Positions 1-49,419 of a stretch of DNA of 49,419 bases are shown piece by piece (within the stretch, counting starts at the first letter, position 1; each line of letters starts with the position of its first letter). Below the pieces are notes generated by a model. The model was not told where the DNA came from and made no database searches. It saw only the letters and a program-made list of their open reading frames with translations. The position numbers and the translations under genes are program-made. The DNA comes from an uncultured Porphyromonadaceae bacterium. Lineage in GTDB: Bacteria > Bacteroidota > Bacteroidia > Bacteroidales > Muribaculaceae. Where the stretch lies: NCBI GenBank assembly GCA_947175495.1, contig CAMWNB010000014.1, forward strand, positions 1 through 49,419, written 5' to 3'.

Positions 1-98
1 ATACTACAGATTTGACGCTTAGACAACGTAACTTTATTTTAGAGAAATTTCCTGATTACCATCGCCCCGACGTTAACAAATATTGAGGAACGGGGTCT

Positions 99-137
99 AA
101 AAAAGGGAGCCACGATGCGTCGCGCGTCGTGGCTCCC
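99..137 (-). terminator. Rho-independent terminator of the CBM96-like gene
   Basis: An 11-bp perfect stem (105-115 with 127-137, GGGAGCCACGA and its complement) is followed on the minus strand by a run of six T (plus-strand A run 99-104). It lies 28 bases past the stop codon of the gene that ends at 165. Nothing recognisable is seen in 1-98. Confidence 0.85.
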
Positions 138-164
138 GAATCTATGGAATATCTGTGAGAAACT

Positions 165-1676
165 TTACTTCACATATACTTTGACGGCCTTTGCGCCCTG
201 ACGCTTAACGTAGACGCCGGGGGTCAGATTGTCGCCGCTGACACGCATGCCGCTGAGGTTGTAGTACTCTACGGGAGCGTTTTCGTCTTCTACAACGGTG
301 ATTTCCTCAATGCCGGTGGAAGTCTTCTTGCTGTAGTTGACAGTGAGCTGGGGATAGAGGTCGGCAGCGGGGAAAGTGTAACCATTTCTGCTGGTTATGT
401 CGGTAGCCTCTTTTGTTGCAAAGCGCATGGCATCGTTATGCTCACCTTCTTTGGCAAGAAGGAATGCGACGTTGCCGGAGGTGACGGAGCGTGCCGCACC
501 AAGGCTGTTGATATAGTCAGTGAGGTCGATATAGCTTGTCCATGCTTCAGCGGTGCTATAAGCCTCGGTGATGCCGTCGTCGCCCATAGCTTTAGTGCCT
601 TGGCCTTTTGCTTCGAAAGATGCGACGGGCTCGGAAGCAAGAGCTTCGGTCACATGTGCCTGCTCATTTGCAAAAGTGGTGTTCTCAACTACGCTGTTGC
701 CATAGACGAAAAGATTCATGGGACGCGAACCCTTGTTCTGGCAGCAAACCAGACGGAGCACAGCACTGTTGAGGGTATAGTTGGTCTGGTCAAGTACTTC
801 CGAAGGAAGTTTGAACTCGAGAAGGCCATAGAACTCCTGGCCGTCGGCTGTTGTCTTGATTTCCATGTTGCCGTTGCCGCCATAGTTGGTGGTGTTGTTT
901 TTGCGAATCTGGGTGTCAGCGATTGTGCCAAGTACTTCTTCGCTCTGGTTGGCGTCCTCGACAAATACTACCTCAAGATAGGGAACGAGGTCTTCTGCAC
1001 TGGCAACGAATTCGGGATAATTGGTGTTGGACAGACCGTTGTTTTCTTTCGAGTAAATGCAGTTCTGGTTTGTTACAGCAGCATTATCCACATCCTGCTG
1101 GCTGAAGATGAAGTTGACGCGCGTGCCACGGACAGTCTTGACATATTCGGTAACATCGATAGCGTTAGACCATGCTGCGAGATTGCGTTTGTCTTCGGTC
1201 AGACCGTTGTCAAAGGCAGCTTTGTTCCACTGGCCTGCGAGGTCGCCCACATAAAGGGGTTCAGTAGCAAACGCGGCTTCAATGTTGCCTGCCTCCTGCT
1301 TCCAACTTGCATTCTCGGCGAAATCGTTGGCATAGCCTTGAATTGTAACCTTAGAGCCTTTGAAGCGCTCGGTGACGAAATAAAGGGTGGCCTTGCTCAC
1401 CTTCATGCCGGCGGGAAGATTGTATTCAAATCCAAGGAGGCCAACATAATCGTGATAGCCTATCAGCTGTTTTTCGTCGCCTTCGCCTTCATAGATGGCT
1501 TCCTTGCGGAATTCGAGTTTGTCGGCGGTGCCACGGGAGGTTTCGTTCTCGCTGCTGGAGCGCAGCCATGTGTCAGCCACATCGGCGAACTTTACGACTG
1601 TTGCCTCCTGCTGGGCGAAGGCAGAGCCGGTGGCGAGCAGCGCGAAGGCTGCTGCTGTGAGTAGATTTTTGATCAT
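165..1676 (-). CDS. Secreted CBM96/DNRLRE-type protein with C-terminal sorting-like tail
   Basis: 503-residue exported protein. I place the start at the internal ATG (1676), which gives MIKNLLTAAAFALLATGSAFAQ, a normal Sec signal peptide; the longer ORF adds 21 residues without signal character. The mature part has two similar units, each opening with a DTWLR or DTQIR motif followed by G-L-L-(G/E)-F-(E/K) and an ATLYFV or AVLRLV strand. This is the pattern of the DNRLRE/CBM96-type beta-sandwich, a carbohydrate-binding fold. The last 50 residues (STGIEE... then YYNLSGMRVSGDNLTPGVYV, ending KVYVK) resemble a type IX secretion (T9SS) type A C-terminal domain and closely match the tail of the propeller ending at 43953. 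A terminator separates it from the upstream lyase, so it is probably its own unit with a role in binding the locus's glycan. Domain names are from memory of the fold. Confidence 0.75.
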   Translation of the reverse strand: MIKNLLTAAAFALLATGSAFAQQEATVVKFADVADTWLRSSSENETSRGTADKLEFRKEAIYEGEGDEKQLIGYHDYVGLLGFEYNLPAGMKVSKATLYFVTERFKGSKVTIQGYANDFAENASWKQEAGNIEAAFATEPLYVGDLAGQWNKAAFDNGLTEDKRNLAAWSNAIDVTEYVKTVRGTRVNFIFSQQDVDNAAVTNQNCIYSKENNGLSNTNYPEFVASAEDLVPYLEVVFVEDANQSEEVLGTIADTQIRKNNTTNYGGNGNMEIKTTADGQEFYGLLEFKLPSEVLDQTNYTLNSAVLRLVCCQNKGSRPMNLFVYGNSVVENTTFANEQAHVTEALASEPVASFEAKGQGTKAMGDDGITEAYSTAEAWTSYIDLTDYINSLGAARSVTSGNVAFLLAKEGEHNDAMRFATKEATDITSRNGYTFPAADLYPQLTVNYSKKTSTGIEEITVVEDENAPVEYYNLSGMRVSGDNLTPGVYVKRQGAKAVKVYVK

Positions 1677-1780
1677 AATTGGTATGAGATTTTTGTTGGT
1701 TTTGATAGTTAATTCGCGCGGCGCGTGGCTACTACTCAACGGGGTAGTGATTTTTTTTGTATTTTTTTTGAGTGATGCTC

Positions 1781-1811
1781 AAAAAAAGTCCCCCGGCGCG
1801 GGCCGGGGGAC
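1781..1811 (-). terminator. Terminator at the end of the susC operon
   Basis: A 10-bp GC stem (1788-1797 with 1802-1811, GTCCCCCGGC) with a 4-nt loop is followed on the minus strand by seven T (plus A run 1781-1787). It sits 24 bases after the lyase stop codon and ends the susC-susD-lipoprotein-lyase transcript. Confidence 0.9.
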
Positions 1812-1834
1812 AGAAGTCAATCATAAGGCTGAGA

Positions 1835-3253
1835 TTATTCGGCGGGGCGATAGTGCATGAGAGTGGAGAATCCGAGCTGGTCGAAGCCGCCGGAGTTGCC
1901 TCCGTAGTGGCCGCCACCGCCGTCGGCGCGGAACTGCTCGGCAATTTCCTTGACGTATTTGCCGGGAATGTTGTGGCTGTTGCAGTAGCCGGCCCAGATG
2001 TCCCATCCCGGACGGATGGTGCCGCGGCCTGCGCCGGAGATGGCGGTCATGATGCCGCCGTTGTAGGTGTACTCGGTGAAGGGGAGCGACGACTCGCTGT
2101 AGCGGAACGAGGTGCCGGAGAGGGTGGCGATGTCGTAGGACGAGCCTACTTCGGGGATGACTACGTTGTACTTTGCCACATACTGTGCGAAGGCGATGGC
2201 GCGGCCGTCCTCGAAGGCGAAGAGGTCTTCGCCGATGCCCATAGCCATCTGGCAGAACGCGCCGACCATGGCTGCGCAGAGGGTGTTGTGGCCCTGGTCG
2301 CGGCCGCTCTCGTTGCCCTGGGCGAGCTTTTCGCCGGAGCCGTCGGGGTCGTCGTAGACAGCGATGACGCCTTTGCGCATGATGCAGCCGGGGCCTTCGC
2401 CGTGCTTGAAGTGGAGGATGGCTTCGTTGACCATATCCTGGTTGTCGGCAAGGATGCCGATGGAGAGGATGGCGGTCATGGAAGCGAGGTCCCAGTTCAT
2501 CCACCAGTGGTCGGTGTTGTTCATGGCGATGAAGCGCGAGCAGAAGGGATAGAAATAGGTGGTCATCCAGTCGATCACTCCCTGGAAGCCTGCGCTGCGA
2601 CCCCAGTCGTTGTAGTCGCGCACGAGCTCGGCGGCGTTGGCTGCCTGGTGGATCTGGAACATGATGAGATACTCGTTGGAGTCGATCACGTCGTCTTTCC
2701 ATTTGTCGCGGCCCAGGAGGAGGCCCTTGTTGACGGCAGCCCAGTCCTCAAGAATCCTGATGGCCGCGGCTGCGGCCTGGCCGTCGCCTTCGAGCTGCCA
2801 TTTGAGACCGAGCTGATAGGCAGCGGCGCAGTCGCGGAAGAAGTTGGTGTAGTTGTTGTGGATGCCGGGATAGTACTCGTCGCGGAGGCCTGCGTCGTCC
2901 CAGCGGCCGCCGCCGCTGCCCCAGTTGTTGGCGTCGAGGCGCGCGAGATACTTGACGGGGCTTGCCGTGTAGGCCACGTTGCAGAACTGCGTGTTGGTGA
3001 CGAGCATATTGTAGGCGTCGCTCCATGGCTGCTGGCCGAGGTGTGCCTTGGTGTAGTCTATGTCGGCACGCGTGTGGAGCATGCAGGGATGGTTGAAGGT
3101 GTAGGTCTTGGGCTCGTACACCTTGAAGTCGGGCTCGGGCTCGGGGATTTCCCAGGAGTCGATGTCGGTCCAGCCGTCCTCGATTTCGGAGCATGCTGTG
3201 GCTCCGAAAGCTACGGCAGCGGCCGAGAGTATGATGGAAAATGCTTTTTTCAT
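1835..3253 (-). CDS. Alginate-lyase-superfamily polysaccharide lyase lipoprotein (PL38-like?)
   Basis: 472 residues. The N-terminus ends in a lipobox (GATAC) followed by SEIED, so it is a lipoprotein, probably on the surface or facing the periplasm. The rest is helix-rich, as expected for an alpha/alpha-barrel lyase. NNTDHWWMNWDLAS (about residues 245-258) matches the Asn-(Asn/His)-x-Tyr/Trp-Trp substrate-binding stretch of the alginate_lyase family (Pfam PF05426). ESGRDQGHNT (about 310-320) supplies an Arg and His where the family has catalytic Arg/His/Tyr. Lyases of this type cleave uronate-containing chains (alginate, glucuronan) by beta-elimination, leaving a 4,5-unsaturated uronate. The length and motifs suggest PL38, but I cannot separate this from PL5 or other relatives. 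It is the last gene of the susC operon, 82 bases after the Ig-repeat lipoprotein, and likely makes oligosaccharides for SusC/D import. Confidence 0.75.
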   Translation of the reverse strand: MKKAFSIILSAAAVAFGATACSEIEDGWTDIDSWEIPEPEPDFKVYEPKTYTFNHPCMLHTRADIDYTKAHLGQQPWSDAYNMLVTNTQFCNVAYTASPVKYLARLDANNWGSGGGRWDDAGLRDEYYPGIHNNYTNFFRDCAAAYQLGLKWQLEGDGQAAAAAIRILEDWAAVNKGLLLGRDKWKDDVIDSNEYLIMFQIHQAANAAELVRDYNDWGRSAGFQGVIDWMTTYFYPFCSRFIAMNNTDHWWMNWDLASMTAILSIGILADNQDMVNEAILHFKHGEGPGCIMRKGVIAVYDDPDGSGEKLAQGNESGRDQGHNTLCAAMVGAFCQMAMGIGEDLFAFEDGRAIAFAQYVAKYNVVIPEVGSSYDIATLSGTSFRYSESSLPFTEYTYNGGIMTAISGAGRGTIRPGWDIWAGYCNSHNIPGKYVKEIAEQFRADGGGGHYGGNSGGFDQLGFSTLMHYRPAE

Positions 3254-3283
3254 CGTTGTGTTGTGTTGATGTTGGTTTTATAT

Positions 3284-3315
3284 CGGCAGGGATGCTTTGC
3301 AGGGCATCCCTGCCG
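3284..3315. repeat. Intercistronic 12-bp hairpin
   Basis: A perfect 12-bp inverted repeat (3284-3295 with 3304-3315, CGGCAGGGATGC) with an 8-nt loop lies in the 82-base gap between the Ig-repeat lipoprotein and the lyase. There is no T run, so it is more likely an mRNA-stabilising or processing hairpin or a REP-like element than a terminator. Confidence 0.6.
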
Positions 3316-3335
3316 GATGGGTGAGGTTGGTGGAT

Positions 3336-4733
3336 TTACTGTGCTTCGGCTGTGGCGAATGCCTTGGCTTCGTCGGCAGTCTTGAATGTGCGTATCCAGT
3401 AGACGTCGTAGTAGGCCTGCGCGGGATCGACGTTGTCGTGGGGGATGTCGGCCACTTTGAGCTGCCAGAGGTTGAAGTCGTGGGTGGTGGTGGCCCATTC
3501 GGCGAACTTGGCAGTGAGGTCGATCATGATGAGGCGGGTGCCGTCGGGCAGGTCGAAGCCAGCCTTGTCGTGGGGGTTGCCGGAGTCGCGCACGTCCCAG
3601 GTGTTGTCGCCGCCTTTCTGTATTGTGCACTTCATGGCCATGACAGGACGCTCGGATGCCATTGTGAACATATTGTTGTTGCTGACGTCCATCTTGATGT
3701 CGCGGCGCCATTTGCTGTCGGCGCTTTCGCTGGGCGGGAAATGTATGCGCCATACTTCGTCGCCGCGCACCTCGGGAGCCTTATCGTCGGAACAGATCCA
3801 GCCGGCCCACTGGTTGCGTGCGTTCCAGATGTAGAGGCCGTTCTCTACCACTACCTGGATCGTGGTGCTCTCGCCGGTGGCGGAGCATGTGGCGGTGATG
3901 TTGGCGGAGCCGAAGCCACGGGGCGTCACCACGCCGCGGTAGACTGTGGCTACCATTTCGTCGTCGCTGGTCCAGGTGACTGAACCGACTGTGGCGTCGG
4001 CGGGATAGTAGGTGACGTCGAGGGCTACACTGCCCTGGTTGATGCAGAGGCTCTCGTCAAGGGGTGCCACCTCGACGCGCTCGGCGTCGACCATGCGGTT
4101 GATGTGGAAGCTGTAGGAGCCGCGCACGCCGCTCTTGTCGGTGGCTGTGGCGTAGACGGTGACGTCGCCCATGGCAAGGCAGGTGACGAGGCCGTTTTCG
4201 TCGACAGTGGCCAGTTCCGGATCGGAGGTGCTCCAGATGAGGCGGTCGTAGGTGTGGTCGGCAGGCAGGATTTCGGCCGCCATCTGCAGCTCGTCGGAGA
4301 CGTAGATTTTGCCGTCTTCACCTGCGGGAGTGGTGTTGGTGAGGTTGATTTCCGTAGCCTTGATGATTTCGGGAATCACGTTTACAATCACCGTGGCGGA
4401 GGCGTCGAACACGGGGAAGCCGATTTCGCCGTAAACGGTGATGATGGCGCGGCCGATGTCTCTGGCATGAATGGTACCGTCCTGGTCGACAGTGGCCACT
4501 TCCTCGTTGTCGGAGGAGAAGATGACGTTCTTGTTGGTGGCATCCTCGGGTCCTACGGTCCAGGTGATGGTGGAGTCCATACCCACGGCAAGGGGCAGCG
4601 TGGGGCTCACGTGGAGAGTGATGGTCTCAAGCATGTGGCCCTGGTCGGCGTTGAGCGTAAGCTGCTTTTCGTCGTCGCAGGAGGCAAGGCCGGCGGCCAT
4701 GACTGCGAGAGCTATGTATTTGAAACTTTTCAT
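3336..4733 (-). CDS. Ig-like repeat surface glycan-binding lipoprotein
   Basis: 465 residues, third gene of the susC operon, the position normally held by SusE/SusF-type surface glycan-binding proteins. The signal peptide ends GLASC and is followed by DDEK, an acidic stretch like the Bacteroidetes surface-export signal for lipoproteins. Three group-2 bacterial Ig-like (Big_2) repeats follow at about residues 35-300, each with the W-(T/S)-(V/S)-x-D/P...(V/L)ATVD core (TWTVGPED, IWSTSDPE, VTWTSDDE). The C-terminal 165 residues (from LYIWNARNQW) form a different, Trp-rich domain with YDVYWIRTF near the end and are the probable sugar-binding module. It resembles C-terminal domains annotated DUF4979, but I am not sure of that name. 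Likely role: tether the polysaccharide next to SusC/D. Confidence 0.75.
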   Translation of the reverse strand: MKSFKYIALAVMAAGLASCDDEKQLTLNADQGHMLETITLHVSPTLPLAVGMDSTITWTVGPEDATNKNVIFSSDNEEVATVDQDGTIHARDIGRAIITVYGEIGFPVFDASATVIVNVIPEIIKATEINLTNTTPAGEDGKIYVSDELQMAAEILPADHTYDRLIWSTSDPELATVDENGLVTCLAMGDVTVYATATDKSGVRGSYSFHINRMVDAERVEVAPLDESLCINQGSVALDVTYYPADATVGSVTWTSDDEMVATVYRGVVTPRGFGSANITATCSATGESTTIQVVVENGLYIWNARNQWAGWICSDDKAPEVRGDEVWRIHFPPSESADSKWRRDIKMDVSNNNMFTMASERPVMAMKCTIQKGGDNTWDVRDSGNPHDKAGFDLPDGTRLIMIDLTAKFAEWATTTHDFNLWQLKVADIPHDNVDPAQAYYDVYWIRTFKTADEAKAFATAEAQ

Positions 4734-4767
4734 TTCTTTAATTCTTTAAGTTTAAACCTTAAACCGA

Positions 4768-6480
4768 TTACCAGCGGGGGTTCTGCTTGAGGTTGGGGTT
4801 GAGCTGGAGCTGACTGGTGGGCAGCGGGAAGAGATAGTGCTTGGGAAGGAACTGGCGCTCGCTCTCGATGACGAGACGGCCGTCGGCGTTGACAGGCACG
4901 CCGGGGTTGGCCCATTTTTCCTGCCACTCGCCTGTCCACACGATGCCGGTGATGTCCATGGGCATTTCGGTCTCGGCTGTTTTCCAGCGGCGGAGGTCGT
5001 CGTAGCGGAAGCCTTCCTGAAAGAGTTCGAGGGTGCGCTCGCGGCGGATTTCCTCGCGCATGTCGAGGCCGTGGGTGTTTACGAATGCGTTGGACAGCAG
5101 GGGCATCTGCTTGTTCACGCGTGTGCGGGTGAGGTTGAGCGAGATGTTGAGGTCGTCGTCGCTGATCTGTCCGCCGTTGGCCTCGAAGGTGGCCTCGGCG
5201 TAGTTGAGGAGCACTTCGGCGTAGCGGAGCACGGGCCAGTCGAAGCTCTGCTGGCCGTCGAGCACGTTGCGCTCGGTGCACCATTTCTGGTGCCAGTAGC
5301 CTGTGCCTCCGCTGGGGATGGCGTTGCGTCTGGCTGCCGCTGCGATTTCGGCGTCGCTGCCGCTCCAGTCGATGCGGCTGTTCTGGTTGTTCCAGAAGTC
5401 GTCGCCGGGCTGGCAGAGGGTGTAGCGCATGCGGTGGTCGCGGTTCTGCCACTCGGAGGTGAGCTTGTCACGGCCCATGAACAGCGGCGATTTCTCGATG
5501 GGCAGACCGTCCTGGCAGAGGTACATGTCGGCGAACTTGGAGTTGACGCGCTGGTGCTGGAAGAAGATTTCGGTGGTGAGATTGCGGCCGATGGTCTTGA
5601 GTTCGGTGTCGAAGCAACGCTTGATGATGTACTCGTGGTTGTCGGCTTTGGTGAGGCCGGCGCCGTTGCACTGCACGTCCTCAAGGATGAACATGTACTT
5701 CTGCGATGCGTCGCCGAGGGCGGCGTTGTAGAAGAGCCAGAACTTGCCGCCGTCGATGACTGCCTTGGCGGCCTTGGCGGCTTCCGCGCAGAATGCACGG
5801 CCGCGTGTCTCGTCGTTCTTGTGGTTGATCTGCCATGTGCCTTCAAAGAGGCCTACGCGGCTGAGCAGTCCGAGGGCGCCTTCGCTGCCCACGCGGCCTT
5901 CGACGAGGTCGGCGGTGGGGCGGAGGAGCTCGCTGGCGGTCCAGAGGTCCTCGATGATGCGGTCGGCCACGAGAGCGCGGTCGTCACGTCCCTGGAACAG
6001 CAGGGGGCTGTCGGTGTCGATGGGTTCGAGCACGATGATGACGTCGCCGAACTTCTGGAGCAGCTGGAAATAGTTCCATGCGCGGAAGAAATAGGCTTCG
6101 CCGAGGGGCTGGCGGATGTCCTCCATGTTGCCGCCGAAACGCTCGGCGTTGCGGATGAGGAGGTTGCAGCGGCGGATGCGGTCGTAGGCGCCGGTGTAGT
6201 CGCCGTCGCTCTCGGGCACGGTGTGTATGCCCACGGACTGTGCGTCGCGTGCCTGGTCGTAGCTGATGAGGTCGCTGTGGCGGTCGCAGTGCACGTTGTC
6301 GGCATATACCATGCCGAAGTTGGGCAGCCAGTCGTAGAACTTGTTGGCAAAGAGCTGGAAGTCGCCGGCTTCGCTCCAGAGGTTGCTGTCGCTCACATCT
6401 TCCTTCGACACAAGGTCGAGGCAGGAAGAGGAAGCAAGAGCCATGGCAGCGATTGCCATATATTTAACTATGCGGTTCAT
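4768..6480 (-). CDS. susD: SusD/RagB-family nutrient-binding lipoprotein
   Basis: 570 residues. The lipobox ASSSC gives an N-terminal lipid-anchored Cys at residue 20. The helical TPR-like N-terminal half includes LIRNAERFGG and AYFFRAWNYFQLLQKFGDVI, the second being the family's A-x-F-x-R-A-x-x-Y-x-x-L signature. The C-terminal half has DWPVLRYAEVLLNYAEA and IRRERTLELFQEGFRYDDLR(R)W, both hallmark SusD motifs. SusD forms the lid over the SusC barrel and binds the oligosaccharide to be imported. It follows susC by 28 bases and precedes the Ig-repeat lipoprotein by 34. Confidence 0.95.
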   Translation of the reverse strand: MNRIVKYMAIAAMALASSSCLDLVSKEDVSDSNLWSEAGDFQLFANKFYDWLPNFGMVYADNVHCDRHSDLISYDQARDAQSVGIHTVPESDGDYTGAYDRIRRCNLLIRNAERFGGNMEDIRQPLGEAYFFRAWNYFQLLQKFGDVIIVLEPIDTDSPLLFQGRDDRALVADRIIEDLWTASELLRPTADLVEGRVGSEGALGLLSRVGLFEGTWQINHKNDETRGRAFCAEAAKAAKAVIDGGKFWLFYNAALGDASQKYMFILEDVQCNGAGLTKADNHEYIIKRCFDTELKTIGRNLTTEIFFQHQRVNSKFADMYLCQDGLPIEKSPLFMGRDKLTSEWQNRDHRMRYTLCQPGDDFWNNQNSRIDWSGSDAEIAAAARRNAIPSGGTGYWHQKWCTERNVLDGQQSFDWPVLRYAEVLLNYAEATFEANGGQISDDDLNISLNLTRTRVNKQMPLLSNAFVNTHGLDMREEIRRERTLELFQEGFRYDDLRRWKTAETEMPMDITGIVWTGEWQEKWANPGVPVNADGRLVIESERQFLPKHYLFPLPTSQLQLNPNLKQNPRW

Positions 6481-6508
6481 ATGCTGTTGTCGGTGTTATT
6501 CGTGTTTA

Positions 6509-9500
6509 TTAAAATGTAAGGTTTGCGCCGAAAGTCCATGTGCGCAGGAAGGGGTAGCGGCGGGAGTCGGTGATGCGGCGGTTGGCTTCGGGGTCCCAGT
6601 CGTCGGTGTTGCCTTTCCATTCCCAGAGGTCGGTGCCGGTGACGTAGAGACGCAGGTTGCTGATGACTTTCTGCTTGGCAAGCGCGGCTTTGGGGAGCGT
6701 GTAGCCTATGGTGAAGTTCTTCAGACGCAGGTACGAACCATCCTGCACGCTCCAGGAGGAGCACTGGTAGTTGTAGTCGTTGATGCTCGTCTGCATGGTG
6801 AGCGTGGGATAGCGGTTGTCGGGTGTTTCCTCGCTCCACACGTTGCCCACCCAGTGGTTGGATCCGTTCTGCCATGCGTTGCGCATGGGGATTCGCCAGG
6901 GGTCGGGGTCGTTGCCGGTGCCGGTGACGCGCCAGATGGTGCGCTTGGCCGCGCCCTGGAAGATGAAGTTCACGTCGAAGCCGTTCCATTCGGCGCCGAA
7001 GTTGAATGAGTACTGGATTTTGGGGTCGTCGGTGCCGAGGTACACGAGGTCGTCCTGGTTGATCTTGCCGTCGTTGTTGATGTCCTGGAACATGTTGTCG
7101 CCCACACGCACGAGCTGGATGTTGCCGGCGCCGCCGTAGTTCTCGCCGTAGCGTGCGATGTACTTCTCGAGAGTTTCTTCATTCTGGATTTTGCCGCAGT
7201 AGCGGTAGCCCCATACGGAGTTGAGGGGATAGCCTTCCTGGTCGCTGCGCACGCCTGCGCCGATGGCGCCGGAGCCGCCGTTGTCGAGAAGACGGTTCTC
7301 CACATATGTGAATGTGCCGCCGATGTGGTAGTTCACCTGACCGATGCGGTCGTTCCAGTTCACCTGGCCTTCGTAGCCCCATGCCTTGAACTTACCCTTG
7401 TTGGCCGTGGGCGCAGCGGCGCCGAGGATGCCGGGGTAGATTACGTCGATGAGCATGTTGTTGGTGCGCTTCCAGAAAGCTTCCACGGTGCCTGTGAGGC
7501 GGTTGTTGAAGAATCCGAAGTCGAGGGCGAGGTTGTAGTTGTGCACGCGCTCCCATGTGCGGTCGGTGCTGGGAAGGGTGCCTTTCACGTCCATGTTGCT
7601 GACGAGCTGTCCGCCGAGCAGGTTGCCGCCGGTGTTGTACATGGTGTAGAAGGTGACGCCGGAGTAGCGGTCGATACCGTTCTGGTTGCCGACGTTGCCG
7701 TAGGAGGCACGGAGCTTGAGTTCATTGATGTAGGGTCGCACGCCTTCCATGAATTTCTCCTCGGTGAGACGCCAGCCGAGCGATGTGCCCCAGAAGAAGG
7801 CCCAGCGGTTGGCAGCCTGGAATTTGGAGCTGCCGTCGTAGCGGAACTGGCCCTCGAGCATGTATTTGCTCTTGTAGTCGTAGTTGGCACGGCCGTAGTA
7901 GGAGAGGATGGATTCTTCCCACTTGCGGGGCGTGGAGAGACGCACTTCGCCCGAGCCATTGGGGATTTCGAGCGAGGGCTGGATGTCGAGGGTGCTGACG
8001 CCGAAGCCTTCGTATTGCTTCATGTTGTACTGCACGCCGCCCAGCAGGGTGAGGTTGTGGTCGTTGGCGAATGTCTTGTTCCAGTCGAGATAGCCCTGCA
8101 CGCTGTAGAAGTCGGTTGAGCTCTGCGTCTTCTCGTAGCTGTTGTCTTTCTTCAAGGGCGAAGTGAAGGCAAGTTCCTGGCCGTTGTAGCGGTAGAAGTC
8201 GATGCTGAGGGTCTGCTTGTCGCGCACGGCCTCGGAGTGGTTGTAGCCGAGCACCACGTTGGCGCGCAGGCCGTCGATGATTTCATAGCGCAGCGTCTCG
8301 CTGATGTTGACAGCGTTCACCTTGAGTTTGTTGTCGCCGCCGAGCTCAACGAGCCAGTTGGGCGTGCGCCACTGCTCGGCCCAGCCGTAGGGCTTGCCGT
8401 CGACGGTGCTGGTGGGGAAACCGGGCTGTGCCTGGCCCACGTTGAGTGCGGCGCCTATCTGCGAGGGAGCCACCTGGTCCTGACGGTTGTAGCCGATAAC
8501 ACTCTGCAGCGTCATGCCCTTCATGATCTGGAAGGTGTTGTTGAGTCGCATGTTGATGCGCTGGTTGTGGTTGTTGCCCCACTTGAGGTTGGAGTCGTCG
8601 TACATATAGCCGAGCGAGAAACGGAAGAGGTTCTTCTCGGTGCCGCCGCTGACGCTGAGTTCATGCTGCGTGCTCCATGAGTTGCCCCACATGACGTCCT
8701 GCCAGTCGGTGTCGAAGAACATCATCTCCGTCACGTTGGCCATGCCGAGGGGGTTGCCTGCGATCCACTGGTTGGTGTACATCTTGGCAAGGGTGGCGTA
8801 GCGCATCCAGGTGTCGGTCATGTTGTAGCCGTCGTTGCCGCGGCTTTCGAGGATGCCGTCGGCCCATTCCAGGAGGCTCATGCCCTGGTTCTGCAGGCCG
8901 ATGGTCTTATAAGTGAAGCTGCCGCTGTAGTCCACCTTCACCTTGCCTTCCTTGGCTTTCTTGGTGGTCACGAGCACAACGCCGCCTGCGGCCTTCGAAC
9001 CATAGATGGAGGCTGCGGCGTCCTTGAGGAAGTTCATGCTTTCGATGTCGGAAGGGTTGAGCAGGCGCAGCTCGTTGACGCTGTCGTACTCAACGCCGTC
9101 GATGATGACGAGCGGCTCGGAATTGTTCTTGGAGAAAGCGCCGCGCAGGCTCATGCCCCAGCTCTCGTCGCCGGGCGCGGAGCTCTGACGGGTGATGATG
9201 ACACCGGGCACCTGGCCCTGCAGGGCCTGCACGGGGCTGCTGAGGGTGCCTTTGTTTTCAAGCGACTTTTCGTCGACAACGGCCACAGAGCCGGTGAGTG
9301 TGGCTTTCTTCTGCGTGCCGTAGCCCACGACTACTACCTCGCTGAGCACTTCGGAATTTTCCTCAAGAGTGATATTGAGATGGTCGGAGGTTACGGGCAC
9401 TTCCTGTGTCTTCATTCCTACATAGCTGACGACAAGCGTCTTGCCTTTGAGATTCTTCAGGCTGAAGTTGCCGTCGATGTCGGTGATGGCCGACTGCGTG

Positions 9501-9706
9501 CTGCCTTTCACCACCACTGAAGCGCCGATGAGGGGCTCGCCGGTGGAGTCGGTCACAGTGCCACTCACGCTCTTCACTACAGATTCGGCAGCGGGCGCGG
9601 GTGCGGGCGCTGCGAAGACGTCGGCAGGCGAGGCAGCCATCATGGCGGTGGTGGCCATGGCGATCAGCGCCGCGCGCGACAGTCTGTTTCTACTGTTGTC
9701 ATTCAT
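6509..9706 (-). CDS. susC: SusC/RagA-family TonB-dependent outer-membrane transporter
   Basis: 1065 residues. Order: signal peptide (about 1-33); carboxypeptidase-regulatory-like beta-sandwich (about 46-120, with GTVTDSTGEPLIGASVVVKG); the SusC signature VVVGYGTQKKATLTGSV; plug domain with DPSDIESMNFLKDAAA-like text and AASIYGSKAAGGVVLVTTK; then a large beta-barrel ending in Phe (TFGANLTF). It imports oligosaccharides in a complex with SusD using TonB energy. There is no N-terminal STN signalling domain, so it does not look like a classic transducer for an anti-sigma factor even though an ECF sigma gene lies 48 bases upstream on the same strand. I could not find a canonical TAnnTTTG promoter in that 48-base gap. 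Confidence 0.96.
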   Translation of the reverse strand: MNDNSRNRLSRAALIAMATTAMMAASPADVFAAPAPAPAAESVVKSVSGTVTDSTGEPLIGASVVVKGSTQSAITDIDGNFSLKNLKGKTLVVSYVGMKTQEVPVTSDHLNITLEENSEVLSEVVVVGYGTQKKATLTGSVAVVDEKSLENKGTLSSPVQALQGQVPGVIITRQSSAPGDESWGMSLRGAFSKNNSEPLVIIDGVEYDSVNELRLLNPSDIESMNFLKDAAASIYGSKAAGGVVLVTTKKAKEGKVKVDYSGSFTYKTIGLQNQGMSLLEWADGILESRGNDGYNMTDTWMRYATLAKMYTNQWIAGNPLGMANVTEMMFFDTDWQDVMWGNSWSTQHELSVSGGTEKNLFRFSLGYMYDDSNLKWGNNHNQRINMRLNNTFQIMKGMTLQSVIGYNRQDQVAPSQIGAALNVGQAQPGFPTSTVDGKPYGWAEQWRTPNWLVELGGDNKLKVNAVNISETLRYEIIDGLRANVVLGYNHSEAVRDKQTLSIDFYRYNGQELAFTSPLKKDNSYEKTQSSTDFYSVQGYLDWNKTFANDHNLTLLGGVQYNMKQYEGFGVSTLDIQPSLEIPNGSGEVRLSTPRKWEESILSYYGRANYDYKSKYMLEGQFRYDGSSKFQAANRWAFFWGTSLGWRLTEEKFMEGVRPYINELKLRASYGNVGNQNGIDRYSGVTFYTMYNTGGNLLGGQLVSNMDVKGTLPSTDRTWERVHNYNLALDFGFFNNRLTGTVEAFWKRTNNMLIDVIYPGILGAAAPTANKGKFKAWGYEGQVNWNDRIGQVNYHIGGTFTYVENRLLDNGGSGAIGAGVRSDQEGYPLNSVWGYRYCGKIQNEETLEKYIARYGENYGGAGNIQLVRVGDNMFQDINNDGKINQDDLVYLGTDDPKIQYSFNFGAEWNGFDVNFIFQGAAKRTIWRVTGTGNDPDPWRIPMRNAWQNGSNHWVGNVWSEETPDNRYPTLTMQTSINDYNYQCSSWSVQDGSYLRLKNFTIGYTLPKAALAKQKVISNLRLYVTGTDLWEWKGNTDDWDPEANRRITDSRRYPFLRTWTFGANLTF

Positions 9707-9754
9707 GCGATTTGGGGTTGATTTATGGTTAACTATATTATTTCTTTCTATATA

Positions 9755-10261
9755 TCAGATGCACGCGCGCATGTAGCGGCGCACGATGCCGGAGGCGGTG
9801 AAGATGTGGTTCTCCACCGTGCGGGTCGACAGATTCAGGCGTGCCGCAATCTCTGCGGCGCTCAGTCCCTCGAAGCGACGGAGCACGAACACTTCGCGGC
9901 GCTTGTTGCTCAGCGCTTCTATGCAGCGGGCCTCGACGTCGGCGAGGTCGCGGGCCACAACTGTCGATTCGGTGCTGTTGTCGCTCTTGGGCAGATAGTC
10001 CATCATGTAGCGGTCTGCCTCACGGCGCACATAATGATGGCGGAGATAGTCATTCACCACATTGCGCGCAACGGTGAAAATAAGGTAGCGCAGCTGCTCC
10101 GGCAGAAATCCGCCTTCGCGCGAGTGCTCGAGAAGTTTGAGGAATACATCCTGCGCCAGGTCCGCCGCCTCGTCGGCGTCGTTGACTTTTGAGCTGATGT
10201 AGCGCACCACCTTGGGGCGCCATTGCGTATAAGCCTCTGTGATGATGTGGTCGGGATTCAT
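9755..10261 (-). CDS. ECF-type RNA polymerase sigma-70 factor
   Basis: 168 residues with the two ECF domains. Region 2 has AADLAQDVFLKLLEH and the RNA-polymerase-core-binding helices (about 10-80). Region 4 has RREVFVLRRFEGLSAAEIAA and the recognition helix LNLSTRTVENHIFTA (about 110-160). It initiates transcription from dedicated promoters. No anti-sigma (FecR-like) gene is beside it and the neighbouring SusC lacks an STN domain, which is unusual for ECF factors in this phylum. It sits between the membrane AraC regulator and susC, all on the minus strand, and may be co-transcribed with susC. A consensus promoter precedes it at 10287-10317. Its targets are not visible; the absence of canonical promoters before susC and the lyase operon would fit its acting there. 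Confidence 0.9.
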   Translation of the reverse strand: MNPDHIITEAYTQWRPKVVRYISSKVNDADEAADLAQDVFLKLLEHSREGGFLPEQLRYLIFTVARNVVNDYLRHHYVRREADRYMMDYLPKSDNSTESTVVARDLADVEARCIEALSNKRREVFVLRRFEGLSAAEIAARLNLSTRTVENHIFTASGIVRRYMRACI

Positions 10262-10286
10262 TGGTGATTAGATTTTGTTTCTGATG

Positions 10287-10317
10287 CAAAATTATCACCA
10301 TATTCACTACTCTACAA
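10287..10317 (-). promoter_or_regulatory. Bacteroidetes-type promoter of the ECF sigma gene
   Basis: Minus strand: TTG at 10317-10315, 20 nt, TAATTTTG at 10294-10287, matching the -33/-7 consensus. The start codon is 26 bases downstream. Confidence 0.75.
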
Positions 10318-10329
10318 TTAATTTAATTG
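10315..10329. promoter_or_regulatory. Palindrome overlapping the -33 element, possible operator
   Basis: CAATTAATTTAATTG is a perfect 7-1-7 palindrome whose left end is the -33 TTG of the sigma promoter. A related half-site, CAATTAAAT, follows within 15 bases. The AT-rich composition means chance is possible. Confidence 0.4.
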
Positions 10330-10399
10330 CTTTTAAATTCAATTAAATTTAGTGAAATATCAATCGTGCAACCCATTGCATTTCAGCTGCTTAATTTTT

Positions 10400-10415
10400 T
10401 GAAACACACGTTTCA
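10400..10415. promoter_or_regulatory. TGAAAC-N4-GTTTCA palindrome upstream of the sigma gene
   Basis: A perfect 6-4-6 inverted repeat, with another TGAAAC copy about 25 bases away at 10426, lies in the 200-base gap between the membrane regulator and the sigma gene. It may be a binding site, for example for the adjacent AraC-type regulator; unproven. Confidence 0.35.
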
Positions 10416-10461
10416 TGTAATTTATTGAAACTCGACGGGGCCACACGGGGCTGTTACGCAG

Positions 10462-13302
10462 CTACTTTTTCAGCCTGTCTACATACTCGGCCGGAGTGAT
10501 GCCCTCCACTTTCTTGAAATGACGGAAGAAGCTCGTGCGCGAGCTGAAACCCGCCCGAGCCGAGAGGGCAGACAGAGTGTAGCGTCCGGCATCAGGGCCT
10601 GCGGCCAGACGCTTGAACTCGGCGATGCGGCGCAGATTCACATAGTCGTAGAAACTCTGATGCAGATACTGGCTGAAATAGAACGACAGTTTGTGGCCCG
10701 ACACGCCGGCAAGCTCGGCCAGGTCGGCCAGGCGCAGTTCGGGATTGGTGTAGGGCTTGCCCTCGGCCATAATGCGGTCGAGGCGTGCGGTGATGTCGCG
10801 CCCTTCATGCTCGCTCATATTGTAAGTGCGATACTTGCGGCGCGACTCCTCGAGAGTATCGGCAGAGCCATCACCTTTCTCGCCTTCGGCAGCTGCTGCG
10901 GCGTCAGCCGCAGCAGGCGGCGTCGTTTTCGCCGCAACCGCCTCGCGTTTGCGGCGAACGTGGAGCGTATAGCTTACGACTATGAACACCAGCGCCAGCA
11001 CTCCGAGACCCAGACACACCCATAGCCACGCGGGGAAGGGCAGGCGCAGGTGCATCTGTATCTCCGTGTCGGGGCGTCCGGCCTGGCGCAGATACAGCGT
11101 GTGGGAGCCTCCGGAAAGGTCGTAGAACGAGAGATCGAACGTTCGGTCAAGGTCATGCCATTCATCGCTGTCGAGCCGATACTGGTAGTGCAGGTTGGAC
11201 GGGTCGGAGAAGTTCATCGGCGACAAGCGCAGGGTGATGCTGCCTGCATGGCGCGGAAACTCCACGCGATAGCTTCCGTCGGCGCTGCGTGCGGGCACGC
11301 CGTGCTCAAGCGGAGATCCGTTGACAAGCACCTCCGACAACCGGAGCGGAAAGCTGCGCACCTTGCCTCCGGCACGGGCGTCGTGCGGATGCACCGTCAG
11401 CAGGCCGCGCGAGTTGCCGAACCACAGGCGTCCCTGCTCGTCGAGGATAGGGGTGCAGTTTATGAACAGGGGCGACACCACTCCATCGGTGCTCCCATAC
11501 TCCACCCATTCGCCCCCGGGGGAACGGCTGAAGATTCCGTTGCTTGTGGCAAGCCACAGACAGCCGTCGCTGTCCTCGATCACGGCGCGCGGTTCCTGTT
11601 CGCCGCTGAGCGGCGTGTCGAGCGGCCCAAACTCGGTCATGCTGATGTTCGACACATACACATCGCCATGCTCAGGAAGGAAATACAGGCGTCCTGCACC
11701 GTCCTCGAACACCTCCTTGAACTTTCTGTCGCTCGGGAATCCCTTGGGAAACACACTGCTGCTGACAGTGCGGCGCGCCGGGTCGTAGACGGCCAGGCCG
11801 TTCTCGGTGCATATCCAGCCGTTGCCCCTGGAGTCGAAGAAAATCGCATATATGTTGCCGGGCGGCAGAGGACTTGTGTCGGATGTCCAGTGGCGCGTGC
11901 CCGCTCCTTTGCTGTAATGGTATAGACCGGCCGACGTTCCGCACCACAGCGAGCCGTCGGGGTGGGTCGTAAGGCTGAATATGTGGCCTGTGCGGAATGG
12001 ATTGTCGTCGGTGGCGGGTGCGTCGCCAACGGCTCCCGTCGCGGGATCGACAACATGCATGCCTCCGCCATAGGTGCCGACAACGAAACGGCCGCCAAAC
12101 CATGCGGCGGATATTATCATGTTGGTGCGCAATTCCGGCGTCTCGATGAGCCGCAGCCGCACCGGGGCATCCTCGCGCTCGTCGATTATGGCCACTCCGT
12201 TGCGTGTGCCCACGAGCAAATAAGGACGATGGCGCTTTACCACCCGCACACCACGCCCCATTGTGTTATATCCCGCATGAGAATAGACCGAGAACAGCCC
12301 TGCGGAGTAAAGCGTATATGACGCTCCGAGCTGATAATACCCGGCCCACAGCAGGCCGTCGGCATCGCAGTGCACGGAGTAGACGGCATTGCTGCTCAGA
12401 CCGCCGTCAAGCCCCGGGCGGTTGACATAGCGGTCGACAACACCGTCGGTGGACGTGTCTACGACAATTATGCCTGCGCCGTCGGTGGCGACGTACAGGC
12501 GTCCGCGCGCATCGGTGGCAAGGTCGGTGACCACGTTGCCTCCAAGGTCGGGATAAGAGGCAAGCATGCCTGTCTTACGGTCGAAGGTAACAACTCCGGC
12601 GCCGCTCGTGCCCAAGAACAGACGTCCGCCGGCCACAGCCACGCTGTTGAAGCCTTCGGGATATTCGTATAAGATGGGATAGCCGTCGTCAATCACCATG
12701 ACTCCGGCCTCGGTGGCAAGGAAAACCGTGTCTCCCGCCACCGCAATATCGGCTATCCGGCTCGACGGCGAGCCAAGGCGGCTGCCGGCCAATGCCACGG
12801 GCTTCGGCGTGTCTGCGCCGGGAGCGTACTTGTAAAGGCCGGTCGAGGTGCCGACAAGCAGGGAGTCGCCCTCCGCGGTGGCTCGCAGCACATTCACTGT
12901 GCCAAGGCTGCTCCCTCCGGCGTCGCCGGAAAATGCGGGACGAAAACTGTCGGTAGAAACGTCAAGCACCCATAATCCGTCGCCGTTGCCGGCGTATATC
13001 CTGCCACAGGCCTGCGCCAACGCGTTGACGCGCCTGTACTTGATGTCGCTGCCGGGGATAGGATAATGCTTCACCCGCACTCCGTCGAAACGGTCCACAC
13101 CGAGGCCATTGCCCAGCCAGGCGTAGCCGGTGGAGTCGCGCAGCACGCTGCTCACCGTCATGTCGAGCAGCTGACCGAACGACGACACGTTGCGGAAATC
13201 GGCACACCTCTCACCCGCCGAAGCAGAATGAGAAGCGGCCACCGCTACGCATAGCGCCACTAAGTGCAAGATATATAGAATTTTATTAGCCAAACGGTAC
13301 AC
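10462..13302 (-). CDS. Membrane-tethered AraC regulator with periplasmic propeller sensor (kinase-less HTCS)
   Basis: 946 residues starting at a GTG (13302); the N-terminus is a signal/anchor ending about residue 28. Residues about 30-660 are two-component-regulator-propeller (Reg_prop) repeats such as DSTGYAWLGNG-LGVDRF, DADGLLWAGYY and DSDGCLWLATSNGIF, forming the periplasmic sensor blades. A Y_Y_Y-type beta-sandwich follows (about 660-745, with YQYRLDSDEW). One membrane helix (about 755-778) leads to basic RRKRE, an Ala/Pro-rich linker and an AraC HTH at about 845-946 (LRLADLAELAGVSGHKLSFY and FSSRTSFFRHFKKVEGITPAEY). Classic hybrid two-component systems also have HisKA, HATPase and receiver domains (1300-1500 residues); none are present here. 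It therefore probably signals by direct conformational coupling, like a one-component membrane regulator. It follows GH88 and has its own promoter. Confidence 0.9.
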   Translation of the reverse strand: MYRLANKILYILHLVALCVAVAASHSASAGERCADFRNVSSFGQLLDMTVSSVLRDSTGYAWLGNGLGVDRFDGVRVKHYPIPGSDIKYRRVNALAQACGRIYAGNGDGLWVLDVSTDSFRPAFSGDAGGSSLGTVNVLRATAEGDSLLVGTSTGLYKYAPGADTPKPVALAGSRLGSPSSRIADIAVAGDTVFLATEAGVMVIDDGYPILYEYPEGFNSVAVAGGRLFLGTSGAGVVTFDRKTGMLASYPDLGGNVVTDLATDARGRLYVATDGAGIIVVDTSTDGVVDRYVNRPGLDGGLSSNAVYSVHCDADGLLWAGYYQLGASYTLYSAGLFSVYSHAGYNTMGRGVRVVKRHRPYLLVGTRNGVAIIDEREDAPVRLRLIETPELRTNMIISAAWFGGRFVVGTYGGGMHVVDPATGAVGDAPATDDNPFRTGHIFSLTTHPDGSLWCGTSAGLYHYSKGAGTRHWTSDTSPLPPGNIYAIFFDSRGNGWICTENGLAVYDPARRTVSSSVFPKGFPSDRKFKEVFEDGAGRLYFLPEHGDVYVSNISMTEFGPLDTPLSGEQEPRAVIEDSDGCLWLATSNGIFSRSPGGEWVEYGSTDGVVSPLFINCTPILDEQGRLWFGNSRGLLTVHPHDARAGGKVRSFPLRLSEVLVNGSPLEHGVPARSADGSYRVEFPRHAGSITLRLSPMNFSDPSNLHYQYRLDSDEWHDLDRTFDLSFYDLSGGSHTLYLRQAGRPDTEIQMHLRLPFPAWLWVCLGLGVLALVFIVVSYTLHVRRKREAVAAKTTPPAAADAAAAAEGEKGDGSADTLEESRRKYRTYNMSEHEGRDITARLDRIMAEGKPYTNPELRLADLAELAGVSGHKLSFYFSQYLHQSFYDYVNLRRIAEFKRLAAGPDAGRYTLSALSARAGFSSRTSFFRHFKKVEGITPAEYVDRLKK

Positions 13303-13316
13303 TTACTTAAGGTGCG

Positions 13317-13346
13317 CAAAATTAATGAATGTTTTTCAAAAATCAA
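13317..13346 (-). promoter_or_regulatory. Promoter of the membrane AraC regulator
   Basis: Minus strand: TTG at 13346-13344, 19 nt, TAATTTTG at 13324-13317. The GTG start is 14 bases downstream, which gives a very short leader and supports this start. Confidence 0.75.
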
Positions 13347-13366
13347 ATACGATTTTGGCGCATTTT

Positions 13367-14584
13367 TCACTTTTTTGCAACAAGATTGTCACCGTTTTCA
13401 GCTTTTTTAAGTCGATTCAGGGCTTCTATATAATAATAATCGGCATAAATTATGGATGCGTCTATTTCCGAGCCGGCAGGATGATGGCCGACGGAATGCA
13501 GCAGGAACGAGTCGTTGCGGTCGCCGCTGCGGTAGGCGTCGCCGCCAAGAGAGGCGAGCATCTTGCGCGAAGCATCATGATAGCGGGCGGCGCGGTCCTT
13601 GTCGGCATAGCCCTCGAGCTCGAGCAGAGCGGAGGCCACGACTGCTGCGGCAGAGGCGTCACGGGGAGCGTCAAGGCCGCGGGGATCGTCGAAGTCCCAT
13701 AGGGGCACGCTGTCGTCGGGAAGGCGGTCGAGATAAACATCGGCCACCTTGCAGGCAAAGTCGAGAAAACGCTGGTCGCGTGTCTCGCGGTAGACCACCG
13801 TGTAGCCGTATATAGCCCATGCCTGTCCGCGGGCCCACATGGAACTGTCGTCATAGCCCTGGTGGGTGCATCCGCGCAGGAAATTTCCGGTCTCGGAATC
13901 GTACACCGCCACATGGTAGCAGCTGCCGTCGGGGCGGAAATGGTGGCGCATGGTGGTTTCGGCATGGCTCACGGCGATGTCGTAGCAGTAGGGGTTGCCG
14001 CCGTTCTTGGCAGCGAAGAACAGCATCTCAAGGTTAATCATGGTGTCCATGATGGTGTTGTGGCCGCCATAGTCCTTGACGTGGCGCGGCCATGCGAGCA
14101 ACGTGCCCACGGCGGGATTGAAGAGCGTGGCCAGCGAGTCGGCCGCGTTCACGATTACCTTGCGGTAGTGGTCGTCGCCTGTAAGACGATAAGCGTTGCC
14201 GAAGCTGCAGTACATCAGAAATCCGAGATCGTGGTCGAACACCGGCTTGTCCAGAATGGGTTCGAGACGTCGCGTGGCCTCAGCGGCAGCGTCGCGCACG
14301 GCGGGGTCGCGTGAGTATTCGTAATCGTACCACAACACTCCGGGCCAGAAGCCGCTGCACCACTCCTCGGCGCAGATGGGACGACAGGCCCAGTGGCGGG
14401 CATCGCCCTCGATGTTGCGCGGCATCACGGTGGAATCGGCCGGCAGGTGTGCCAGTGCCTCTCGTACTTTCTCGTTGCAGTAGGCCAGATCAGCTTCGGG
14501 ATCCGGCTCGGCGGTCTTGCCCATGGAAGCGCAGCCAGCAAGGGCGAGAGCCATCAGTGAATATACTACTTTGTTGTATCTCAT
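13367..14584 (-). CDS. GH88 unsaturated glucuronyl hydrolase lipoprotein
   Basis: 405 residues. Lipobox LALAGC (Cys18), so anchored in a membrane rather than cytosolic as in Bacillus. The alpha6/alpha6 barrel motifs of GH88 are present: EEWCSGFWPGVLWY (about 73-86), FDHDLGFLMY with Asp119, HNTIMDTMINLEML with Asp180, and GYDDSSMWARGQAWAIYGY. Asp119 and Asp180 match the two catalytic Asp of Bacillus UGL (Asp88, Asp149 from memory). The enzyme hydrates the enol ether of 4,5-unsaturated uronate left by lyases, releasing a sugar plus 4-deoxy-5-keto-uronate, which is the substrate of KduI. It is third in the lyase-GH97-GH88 operon, 19 bases after GH97. Which linkage or sugar it prefers is not visible. 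Confidence 0.92.
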   Translation of the reverse strand: MRYNKVVYSLMALALAGCASMGKTAEPDPEADLAYCNEKVREALAHLPADSTVMPRNIEGDARHWACRPICAEEWCSGFWPGVLWYDYEYSRDPAVRDAAAEATRRLEPILDKPVFDHDLGFLMYCSFGNAYRLTGDDHYRKVIVNAADSLATLFNPAVGTLLAWPRHVKDYGGHNTIMDTMINLEMLFFAAKNGGNPYCYDIAVSHAETTMRHHFRPDGSCYHVAVYDSETGNFLRGCTHQGYDDSSMWARGQAWAIYGYTVVYRETRDQRFLDFACKVADVYLDRLPDDSVPLWDFDDPRGLDAPRDASAAAVVASALLELEGYADKDRAARYHDASRKMLASLGGDAYRSGDRNDSFLLHSVGHHPAGSEIDASIIYADYYYIEALNRLKKAENGDNLVAKK

Positions 14585-14603
14585 TTATATATCGTTTTCA
14601 GAA

Positions 14604-16457
14604 TCAGTCTTTCGTAAGTATCAACGCCGCACCACCGCGGGCCTGCAACGGCAGTTTCATACGCGTGCGGGAGGTCACCTTTTGCGTGGTGCACCGCACA
14701 TGCGTGGCGGTGTCGACGGCGGGATCGTCGGTAAAAATGCGTGCAGTGTATTTAGCGCCCGGCTCCAGGAAGTCGAAGTTCAGTTCGTGGGTGCGCGGGT
14801 CGTTGTTGGTCATGACGCCTACCCACCAGTCGTCGCCGCTGCGGCGCGCCATGGCCACATGCTCGCCGGGCATGCCGCTGAGCACGCGCGAGTCGTCCCA
14901 CACGGTGCGCAGACGCTCGAACCACTCTATCTCCGGTTCGCCGTTGTAGCGTTCGGGTTTGTCGTACCAGAGTATGGTCTGCAGCGGCGAGTAGAACACC
15001 ACGCTGGCGGCAAGCTGATGGGCGTGCGTGTTGCGCAGGCGCTTGTCGAAGTAGCAGATGGTGTAGTCTGCGGCACCGTTGATCATGCGTGTGAATGGCA
15101 GTGTCACGTTATGGGTGGCATCGGGCCACTCCTCGTTGCCGTGTATGCCCTCCTGTGTGAGCAGGTTGGGATAGGTGCGCGAGAAGCCCGAAGGGCGATA
15201 CTCGTCGTGGATGTTCATGAGCAGGCGGTTCTCGGCGGCATAGCGCACGAGGTCGTGAAGCCATGTGGCCCATCGGTGCGATGCATACTGCACAAAGCCG
15301 CTCTTGATGCCTTTTATCCCCCACTCTTTCAGCAGCGGCAGAAGCTCGCGCTGCTGCTTCATGAGAGCATGCTGGTTGACGTAAAGCCATATGCCGATTC
15401 CGCGCTCGCGGGCGTAGTCGACCACACGGGGCATGTCGAGCTTGTCGACCACCTTCGTGGCATCGCCGTCGTGGCTCGTGCAGGGCAGATACCACAGCCA
15501 GTCGAAGAGCATATAGGGAATATTGTGCTCGGCGCAGAAGTCGAGCGTGCGCAACGCGCCCTCGGTAGTGATGGTGGTCTCTCGCATTATGGTGCCCGGT
15601 TTCACCCAAGCGGCGGCATCGTCCACCTCGCATGGCGGATTGAGATTGAGCACGATGTCGTTGTGCTCGAGCAGCTTGCCGGGCGTGTCGGCAGCCATTA
15701 TCACTTTCCATGGCGTGGCGTAGTAGGTGACGATGTCGACAAGCGAGTACATCACCGAGCCGAGCGTGTTGTCGCCGCGGCTGTCGAAGCGGGTGAGACA
15801 CCAGTCGTCCACGTCGGCGTCGGTAAGTGCGCCCCAGTAGCCGCCGGGATATTCAATTGTGAGCGCGCGCTCAACGGGATGAGTGAGAGAATCGGGCTGC
15901 ACGCGCATGAACGGAGCCTGCGCCCATTCCTCGGCCCACAGCATCGTGCCTTCGGGCAGGCGGTAGGTGGTGAGGTCGGCCGTCACTTTGTGGAACACGG
16001 CCGCGGGATGCTCGGGGAAGAAATAGCGGAAAGCCACACCTTCGTCGTAGGCGCGGGCCTCGATGTCGAGGCGGTAGCCGGAGGCGTCGCGGCGCGACAT
16101 GTGCAGCGTGCCTCCGTTCCAGCGGTCGCGCACGGTGGAGCGCTCGCCGTAGAGAGGATGCCAGGTGGTGTCGGCCGAGGCATAGGTCACCGAGTCAAGG
16201 CGGAAAAGATCCATCCAGCTCTCGGGCTGTGCAAGCTGCCGCTTGCCCAACGCCAGCGCCATTTCCCACGAGCGGTTGTCGAGGTCAAGACCCATGCGGC
16301 CGCCACTCACCACGGGCCGGCCGCGGAAAGTCACGTCGTAGCTCACCCGGGCCACCGAGTCAGCACCTACGCTGTGATGTATGTCGATGTGCTGAGAGCC
16401 GTCAGGCGATGTCAGCGACAGCGCCGCGCCAAGCGCGGACAGGAACAAAAAATTCAT
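14604..16457 (-). CDS. GH97 glycoside hydrolase, inverting-type
   Basis: 617 residues with a signal peptide (MNFLFLSALGAALSLTS). The GH97 N-terminal beta-sandwich (about 15-260) is followed by a TIM barrel (LFDWLWYLP..., YARERGIGIWLYVNQHA, EWGIKGIKSGFVQY, MNIHDEYRPSGFSRTYPN, LLTQEGIHGNEEW). In retaining GH97 alpha-galactosidases the motif after the fourth strand has a nucleophile Asp (K-x-D-F). Here it is KSGF, with Gly, as in the SusB-like inverting branch, and the Glu residues of HDE, TQEG and NEEW supply the inverting acid/base and calcium-site carboxylates. It should remove alpha-linked hexose, most likely glucose, from the polysaccharide's oligosaccharides. It lies between the heparinase-like lyase (121-base gap) and GH88 (19 bases). 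Confidence 0.9.
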   Translation of the reverse strand: MNFLFLSALGAALSLTSPDGSQHIDIHHSVGADSVARVSYDVTFRGRPVVSGGRMGLDLDNRSWEMALALGKRQLAQPESWMDLFRLDSVTYASADTTWHPLYGERSTVRDRWNGGTLHMSRRDASGYRLDIEARAYDEGVAFRYFFPEHPAAVFHKVTADLTTYRLPEGTMLWAEEWAQAPFMRVQPDSLTHPVERALTIEYPGGYWGALTDADVDDWCLTRFDSRGDNTLGSVMYSLVDIVTYYATPWKVIMAADTPGKLLEHNDIVLNLNPPCEVDDAAAWVKPGTIMRETTITTEGALRTLDFCAEHNIPYMLFDWLWYLPCTSHDGDATKVVDKLDMPRVVDYARERGIGIWLYVNQHALMKQQRELLPLLKEWGIKGIKSGFVQYASHRWATWLHDLVRYAAENRLLMNIHDEYRPSGFSRTYPNLLTQEGIHGNEEWPDATHNVTLPFTRMINGAADYTICYFDKRLRNTHAHQLAASVVFYSPLQTILWYDKPERYNGEPEIEWFERLRTVWDDSRVLSGMPGEHVAMARRSGDDWWVGVMTNNDPRTHELNFDFLEPGAKYTARIFTDDPAVDTATHVRCTTQKVTSRTRMKLPLQARGGAALILTKD

Positions 16458-16578
16458 CCGTCTTTATGGTTTTATATTCCATAAATACGGATGAACACAC
16501 CTAAATACCTAAAACCTTAATCTTTTATTTGTCTTGTATCAGCTAAAAGAGCCAAGTTCGCGATTTTAGCCATTTCAG

Positions 16579-18825
16579 CTATTTTGTTTCCGCTATTCTA
16601 TAATATCTGCGGGAGTCGGGGCGGCAGGCCATGCCGTTCAGAGTAATGCCGGATGATGGAGAGCGCAGGCTGAACCGCATACGAGGCTGGCCGTTCACCT
16701 CGGCGCGCGGAGCTTTTCCGTCAAGGCCGGAGGCAAGCACGTTGAGTTTGGCAAGCGACGAGAACCACACGTCGCCGTCGCGGCGCACCGAACTGCCGTG
16801 GACAATGGCCATGTCCTTGCCGCCGTCGGTGACGGCCAGCATGTAGGCGTCGGTGGTCCAGCCGTCGGCTTCTATCCACGAGTTGAGGTGCATCAGACGA
16901 CCGTCGGCCAGCTGGTTGATGTAAAGGTCGGTGGTCTTGCCGCCCTGGGTGATGCGCAGGCCAATCCAGTTTTTGCCTTCGCGGCGGGTGATTTCCACGT
17001 CCTTCGGGTCGTCGAGGATTATGGCCGTGACAGCCTTCACCCGGTCGGTGACCATGGGCAGGCGCAGGCTCCAGTATTCCTCGGTGCCGTCGAGCTTTTC
17101 GGTGGGTCCTTCGAGCACCTCCCAGTAGAGCATCTCGGGATAGTCGTGCACGAAGTTGCTCGGAGCGAGGGGCTGGGGATAAAGCGGGCGTATGGTGGCG
17201 CGGGCGTCGCCGTTGGTGATCTCTATGTCGCCGCCGCGCTTGCGCGTCGTGCCGCCCGGGTGCCACAGCCATTCCCATCGGCCGGGCTCATGGCTGTGGA
17301 GATCGTCTATCACCAGCAACACCTTGCCGAGCCAAAGATAGTGGCGCTGGTTGCGGTCGAGCAGGTGCGACATGGGGCCGGTGCCGTCGGCCATCACATA
17401 TTTAGTGTCGCCGCCGTCGAGCAGATTGTGCAGCGAGCCCGGCAGCGACGCGCCGTGGTACTGCTGATACGTCGGCTGGCCCTGGCCGTTGAATTTGACC
17501 ACGTTGTGGGCGTCGCTCTGGAAGAAATATTTACGATACTCGGGTTTGCCGTAGGAGCAGTTGCCCGCATCCTTTATTATGTCCACGCCTTTGTGGAAAA
17601 GTATCATAGAGTTGGCGTCGGCGTGGGAGTGATTCCATGTGGCGCCGCTTTTCACGGCCAGCATGGTGGCGTCAGGCTCCCAGCCGTTGCGCATGGTGGC
17701 CCAGCCGAAGTCGCTCCACAGCTTCGACAGCGGCAGCGACGGCGTGGCGGGCGCCTTGCTGATGTCGGGCATATAGAGCAGGCCCATGGGGAAGTTGACG
17801 GTCATGCCCTCGCGGTGCTGGCCGGGGTGCACCTGCGCGGCGTACCACAGCGTGGCGGGGTCTTTCACGCCCATGGCATAGGCCAGCAGCATGGAGCCTT
17901 CGCCGGTGACGTTCTTGTGGCTGTCGCCGAAGTTGATGCTGTGCAGCTCGCCCGTGCGGGGATAGCACACATGGGAGAAGAAGTCGGGCAGTTGCTCCAT
18001 CTGGGGAATGTCGGGGAGTTTCTCGCCGGGGTGGGAGTTAAGCCACGCCAGACGCAGCAGCAGGGCCTCGGTGATGCCGAAGCTGGCATAGTTGATGCTT
18101 TCGTACATGCCGCCGGCACGGTCGAATGTGCGTGGTTTCTGCTGCACGGCATCGCCGGCGAAGTCGAACCACTCGGGCAGCGCGTCCACAGCCATGCGGG
18201 CGGCCTCGGCTGCCTCCGGCAGTTCGTTGGAAATGGCCAGGGCGAGCACGCCGCCCATGCACACGCATGAGGTCCACCAGTTGTGGCCCATGGAGTTGAG
18301 TGAATGGATGCGGGTGGGCTCCAGCAGCCAGTCGCCGAGCAGAGGTTCGCCAGCCAGGCGCCACACGCCGCGGGCTATGCGGCTGCGTTCGGCAGGGGTA
18401 AGGCGGTCGTACACGGCATCGTAGGCCAGGGCGATGCGGAATGCCCTGTGGGCCATCTGCAGCTCGCTGCGCCACTGCGGGTCGCGCGCCATCATCTCTG
18501 CGTCGGACCAGGAGGGCGTATCGGCCACTTTCAGCAACATCGCACGCAGCTTGTCGGCATACTTTTTGTCGCCGGTCCACTGATAGGCCAGTGCGATATG
18601 GTCCATCATCATCACGTTATTGCGCTCAAGCTGAGCGTCGGCTTCGGCTATGATGGCGGCAGCGGCAGCGGCACGCACGGTGTCGGCAGCGGCAGCCTTC
18701 CTGGCAGCGGCCACGCGCTCGGGGGTGAACAGCAGCGAGGGATGCTGGATGTTGCGTGCGCCGGCGCCGCAGGCGGCAGCCAAAAGCACGGCTATCGTCA
18801 GAATTATGCGTGATGTGACTTTCAT
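16579..18825 (-). CDS. Heparinase II/III-family polysaccharide lyase
   Basis: 748 residues. The signal peptide runs to about residue 23 (AACGAGARN; a lipobox-like LLAAAC is also possible). The N-terminal (alpha/alpha) toroid contains SMGHNWWTS (Asn/His pair, about 174-182) and AGGMYESINYASFG, with the Tyr expected as catalytic base. The Hepar_II_III beta-sheet part (about 370-640) has TWNHSHADANSMILF, the metal-binding His pair, and QSDAHNVV. The family eliminates glycosidic bonds next to uronates in heparin/heparosan, hyaluronan, alginate or ulvan, often exolytically on oligosaccharides. The PL subfamily cannot be fixed by eye. It is first in the minus-strand lyase-GH97-GH88 operon, diverging from the gltD-kdu operon. 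I saw no clean TAnnTTTG promoter before it. Confidence 0.85.
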   Translation of the reverse strand: MKVTSRIILTIAVLLAAACGAGARNIQHPSLLFTPERVAAARKAAAADTVRAAAAAAIIAEADAQLERNNVMMMDHIALAYQWTGDKKYADKLRAMLLKVADTPSWSDAEMMARDPQWRSELQMAHRAFRIALAYDAVYDRLTPAERSRIARGVWRLAGEPLLGDWLLEPTRIHSLNSMGHNWWTSCVCMGGVLALAISNELPEAAEAARMAVDALPEWFDFAGDAVQQKPRTFDRAGGMYESINYASFGITEALLLRLAWLNSHPGEKLPDIPQMEQLPDFFSHVCYPRTGELHSINFGDSHKNVTGEGSMLLAYAMGVKDPATLWYAAQVHPGQHREGMTVNFPMGLLYMPDISKAPATPSLPLSKLWSDFGWATMRNGWEPDATMLAVKSGATWNHSHADANSMILFHKGVDIIKDAGNCSYGKPEYRKYFFQSDAHNVVKFNGQGQPTYQQYHGASLPGSLHNLLDGGDTKYVMADGTGPMSHLLDRNQRHYLWLGKVLLVIDDLHSHEPGRWEWLWHPGGTTRKRGGDIEITNGDARATIRPLYPQPLAPSNFVHDYPEMLYWEVLEGPTEKLDGTEEYWSLRLPMVTDRVKAVTAIILDDPKDVEITRREGKNWIGLRITQGGKTTDLYINQLADGRLMHLNSWIEADGWTTDAYMLAVTDGGKDMAIVHGSSVRRDGDVWFSSLAKLNVLASGLDGKAPRAEVNGQPRMRFSLRSPSSGITLNGMACRPDSRRYYRIAETK

Positions 18826-18831
18826 ATTATG

Positions 18832-18839
18832 TATATTTG
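18832..18839 (+). promoter_or_regulatory. -7 element probably serving the gltD-kdu operon
   Basis: TATATTTG matches the TAnnTTTG consensus and points to the plus strand, 104 bases before the first start codon. No good TTG lies at the usual distance, so an activator may be needed. The 118-base gap also has to hold the divergent lyase promoter. Confidence 0.45.
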
Positions 18840-18943
18840 CACCTTAAATTCAGTATCGTCAAATTCGACCGAGGGCACTAAATTACTCAATTTTTCCCTC
18901 TTTTTAGTAATTCGACGGCACAAATCCGTATTAACACAATGTA

Positions 18944-20254
18944 ATGGAAAACAAAGACTACACAATGGCGGAGGCTATCCGCGAGGCCAAGCGATGCCTG
19001 GGATGCAAAGTGCCCCAGTGCCGCAAGGGTTGCCCCATCAGCAACGACATCCCCGCATGGATTCACGAATTGTCGATGGGCAACCTCGGCAATGCCATGG
19101 CCATAATCAACCTGCGCAGCAATCTTCCGGCCGTGTGCGGCCGCGTGTGCGCCCACGAGCGCCAGTGCGAAGGCCACTGCGTGCTCGGCAAACAGGGAGC
19201 ACATATAAATATAGGTAAACTCGAACGCTTCGTTTCGGACTTCGACAGCGACATGCGCCTTACTCGCGAGAACATCGTGCAAAAGGACCGCGGACGCGTG
19301 GCCGTAATCGGCAGCGGACCGGCCGGCCTCACCGTGGCCGGCGAACTCGCCCGCAAAGGCGTGGCCGTGGAGATTTTCGAGATGGAGCCGGAGGCCGGCG
19401 GCGTGCTCATGTTCGGCATCCCCGAGTACCGCCTGCCCAAGGAAGTGGTGCGCAAGGAAATAGCCAAGATACAGCAACTCGGAGTGACGGTGCGCTGCGG
19501 AGTCACAATCGGCGTGGACTACACCGTCGACGACCTCTTCGCACAGGGTTTCGACGCCATATTCATGGGCACAGGCACAGGCAAGCCGCGACGTCTCGGC
19601 GTGCCGGGCGAGAATCTGTGGGGCGTGCGCTACGCCCTGTGGTTTCTGCGCCGCGTAAGCCTCTGGCGCGAAGGCTTTATCGGACGCGATGAGGTGATTG
19701 TGCGCGAAGGCGACCGCGTGTTTGTGGTCGGCTGCGGCAACACGGCCATGGACGCCGCCCGCACGGCAGTGCGCCTCGGGGCGTCGGAAGTCACCATCCT
19801 CTACCACCGCGACATCGAACGCATGGCCGCGCTCCGCTCGGAGTACGACGAAGCCGTGGCCGAGGGTGTGAAATTCTGCTGGAACACATCAATAAAGAAC
19901 ATCCACGACACCGACGGCACTCTCGACGCCATCGTACTCGACACGCCCGAAGGCGAGCGCATCGTGCCTGCCGACAAGGTGATAATGGCCGTGGGCAGCT
20001 CGCCGGCCGCCCGCATCGTCAGCACCACCGAAGGCATCGATGTGAACGAGCGCGGCTATGTGATCACACGCGAAGTGCCCTATGGCATGAGCACCCGACG
20101 CGGCGTCTTCGCCGGCGGCGACGTCACCGGCAACCAGGCCACCGTCGTGCATGCCATGCAGGACGCGCGCCGCGTGGCCGAAGGCATGCTGGCCTATCTC
20201 GACGCAATCAAGCTCTTTGAAGCAATCGACAATAAAGACAATAAAAACATATAA
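18944..20254 (+). CDS. gltD: GltD-like NADPH/FAD/Fe-S oxidoreductase small subunit
   Basis: 436 residues with the glutamate synthase small-subunit architecture. The N-terminal cluster domain has Cys18, 21, 26 and 30 (CLGCKVPQCRKGCP) and a second set in CGRVCAHERQCEGHC. The FAD motif VIGSGPAGL (about 126) is followed by EAGGVLMFGIPEYRLPK, an NADP-binding VVGCGNTAMDAARTA, and a C-terminal GGDVTGNQATVV FAD segment. In the classic enzyme it passes NADPH electrons to the large GltB subunit. No gltB or other flavoprotein partner is in this window. It leads the operon, 6 bases before kduD. It may supply or take electrons in the uronate pathway or may simply be a stand-alone GltD with its partner elsewhere. 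No signal peptide, so cytosolic. Confidence 0.85.
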   Translation: MENKDYTMAEAIREAKRCLGCKVPQCRKGCPISNDIPAWIHELSMGNLGNAMAIINLRSNLPAVCGRVCAHERQCEGHCVLGKQGAHINIGKLERFVSDFDSDMRLTRENIVQKDRGRVAVIGSGPAGLTVAGELARKGVAVEIFEMEPEAGGVLMFGIPEYRLPKEVVRKEIAKIQQLGVTVRCGVTIGVDYTVDDLFAQGFDAIFMGTGTGKPRRLGVPGENLWGVRYALWFLRRVSLWREGFIGRDEVIVREGDRVFVVGCGNTAMDAARTAVRLGASEVTILYHRDIERMAALRSEYDEAVAEGVKFCWNTSIKNIHDTDGTLDAIVLDTPEGERIVPADKVIMAVGSSPAARIVSTTEGIDVNERGYVITREVPYGMSTRRGVFAGGDVTGNQATVVHAMQDARRVAEGMLAYLDAIKLFEAIDNKDNKNI

Positions 20255-20260
20255 TAATTT

Positions 20261-21055
20261 ATGGTGAATTTTTCTCTCGAAGGCAAAGTGGCCTTAGTCA
20301 CCGGCGCCGCCTACGGCATCGGTCTCGCTATCGCTCAGGCATTCGCCGAAGCAGGCGCTAAAATCGTGTTCAACTGCTCGCGCCAGGAAACCGTGGACCG
20401 CGGACTGGCTGCTTATAAGGAACTCGGCATCGACGCCAAAGGCTATCTCTGCGACGTCACCGACGAACAGGCCGTCAAGGCCATGGTGGCCGACATAGAG
20501 AAGACCGTCGGCACCATCGACATTCTCGTCAACAACGCCGGCATCATCAAGCGCATCCCCATGGAGGAGATGGCCGTAGAGGACTTCCGCCGCGTGATCG
20601 ACGTCGACCTCGTGGCCCCCTACATCTGCGCCAAGGCTGTAATTCCCGGAATGATAAAGAAAGGCCACGGCAAAATCATCAACATCTGCTCCATGATGAG
20701 CGAGCTTGGCCGCGAGACCGTCAGCGCCTACGCCGCCGCAAAGGGCGGACTGAAGATGCTCACCCGCAACATCTGCTCCGAGTACGGCGAGCACAATATC
20801 CAGTGCAACGGCATCGGTCCGGGCTACATCGCCACAGAACAGACCGCACCCCTGCGCGAAATTCAGCCCGACGGTTCGCGCCATCCTTTCGACCGCTTCA
20901 TCATCTCCAAAACGCCCGCCGCACGCTGGGGCACGCCCGAGGACCTCATGGGACCCGCCGTGTTCCTCGCTTCAGACGCTTCGGATTTCGTTAACGGACA
21001 GGTGCTGTACGTCGACGGCGGCATCCTCGCCTACATCGGCAAGCAACCCAAATGA
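20261..21055 (+). CDS. kduD: KduD-like SDR, 2-dehydro-3-deoxy-gluconate dehydrogenase
   Basis: 264-residue classical short-chain dehydrogenase. The Rossmann motif GAAYGIG (TGxxxGxG type, with Ala in place of the usual first Gly region) is at 15-22. NNAG is near 93, the catalytic Ser is in ICSMMSELG (about 143) and the Tyr-x-x-x-Lys pair is YAAAK (about 158-162). PGYIATEQT and the C-terminal DGGILA are also typical. Many Bacteroidales relatives are labelled gluconate 5-dehydrogenase. Two genes from kduI, the natural reading is interconversion of 2,5-diketo-3-deoxygluconate and KDG with NAD(P)H. Its stop codon overlaps the next start (ATGA). No signal peptide, so it acts in the cytosol, unlike the KduI of this operon. 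Confidence 0.88.
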   Translation: MVNFSLEGKVALVTGAAYGIGLAIAQAFAEAGAKIVFNCSRQETVDRGLAAYKELGIDAKGYLCDVTDEQAVKAMVADIEKTVGTIDILVNNAGIIKRIPMEEMAVEDFRRVIDVDLVAPYICAKAVIPGMIKKGHGKIINICSMMSELGRETVSAYAAAKGGLKMLTRNICSEYGEHNIQCNGIGPGYIATEQTAPLREIQPDGSRHPFDRFIISKTPAARWGTPEDLMGPAVFLASDASDFVNGQVLYVDGGILAYIGKQPK

Positions 21056-22179
21056 TGCGCTTCACAGCCCTCTGCGCGGCGGCTGCCGCCGCGCTGCTGC
21101 TGGGCGCCTGCCGACAGCACGCACACGAAATCGCCGTGACCAACGACAGCGACCTCGACCGCACGGCCGAGATTGTCGAGGTGCCACTCGCGGCCATCCC
21201 CGTGGCGCAACCTTTCTGCATTGTCGGCGGCGCCGACACTCCGGAGGTGCCCTATCAGATAACCCACGACAGCCTGCTCATCTTCCCGGCCGATGTGGCT
21301 GCGCGCTCGACGGCGGTCTACATGATTGTGCCCGGAGAACCGGCAGCGACAGACACCATAGCCTGGGGACGCCTGTTCCCCGAGCGAAAGGACGACATGG
21401 CCTGGGAAAACGACCGCGCCGCCTACCGCGCCTACGGGCCTGCGCTGCAGGCCTCGGGCGAACGAGCCTTCGGCTACGACATCTGGACCAAGTGCGTGCC
21501 CTTCCGCGTACTTGAGAAGCGAATGGCCGACGACATCGAGCGCGGCATTTCCTTCCATGTGGACCACGGCGAGGGCATGGACGTATATGCCGTAGGGCCC
21601 ACTCTCGGCGGCGGCACTGCGGCACTGCTCGACTCGGCAGGCACCATCCTGTATCCCTGGTGTTTCAGCGGATATGAGGTGCTCGACCGCGGCCCGCTGC
21701 GCTTCACCGTGCGCCTCACCTACCCCGACTCCACCCGCGAAAGCCGCATTATCTCGCTCGATGCGGGCTCGTGGCTCAACCGCACCACCGTGCGCTACGA
21801 CGGCGCTGTGCCGGCCGCTGCGTCCGTAGCTCCCGGCATCGTGGTGCATGCGCAGAATCCCGAAGGCTACACCCTCGGCGAGGGCTATATGGCCTACGCC
21901 GACAGCACCGACAACGCCTCGGCCGGCAACGGCGTGATATTCGTGGGCGTGGTGGCTCCGCAGGCCGCCGGCTTCGCCTATCACCCTCTCGCCGAGCCTG
22001 CCGGCGACGCCATAGGCCACATCCTGGCCACGTCGCCCTACACTGCAGGCAGCGACTATACCTACTGGTGGGGTTCGGCATGGAGCAAGGGCGGCATGCC
22101 CGATGCCGATGCCTGGAACGCCACACTCGCCGACTTTCACACCCGCGTGACTCACCCTCTCACCGTAACCGTCAGATAA
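21052..22179 (+). CDS. DUF4861-like lipoprotein
   Basis: 375 residues starting MMRFTALCAAAAAALLLGAC, a clear lipoprotein signal with lipobox LGAC. The body is beta-rich, with PYQITHDSLLIFPADVAARS, RKDDMAWENDRAAYRAYGP, GYDIWTKC, SFHVDHGEGMDVYAVGPTLG and a C-terminal YTYWWGSAWSKGGM. I recognise this as the DUF4861 family, often found with uronate-polysaccharide genes; its activity is not known to me. The WENDR-AYR-YGP and HVDHGEGMD stretches hold acidic and His residues that could form a sugar or active site. It overlaps kduD by 4 bases (ATG inside ATGA) and precedes the transporter by 4, so it is translationally coupled. The location implies periplasmic handling of the unsaturated or keto-uronate before import. 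Confidence 0.75.
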   Translation: MMRFTALCAAAAAALLLGACRQHAHEIAVTNDSDLDRTAEIVEVPLAAIPVAQPFCIVGGADTPEVPYQITHDSLLIFPADVAARSTAVYMIVPGEPAATDTIAWGRLFPERKDDMAWENDRAAYRAYGPALQASGERAFGYDIWTKCVPFRVLEKRMADDIERGISFHVDHGEGMDVYAVGPTLGGGTAALLDSAGTILYPWCFSGYEVLDRGPLRFTVRLTYPDSTRESRIISLDAGSWLNRTTVRYDGAVPAAASVAPGIVVHAQNPEGYTLGEGYMAYADSTDNASAGNGVIFVGVVAPQAAGFAYHPLAEPAGDAIGHILATSPYTAGSDYTYWWGSAWSKGGMPDADAWNATLADFHTRVTHPLTVTVR

Positions 22180-22183
22180 CATC

Positions 22184-23605
22184 ATGGAAGAAGTTTTCAA
22201 ATACATAATCGGCCTGGGCGCCGCGGTGATGATGCCCGTCATCTTCACCATCCTCGGCGTCTGCATAGGCATTCGTCCCGGCGACGCGCTCAAGTCGGGT
22301 CTTAAGGTGGGCGTCGGTTTTGTAGGCCTCTCAATCGTCACCGCACTGCTCACCTCCGCCCTCGGACCGGCGCTCAACACCGTGGTCGACATCTACGACC
22401 TGCAGCTCCACGTCTTCGACATGGGATGGCCCGCAGCGGCCGCCGTGGCCTACAACACCGCAGTCGGAGCATTCATCATCCCCGTGTGTCTCGGAGTCAA
22501 CATCCTCATGCTCGTCACAAAGACCACGCGCACCGTCAACATCGACCTCTGGAACTACTGGCATTTCGCTTTCATCGGAGCCGTCATCTACTTCGCATGC
22601 GACTCGCTGGCGTGGGGTTTCTTCGGCGCCATCATCTGCTACATCATCACGCTCATCATCGCCGACATCACCGCAAAGCGCTTCCAGCGTTTCTACAAGG
22701 ATATGGACGGCATCAGCATCCCGCAGCCTTTTTGCGCCGGCTTCGTGCCCTTCGCATGGGCCATAAGCAAGGGCCTTGACAAAATCCCGGGCATCTGCCG
22801 CCTCGAAATCGACGCCGAGGGCATGAAGAAAAAATTCGGACTGCTCGGCGAGCCGCTCTTCCTCGGCGTTGTCGTGGGTGTGGCCATCGGATGCCTCACA
22901 TGCACCTCCGGAGCGGAAATCGTCGATCGCATCCCCTACATCCTCGGACTCGGCATCAAGATGGGCGCCGTCATGGAACTAATTCCGCGCGTCACCGTGC
23001 TGTTCATCGAGGGTCTCAAGCCCATCTCCGACGCCACGCGCAGCCTCATCGCCCGCAAGTTCAAGGGCGCCGACGGCCTCAACATCGGCATGAGCCCCGC
23101 GCTCGTCATCGGCCATCCCACCACCCTTGTGGTGTCGCTGCTGCTCATCCCCGTGGTTCTCTTCCTTGCCGTCGTTCTCCCCGGCAACCAGTTCCTGCCC
23201 CTGGCGTCGCTCGCCGGCATGTTCTATGTGTTCCCCCTCGTGCTGCCCTACACCAAGGGCAACGTGCTGAAGACATTCATTACGGGCCTCGTCGTAGTGG
23301 TGCTCGGCCTGTATATGGTCACCAACATTTCCTCATGGTTCACTCTTGCCGCCCGGGACGTCTTCGCCGCCACCGGCGACAGCGCAGTGGCCATACCCGC
23401 AGGATTCAGCGGAGGCTCGCTCGACTTTGCCGGCAGCCCGCTCGCATGGGTAATCTTCCAACTCACGCACGGTCTGAAATGGATAGGCGCAGGCGCGCTC
23501 GTGCTCGTCGCCATGGGCATGATGTGGTGGAACCGCGTCCACATCATCCGCAACCAGAAAGCCATGGAGGCCGCCAACTCTACTGAAATACAATCTACAG
23601 AATAA
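22184..23605 (+). CDS. Orphan GatC-type PTS EIIC permease
   Basis: 473 residues with about ten or more membrane helices. It begins [23 protein letters not shown] and contains the EIIC-gat features [41 protein letters not shown] and [15 protein letters not shown]. GatC proteins are the membrane subunit of galactitol-type phosphotransferase systems. No EIIA, EIIB, HPr or EI gene is here, and Bacteroidales generally lack a working sugar PTS (general knowledge). It therefore probably acts as a facilitator or ion-coupled permease without phosphorylation. Its place between the DUF4861 lipoprotein and exported KduI makes 2,5-diketo-3-deoxygluconate, or another keto-uronate, the likely substrate. Its stop overlaps the kduI start (TAATG). 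Confidence 0.85.
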
Positions 23606-24528
23606 TGAAAAAGACAATCATCGCCCTCGCCCTGGCCGCCGCAACCACGCTCGGCGCCACGGCAAAAACCAATTACACCATACTCCGCGCCTGCCATCCC
23701 GACGACGTGAAGCACTACGACACCGAGCAGCTGCGCTCCCGCTTCGTGATGCCCACCGTGATGGAGGAAAACGTCATCAACCTCACCTACTCCATGTACG
23801 ACCGCATCATATATGGCGGTGTCGTGCCCGTGGGACAGACTGTCGAGCTCGAGACCATCGACCCGCTCAAGGCCGAGTACTTCCTCGAACGCCGCGAGCT
23901 CGGAGTGGTCAACGTCGGCGCCCCCGGCATCGTGTCGGTCGACGGCAAGGAATATGAGCTCGGCTTCAAGGACGCACTCTATGTGGGCCGCGGCAACAAG
24001 CAGGTGACATTCCGCAGCAAGGACAACGCCGCGCCCGCCATGTTCTACCTCAACAGCACGCCCGCCCACAAGGCCTACAAGACGCAACTCGTCACCATCG
24101 ACGGACGCAAGGGCTCCATCAAGGCCAACCGCATCAAAGCCGGCAAGATGGAGGAAAGCAACGACCGCATCATCAACCAGCTCATCGTCAGCAACGTGCT
24201 TGAAGAGGGTCCCTGCCAGCTGCAGATGGGCCTGACCGAGCTCATGCCCGGCAGCGTGTGGAACACCATGCCGGCCCACACCCACGACCGACGCGTGGAG
24301 TGCTACTTCTATTTCAACGTGCCCGAAGGCAACGCCATCTGCCATCTCATGGGCGAGCCGCAGCAGAACCGCCTTGTGTGGCTCCACAACATGCAGGCCG
24401 TCATGGCCCCCGAGTGGAGCATCCACGCCGCAGCCGGCACCTCCAACTACATGTTCATCTGGGGCATGGGAGGCGAAAATCTCGACTACGGCGACATGGA
24501 CAAAGTCTCCTACCTCGAAATGCGCTGA
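23605..24528 (+). CDS. kduI: KduI, 5-keto-4-deoxyuronate isomerase with signal peptide
   Basis: 307 residues; usual KduI is about 278. The extra N-terminus reads [20 protein letters not shown]: two Lys, a hydrophobic run and an ATA site (cleavage after residue 20), that is, a Sec signal peptide. Homology to E. coli KduI starts at about residue 24. The cupin metal ligands are all present: His225, His227, Glu232 ([11 protein letters not shown]) and His274 (WSIHAAAG), together with [14 protein letters not shown] and FIWGMGGEN. The enzyme isomerises 5-keto-4-deoxyuronate to 2,5-diketo-3-deoxygluconate, normally in the cytosol; here the export signal puts it in the periplasm. The TAATG overlap with the permease fixes this start, and no internal Met near residue 24 would give a cytosolic form. 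Last gene of the operon, followed by a strong terminator. Confidence 0.93.
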
Positions 24529-24548
24529 ACACAGCACCCACAACACAC

Positions 24549-24575
24549 AAAAAGCCGGCCAATGGCCGGCTTTTT
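24549..24575. terminator. Bidirectional terminator between kduI and FKBP gene
   Basis: Stem GCCGGCC/GGCCGGC (24554-24560, 24564-24570), 3-nt loop, flanked by five A and five T, so it works on both strands for the two converging genes. Confidence 0.92.
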
Positions 24576-24600
24576 GCATTCTCCAATGCTTCGTCACAAA

Positions 24601-24993
24601 TCAGCCGACGGCAAGGAGGGTGATTTCGAAGATGAGAGTGGAGCCGCCCGGAATGCCGGGGACGGAACGGGAGCCGTAGCCCTGCTCTGCCGGGATGTAA
24701 AGCTCCCACTTGTCGCCGACGTGCATCTGCTGCAAGGCGATGATCCAGCCGGGTATGAGGTCGCGCAGGCGGAATGCCGGGGCCACGCCTCCACGCGAGC
24801 TGTCGAATGTGCGGCCGTTGATGGTGCGGCCCGTGTAGTGGACGGTGACTACGCTGTTGCGGCCGGGCGCCGGACCATTGCCGCTGTGGAGCACACGCCG
24901 GTAGATACCCTTGGCTATGTGTTCCACGCCTGCTTCGCGGGCTTTTTCCTCAAGCCACGCACGGTTTTTTGCTATGTATTCCTGTTTTGCCAT
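24601..24993 (-). CDS. FKBP-type peptidyl-prolyl cis-trans isomerase
   Basis: 130 residues. A short helical lead (about 1-30) is followed by one FKBP domain with VTVHYTGRTINGRTFDSS, VPGWIIALQQMHVG-like text (here LIPGWIIALQQM), VGDKWELYIPAEQGYG and IPGGSTLIFEITLL. These include the active-site Tyr, Phe/Asp, Trp and Tyr positions. It assists protein folding by isomerising prolyl bonds. There is no signal peptide, so it is cytosolic, unlike many exported FKBPs of this phylum. A TAAATTTG element ends only 4 bases before the ATG, suggesting an almost leaderless mRNA. It is not functionally tied to the kdu operon, which converges on it. Confidence 0.92.
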   Translation of the reverse strand: MAKQEYIAKNRAWLEEKAREAGVEHIAKGIYRRVLHSGNGPAPGRNSVVTVHYTGRTINGRTFDSSRGGVAPAFRLRDLIPGWIIALQQMHVGDKWELYIPAEQGYGSRSVPGIPGGSTLIFEITLLAVG

Positions 24994-24997
24994 GGTG

Positions 24998-25025
24998 CAA
25001 ATTTAGTGGTTTTTCGCTATATTTG
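24998..25025. promoter_or_regulatory. Overlapping divergent -7 elements close to both start codons
   Basis: Minus strand TAAATTTG (25005-24998) lies 4 bases before the FKBP ATG. Plus strand TATATTTG (25018-25025) lies 4 bases before the ATG at 25030. The joins are near copies (TTTGCACCATG, TTTGCAGCATG). Good TTG elements at 19-20 bases are missing. Confidence 0.55.
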
Positions 25026-25029
25026 CAGC

Positions 25030-25674
25030 ATGATTAGAACCTTTATCACATTATTTTGCGCCATAGCTGCATGGCTGAACACTGCGGCCGAACTGCCGGC
25101 AATGAAATGCGACCGACTGGAATACGGCTTCAAGACGGCCTATACGGAATGGTTTGACTGCGAAACGGACGGCTCACAGATGCAGGTGTGCGTCAAATAC
25201 ATCGACAACCGCAAGAACCCTATGCTGGCTGTGCTGTATCGCGCCGATGCGTCGCCGCTGTATTCCACGATGGTGGAATTTATCGAAGCCGTCCGCAACG
25301 ATGACAGCAGTTTTCTGAGCCCCGACAGACTCACACTCGCTTTAAGTGGCACCGAGGAATGGACGCTGACTAACGATGCTGACTACGATGCCATAAAAAA
25401 CTTTGTTGTCTACGACTGGGACAACGATGCCGAAGCGCGTGTGGCGTGCTTCATGCTGCCGCTCAACCTGATGGTGTCGGAACAGAGCAAATGGAAATAC
25501 AACAAAAGCAAAATCCTCATAAACAGCATAGAGCAGGGACGCATCGACCGCATGAGCTGGACTTTAGGCAACCTTCGTCGCAAAAGCGAGATGAAGCAAG
25601 CGGACATTCCACTGCCTGCCCGCCTGGGAGAAATCACCACAGCCCTAATCCAACTGCACAAAAACACGAAATGA
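25030..25674 (+). CDS. Small exported protein of unknown function, partner of the CHAT gene
   Basis: 214 residues from the ATG at 25030; longer upstream reading would run through the FKBP gene on the other strand. MIRTFITLFCAIAAWLNTAAELP is a signal peptide. I recognise no family. The mature protein begins MKCDRLEYGFKTAYTEWFDC and is rich in acidic residues in the middle (DADYDAIKNFVVYDWDNDAE) and in basic residues near the end (LGNLRRKSEMK). Its stop overlaps the start of the TPR-CHAT gene (ATGA), so the two are translationally coupled. Possible roles are substrate, inhibitor or adaptor of that protease; this is inference from position only. Confidence 0.75.
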   Translation: MIRTFITLFCAIAAWLNTAAELPAMKCDRLEYGFKTAYTEWFDCETDGSQMQVCVKYIDNRKNPMLAVLYRADASPLYSTMVEFIEAVRNDDSSFLSPDRLTLALSGTEEWTLTNDADYDAIKNFVVYDWDNDAEARVACFMLPLNLMVSEQSKWKYNKSKILINSIEQGRIDRMSWTLGNLRRKSEMKQADIPLPARLGEITTALIQLHKNTK

Positions 25675-28307
25675 AACTGCGCATCCTCTTTCTTCTGGTG
25701 CTCGCGTCCATAATGCCGACAGCATCGGCCAATCTGGACGGAATGAAATTCGGCGCCGCACTCGGCAAAGCCGGCTATGGCCCGTCGGCCGTACGCGACG
25801 TAGCCAACTCTATCAGCACCATCTGCGAAATGGAAGCCGCGGGCAATTACCGCTCGGCGGCCATGGCCTCAGCTGCTCTTGTGGGTGAGCTCGACAAGAT
25901 AGCAGAGGTGAAAGACACCAAGGTGTACGGCGACCTTCTCCGCAAAACCGGGCTGCTGATGCACTCGGCAGGGCTGCCGAGCTCGGCTCTGTATTACGGA
26001 TTGCGCGACGAGGAATTCCGACGTCTGCATTTTCCCAAATCCGACGAACGCGTCCACGCGGTGGTAAACCTCGTTGTCTACTACTGCACTCTGCGCGACT
26101 TCCCGAAGACACGCGAGTGGATAGCCTGCGGCTATGAGCTGACACGCGGCCGCAAGAAGATGCGCGACTCCGAAGCCGAACTGCTCAACAACGAAGCTCT
26201 CCTGTGCTACCATGAGGGCGATTTCGACGAAGCCATCCGCCTCGAAAACATGGCGCTGGCCGTGTCTCCAACCGACCTGCGGCAGCAGAATCTGCTCACA
26301 TTCCTCAAAGCAGCCGGACGCTACGGCGAGGTCATCGACAAACAGCGAGCCATGGCAGAGGCCTGCGAAAGCGCAGGCTACACCGGCGGCATGCAATACG
26401 CGCGGCGGCTGAACGAACTGGCCGTAGCTCTCTACGACAATGGCAGCCACGACATGGATGAAATAATCAGCCTGAGCAAGCGCGCGGAAAGTCTATACAA
26501 AGCCAACAAACAGACGCTCAGCGCCGAATACGCCACCCTGCTCGGCAATATCGCCTTTTACCACGACCGCCGGGACGACACAAAAAGCGCAATAGCCTAT
26601 GCGCTGCGCGCCAAGAACATCATCGACGAACTGGCCGACAATGCAACATCCTATCTCGTGACGCACAACAGCAAACAGCTTGCGGCACTGCATTTCAAAA
26701 ACGGCGACTACCCCGCGGCAGCCGCCGAGGCAATGCGCTACTGCGCCGTGGACATGGGCAACACCGTCTACACCATGATTGCAAGCACGAAAGAGGCCCG
26801 CGACGCCGTGTGGAAAAGCAACTCGAACTGGTATCTGAACTTTCTGCCGCTGCTTGCGCTGAAAGCGGGCGACGGCGAGGCATCCGCCTTGGCCTACGAC
26901 GCTCTGCTGCTCGGCAAGGGCATACTGCTGAACGCTGAAAAAAGCACCGCCGCCTATGCCGAAAGCGGCGGGAAGACCACGCGCCGGCTCTACGCACGAT
27001 GGGAAGCGGCCAAAAAGGCCGCATCGGAAGCCTACACGGCAGAAGACCTGGAAAAAACTGAGCGCGAGGCAAAGCGCTCCGAGCAGGAACTGATGGACTC
27101 ACTGCTGCATCTCCCTGCCATCCGCCGCGAATACAGCCATGACTGGCGCGAGATAGCCGAGCGCCTCGGCGAAGGCGAAGCCGCCGTGGAAATGGCGGAG
27201 GTAACCCTACCCGACAGTTCACGCTGCTTCGTGGCTGCCGCGATCACGCGCGGCTGCACTGCTCCCGCGATGGTGCAACTTGCATCGGCCGACGAACTGC
27301 TTGACACCTACGACATCAGCCCCGCCGACCCGAAGTTGTGGACTATGACAATCGGCCGGATAACAGAAGCTGTGCCGGATGCCGCACGCATATATTTCTC
27401 GCCATCGGGCATTCTGCACTTCGTGCCGCTGGAGTCGCTCGGCGGGGAGGGTGCGCCGGAACTGGTGCGCCTGTCGTCGACCCGCGAGCTGCTTCGCGAC
27501 CGACGCGGCACGCTCCCCGCCACACGAGCCGCTCTTTTCGGCGGAATAGACTACACTACGTCCACGGACGCGGACGCGCCTGCCACACAGAAAAGCAGCC
27601 GCGACTATGCCTCGCGTGTGCGCTCGCTGCGCGAGGGCGCTTTTGTGCTTGACTCTCTGCCCGGAACGCGTCGTGAGGTGAACATGATCGCCGACATCCT
27701 CGGCAACGCACGCACCACTGTCTTCACTGACGACAACGCCACGGAGACAGCCGTGAGTGCGGCGGCAGCGAGCGACATAAACACCATGCACATATCGACC
27801 CACGGCTTCTACTGCACGCCGTCCGACGTGGCCGCGGCAGGCTGGAGCGCCATGCAGGCCAACGGCAGCAACACCGGTGCCGACGAGGCTCTGTACCGCA
27901 CGGGGCTGTTCATGGCCGGAGCGGCGCAGGCGCTGACGTCCGACGCAACCGCCGACCCCGCCAACGACGGCATTCTGACTGCCGCCGAGATTGCCGGCAT
28001 GCAGCTCGGGAATCTTGACCTTATTGTGCTGTCGGCCTGCGAGACCGGACTCGGCGACATAACCGGCGACGGCGTGTTCGGGCTGCAGCGCGGCCTCAAG
28101 AAAGCGGGCGCGGGAGCAGTGATGATGTCGCTGTGGAAAGTGGCGGACGATGCCACCTCCGTGCTGATGGCCGAGTTCTACCGCCGCCTTGCCTCCGGCA
28201 CCAAGCCGCAGGCAGCGCTCGCCGCTGCAAAATCGGCCGTGCGAGCCCACCCCGACTGGTCCGACCCCTACTTCTGGGCCCCATTCGTACTCCTCGACGC
28301 CGAATAA
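25671..28307 (+). CDS. Exported TPR-CHAT caspase-like protease
   Basis: 878 residues; start at 25671 in the ATGA overlap, giving signal peptide MKLRILFLLVLASIMPTASA. Residues about 30-480 are helical TPR-type repeats (for example LLCYHEGDFDEAIRLENMAL and TLLGNIAFYHDRRDDTKSAI). A linker region follows (about 480-590) and then a CHAT domain (about 600-878). The catalytic dyad is intact: His711 in HISTHGF and Cys790 in LSACETG. The typical MSLWKVADDATS, FYRRLASG, QAALAAAK and DPYFWAPFVLL are present. CHAT enzymes are clan CD peptidases (relatives of caspase and separase), and the TPR part usually recognises a partner. What is odd is the export signal: this is a periplasmic or surface protease rather than the cytosolic TPR-CHAT of type III-E CRISPR. 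No CRISPR genes are near. Confidence 0.9.
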   Translation: MKLRILFLLVLASIMPTASANLDGMKFGAALGKAGYGPSAVRDVANSISTICEMEAAGNYRSAAMASAALVGELDKIAEVKDTKVYGDLLRKTGLLMHSAGLPSSALYYGLRDEEFRRLHFPKSDERVHAVVNLVVYYCTLRDFPKTREWIACGYELTRGRKKMRDSEAELLNNEALLCYHEGDFDEAIRLENMALAVSPTDLRQQNLLTFLKAAGRYGEVIDKQRAMAEACESAGYTGGMQYARRLNELAVALYDNGSHDMDEIISLSKRAESLYKANKQTLSAEYATLLGNIAFYHDRRDDTKSAIAYALRAKNIIDELADNATSYLVTHNSKQLAALHFKNGDYPAAAAEAMRYCAVDMGNTVYTMIASTKEARDAVWKSNSNWYLNFLPLLALKAGDGEASALAYDALLLGKGILLNAEKSTAAYAESGGKTTRRLYARWEAAKKAASEAYTAEDLEKTEREAKRSEQELMDSLLHLPAIRREYSHDWREIAERLGEGEAAVEMAEVTLPDSSRCFVAAAITRGCTAPAMVQLASADELLDTYDISPADPKLWTMTIGRITEAVPDAARIYFSPSGILHFVPLESLGGEGAPELVRLSSTRELLRDRRGTLPATRAALFGGIDYTTSTDADAPATQKSSRDYASRVRSLREGAFVLDSLPGTRREVNMIADILGNARTTVFTDDNATETAVSAAAASDINTMHISTHGFYCTPSDVAAAGWSAMQANGSNTGADEALYRTGLFMAGAAQALTSDATADPANDGILTAAEIAGMQLGNLDLIVLSACETGLGDITGDGVFGLQRGLKKAGAGAVMMSLWKVADDATSVLMAEFYRRLASGTKPQAALAAAKSAVRAHPDWSDPYFWAPFVLLDAE

Positions 28308-28340
28308 TGCACAAAAAATTAGGGGAGAGGGCGATATTTT

Positions 28341-28371
28341 TTGGCTATGTCGAAAAACTTTATTAACTTTG
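28341..28371 (+). promoter_or_regulatory. Promoter of rpmH
   Basis: TTG at 28341-28343, 20 nt, TAACTTTG at 28364-28371; the rpmH ATG is 46 bases downstream. Confidence 0.85.
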
Positions 28372-28417
28372 CCTCCCGAATTGACGAATAGTAACAAATA
28401 ATCACACATATACGGCA

Positions 28418-28573
28418 ATGAAACGTACTTATCAACCCCACAACCGCAAGCGCGTGAACAAGCACGGCTTCCGCGAGAGAATGTCCACCCCCGACGGCCG
28501 CAAGGTTTTGGCCCGTCGTCGCGCCAAAGGTCGCAAGCGCCTTACTGTAAGCTCCAGCATCGCCGGCAAGTAA
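28418..28573 (+). CDS. rpmH: 50S ribosomal protein L34
   Basis: 51 residues, [20 protein letters not shown] then [20 protein letters not shown], ending SSSIAGK. This is the full L34 signature ([33 protein letters not shown]). It is a small basic rRNA-binding protein of the large subunit. It has its own promoter and stands alone here; the rnpA neighbour common in other phyla is not present. Confidence 0.97.
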
Positions 28574-28668
28574 GTTGCTCTCCCGACATTCGGAAAATCC
28601 GCAAACAGCTGCAAGCACTCCCACAGCCGGCGTGCGCGCAGCTGTATTTTTTTATTATTCGATATACC

Positions 28669-30495
28669 ATGAAACGACTTTTTCTGCCGCTGGCAGCAGC
28701 GGCAATCGCCCTGGGCGCATGGGGACAGCGCATCGCCGTGCTGAGCGACGTGCATGTGACGCCCGGCAATGAGAACGACCGCCAACTGCGCGCAGCCGTA
28801 GAAGAAATAAACCGCGGCGGATTCGACTATGTGGTTGTGAACGGCGACCTCTCCAACGAGGGTTCGGATGCCGAACTTGCCAATGTCAAGACCATACTCG
28901 ACGGCATCACAGCTCCGCTGTCGGTGCTTCCGGGCAACCATGAGAACAACTGGAGCCAAAGCGCCACGAAGACTTTCGTGGACACCTGGGGAAACGACCG
29001 GTTCATAGCCGCGGTGGGCGCCGACTCGCTCGTGATCGTAGGCATCAACTGCGGTCCGTACATGAAGATGGGCGACGGCCATGTGAAGCAGGAGGACCTG
29101 CACTGGCTGCGCGCCGAGCTGGAAAAAGCTGCGGCCAAGGGACGCCGCATTCTGTCGTTCAACCACTATCCACTGCGCGAGAACGACCTCGACAACTGGC
29201 GCGAGTATGTGCAGCTGCTACAGCAATTCCCCGTCATAGGACACATCAACGGCCATTATCACAGCTGGATTGAATACCGCGCAGGCGGCATTCCGGCCGT
29301 GATGACGCGCGCGCTCGACATGCGCGACGGCACCTACGGCTACACAATCCTGGAAGTCACTCCCGACTGGGTGCACGTCTACGACAAGAGCATCGGCCGC
29401 GACGCAGAGCCGCGCTTTGCCTTCGCCACGACCCACCGCAACGAGGACGTGGCCGACAAGACGACGGCATGGCAGCAACCCGATGGCTTTGAGGTGCAGA
29501 AAGTGTGGACCGACAGCGCCTCCATCTTCACACGTCTGGGCATAGACGCCGAACGCATCTACTTCGGCAACTCGCTGGGCGCCGCCCGTGCCATTGCCAA
29601 AGCCGACGGCAAAGAGCTGTGGAGCATACCCACCGGCGCGTCGCTCTTCGGCCGCCCCGTACCGGTGGCAAAAGGCCGCGTGTTCATCCCCACGGCCACC
29701 GGCATCGTGATTGCCGACGGCGTCACTGGCCGCGCCGTAAAGACCATCGCAAGCAAGGAAGGCCCGTATGTGGCCGACGGCATCACCGACCCGCGCAACG
29801 GCGATGTGCTCCTGGGAGGCTACAAGCGCATTGAACGCCGCACGCCTGCAGGCAAAGCCGTGTGGAGCTACGACTCGCTTTTCAACTACTGCCAGGCCGC
29901 TGCCGTGCTCGACGGCGACGACCTCTTCTTCGGTGCATGGGACACCAACCTGCGCTGCCTCGACGCGCGCACCGGACGCCTGCGCTGGGCATGGAACAAC
30001 GGCAAGAAAGCCAACATGCTCGGTCCGGGCAACGTGGTGCCGGTAGTGACGGAAGACAAGGTGATAATCGTGGCTCCCGACCGCTACATGACGGCCATCG
30101 ACCGCGCCACAGGCCGCACCATCTGGCGCGACAACAGCCACCGCTACCGCGAGAGCCTCGGCCGCAGCGCCGACGGCCGCGTTGCGTATGCTAAGACAAT
30201 GGACGGCGAACTGGTGGCCGTAGACGCCTCCGCGCCCGTGTTCACAGAACTGTGGACCGTCGACATGGGCCTCGGCTACGACCACGCCCCCTGCATCGTG
30301 GCCGAGCGCGACGGCGTGGTGTACGCCGGCTCGCGCCGCGGCATCCTCACTGCCGTCGACCCCGCCGCGCGCCGCGTGCTGTGGCAGTTGCCAATAGGCG
30401 TAAGCGAAATCAACGGCATTGACCTCGACCCCACGTCGGACGACATTTATGTGTCGCTCATCGAGGGAACTATCTTCCGCGTGCGCAAACTATAA
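28669..30495 (+). CDS. Exported metallophosphoesterase fused to a PQQ-like propeller
   Basis: 608 residues. Signal peptide MKRLFLPLAAAAIALGAWGQ. Residues about 22-230 are a calcineurin-like phosphoesterase with all metal motifs: VLSDVHV (Asp-x-His), VVNGDLSNEG (Gly-Asp), LPGNHENN (Gly-Asn-His), FNHYPL (His) and GHINGHYH (Gly-His-x-His type). Residues about 265-608 form WD/PQQ-like blades (DAERIYFGNSLGAARAIAKA, GYKRIERRTPAGKAVWSYDS, LRCLDARTGRLRWAWN, RGILTAVDPAARRVLWQLP). Substrate unknown; it could be a phosphodiester or phosphomonoester in the periplasm. It is 95 bases after rpmH and precedes the AI-2E-type permease by 54, with a hairpin between. Confidence 0.9.
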   Translation: MKRLFLPLAAAAIALGAWGQRIAVLSDVHVTPGNENDRQLRAAVEEINRGGFDYVVVNGDLSNEGSDAELANVKTILDGITAPLSVLPGNHENNWSQSATKTFVDTWGNDRFIAAVGADSLVIVGINCGPYMKMGDGHVKQEDLHWLRAELEKAAAKGRRILSFNHYPLRENDLDNWREYVQLLQQFPVIGHINGHYHSWIEYRAGGIPAVMTRALDMRDGTYGYTILEVTPDWVHVYDKSIGRDAEPRFAFATTHRNEDVADKTTAWQQPDGFEVQKVWTDSASIFTRLGIDAERIYFGNSLGAARAIAKADGKELWSIPTGASLFGRPVPVAKGRVFIPTATGIVIADGVTGRAVKTIASKEGPYVADGITDPRNGDVLLGGYKRIERRTPAGKAVWSYDSLFNYCQAAAVLDGDDLFFGAWDTNLRCLDARTGRLRWAWNNGKKANMLGPGNVVPVVTEDKVIIVAPDRYMTAIDRATGRTIWRDNSHRYRESLGRSADGRVAYAKTMDGELVAVDASAPVFTELWTVDMGLGYDHAPCIVAERDGVVYAGSRRGILTAVDPAARRVLWQLPIGVSEINGIDLDPTSDDIYVSLIEGTIFRVRKL

Positions 30496-30502
30496 CGACC
30501 AT

Positions 30503-30548
30503 GAAAGTGTTTTACAAGTGAATGTTCATCACTTGCAAAACACTTTTC
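30503..30548. repeat. Long hairpin ending next to the permease start codon
   Basis: Arms 30503-30521 and 30529-30548 (GAAAGTGTTTTACAAGTGA and near-complement) pair over about 18 bp with one bulge and one A/C mismatch, loop 7 nt. The right arm ends one base before the ATG at 30550. No T run follows, so termination is doubtful; control of translation of the permease is possible. Confidence 0.65.
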
Positions 30549-30549
30549 C

Positions 30550-31647
30550 ATGTCCGCCCCGACAAAGAATCCGCTCACATTCGACCGCGTGGCCCGCATA
30601 GTGTTCTCGCTTGCGGTGGCCGCAGCGGTCGTTTGGCTTATATACTATCTGCGGGAGGCTCTGCTGCCGTTCGGCGTGGGCTGCCTCATCGCCTACATGG
30701 CCGAGCCGCTCGTGCAGTGGAACATGCGCTGGACGCACCTGCGCCGACGGCTCGTTCCTGTGCTGCTCACCCTGCTTGAGATCGCCGTGGTGCTCGGCGG
30801 CATGGTGGCGGCGTTCCTGCCCGGTGCCATCAGGGACTGCCACATGGTGAGCACTCTTGTGCAACGCTATGCCGACTCAGCCGACAATCTTCCCTTTTTG
30901 CCTGAGGGCGTGCATAAATTCATGCATTCCAACTTCGACCTGCACAGCATCGGCAATCTGCTGCACGACAGCGAGGTACAGAAGACACTGACGTCGGTAG
31001 CCGGATTCTTCACCGGCGGTCTCGACGCGATTGGCAGCCTGATAGAATGGGCGGTCGTAATCCTATATGTACTTTTTATACTGCTCAACTACCCGGGCAT
31101 CATGCAAGGAATCCGCAACATGGTGCCGCCACGCTATCGCCCGGTGAGCAATCCCATCATCAGCAACGTGAGCAGCACCATGAAGCGCTATTTCCGCACG
31201 CAGGCGCTCATTGCGGCCATTGCCGGCACGATGTATGCCATCGGTTTCTCCATCGTGGGGCTGCCGATGTCGGTGGCGTGGGGCATACTTTGCGGCGTGC
31301 TGTTTATGGTGCCGTATGCGGTGTATATCAGCATCATACCGGTAACGTTGCTTTGCATCGTAGTGTCGCTCGACGGCGGAAGCACCGGGTTCTGGGCGCT
31401 ATGGCTGGAGTGTATAGCGGTGTACGCCATCACCCAGAGCGTCTCCGACCTATACCTTACGCCGCATTTCATGAGCAAGTCGATGAATCTCGACCCGGCG
31501 GTGATACTGCTTGCGCTGTCGGTGTGGGGCACGCTGCTGGGCTTCCTCGGCATAATCCTCGCCCTGCCACTCACCACCGTAGCCATCTTCTACTACCGCC
31601 GCTACATCCTCGGCGAATCCGTCGCCCGCGCCGAAGACGGCACCTGA
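30550..31647 (+). CDS. AI-2E/PerM-family membrane permease
   Basis: 365 residues with about eight membrane helices. It begins with two N-terminal helices (IVFSLAVAAAVVWLIYYLRE and PFGVGCLIAYMAEPLVQ). A soluble loop (about 90-150) precedes the C-terminal helix set, which carries LPMSVAWGILCGVLFMVPYA and AVILLALSVWGTLLGFLGII. This matches the AI-2E transporter-like family (PF01594). Members export or move small molecules or ions and only some are linked to AI-2, so the substrate is open. The next gene on the plus strand is separated by the cobalamin riboswitch with its own promoter. Confidence 0.9.
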   Translation: MSAPTKNPLTFDRVARIVFSLAVAAAVVWLIYYLREALLPFGVGCLIAYMAEPLVQWNMRWTHLRRRLVPVLLTLLEIAVVLGGMVAAFLPGAIRDCHMVSTLVQRYADSADNLPFLPEGVHKFMHSNFDLHSIGNLLHDSEVQKTLTSVAGFFTGGLDAIGSLIEWAVVILYVLFILLNYPGIMQGIRNMVPPRYRPVSNPIISNVSSTMKRYFRTQALIAAIAGTMYAIGFSIVGLPMSVAWGILCGVLFMVPYAVYISIIPVTLLCIVVSLDGGSTGFWALWLECIAVYAITQSVSDLYLTPHFMSKSMNLDPAVILLALSVWGTLLGFLGIILALPLTTVAIFYYRRYILGESVARAEDGT

Positions 31648-31662
31648 CCCTCAACAGTTTTT

Positions 31663-31693
31663 TTGGGAGAGTGAGGAAAAAGTTGTAACTTTG
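31663..31693 (+). promoter_or_regulatory. btuB: Promoter of the cobalamin operon
   Basis: TTG at 31663-31665, 20 nt, TAACTTTG at 31686-31693; the riboswitch starts directly after it. Confidence 0.85.
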
Positions 31694-31696
31694 CGG

Positions 31697-31907
31697 GTGC
31701 TATGGTATCCCGCAGGCTGAAGAGTCGGCCGCACAAGGGATTCAAAAGGGAATCCGGTGAGACTCCGGAACAGTACCCGCTGCTGTAAGTTCCACACACG
31801 CAGCCTCGTGCAACCAAGCCATTGGAGCCGCATGCTCCGAGAAGGCGCCACGAGGCGGAACAAGTCAGAAGACCTGCCACAGCCACCATCCGATTGAAGC
31901 CTGCGGG
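31697..31907 (+). ncRNA. Cobalamin (B12) riboswitch
   Basis: The leader holds the cobalamin aptamer core: GGGAATCCGGTGAGACTCCG (31748-31767), ACAGTACCCGCTGCTGTAAG (31770-31789), AGCCATTGGAGC, and CAGAAGACCTGCC (31866-31878) as the distal B12-box-like part. A 9-bp closing helix CCCGCAGGC/GCCTGCGGG (31709-31717 with 31899-31907) frames it. Adenosyl- or hydroxo-cobalamin binding should lower expression of btuB and the genes after it. The 425 bases between the permease and btuB are explained by promoter, riboswitch and a downstream terminator. Confidence 0.93.
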
Positions 31908-32003
31908 ACTATGGGCTTGAGTTGCAGCTACCACCATTGCGGCATTATGCCTGCGCGCCCCCGACCGTGGGAACCGACGCAGAGCACGACACTCAGATAT
32001 ATT

Positions 32004-32046
32004 CCCGTCACGCAGTCTTTCGAGATGCGCAGACGGGATTTTTTCT
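32004..32046 (+). terminator. Candidate attenuator terminator of the riboswitch
   Basis: Stem CCCGTC (32004-32009) with GACGGG (32032-32037), an inner loop with further weak pairing (ACGCAG/TGCGCA region), then ATTTTTT. Placed between aptamer and btuB start (32073), it is a plausible ligand-controlled attenuator. The antiterminator pairing was not resolved. Confidence 0.6.
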
Positions 32047-32072
32047 GAGTACTCACCAACCATTGCCACAAT

Positions 32073-34070
32073 ATGCCTGCACACAAGGCTCTATTTTTAA
32101 TCATCCTTTCATCCATGACGACAGCGGCCGCACATGCCGCCGAACCAGCCGACACCGCGCACACGCTGCGCGAGGTGGTGGTGACGGCACGGCGTCCGGC
32201 CGATGACATCATCCCCGCACAGGTGCTGAGCGGCGACGAATTGCGCCGGCTCAACAGCAACAGTGTGGCCGACGCGCTTCGATATTTCTCGGGCGTGCAA
32301 GTAAAGGACTACGGCGGCGTGGGAGGCATCAAGACCGTGAACATACGCTCAATGGGCACCAACCACACGGGCGTGGTGTACGACGGCGTGGAACTGGGCA
32401 ACGCCCAGAACGGCCAGATAGACCTGGGGCAGTTCTCTCTCGACAACATCGAGGCCATATCGCTCTACAACGGTCAGAAAAGCGAGATCCTGCAACCGGC
32501 CAAGGACTTCGGCTCGGCCGGCTCGATATACATGCGCACGCGCACGCCGCAGTTTGCCGACGGCGAGACCTACCACGCCCGCGCCACCATGCGCACCGGA
32601 TCGTTTGACCTCATCAACCCCTCGGCACTGGTGGAACTGCGGCTGAGCGAGCGCACCAATGCGTCGCTGAGCGCCGAATGGCTCAACTCGAGCGGCCGCT
32701 ACAAATTCCGTTACCGCCGTGTCAACCCCGCCGGCGAGCTGGCCTACGACACCACAGCGGTGCGCGAGAACGGCGACATCAACGCCACACGCCTGGAAAT
32801 CAACTTCAACGGCACGCTGCCGCAAGGCGAATGGCACTTCAAGGCCTACAACTACAACAGCGAGCGCGGCGTGCCGGGCGCCATCGTCAATAATGTGTGG
32901 CGGCGAGGCGAGCGCATATGGGACACCAACTCCTTCGCCCAAGGCCGCTACACAGGCTACTTCGGCCGCTTCACCACGCTCAACAGTATAAAGTACGCCC
33001 ACTATCGCACGCACTATGTCAACAACGACGACAAGCAGGTGAAAATCGACAACCTGTACAAGCAGAAAGAGCTGTACTTTTCGTCGTCCAACCAGTACGA
33101 AGCCACGGCGTGGCTGCGCGTGTCGGCGGCATACGACCTGATGTGGAACACTCTCGAGGCCGACGTCTACGGCTTCGCCAAGCCCGACCGCATCTCGCAG
33201 TTCCTCTCGGCGGCGGCCGCTGTGGACCTGGGCCGCCTCAAGGCGCAGGCAAGCGCGCTGGGCACCTTCATCCACGACCGTCTGCAAGGCCAGCAGGCAC
33301 CGCCGGACAAGAGCGTGTTCACCCCCGCAGTGTTCGCCTCGTGGGCGCCACTGCGCAGCCGCGACTTCTCCGTGCGCGCTTTCTACAAGCGCTCGTTCCG
33401 CATGCCCACTTTCAACGATTTATACTATGCCGACATGGGCAATTCGCAGCTGTCGCCCGAGCGAGTGACGCAGTACAACCTCGGCCTCGTGTACGACCAC
33501 GCAGGCAGCGGCCTCATCACTGCCGCGCGTGTGAGTTCCGACATCTACTACAACCGCGTGCGCGACAAAATCGTGGCCTACCCCAAGGGCCAGCAGTTCC
33601 GCTGGACCATGCTCAACCTGGGCCTCGTGGACATCCGCGGCGGCGACGCCACGGCGCTGCTGACCATACAGCCCGTGCGCGGCCTTTTTGTGACGGGCCG
33701 CGCACAGTACACCTTCCAGCGTGCCATCGACATCACCAATCCCGCCGACAACTACTACCGCGACCAGATACCCTACATCCCGCGCCATTCCGGATCGGCC
33801 GTGCTGAACGCCACCTGGCGCGGCTGGGGGCTCAACTACTCGTGGATATATGTGGGCGAGCGCTACAACCAGCAGGAAAACATCCGCTACAACTACACAC
33901 AGCCCTGGTACACGTCGGACCTTTCCGTCAGCAAGGATCTGCGCCTGGGGCGCGTGGGCCTGCGCGCCCTGCTTGAGGTGAACAACCTTCTGAGCCAGGA
34001 CTACGACGTAATCCTCAACTATCCCATGCCCAAACGCAACTACCGCATAACTCTCTCCGTGGAAATATGA
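32073..34070 (+). CDS. btuB: BtuB, TonB-dependent cobalamin outer-membrane transporter
   Basis: 665 residues. Signal peptide to about residue 22 (AAAHAAEP). The TonB-box-like LREVVVTARR comes before the plug (about 40-150, with SVADALRYFSGVQVKDYGG, GIKTVNIRSMGTNHTGVVYDG and the IEAISLYNGQ signature). A 22-strand-type barrel runs to the C-terminus (YRITLSVEI). It lacks the SusC N-terminal extra domain and is the size of BtuB/FepA-type receptors. The B12 riboswitch upstream and BtuG downstream (ATGA overlap) identify the ligand as cobamides. Confidence 0.95.
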   Translation: MPAHKALFLIILSSMTTAAAHAAEPADTAHTLREVVVTARRPADDIIPAQVLSGDELRRLNSNSVADALRYFSGVQVKDYGGVGGIKTVNIRSMGTNHTGVVYDGVELGNAQNGQIDLGQFSLDNIEAISLYNGQKSEILQPAKDFGSAGSIYMRTRTPQFADGETYHARATMRTGSFDLINPSALVELRLSERTNASLSAEWLNSSGRYKFRYRRVNPAGELAYDTTAVRENGDINATRLEINFNGTLPQGEWHFKAYNYNSERGVPGAIVNNVWRRGERIWDTNSFAQGRYTGYFGRFTTLNSIKYAHYRTHYVNNDDKQVKIDNLYKQKELYFSSSNQYEATAWLRVSAAYDLMWNTLEADVYGFAKPDRISQFLSAAAAVDLGRLKAQASALGTFIHDRLQGQQAPPDKSVFTPAVFASWAPLRSRDFSVRAFYKRSFRMPTFNDLYYADMGNSQLSPERVTQYNLGLVYDHAGSGLITAARVSSDIYYNRVRDKIVAYPKGQQFRWTMLNLGLVDIRGGDATALLTIQPVRGLFVTGRAQYTFQRAIDITNPADNYYRDQIPYIPRHSGSAVLNATWRGWGLNYSWIYVGERYNQQENIRYNYTQPWYTSDLSVSKDLRLGRVGLRALLEVNNLLSQDYDVILNYPMPKRNYRITLSVEI

Positions 34071-35227
34071 AGATGCAACAATTCTATATATTTATTTTTT
34101 TCTGCCCGCTCCTATGGGTGGCCACGAGCTGTCGCGACGACGAGCTCGTGGTGCCTACGGAGTATGACATCATCCCCGAGGTTCCCTCGGCGGAGTCGAA
34201 GGTGCGCGGATTCTACCTCGTGAACGAGGGCAACATGGGCTCCAACAAGTGCACCCTCGACTATTTTGACTATTTCACAGGCCTCTACGCACGCAACTTC
34301 TACGCCGAGCGCAATCCCTCGGTGGTGAAGGAGCTGGGCGATGTGGGCAACGACATAGGCATCTACGGCTCCAAACTCTACGTTGTGGTCAACTGCTCCC
34401 ACAAGGTGGAGGTGCTCGACGCCCGCACTGGCGTGCGCATCGGCCAGATCGACATCCCCAATTGCCGCTATGTGCGCTTCCACCGCGGCTCGGCCTACGT
34501 CAGCAGCTATGTGGGCCCCGTGCTCATCGACCCGGACGCGCCCAAAGGCGCCGTCTACCGGGTGGACACGCTGTCGCTGGCCGTCACCGGCAAGGTGTCC
34601 GTGGGCTACCAGCCCGAGGAGATGGAGATTGTGGACGACTACATGTATGTGGCCAACTCCGGCGGCTATCGTGCGCCCGATTACGACAACACGGTGTCCG
34701 TGGTGCAGATGGTCGACTTCAAGCAGGTGCAGCAGATAGCCGTAGGCATCAACCTGCACCGCCTCAAGAAGGACCGCTACGGCAAGCTGTGGGTGACATC
34801 GCGCGGCGACTACCAGTCGCGCCCGTCGCGCCTGTATGTGCTCGAGAAAAAACCGGGCTACAATGAGATGCGCGTGGCCGACACCATCCCCGTGGCGTGC
34901 TCCAACATGGCTTTCCGCGGCGATTCGCTGCTCTACTACGCCACCGAGTGGAACAACTACACGGCGCAGAACACCATCAGCTACGGCGTCATCGACGTGC
35001 GCACGCGCGAGGTCATCTCCACCAACTTCATCACCGACGGCACTGAAAAAGAAATCACCATACCCTACGGCATCGCCGTGCACCCCGAGACGGGCGACAT
35101 CTTCGTGACCGACGCCAAAAACTATGTGTCGTCGGGCACGCTCTATTGCTTCTCGCCCGACGGCCGCAAGAAATGGAGTGTACGCACCGGCGACATACCC
35201 GCACACATCACCTTCCTCCCCCGATGA
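34067..35227 (+). CDS. btuG: BtuG, surface cobalamin-binding propeller lipoprotein
   Basis: 386 residues. Signal peptide with TSC lipobox followed by RDDEL, an acidic stretch typical of surface-exported lipoproteins. The rest is a seven-bladed YncE/DUF5074-type propeller opening with GFYLVNEGNMGSNKCTLDYF, the BtuG hallmark, and blades such as GSKLYVVVNCSHKVEVLDA and DDYMYVANSGG. BtuG caps BtuB and captures cobamides with very high affinity on the cell surface (established for Bacteroides). Its gene overlaps btuB and the next gene by 4 bases each, so expression is coupled. Confidence 0.93.
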   Translation: MKMQQFYIFIFFCPLLWVATSCRDDELVVPTEYDIIPEVPSAESKVRGFYLVNEGNMGSNKCTLDYFDYFTGLYARNFYAERNPSVVKELGDVGNDIGIYGSKLYVVVNCSHKVEVLDARTGVRIGQIDIPNCRYVRFHRGSAYVSSYVGPVLIDPDAPKGAVYRVDTLSLAVTGKVSVGYQPEEMEIVDDYMYVANSGGYRAPDYDNTVSVVQMVDFKQVQQIAVGINLHRLKKDRYGKLWVTSRGDYQSRPSRLYVLEKKPGYNEMRVADTIPVACSNMAFRGDSLLYYATEWNNYTAQNTISYGVIDVRTREVISTNFITDGTEKEITIPYGIAVHPETGDIFVTDAKNYVSSGTLYCFSPDGRKKWSVRTGDIPAHITFLPR

Positions 35228-36450
35228 AACACCTCTCCCTGTACATAGCTGCCACAGCGGCCGCCGCTCTGGGCGCCTGCGACGCCGAAGTGCCAATGGT
35301 GAACCTCGGCATCGACGACACATACTACATCGCGCGCATGCAGAAGCTCGACCTGCATCCGGCCCTCACCGGACAGTCCTACCGTTGGAGCCTTGTGCGC
35401 CCCGACGGCTCGGCCGCGCTGCTGGCCACCACCCGCGACTACATTTTCCTCACAACCGAGGAAGGCACCTACCGCCTGCGCTTTGAAATCGTCGACCCCG
35501 CGACACCCTACTCTTTCGACTTCACCATCAGCGTACTGCACGAGGAGATTGAGTACAGCCCCTACATAGCCCGCGTGCTGGAGTACTGCCCCGCGCCGGG
35601 CCAGTTCGTCAACGAGATGCCGCGCTTCGAGCCCGGCGACACCTACGCCGACATCCTGCAGAAAGCCGAGGAAAGCATCACGGGCAAAAACGATGTGATG
35701 ATAACTCTCGGAGGCTTCGGCGGCTACGTCACCTTCGCCTTCGACCACACGGTGGTGAACGTGCCGGGCGAATACGACCTGCGCATCTGGGGCAACGCTT
35801 TCTACGAACTGCTGCAGCCCGACAAGAAGGGCGGCTCGGCCGAGCCGGGCATAGTGTCCGTAAGCTACGACGCCAACTGCAACGGCGTGGCCGACGACCC
35901 ATGGTACGAACTCGCGGGCAGCGAATACGCCTCGCCGGCCACACGCCACGCCTACAGCATCACCTACCGCAGGCCCGATCCGTCGCACAAGCCCGTACCC
36001 GACGACGACAACTCGCTGAGCGACACGCAATACATCGCCTGGACCGACAGCGACGGCGCCACCGGCTTCATGCCCAAGAACTATTTCCACTCGCAGGAGT
36101 ACTACCCGCTGTGGACCGACGCGCCGGAACTGACATTCACCGGCACGCTACTGGCGCCCAACGCCGTCGACCTCAGCGGCACGGGCACCTACTATGTGCT
36201 GTACGCCTACCCCTACGGCTACGTCGACAACCATCCCAACGAATACGCCGAGCTCAACAGCTTCAAGATAGACTGGGCCGTGGACGCCGACGGCAACCCC
36301 GTGGCGCTGCCGGGCGTCGACTTCGTCCGCGTCCACACCGCAGTCAACCAATACTGCGGCTGGCTCGGCGAAACCAGCACCGAGCTGTGCCGCGCCCAGG
36401 ACCTCCACCTCTCCGATCCCACTCTCCTCCCTCCCGACCCCTTTGAATAA
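35224..36450 (+). CDS. Surface lipoprotein of the cobalamin locus, possible BtuH-type accessory protein
   Basis: 408 residues from the ATG in the ATGA overlap with btuG (35224); the longer ORF only extends into btuG. Lipobox LGAC then DAEV. About residues 20-110 look PKD/Ig-like (YRWSLVRPDGSAAL, TYRLRFEIVD). The larger C-terminal part is a beta-rich domain with DVMITLGGFGGYVTFAFDHT, IVSVSYDANCNGVADDPWYE, a Tyr/Pro/Asp-rich middle and VDFVRVHTAVNQYCGWLGET. The DxNxNGxxDD segment (about 215-225) looks calcium-binding. Accessory B12-binding lipoproteins (BtuH) are known from such loci; I suspect but cannot show that this is one. Confidence 0.7.
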   Translation: MKHLSLYIAATAAAALGACDAEVPMVNLGIDDTYYIARMQKLDLHPALTGQSYRWSLVRPDGSAALLATTRDYIFLTTEEGTYRLRFEIVDPATPYSFDFTISVLHEEIEYSPYIARVLEYCPAPGQFVNEMPRFEPGDTYADILQKAEESITGKNDVMITLGGFGGYVTFAFDHTVVNVPGEYDLRIWGNAFYELLQPDKKGGSAEPGIVSVSYDANCNGVADDPWYELAGSEYASPATRHAYSITYRRPDPSHKPVPDDDNSLSDTQYIAWTDSDGATGFMPKNYFHSQEYYPLWTDAPELTFTGTLLAPNAVDLSGTGTYYVLYAYPYGYVDNHPNEYAELNSFKIDWAVDADGNPVALPGVDFVRVHTAVNQYCGWLGETSTELCRAQDLHLSDPTLLPPDPFE

Positions 36451-36471
36451 CATCACCAAACCAATCATTAT

Positions 36472-37431
36472 ATGAAGAAACCACTACTCCTCATCGCCCT
36501 TGCAGCCCTCGCGGCCGACATGCAGGCACAACTCGTCGACTTCGACAAGATACAGTCGTGGACCGGAGAAGGCGAGAACCGTGCGGCGCTCGTAATCACC
36601 AACGACGCCGGCGCCTCCGACCCTCACGCCTACATCTGGGGTTACCGCTGGCCGGCCGGCGAGACACGCACCGGCGACGACATGTTCAAGGCCATCTGCG
36701 CCAACAACGAAAACCTGGTGCTACTCACACAGATTACGGGCCAGTACGGCTCCACCGTATGCGGCATAGGTTACGGCAGTGCCGACAAGCTGCTTGAGTA
36801 CATACACTTCAATTTCGAGCGCGCCAAGGAATTCGAGTTCATAAATTTCGACTACTACCACGCCGACTCGTTCTTCGGGCAGGACGAAGCGCCCGGCGAC
36901 AACACCCCCGACATCTGTCAGGCCGTAATCGACGAAGCGCGCACCAACCATACGCACGTGATTCAGCACCCCTTAGACCAGCCGCGCTACGGCTATCCCG
37001 CCTACGACTACGACTGCTGGGAAATGGACGACGAAGGCATGGACTACGGCTGGTGGAACTCAGCGTGGTACTGCGGATACTGGAGCTACTGGACTGCTTC
37101 CAAGACCGACACCGAGTGGATGTACAGCGGCACCGGCTTCACCGGCCGCCGCCTCTCCGACGGCAGCATGGATGCATGGTCGTTCACCATGTTCGACGAC
37201 CCCAAGGTGGGCGGCATGGGTGAAGGGATAGCCCCGACGGAGGACCACGAATTGTACGTCTACGTTCCGGCCAAGACGCAGACCGGCATCGCCGACGCCG
37301 AAATCGCCGACACAGATGCTCCCGAGGAGTACTTCACCCTAACCGGCATGCGCGTGGACCGCGCGCACCTCGCGCCCGGCGTATACATAGTGCGCAAAGG
37401 CACCGCTACTACAAAGAAATACATAAGATAA
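36472..37431 (+). CDS. Secreted Trp/Tyr-rich protein of the cobalamin locus
   Basis: 319 residues. Signal peptide MKKPLLLIALAALAADMQAQ. The N-terminal part has RAALVITNDAGASDPHAYIW then GYRWPAGETRTGDDMFKAIC and YGSTVCGIGYG. This WGYRW...(D/E)DM(L/F)KAI pattern recurs, changed, in the giant protein that follows (39640-39850). The middle is extremely rich in aromatic and acidic residues (DYDCWEMDDEGMDYGWWNSAWYCGYW). The last 55 residues (TGIADAE..., EYFTLTGMRVDRAHLAPGVY, ending KKYIR) are a T9SS-like C-terminal tail. I suspect a surface cobamide- or tetrapyrrole-binding role from the operon context and aromatic surface, without direct proof. It follows the lipoprotein gene by 21 bases. Confidence 0.7.
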   Translation: MKKPLLLIALAALAADMQAQLVDFDKIQSWTGEGENRAALVITNDAGASDPHAYIWGYRWPAGETRTGDDMFKAICANNENLVLLTQITGQYGSTVCGIGYGSADKLLEYIHFNFERAKEFEFINFDYYHADSFFGQDEAPGDNTPDICQAVIDEARTNHTHVIQHPLDQPRYGYPAYDYDCWEMDDEGMDYGWWNSAWYCGYWSYWTASKTDTEWMYSGTGFTGRRLSDGSMDAWSFTMFDDPKVGGMGEGIAPTEDHELYVYVPAKTQTGIADAEIADTDAPEEYFTLTGMRVDRAHLAPGVYIVRKGTATTKKYIR

Positions 37432-37457
37432 CATTACACCAATAATTCACATCATAA

Positions 37458-37487
37458 TGTATGGACGCACCGGGGTGCGTCCATACA
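37458..37487. repeat. REP-like perfect palindrome
   Basis: A perfect 14-bp inverted repeat (TGTATGGACGCACC at 37458-37471, complement at 37474-37487) with a 2-nt centre lies in the 145-base gap inside the cobalamin operon. No T run follows. GGACGCAC-centred palindromes of this look are, to my memory, dispersed in many Bacteroidales genomes, so this may be a REP-type repeat; it could also tune expression of the downstream genes. Confidence 0.75.
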
Positions 37488-37576
37488 ATCCGCGTACAGC
37501 TCACAGCTTTATACCGCAAAACATTTACAAAAATAAAATAACATACCAAACCAATCACCATCCCAAAAACATCACT

Positions 37577-40500
37577 ATGAAAAAAGTTTTGTTTAGCCTC
37601 GGAGCGGCACTTTTCTGCACCTCACAGGCGATGGCTTACGACTTCATGGAAGGCGGTCTGGCTTACAATAAGCTGACCGACACCACAGTCGAAGTCACAT
37701 TCAAGGGTGCGGACTACAACAGCGGCAAGGATTACACCGACGCTGCTTATGTGATTCCGTCCGAGGTGGCCAACGGAGGCGTCACCTACACTGTCACCCG
37801 CATCGGCGACAGCGCCTTCTACGGTTCCGTCGTTCAATCCATCACCCTCCCGGAGAGCGTAACCGAGATTTTAGATTTCGCCTTCGGCAACTGCCGCAAC
37901 CTCAAGGAGCTCACGTTCCCCTCCGGCATTACTGCATTCCCCAACTTCGCACTGCCCCTTAGCAACAGCAGCGCGCTGGAAAAACTCACCATAAACTGCG
38001 ACCCCGCGAAGGTCTCCGGCAAGATATTCACCGAGGCCGGCAGTCTGCCCAATCTGAAGGAACTGGTGTTCGGCCCCTATCTGCAGGAGGTCAGCGCCGC
38101 AGCCGTAAGCTATTGGGCCAACGGCACCGAGACCCTCACCATCGCCGCCGGCGATGGCACGCTGAAATGCGACCCCGCCGCCTTCGAGCGCTGGACCATG
38201 ACCACGCTCAACATTGACCGCCCCGTGGAGCTCACCGTCCCGGACAATGTGAAAGACATTGCCGAGATACACATCGGCGACATCGAGCCCTTCACCACCG
38301 TGGCCATGAACTCGGCCAACTATACCACCGCCAAGCTCTATGTGCCCGGCGCACGCGTGGCAACCTACAAGGCCACGGAGCCGTGGAGCAACTTCGCCAC
38401 TATCCTGCCGGAGCCCGGAACAGAAGTAGCCGACCAGACATACGGCTTCAACTACACACTGAACGAGGCCGACAACACGGCCGAAATCATCGCCGCCGAC
38501 AACGTGGTCGACCCCTACACCGGCGACATCGAGATTCCCGCCACCATAGTGGTGGGCGGCAAGAGCTACACCGTCACCAGCATAGGCATGTACGCCTTCC
38601 GGGAGTGCGACATAACAAGCGTCAAGCTCCCCGCCACCATCAAGGAGATCAAAAATGGCGCGTTCTTCTGGTGCACCGATTTGGCTGAGGTCGAACTCAA
38701 CCAGGGCCTTGAGAAACTCAACTACGACGTATTCGCCGGCACCAAGTCGCTCAAAACCATCGTCATCCCCGGCACCGTTAAGAATCTGCCCGGCGGCAAC
38801 AGCTTCGCCAACAGCGGACTCACCACAGTGGTACTCGAGGAAGGCGTCGAGACCATCGAAGGCGACTTCAACGGCTGCACGGCACTCAACCGCGTGATGC
38901 TGCCCTCCACTCTCAAGGAGATAGGCCGGTCGACATTCGAAGGCTGCACGGCACTCAAATACATCGACATCCCCTCGTCGGTGCGCAACATCTATGGTCT
39001 TGCATTCGCAGGAACGGGTATCACCGAATTTGTGCTGCCCGAAGGCCTGCTGACACTGCAGGACCAGGCACTCGGCCAGATGAACGGCGCACTCAACTCC
39101 GACTACACGCTCAAAAGCGTGACGCTGCCCGCGTCGCTCACCGCGCTCAGCTACATGACCTTCAACAACGCCTGCGGCATCACCGAGCTGACCGTCAACG
39201 GCAACGGCACTCCCGTGACCGTGACCGGCAATATCCCCGCCAACCTGCTCAACACGCCTACGTCCGTCAGCGGCGTAGCGCCGCTTGAGACGCTCTATCT
39301 GAACCGCACGTTTGTCAACGGAAGCAGCACCGACATCACCTCCACCATCTTCGACCGCAAGACCACGCTCAAGAACGTGACCTTCGGCCCGGACATGACC
39401 ACCGTGCCCGCGCTGCCCTCCTGCACCGCCATCGAAAGCATCACCGTCAGCGGCAACGCCGTGCCCGCCGTAAGCGGCACGGGCTACTCCGCCGAGACCT
39501 ACGCCAACGCCGTGCTCAACGTGCCCCACGGCATGAGCGCCGCGTTCCGCGCACATGAAGTGTGGGGCAAGTTCGCTCACATCGAGGAAGATGCCGCCAT
39601 CAGCGCCATCGATGCTGCCAAGGTGCGCCACACCGTGGGCACCGGCGCCAACAAGTACATCTTCGCGCTGGCCTTCAACAACGCCAACCGCCTCGACAAC
39701 CTCGTGTGGGGCGTAGCCAGCGATAACGCCGCCCTCACCGCCGGCGAGGCCATCGCCATCATCGCCGACGCCGACCCGCGCCTGCAACTAACCACAGATG
39801 GCGAAGGCAACGTGACGGCCGCCGCATTCGACCTCGACGGCAACGGCGTCTTCGACATCAAGGACACCGCCGCCGAAGGCGACTGGAACACCGGCAAACG
39901 CATGCTGGCATCCGACGGCACCACCAAGGTGCTCTCCATCTGCCACGCAGCCACCACAGCGGCCGACGCACCCTACTACTTCTACCTTCCCGCCCCCGAC
40001 GCCCAAGGCGTGTGGGTGCCCGAGGCCATGACCGTCAAGCTCAGCGACGAAGGCTTCATCCTGCCCGTGCTCGTTCAGCCTCAGGGCAAAACCGTGACCC
40101 TGACTACCAACTGGCAGGCATCGTCGAGCAACACAAGCTACCGCCTCGACCGAAACATCGTTGTCACGCCCTACACATTCCAGGACGGATCGTACCACGC
40201 CCGTCCCACATTCACAGGCAAGACCGGCACCACCTACATGCGCTATCGTCCCATAGTGGGCAGCAGCTACATCGAATCGAACTTCATGACGCTCACCGTA
40301 GAGGCCCCCGAGGTGCCCGTGACGGCCATCATCCTTGCTGAAAGCGAGATCAACGCAGGCCGCAACAAGACCGTCGACGTAGACTACACTTTCGAGCCCG
40401 CCAATGCCACCTACACCGCCGTCGCAATGACGGTTGAAAACACATCGGTTGCCTCCTATTCGGCCACGACCGGCCTAAAGACCAACAAAATAGACGGTAC

Positions 40501-42571
40501 AACCTCAGTGACCGTCACAAGCAACTACGATGCCGACGTAAAGGCCTCGTTCACTCTGAACGTGTCGCTGCAGAACCCCGTAACCGACGTGCATTTCGGC
40601 CACGGCACAGAAAGCGGCATCATCAACGTCTACGTCAAGCAGCTCATCGGCCTCAAGCCCGTCATCGAGCCTGCCGACGCCGACATCCCCGACGTCACCA
40701 TCACTCTGAGCGACAACGGCACGAGCAAAGACGACATGACTTGTTCCACCTACCGTGTGAACTGGTGGGACATCGACGGTGTGCGCAGCCAGTTCTATGA
40801 ACTCTCCGGCCACCGCCCCACCGGCGACCATCCCGCCAAGCTGCATGTTGAATCGGCCGACGGCCACTTTGTCAAGGATTTCGTGGTGAACGTGCTTGAA
40901 TCCGACCGCACGCCCATCGACTACACCGACGGCACCATCATCCTCAACGAGGAATGGTTCGGCCACACCAACGGCGGCCTCAACTACGTCACCCCCGAAA
41001 ATGAAATCATCTATCAGGCCTACGAGCGCGAGAATCCGGGAATGAGCTTCGGCTGCACCTCGCAATACGGCACCATTTGGGCCGACAAGCTCTTCGTGGT
41101 GTCCAAGCAGCCGGCCGACGGCGGCGACGTTCTGCCCGGTGGCGGTTGCCTCGTAATTGCCGACGCCAAGACCCTCAAACGTATCGGCGGCTCCTACGAC
41201 CGTCCTACCTTCAACGGTGTCACAGGCGACGGCCGTGGCGTAGCAGGTGCAACGCCCGACAAGATATATGTCAGCACCAGCAACGGCATCTACATCTACG
41301 ACATCACCGACGTGGAGAATCCCGTCATCACCGGCCGCATCGGCAGCGACGACAGCCAGGACCTCTACAATGGTCAGACCGGCGACATCATCAACGCCGG
41401 CCGCTATGTCTTCGCCGTACAGCAGGCCGGCGGCATACTCTGCATCGACCCCGAGACCGACGAGGTGGCAAAAGCCATCACAGACCCCAACGCCCAGGGC
41501 GTGACGCAGACCGCCGACGGCACCGTGTGGTACGCCACTATAGCCGACGGACACTCCGTGTTCGTCGGCCTCGACCCCGAGACTCTCGAAGAAACGCAGC
41601 GCATCGACATGCCCGCAGAAATCGGCACCGTGCAATGCGGCTGGGGCGCATGGCGCTCTACTGCCTTCAAAGGCGACTGGGAGACAGGCGACCTGTGGTT
41701 CGTGACCGGCGCTGCCGGCATCATGGGCGGCGCAACGGGCGACTACTATCGCTTCAAACCCGAGAACGATAACCCCGCCGACATCAAGCCATTCTTCTCT
41801 CTCAAGGAGGTGAAGGGTATCAACGACTTTGGCGAGGAAGTTGGGCATATGACCTACGGCACTCCCTGCTTTGACCCGCGCAACAACCGCCTCGTAGTGA
41901 TGGCAGGCCGACAGGGTGCAGCCAGCGGCGGCTATCGCGACCACTGGATTCACTTCGTGGACGGCGACTCGCAGGAGATCACCACAACGCTGAAGCTCAA
42001 CGCCTACTACTGGTTCCAGTCGCTGCCTATCTTCCCGGACAAGCACGGCGCCGCGCTCGCCGACGACTTCGAGGAAGTGAAGCTGGCCATGACGCAGCCC
42101 GAAGGCACAACCATCGACCTGCGCGACCATGTGAGCGACGCCGACAGCCACGACGCCAACATCCGCTTCAGCCTCCCGGCAGTCAACGCCCTGGCCGAGG
42201 AAGAAGGCAACGCAGCCGCCACTCTCGACGGCTCGAAACTGACACTCACTCCTGCCGCCGTGGGCCACACCAATGTGCTCGTGGAGGCTCAGAGCAACGG
42301 TCGTGTGGCCACGCTCAGCATCCCCGTGCATGTGCGCCAGACCACAGGCATAGATGATGCTGCCGAGGATGCGGCCAACATCCGCATCGCCGACAACCGC
42401 GCCTACATCTACGGCTACGCCGGCACTGACTTTGCCGTGTACAACGCCGCAGGCGCGCTGCTGACCCGTTTCACCGCCGACACCGACGCCTATGTGGCTC
42501 AGTTCGGCTTTGAGCCGGGCATCTATGTGCTCTCTGCCAAGGGTGTATCCGTCAAGTTCATTGTACGATGA
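37577..42571 (+). CDS. Giant secreted LRR/Ig/BtuG-like propeller protein
   Basis: 1664 residues from the ATG at 37577 (MKKVLFSLGAALFCTSQAMA signal peptide); the longer ORF starts in the palindrome. Order: BspA-type leucine-rich repeats (about 45-250 and 290-680; IGDSAFYGS, LPESVTEILDFAF, IPSSVRNIYGLAF). A block at about 683-765 has LVWGVASDNAALTAGEAIAI and ADADPRL, resembling the Trp/Tyr-rich protein upstream. A beta region and a Big_2-like Ig (about 915-1005) follow. A BtuG/YncE-like propeller (about 1112-1480) opens with IILNEEWFGHTNGGLNYV. The end holds another beta-domain and a T9SS-like tail (TTGIDD..., GIYVLSAKG, ending VKFIVR). It is coupled to the next gene by ATGA. Role inferred: large surface adhesin or cobamide-capture scaffold. 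Confidence 0.8.
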   Translation: MKKVLFSLGAALFCTSQAMAYDFMEGGLAYNKLTDTTVEVTFKGADYNSGKDYTDAAYVIPSEVANGGVTYTVTRIGDSAFYGSVVQSITLPESVTEILDFAFGNCRNLKELTFPSGITAFPNFALPLSNSSALEKLTINCDPAKVSGKIFTEAGSLPNLKELVFGPYLQEVSAAAVSYWANGTETLTIAAGDGTLKCDPAAFERWTMTTLNIDRPVELTVPDNVKDIAEIHIGDIEPFTTVAMNSANYTTAKLYVPGARVATYKATEPWSNFATILPEPGTEVADQTYGFNYTLNEADNTAEIIAADNVVDPYTGDIEIPATIVVGGKSYTVTSIGMYAFRECDITSVKLPATIKEIKNGAFFWCTDLAEVELNQGLEKLNYDVFAGTKSLKTIVIPGTVKNLPGGNSFANSGLTTVVLEEGVETIEGDFNGCTALNRVMLPSTLKEIGRSTFEGCTALKYIDIPSSVRNIYGLAFAGTGITEFVLPEGLLTLQDQALGQMNGALNSDYTLKSVTLPASLTALSYMTFNNACGITELTVNGNGTPVTVTGNIPANLLNTPTSVSGVAPLETLYLNRTFVNGSSTDITSTIFDRKTTLKNVTFGPDMTTVPALPSCTAIESITVSGNAVPAVSGTGYSAETYANAVLNVPHGMSAAFRAHEVWGKFAHIEEDAAISAIDAAKVRHTVGTGANKYIFALAFNNANRLDNLVWGVASDNAALTAGEAIAIIADADPRLQLTTDGEGNVTAAAFDLDGNGVFDIKDTAAEGDWNTGKRMLASDGTTKVLSICHAATTAADAPYYFYLPAPDAQGVWVPEAMTVKLSDEGFILPVLVQPQGKTVTLTTNWQASSSNTSYRLDRNIVVTPYTFQDGSYHARPTFTGKTGTTYMRYRPIVGSSYIESNFMTLTVEAPEVPVTAIILAESEINAGRNKTVDVDYTFEPANATYTAVAMTVENTSVASYSATTGLKTNKIDGTTSVTVTSNYDADVKASFTLNVSLQNPVTDVHFGHGTESGIINVYVKQLIGLKPVIEPADADIPDVTITLSDNGTSKDDMTCSTYRVNWWDIDGVRSQFYELSGHRPTGDHPAKLHVESADGHFVKDFVVNVLESDRTPIDYTDGTIILNEEWFGHTNGGLNYVTPENEIIYQAYERENPGMSFGCTSQYGTIWADKLFVVSKQPADGGDVLPGGGCLVIADAKTLKRIGGSYDRPTFNGVTGDGRGVAGATPDKIYVSTSNGIYIYDITDVENPVITGRIGSDDSQDLYNGQTGDIINAGRYVFAVQQAGGILCIDPETDEVAKAITDPNAQGVTQTADGTVWYATIADGHSVFVGLDPETLEETQRIDMPAEIGTVQCGWGAWRSTAFKGDWETGDLWFVTGAAGIMGGATGDYYRFKPENDNPADIKPFFSLKEVKGINDFGEEVGHMTYGTPCFDPRNNRLVVMAGRQGAASGGYRDHWIHFVDGDSQEITTTLKLNAYYWFQSLPIFPDKHGAALADDFEEVKLAMTQPEGTTIDLRDHVSDADSHDANIRFSLPAVNALAEEEGNAAATLDGSKLTLTPAAVGHTNVLVEAQSNGRVATLSIPVHVRQTTGIDDAAEDAANIRIADNRAYIYGYAGTDFAVYNAAGALLTRFTADTDAYVAQFGFEPGIYVLSAKGVSVKFIVR

Positions 42572-43953
42572 CCATCCGGCTCTTCCTATTAGCCGCGGCG
42601 GCAGCGGCTTCGGCCGCTGTCGCCGCGGCCGAAGGGTCGCCCGACTACACAAAGGGCGTGCTTTTCGTGAACGAGGACTGGTACGGCCATCAGAACTCTA
42701 CCGTCAACCACCTCTCTCCCGACGACCCCGACGGCAACTACTGGCACTACCGCGTGATTCAAGCCGAGAACCCGGGCGTGGAGCTGGGTTGCACCAACCA
42801 GTACGGCGCGCGGTGGAAAGGACGCCTGTATCTGATAGCCAAACAGGAACGCGACCCGGGCGCCGACATCACCGGCGGCCGTATCACCGTGGCCGATGCG
42901 CGCACCCTCAAGGTGCTGCACCAAGCCACCACCATCGACCCCTCCGGCGCGCAGTGCGACGGCCGCGGCTTCATAGGCGTGGACGAGCACAAGGGCTATG
43001 TTTCCACAAGCAACGGCGTGTGGATTCTTGATCTCGACACCTACGCCATACTCGGCCAGGTGGAAGGCTCGGCCAACCCTAACGCCGGCGGCGACAACGA
43101 CAAACCCAACGACGACCCCACCGGATCCCTCTACCACGGGCAGAGCGGCTCGATGGTGGCAGCCGAGGGACGCATCTTCGTGGCACATCAGCAGTATGGC
43201 CTGCTGGTGGTCGACCCTGCGGAGGACCGCGTGACCGACGTCATATCCATGGACATCGTGGCCGAGGGCGCCGGAATAGGCTCGGTGGTGCGCTCGCGCG
43301 ACGGCATGCTGTGGCTGTCGGTGGCCAAGAACAAACAGGGCACTGGCGCCACGCTGCCCTACATCGTGCGCCTCGACCCCGCCACGCTTGAGACCACCGT
43401 CATCGCCGTGCCTGAGGACATGTACCCGCCGGCCAACTCGTGGTACGCCTGGACGCCCGACGCGTTCGTGGCTTCCACCGTGCAGAACTGCCTTTACTGG
43501 AAAGGAGGCCCAAACCGCTGGTTCAGCGGCACGCAAATCTACAAGTACGACATCGACACAGCCACACTCTCTCTGTTCATCGACCTCGACGCCGAGGGGG
43601 CCAACTGGAAGCTGTACGGCTGTTCGCTGGGCGTGCATCCCGTGACCGACGAGTTGTACATGTCGCTCTACCACGAGTTCGGCACGCCCACCTACATCAC
43701 CCGACGCTACGGGCCGGACGGGCGCGTCGTCCGCGACTACGACATGATACGCAACTACTGGTTTCCCTCGCTGCCTCTCTTCCCCGAAGGGCAGGAGCAA
43801 AGCGGCATCACCGACGCGGAAGCCGACAGCGAGGCCTATGCCCCCGTGGAGTTCTACAACCTGCAGGGCATACGCGTGGACGGCACATCGCTTGCCCCGG
43901 GCATCTATATCCGCCGACAGGGCCGCACCGCAACCAAAGTGCACATTAAATAG
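42568..43953 (+). CDS. Secreted BtuG-like propeller protein with sorting tail
   Basis: 461 residues. Signal peptide MTIRLFLLAAAAAASAAVAAA. The body is one YncE/DUF5074-like propeller opening GVLFVNEDWYGHQNSTVNHL, close to the propeller in the preceding giant protein (ILNEEWFGHTNGGLNYV) and more distantly to BtuG. Other shared stretches are ENPG(V/M)(E/S)(L/F)GCT(N/S)QYG, GRITVADARTLK and NYWFPSLPLFPEG. The last 50 residues (APVEFYNLQGIRVDGTSLAP, then GIYIRRQG...KVHIK) are a T9SS-like tail nearly matching that of the protein ending at 165. It lacks a lipobox, so it is probably anchored or released through that tail. Last gene of the riboswitch operon; likely an auxiliary cobamide-binding protein. 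Confidence 0.8.
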   Translation: MTIRLFLLAAAAAASAAVAAAEGSPDYTKGVLFVNEDWYGHQNSTVNHLSPDDPDGNYWHYRVIQAENPGVELGCTNQYGARWKGRLYLIAKQERDPGADITGGRITVADARTLKVLHQATTIDPSGAQCDGRGFIGVDEHKGYVSTSNGVWILDLDTYAILGQVEGSANPNAGGDNDKPNDDPTGSLYHGQSGSMVAAEGRIFVAHQQYGLLVVDPAEDRVTDVISMDIVAEGAGIGSVVRSRDGMLWLSVAKNKQGTGATLPYIVRLDPATLETTVIAVPEDMYPPANSWYAWTPDAFVASTVQNCLYWKGGPNRWFSGTQIYKYDIDTATLSLFIDLDAEGANWKLYGCSLGVHPVTDELYMSLYHEFGTPTYITRRYGPDGRVVRDYDMIRNYWFPSLPLFPEGQEQSGITDAEADSEAYAPVEFYNLQGIRVDGTSLAPGIYIRRQGRTATKVHIK

Positions 43954-43976
43954 CCCCACGGCCTGATCCTGATTAC

Positions 43977-44010
43977 AAAAAAGGGGCGCTGCGGTGATTC
44001 CGCAGCGCCC
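43977..44010. terminator. Terminator of the ncRNA, also usable by the cobalamin operon
   Basis: An 11-bp stem GGGCGCTGCGG (43984-43994) pairs with 44000-44010, loop 5 nt. On the minus strand it is followed by six T (plus A run 43977-43982); on the plus strand by TCTTCT. It is best suited to the minus-strand RNA but ends the plus operon too. Confidence 0.88.
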
Positions 44011-44241
44011 TCTTCTATAGGCCACACCAAAGGATGCGATGAAACTCCGAAAAGACAGGGTTTGAGTGCTCGCCGTCCTTTGTAATCCTCCGGCTCTGAG
44101 GCATCCGCAACCAAAGCTGCGGTCGAGGCCCGCCATTGGGCGGCAAAGCTTGTCTCGGCATTTCAGTAAAAATTGAAGAGTTTCCCAATCTACTTTGATG
44201 TGGTTGTTTCTTTCTCCGGTGCTCTCTTGCTCCGTGATTTT
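43977..44241 (-). ncRNA. Candidate structured non-coding RNA, about 265 nt, class unknown
   Basis: Minus strand. A consensus promoter (44278-44248) and a perfect terminator (43977-44010) bracket about 265 bases without a convincing gene. The ends pair at long range: CCACATCAAAG (44203-44193) with CTTTGGTGTGG (44032-44022), 11 bp with one G-U pair, then nested GAAACTC (44184-44178) with GAGTTTC (44047-44041). Inside are hairpins CCGCC-CAAT-GGCGG (around 44127-44142) and CCGCA...TGCGG (around 44104-44122). I do not recognise it as tmRNA, SRP RNA or RNase P: the RNase P core GAGGAAAGTC and the SRP tetraloop domain are absent. 6S RNA or a Bacteroidales-specific class remain possible. It explains most of the 484 bases between the propeller gene and rpsU. 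Confidence 0.75.
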
Positions 44242-44247
44242 ATAACG

Positions 44248-44278
44248 CAAAGTTAATGTTTGCTGTTCGTTTCTCCAA
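44248..44278 (-). promoter_or_regulatory. Consensus promoter of the candidate ncRNA
   Basis: Minus strand: TTG at 44278-44276, 20 nt, TAACTTTG at 44255-44248; identical -7 box to those of rpmH and btuB. Confidence 0.85.
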
Positions 44279-44307
44279 ATTTTTTTGATAATTTTTTTCG
44301 ACAGCAG

Positions 44308-44373
44308 CATGCGTCTCTTAACACTGACGTATGCACACGACAAAGCAGTGCGATGCCAAACGCATGCACTGCT
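44308..44373. other. Two adjacent hairpins downstream of rpsU
   Basis: GCATGCGTC pairs with GACGTATGC (about 44308-44334, one G-T pair). AGCAGTGC-(G)ATGC pairs with GCATGCACTGCT (44344-44373). On the plus strand the second is followed after 4 bases by six T, so it could be a plus-strand terminator. On the minus strand it lies in the 3' region of rpsU. Confidence 0.5.
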
Positions 44374-44437
44374 ACTGTTTTTTGTGCTATTGCCGCCGGA
44401 GCTCACGCCCGGCGCAGCAAACAAAAGGCGTTGATTC

Positions 44438-44629
44438 TTATTCCTCTACGCTGCGGAGCTGCTGCACGTAGACGGCCTTCATCATCTTCTTGCGGTTGGT
44501 GACGGAGGGTTTCTGGAATGCCTGACGAGCACGGAGTTCCTTTACGACACCGGTGCGTTCGAATTTACGCTTGAATTTCTTGAGAGCGCGCTCAATGTTT
44601 TCGCCTTCTTTTACTTGTACAATAATCAT
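44438..44629 (-). CDS. rpsU: 30S ribosomal protein S21
   Basis: 63 residues: MIIVQVKEGENIERALKKFK, then RKFERTGVVKELRARQAFQK and PSVTNRKKMMKAVYVQQLRS. This is the S21 pattern (E-x-x-x-x-AL(R/K)(R/K)FKR, G-(V/I)-x-x-E-(L/V)-R-x-R-x-x-(F/Y)). It is a small basic protein of the 30S platform near the anti-Shine-Dalgarno site, with its own promoter at 44688-44717. The candidate ncRNA lies downstream on the same strand. Confidence 0.96.
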   Translation of the reverse strand: MIIVQVKEGENIERALKKFKRKFERTGVVKELRARQAFQKPSVTNRKKMMKAVYVQQLRSVEE

Positions 44630-44687
44630 ATTATTCTTGTTGTTTATTTTTTGTATTTCTTAGCTGTGTGATTTGCGTTTAGCGGGG

Positions 44688-44717
44688 CAAAATTACGCAT
44701 AACTTTTGACATGACAA
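44688..44717 (-). promoter_or_regulatory. Promoter of rpsU
   Basis: Minus strand: TTG at 44717-44715, 19 nt, TAATTTTG at 44695-44688; the rpsU start is 58 bases downstream. Confidence 0.8.
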
Positions 44718-44761
44718 AACTTTCGCCCTTCAAAACTGAAATTTTTCTAAAATTATTTTGA

Positions 44762-45442
44762 TTATTTTGATTCGGCGGGGAGGAAGCGGATGAGTTGGTC
44801 GGCTATGGCACGCATGCCGGCGGCGTCGGGGTGCCCCATGCGTTTCTCCACGTCATGCAGTTCGAGGCAGCGGACGCCGCGCGCGGCGCACTGCTCCAAT
44901 ATTTTTTCGCGCAGCGGGCCTTTGATCTCATCGTTGAGCATAAACACGGCTTCGGCCCGGGGATAGAGAGCGCCGAGTTGCTGAAGCAGATAATCCATGG
45001 CCGGAGCGAAAGCATAGAAAGGATGCGGAAGCGGCTCGGCCGATTCCTCCGGCGTGATGGCCGCGTGCGACCAGTAATCGTTCGTTGCGCCGAACACGAG
45101 TATGATGTCCGGGTCGCCGAGGTCAAACACCCTGTGGGTGAAAGCGCGATGGCTGTAGTCGGCACCGTCATAGCCACGGTTGCAGATGGTGGCGCCGGAG
45201 TAGGAGTTGTTGCGTTCGAGCTCCCAACCCGTACGTTCCAGGAAGATGCGCCACCATGTGAGTTCGGGCGAAGTGACGTCAGTCTTTTCTGCCGGGTCGC
45301 CGGGGAAGTACCAGCTTTCGTTGGTCTCGGGTTGCACGCAGCCCTGGAAGGTGGAGTAGGAATCGCCGAGAATCGACACCTTGCGGGCATTGAGCGACAC
45401 GGCGCACAGGACCGTCATCGCCACTAAAATCATTTTTTTCAT
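44762..45442 (-). CDS. Exported SGNH/GDSL-family hydrolase
   Basis: 226 residues starting at 45442 (MKKMILVAMTVLCAVSLNA signal peptide). The ORF's 58 extra residues lie across the promoter region and have no signal character. SGNH blocks: VSILGDSYSTFQG (block I, nucleophile Ser), the Gly in SYSGATICNRGYDG (block II), FGATNDYWSH (block III, Asn) and MGHPDAAGM (block V, Asp/His replaced as xxHPD: His present, Asp adjacent). These enzymes remove acyl groups from sugars, lipids or glycans in the periplasm or on the surface; the substrate is unknown. It is divergent from rplU across a 217-base gap. A TAACTTTG (45516-45509) is its likely -7 element. Confidence 0.88.
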   Translation of the reverse strand: MKKMILVAMTVLCAVSLNARKVSILGDSYSTFQGCVQPETNESWYFPGDPAEKTDVTSPELTWWRIFLERTGWELERNNSYSGATICNRGYDGADYSHRAFTHRVFDLGDPDIILVFGATNDYWSHAAITPEESAEPLPHPFYAFAPAMDYLLQQLGALYPRAEAVFMLNDEIKGPLREKILEQCAARGVRCLELHDVEKRMGHPDAAGMRAIADQLIRFLPAESK

Positions 45443-45508
45443 GATATGTCTGTTATACTCCCGGTCTCGCATGGTTATACTATCTCCGGCCGGGCACGAT
45501 TTTCCGCA

Positions 45509-45516
45509 CAAAGTTA
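45509..45516 (-). promoter_or_regulatory. -7 element of the SGNH hydrolase gene
   Basis: Minus strand TAACTTTG, 66 bases before the start. A clear TTG at the expected distance is lacking. Confidence 0.5.
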
Positions 45517-45537
45517 AGCATAAAATATTGAAAACAT

Positions 45538-45568
45538 TTGGCAGTACGATGAAAAATACGTAAATTTG
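45538..45568 (+). promoter_or_regulatory. Promoter of rplU-rpmA
   Basis: TTG at 45538-45540, 20 nt, TAAATTTG at 45561-45568, giving a leader of about 85 bases before rplU. The GC-rich leader could hold autoregulatory structure; I did not resolve one. Confidence 0.85.
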
Positions 45569-45659
45569 CAGGCAATTTTTCCGCAACGGGCCCGAAAAAA
45601 GCGGGGCGCATAGCAACGACGCCTCCGCCCGCCGGAGTAACTTATTAAAGTTCAGATAA

Positions 45660-45980
45660 ATGTACGTTATCGTAGAAATTCAGGGACAGCAGTTCAAAGC
45701 TGAAGAAGGCAAGTTCCTGTATGTGCACTACCTCGGCGAGAATGTCGAGCAGGGTGCCACCGTGGAGTTCGACCGCGTTCTCCTCGCCGACAAGGATGGC
45801 GAAGTGCTCGTAGGCGCTCCCACAGTAGAAGGCGCTAAAGTTGTATGCGAAGTAGCCGAATCCCTCGTAAAGGGCGACAAGGTGATCGTGTTCAAGAAAA
45901 AGCGTCGCAAAGGCTATCGCCGCAAAAACGGCCATCGCCAGTACTTCTCGAAAGTCGTGATCAAACAAGTTGTTGCTTAA
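45660..45980 (+). CDS. rplU: 50S ribosomal protein L21
   Basis: 106 residues, [20 protein letters not shown] at the start and the L21 C-terminal signature [20 protein letters not shown]. It binds 23S rRNA in the large subunit. It is followed by rpmA after 21 bases, the conserved L21-L27 pair. Confidence 0.97.
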
Positions 45981-46001
45981 CCCCTAAAAACACTATCAGA
46001 A

Positions 46002-46262
46002 ATGGCACATAAGAAAGGTGTAGGTAGTTCTAAGAACGGCCGTGAGTCGGAAAGCAAACGACTCGGTGTTAAAATTTTTGGTGGTCAGTTTGCCAAGGCC
46101 GGCAACATCATCAAGCGTCAGCGCGGCACCGTCCACCACCCCGGCCTCAACGTAGGCATCGGCAAGGACCACACGCTCTACGCTCTCGTTGACGGCACCG
46201 TTCTCTTCACCGAAGGCAAGAACGGCCGCAAGTTCATCAACATCACTCCTATCGAGGCTTAA
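46002..46262 (+). CDS. rpmA: 50S ribosomal protein L27
   Basis: 86 residues, [20 protein letters not shown] and [20 protein letters not shown], then [20 protein letters not shown]. This is standard L27, whose N-terminus reaches the peptidyl-transferase centre. The protein begins with MAHKKG directly, without the cleaved N-terminal extension found in Firmicutes. Second gene of rplU-rpmA, followed by a terminator. Confidence 0.97.
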
Positions 46263-46287
46263 GCCGCGAAAGCGAAAGCACTGACAA

Positions 46288-46332
46288 CCGGCGCCCCGGC
46301 CCTTGTGGCCGCGGGCGCCGGCTCTTTTTTTT
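46288..46332 (+). terminator. Terminator of rplU-rpmA
   Basis: A GC-rich stem (CCGGCGCCCCGGCC from 46288 with GGCCGCGGGCGCCGG ending at 46321, one mismatch region) is followed by CTC and nine T. Confidence 0.9.
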
Positions 46333-46402
46333 TACAGGAGAGCGGACAAAACTTTTTTTTGCCGAGACGTGTTCTATCTATACACGTTTCAACAAAAGGT
46401 TT

Positions 46403-47581
46403 ATGAGTTCGTCACAAATGCTCGGTCTGCTGCTCGCAGCAGCAGCCCCTCTCGGATTGCAGGCTGAAAGCCTCGGCGACATCGCCGACCGGCTTTCGGC
46501 TGCAACGCCATACCACGCCACCGCACACTACGAAGTGCTCCTGCCGCAGAGCGAGGAGCCCGTGGCCTACGAAGTGGCGCTTAATGCCGCCAAGCCGGCC
46601 ACGCGCGACACTCTCGCACCGTGCGACTATCTGATAGACTGGACCATGGACACGCCATCAGGCCCGAGCCGCGGGTTCAGCGCTTACTTCGGCGGCCACC
46701 ACTACCGCTTCCGCGACAAGCGCCTGCAAGAGTACCATTTCGACGACAGCGCCGCACCCTTCGTGGCGCGCGGCACGGTGCGCCTCGGCGTGCAGCAGCA
46801 GGCGCAGTTCGCCTCGCTGCTGCCGGCGTTTCTGGCCGAACGCATGCGCGAAATCGAGGCCGACAGCAGCTACACATATAATATAACAGAGACACCCGCA
46901 ACGGTCAGGGTGCAAGGTGTGCAACGCTTCGGAGGTGTGGACGGACTTGAATTCAGCTACACGTTCGATACCGAGAGCGGTCTGCCCGTGGAAGCCGAGT
47001 TCTGCCACAACCCGGGGCAGATGAGCGAGCAGACTGTGGCGGTGCGCTACGGCGCCCCCGACGTGGCCACCATGGACGCCACCCTCTCCGAACCTGCGCT
47101 GATGGCCCTTTATCCCGAAGCCTTCAGCCGCTACCGCGAGAGCGACTACACGCTGGCCAATCTGCCGGGCCGGCCGCTGCCCGAAGTTTCAGCCCCCACT
47201 CTCGGCGGCGAGCGTTACACGCGCCGCAGCGGCGAGCCGTTCGGCACTCCGGCCGTGGTGGCCCTGCTTGATGCCGACGTAGACGGTTGCGCCGAAACCG
47301 TCGGCCAGCTGCGCGAGGCCGTGGCGGCATCGCCCCGCCAGGGCGCGCTCATCCTGGCATTCGTCAGCAACCACCCCGACGCCGTGGCCGACGCAATCCT
47401 TGCTCCGCACCCGGGCGAGGTGATTCTCACAGGCGCGCGCGGACTTGCACGGGCCTGCGGGGCCACAGCCACACCGGTGGTAATAGTGTGCGCATCAGAC
47501 GGCACCGTGCAAAATGTGCACACCGGTCGCAACAAAGAACTGCCGTCGCTTGTTATGCAAGAAATGATAATTGCAAAATAA
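46403..47581 (+). CDS. Exported two-domain protein with thioredoxin-like C-terminus lacking CxxC
   Basis: 392 residues. The N-terminus is a hydrophobic stretch ending LQAES, probably a signal peptide, though it lacks a basic n-region; the start could also be the Met at residue 6. Residues about 25-240 are beta-rich and resemble LolA/DUF2092-like proteins (YHATAHYEVLLP, VRVQGVQRFGGVDGLEFSYT, DTESGLPVEAEF). Residues about 255-392 look like a TlpA/thioredoxin fold (LPEVSAPTLGGERYTRRSGE, PFGTPAVVALLDADVDGCAE, cis-Pro in ATATPVVIV). The catalytic CxxC is absent: only one Cys lies near the expected place. It is probably not a redox enzyme but a binding or structural relative. It lies 9 bases before tpx and may share its transcript. 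Confidence 0.7.
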   Translation: MSSSQMLGLLLAAAAPLGLQAESLGDIADRLSAATPYHATAHYEVLLPQSEEPVAYEVALNAAKPATRDTLAPCDYLIDWTMDTPSGPSRGFSAYFGGHHYRFRDKRLQEYHFDDSAAPFVARGTVRLGVQQQAQFASLLPAFLAERMREIEADSSYTYNITETPATVRVQGVQRFGGVDGLEFSYTFDTESGLPVEAEFCHNPGQMSEQTVAVRYGAPDVATMDATLSEPALMALYPEAFSRYRESDYTLANLPGRPLPEVSAPTLGGERYTRRSGEPFGTPAVVALLDADVDGCAETVGQLREAVAASPRQGALILAFVSNHPDAVADAILAPHPGEVILTGARGLARACGATATPVVIVCASDGTVQNVHTGRNKELPSLVMQEMIIAK

Positions 47582-47590
47582 CACCGCTCT

Positions 47591-48094
47591 ATGGAAACTG
47601 TCTATCTCAAAGGCACACCCTGCCACACCTATGGTACGCTTCCCGAAATAGGGTCGAAAGCTCCCTGCTACACGCTGGTCGACAAGGATTTGAAAGACAT
47701 CAGTTGCCTTGATTTCCTGGACCGCCGCGTTGTGCTCAACATATTTCCCAGCGTCGACACCGACGTGTGCGCCGCTTCCGTGCGCCGCTTCAACAAGGAG
47801 GCAGCCGGCGTGCCCGACGTGTCGGTGATCTGCGTGTCGATGGACTTGCCTTTCGCCCAGGCCCGCTTCTGCGCCGCCGAAGGCATTGAGAATGTGACGG
47901 TGGCCTCGGCATTCCGCTCGCCCATGTTCGCCCAGAAGTTCGGCCTGCAGCTTGTCGACGGCCCGCTGGCCGGCCTGCTCGCCCGCGCTGTCATCGTGCT
48001 CGATGAAGACCGCAAGGTGATATACACCCAGCTCGTGAGCGAAATCACCACCGAGCCTGACTACGAGGCAGCCATCGCCGCCCTTAAGAAGTAA
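47591..48094 (+). CDS. tpx: Thiol peroxidase (atypical 2-Cys peroxiredoxin)
   Basis: 167 residues, the usual Tpx length. The peroxidatic Cys is in FPSVDTDVCAASVRRFN and the resolving Cys in DLPFAQARFCAAEGIENV, the two motifs that define Tpx. It reduces hydrogen peroxide and alkyl hydroperoxides using thioredoxin. No signal peptide; cytosolic or periplasmic location cannot be decided from sequence but cytosol is likely. It is 9 bases after the thioredoxin-fold protein and followed by a strong bidirectional terminator. Confidence 0.96.
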   Translation: METVYLKGTPCHTYGTLPEIGSKAPCYTLVDKDLKDISCLDFLDRRVVLNIFPSVDTDVCAASVRRFNKEAAGVPDVSVICVSMDLPFAQARFCAAEGIENVTVASAFRSPMFAQKFGLQLVDGPLAGLLARAVIVLDEDRKVIYTQLVSEITTEPDYEAAIAALKK

Positions 48095-48102
48095 TATACC
48101 TA

Positions 48103-48145
48103 AATGAAATGCGCCTTCCGCAAGCTTGCGGAGGCGCATTTCATT
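48103..48145. terminator. Bidirectional hairpin terminator between tpx and glucokinase
   Basis: Arms 48103-48125 and 48124-48145 form a near-perfect 22-bp hairpin (AATGAAATGCGCC...GGCGCATTTCATT, one bulged T) whose AT-rich ends serve as weak T runs. It separates converging genes. Confidence 0.8.
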
Positions 48146-48162
48146 ATTGCTTCTGCCGAGAC

Positions 48163-49161
48163 TTATTCAGCGGCGGGAGCGGCAGCGGGGGCAGCAGGAG
48201 CCATGGGCTTGGCTTCCCAGCCGAGAGCGCTTGCACCCAGCACGGCGGCGTCGGCATCCTTGAGCTCGCTCAGCAGCACTTTGGCCTTGCCTTTGAACAC
48301 GTTGAGCATGTTGCGGTCCATGGCTTCGCGCAAGGGCTTGAGCAGGAGCTCGCCGCTCTTGGCAAGACCGCCGAAGATAACGAATGCCTCGGGCGAGGAG
48401 AACACAGTCATGTCGGCCATAGCCTCGCCGAGGATAGTGCCCGTGTATTCAAACACGTCCTTGGCCAGCTTGTCGCCGTTGATGGCTGCCTCATACACAT
48501 CCTTCGAGGTGATGCTCTCGATGGGAAGGTTGCGCAGAGTGGAGGGTTCGGTGCGTATCTCGAGGAACTCGCGAGCCGAGCGGGCCACGCCGGTGGCCGA
48601 GCAGTAGGCCTCGAGGCAACCGGTGCGGCCGCAGCCGCAGAGGCGACCGTTGTTGCGCTTCACAATCACATGTCCGAGCTCGCCGGCAAAACCGTCGTGG
48701 CCGTAGACCACCTGGCCGTTGATCACGATACCCGAACCGACACCGGTGCCAAGCGTAATCATGATGAAGTCCTTCATGCCGCGTGCGGCGCCATAGGTCA
48801 TCTCGCCGATAGCGGCGGCATTGGCGTCGTTGGTGACAGCCACGGGAATACCGAACTTGGCACTCACCATCTGCGCCAGGGGTATGGGCGAAGGCCAGGG
48901 CAGGTTGGGAGCATCGACAATCATGCCGTTATAATAGTTGCCGTTGGGGGCGCCTATGCCTATGCCGTGGATTTTGTCCTCGGCGTCGTTGGCTTTGATC
49001 AGACGGCTCGCTTCGGTGTAGAGTTCATCGATGTAATCTTCAATCTTACTGTGCTTTGCTGTCTTGATGGAATCGGAGGCAATGACAACGCCGCGGGCGT
49101 CTACGATACCGAACACCGTATTGGTGCCGCCGATGTCTATGCCAAGTACATAAGGTTTCAT
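48163..49161 (-). CDS. glk: ROK-family glucokinase
   Basis: 332 residues. I choose the ATG at 49161 (MKPYVLGIDIGGTNTVFGIV), which puts the ATP-binding DIGGTN motif near the N-terminus and lies 32 bases from a consensus promoter; 15 extra residues upstream would include it. VTNDANAAAIGE holds the catalytic Asp and TLGTGVGSGIVINGQ the second phosphate motif. ROK signatures with the zinc site follow: GHVIVKRNNGRLCGCGRTGC, with His and three Cys. It phosphorylates glucose with ATP in the cytosol. An Ala/Pro-rich tail (PMAPAAPAAAPAAE) is unusual but probably flexible. Confidence 0.93.
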   Translation of the reverse strand: MKPYVLGIDIGGTNTVFGIVDARGVVIASDSIKTAKHSKIEDYIDELYTEASRLIKANDAEDKIHGIGIGAPNGNYYNGMIVDAPNLPWPSPIPLAQMVSAKFGIPVAVTNDANAAAIGEMTYGAARGMKDFIMITLGTGVGSGIVINGQVVYGHDGFAGELGHVIVKRNNGRLCGCGRTGCLEAYCSATGVARSAREFLEIRTEPSTLRNLPIESITSKDVYEAAINGDKLAKDVFEYTGTILGEAMADMTVFSSPEAFVIFGGLAKSGELLLKPLREAMDRNMLNVFKGKAKVLLSELKDADAAVLGASALGWEAKPMAPAAPAAAPAAE

Positions 49162-49193
49162 TTGCTTTGTGTTAAGGTTAAGAATTTCTACCG

Positions 49194-49224
49194 CAAAGAT
49201 AAGCAATTAGAGGGAGAGCGACAA
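49194..49224 (-). promoter_or_regulatory. Promoter of glucokinase
   Basis: Minus strand: TTG at 49224-49222, 20 nt, TATCTTTG at 49201-49194. In the remaining 195 bases to the window end I see no gene, only AT-rich sequence with an inverted repeat (TATATTTTG at 49344-49352, CAAAATATA at 49363-49371). Confidence 0.85.
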
Positions 49225-49419
49225 GAAAAACGCCCTATTATGAAGAAATTTTAAGAAATCAGTCAAAACTATCAGATTTACCGCAGCTTGTACCCTTCCG
49301 CCGACACAGCGTAACACTTGATAGGCTTTGTTAACACAAAGTATATATTTTGATATACTCCACAAAATATAACATACGAGATATACTGCTGAGAATCAGC
49401 GCTTGTTAACATTTAATAT

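Follow-up and report, generated by a model that had tools for sequence, protein, structure and literature searches.

KduI, the 5-dehydro-4-deoxy-D-glucuronate isomerase, is normally described as a cytoplasmic enzyme of uronic-acid breakdown. Among the closest described systems are the kduI-dhuD clusters of Bacteroidota, in which, according to the available part of the report, the isomerase and reductase genes adjoin (PMC12838403); in that part the word 'signal' is absent and 'periplasm' occurs once, for oligomers in Dickeya. In GAG use by Bacteroides thetaiotaomicron, GH88 frees the same keto-uronate as the one considered here, and that keto-uronate enters cytoplasmic metabolism directly, as stated in the available part of the report (PMC6994673). 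Export of KduI is not mentioned in the available parts of PMC12838403, PMC6994673, PMC12269599, PMC7953866, PMC13274419 and PMC8072126, and among the matches listed from the openly licensed PMC literature we found no report of an exported KduI or of its link to an EIIC-GAT permease.

Here we describe a kduI gene whose product carries a predicted export signal and which lies directly behind a gene for an EIIC-GAT permease. The window, that is, the whole stretch of 49,419 nucleotides that was analysed, lies on contig 14 of a 2.34-Mb genome (completeness 95.8%) of an uncultured member of the Muribaculaceae. By comparing the gene, its neighbours and its N-terminus across the family and the order, we hypothesize that the isomerisation takes place outside the inner membrane and that the permease imports the product.

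The kduI gene and its surroundings

The KduI open reading frame starts with ATG and encodes 307 amino acids; it scores far above the cut-offs of its two models (Table 1) and is the sole match to PF04962 in a profile search of the genome. Its ATG shares one base with the stop codon of the permease gene (TAATG), and the nearest in-frame upstream stop lies six codons before it. The first alternative in-frame start among ATG, GTG and TTG is a GTG at codon 35, within conserved sequence, and therefore no cytosolic start is available. Residue 27 aligns with residue 6 of the E. coli enzyme (1x8m), which makes the extension about 21 residues long; the sequence after the first 20 residues corresponds to the extreme N-terminus of signal-less KduI proteins, many of which in this order begin MKTNYE, where the signal of the window's protein ends. 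A sequence-only reading of this DNA had called the frame a KduI, had seen no room for a cytosolic start and had put the N-terminal extension at about 23 residues: the first two calls hold, and the extension is present at a slightly shorter length. Conversion of DKI to DKII by the exported protein can be expected with good confidence.

Table 1. Features in and around the kduI gene run, with window positions; scores are given against the cut-off of each model.
Feature	Position	Strand	Model or motif
Alginate-lyase-like protein, export-type N-terminus (loose signal rule)	1835..3253	-	PF05426 (32.1 vs 22.2)
SusD + SusC pair of adjoining polysaccharide utilisation locus	4768..9706	-	PF07980, PF07715
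GH88 (unsaturated uronyl hydrolase family)	13367..14584	-	PF07470 (48.7 vs 26.6); lipobox LAGC by eye
Heparinase II/III-type protein, export-type N-terminus (loose signal rule)	16579..18825	-	PF07940 (66.8 vs 24)
GltD-like NAD(P)H oxidoreductase, head of gene run	18944..20254	+	PF14691, PF07992
SDR dehydrogenase, proposed cytosolic KduD/DhuD role	20261..21055	+	NF005488, gluconate 5-dehydrogenase (499.9 vs 369)
DUF4861 / BT3233-family protein	21052..22179	+	PF16153 (265 vs 22.3), NF058564 (344.9 vs 320); lipobox LLGAC by eye
EIIC-GAT (GatC-like) permease	22184..23605	+	PF03611 (262.2 bits vs 24.2)
KduI with N-terminal export signal	23605..24528	+	ORF; NF002091, NCBIfam (385.8 bits vs 250); PF04962 (74.3 vs 23.9)
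Predicted Sec/SPI signal peptide of KduI, residues 1-20	23605..23664	+	KK, hydrophobic run, ATA before K21

The adjoining minus-strand locus joins the SusCD pair, the lyase-like and heparinase-type proteins and a GH97 to the GH88, so that an unsaturated uronate, and from it DKI, can be expected to form on the outer side of the inner membrane. That GH88 is a lipoprotein, as had been proposed from the sequence, agrees with its Pfam match and lipobox. Further along the window, a 1704-aa ORF at 37457-42571 looks by eye like a repeat-rich surface protein, and the protein at 42568-43953 has a stretch similar to it.

The GltD-like oxidoreductase at the head of the plus-strand run is a stand-alone protein; in 17 of 50 loci with an exported KduI a GltD-like match, in some cases only 37-41% identical, lies within 7 kb. 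Over the same distance KduD is found in 37 of 50 loci and DUF4861 in only 15, so that DUF4861 is not a fixed part of the locus. This protein has a mutarotase-like fold. At L068:2130-4763 and L109:1505-4114, and in a third case, L110, a DUF4861 part that bears a lipoprotein-like signal continues in one reading frame into EIIC-GAT; the fusions suggest that DUF4861 works at the outer entrance of the permease. Where permease and KduI stand apart, a sugar kinase and a KDPG aldolase are present in 18 of 19 loci, between the two genes in all eight such loci read. In the genome of the window this pair stands side by side elsewhere.

These neighbours allow a route to be proposed. GH88 would free the keto-uronate (DKI) in the periplasm, where exported KduI would turn it into 3-deoxy-D-glycero-2,5-hexodiulosonate (DKII); the EIIC-GAT permease, perhaps aided in some loci by DUF4861, would bring DKII in without PTS phosphorylation. 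The SDR, in the role of KduD/DhuD, would then reduce DKII to KDG, which the KDG kinase and KDPG aldolase would convert to pyruvate and glyceraldehyde 3-phosphate; the N-termini of KduD, kinase and aldolase give no strict signal call, and these enzymes would thus finish the route in the cytosol. We consider this model as a whole, with periplasmic formation of DKII, PTS-free import and cytosolic completion, moderately probable.

An exported KduI could instead act in vivo on another uronate, such as saturated glucuronate or galacturonate, with the permease importing the keto-uronate for the SDR. In E. coli, KduI/KduD have a side activity of this kind. The SDR of the window, by cut-off, fits gluconate 5-dehydrogenase and not kduD (TIGR01832: 230.4 vs 338.85). 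Against this, the GH88 and lyase-like genes of the neighbouring locus point to DKI, the gene run of relatives retains a KDG-type kinase together with KDPG aldolase, and the protein exceeds the cut-off of the KduI equivalog model by a wide margin, which together make a different substrate unlikely.

The permease and its company with exported KduI

The permease falls below the galactitol-specific PTS IIC model TIGR00827 (385.4 vs 542.2). A search of the 95.8%-complete genome for two PTS partners, HPr (PF00381) and PTS IIB (PF02302), gave no match; the same models matched 7 of 14 and 6 of 14 controls, respectively. With neither HPr nor IIB found, a normal PTS function of the permease is therefore unlikely.

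The distribution of the permease follows that of the exported KduI closely. EIIC-GAT was found in 7 of 80 KduI-bearing genomes, and these are the seven that carry an exported KduI (G000, G526, G647, G837, G896, G867 and G766); none was found in the 73 genomes with only signal-less KduI. A sample of 295 genomes of the order contained it in eight, all with exported KduI (the eighth, beyond those just listed, is G013), and gave no match in the other 287. Within the family, KduI was matched in 93 of 297 genomes; 88 had both genes, five KduI only, three the permease only and 201 neither, in counts that exclude two permease matches below cut-off. Four of the five KduI-only genomes hold KduI fragments, and the fifth (G121, 85% complete) has a full KduI with signal, with no permease found. 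The permease is thus almost confined to genomes with exported KduI.

The two genes are also neighbours. Of 55 distinct loci whose KduI bears the signal and whose sequence extends 3.6 kb or more upstream of the KduI midpoint, 54 have the permease upstream on the same strand. None of the 14 signal-less loci that offer 2.3 kb or more of upstream sequence has it (another 148 have flanks too short to judge linkage), and in 13 of these 14 KduD lies within 1.4 kb. Two genomes, G766 and G867, carry both forms of KduI, with the permease beside the exported form only: permease and KduD adjoin the exported KduI, and KduD and DUF4861 adjoin the signal-less one. These two genomes belong to one genus (L181 with L183, L182 with L184), and with an SDR of its own for each KduI form they offer natural paired controls. 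The sequence-only reading had proposed a survey for the same extension beside GatC-type genes, and its outcome was strongly positive.

This near-constant company suggests that the permease takes up the product of KduI. That DKII is its cargo is the weakest step of the model, and we consider it about as likely as not. Exported KduI might make DKII while the permease imports DKI, KDG or another sugar, linked to it merely by a shared utilisation locus, and the one exception to the linkage fits such a reading: in L047 (genome G114) the permease is on another contig, and a SusCD locus precedes the exported KduI, which has the same sequence as that of L021 and is followed by a sugar kinase and KDPG aldolase (L047:9001-11660). 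A link through the locus alone is nevertheless quite improbable, given that EIIC-GAT was found neither in the 73 signal-less-only genomes nor in the remainder of the order sample, and that it is absent from every flanked signal-less locus. Returning to DKII as the cargo, we tentatively propose that exported KduI and a PTS-free EIIC-GAT carrier form one uptake module of a divided pathway, to which the mutarotase-like DUF4861 lipoprotein, where present, may contribute by presenting the right ring form; a role of DUF4861 in uptake would accord with the fusions described above, but its presence near only 15 of 50 loci makes the proposal slightly less probable.

The genomes counted here are related to one another. 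A quick tree was built from 85 of 260 distinct KduI sequences (24 of the 94 with at least 70% identity to the KduI of the window and 61 of the 166 more distant ones), and its signal-bearing members look like one clade: 26 signal-bearing rows group together with an SH-aLRT of 99, L143 and L144 standing apart, and after removal of 13 long or distant rows all 28 signal-bearing rows fall on one side of a branch with support of 92. In the simplest reading, signal and permease were gained together once. The genomes are then not independent witnesses, and since a single event and shared descent may underlie the co-occurrence, Fisher p-values overstate it.

The N-terminal signal and its conservation

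The sequence-only reading had further proposed a Sec-type signal peptide on KduI and the presence of all four metal ligands, and the comparison of homologues upholds both. KduI N-termini were read in the window and in 289 loci, 290 sources in all, of which 260 were distinct, and signals were called by purpose-made rules based on n-region charge, a hydrophobic run and small residues at -3/-1. A signal is present in all 94 distinct KduI proteins of at least 70% identity to that of the window, a set that leans to near relatives (best 80 of 399 loci); below 70% identity it is present in 4 of 166 (L143 and L144, of one genus, L177 and L178). The strict rule yields identical numbers for both sets. 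Signal peptides of the close set begin 36-41 residues before a common anchor, and the usual ATG of signal-less KduI below 70% identity lies 15-20 residues before it. Further loci of the family all pass as well (20 of 20, six of them new sequences).

Within the 94, pairwise identity is 35% in the signal columns and 84% over residues 38-306, and the mean hydropathy of the signal core ranges from 1.7 to 3.0. The signal sequence drifts and its hydrophobic property is kept, and the constancy of the signal among the 94, the gap in identity and the still hydrophobic core together argue that it is more than a chance feature. A Q follows the predicted cleavage site in 79 of 92 parsed sequences, two of the 94 being unparsed. 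The signal of L172 ends directly before the Q that is chain residue 2 of PDB 9kd0, which reads QVNYKM from there; this suggests that the mature form was the one expressed for 9kd0.

We conclude that KduI is very probably exported via Sec to the periplasm, which is the most strongly supported step of the model, and its signal would be cleaved and the enzyme located and active outside the inner membrane. It might be objected that the N-terminus is no working signal and that KduI is cytosolic or membrane-tethered, as the calls come from rules made for the purpose. Such a reading seems very unlikely when every close homologue keeps the signal, when the start of the 9kd0 chain (QVNYK from residue 2) coincides with the end of the L172 signal and a Q so often follows the site, and when the strict rule gave no positive among 242 cytosolic controls (0 of 148 KduD, 0 of 57 KdgK and 0 of 37 KdgA) and 21 positives among 25 DUF4861 proteins; the looser rule was positive in 12 of 148 KduD. 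A loss of catalysis in exported KduI, with sugar binding or signalling as its role instead, is hardly credible, as the protein is the only one of its family in the genome and positions 225, 227, 232 and 274 read H, H, E and H, which we take from E. coli KduI to be the cupin metal ligands and which are kept in 98, 97, 98 and 98 of 98 signal-bearing homologues.

Meaning and relation to known systems

What is new beyond the earlier reading is a genome in which HPr and IIB were not found and a permease tied to exported KduI, in a pattern stronger than first stated. If the proposal is true, a step described as cytosolic in the catabolism of glycosaminoglycan, pectin and alginate-type uronates would lie on the other side of the inner membrane in the Muribaculaceae, a large family of the gut, and in some other members of the order. 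An orphan PTS-type EIIC-GAT, in bacteria seemingly without a PTS, would gain a role as a diketo acid carrier, and the way in which a reactive keto-uronate formed beyond the inner membrane gets into the cell would be explained.

The permease shares PF03611 with the PTS galactitol permease GatC (PDB 9u82), which it matches over most of its length (phmmer E 1e-82), but it differs in scoring under the galactitol cut-off (385 vs 542) and in a genome where no HPr or IIB was found. The best PDB match to the KduI of the window is 9kd0_A (E 2e-150), a KduI near to the signal-bearing clade and closer still to L172; among the matches listed from the openly licensed literature no paper on 9kd0 was found. 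Unlike the protein of the window, the 9kd0 chain is without the signal. The kduI-dhuD clusters of Bacteroidota, so far as the available part of their description goes (PMC12838403), comprise the same two enzymatic steps, whereas the order in the window is reductase, DUF4861, permease, isomerase. Canonical E. coli KduI (1x8m/1xru) resembles the KduI of the window in near full-length homology, metal ligands and equivalog score, but it begins about 21 residues further along and lacks an export signal, whereas the signal of the window's protein is conserved across its clade.
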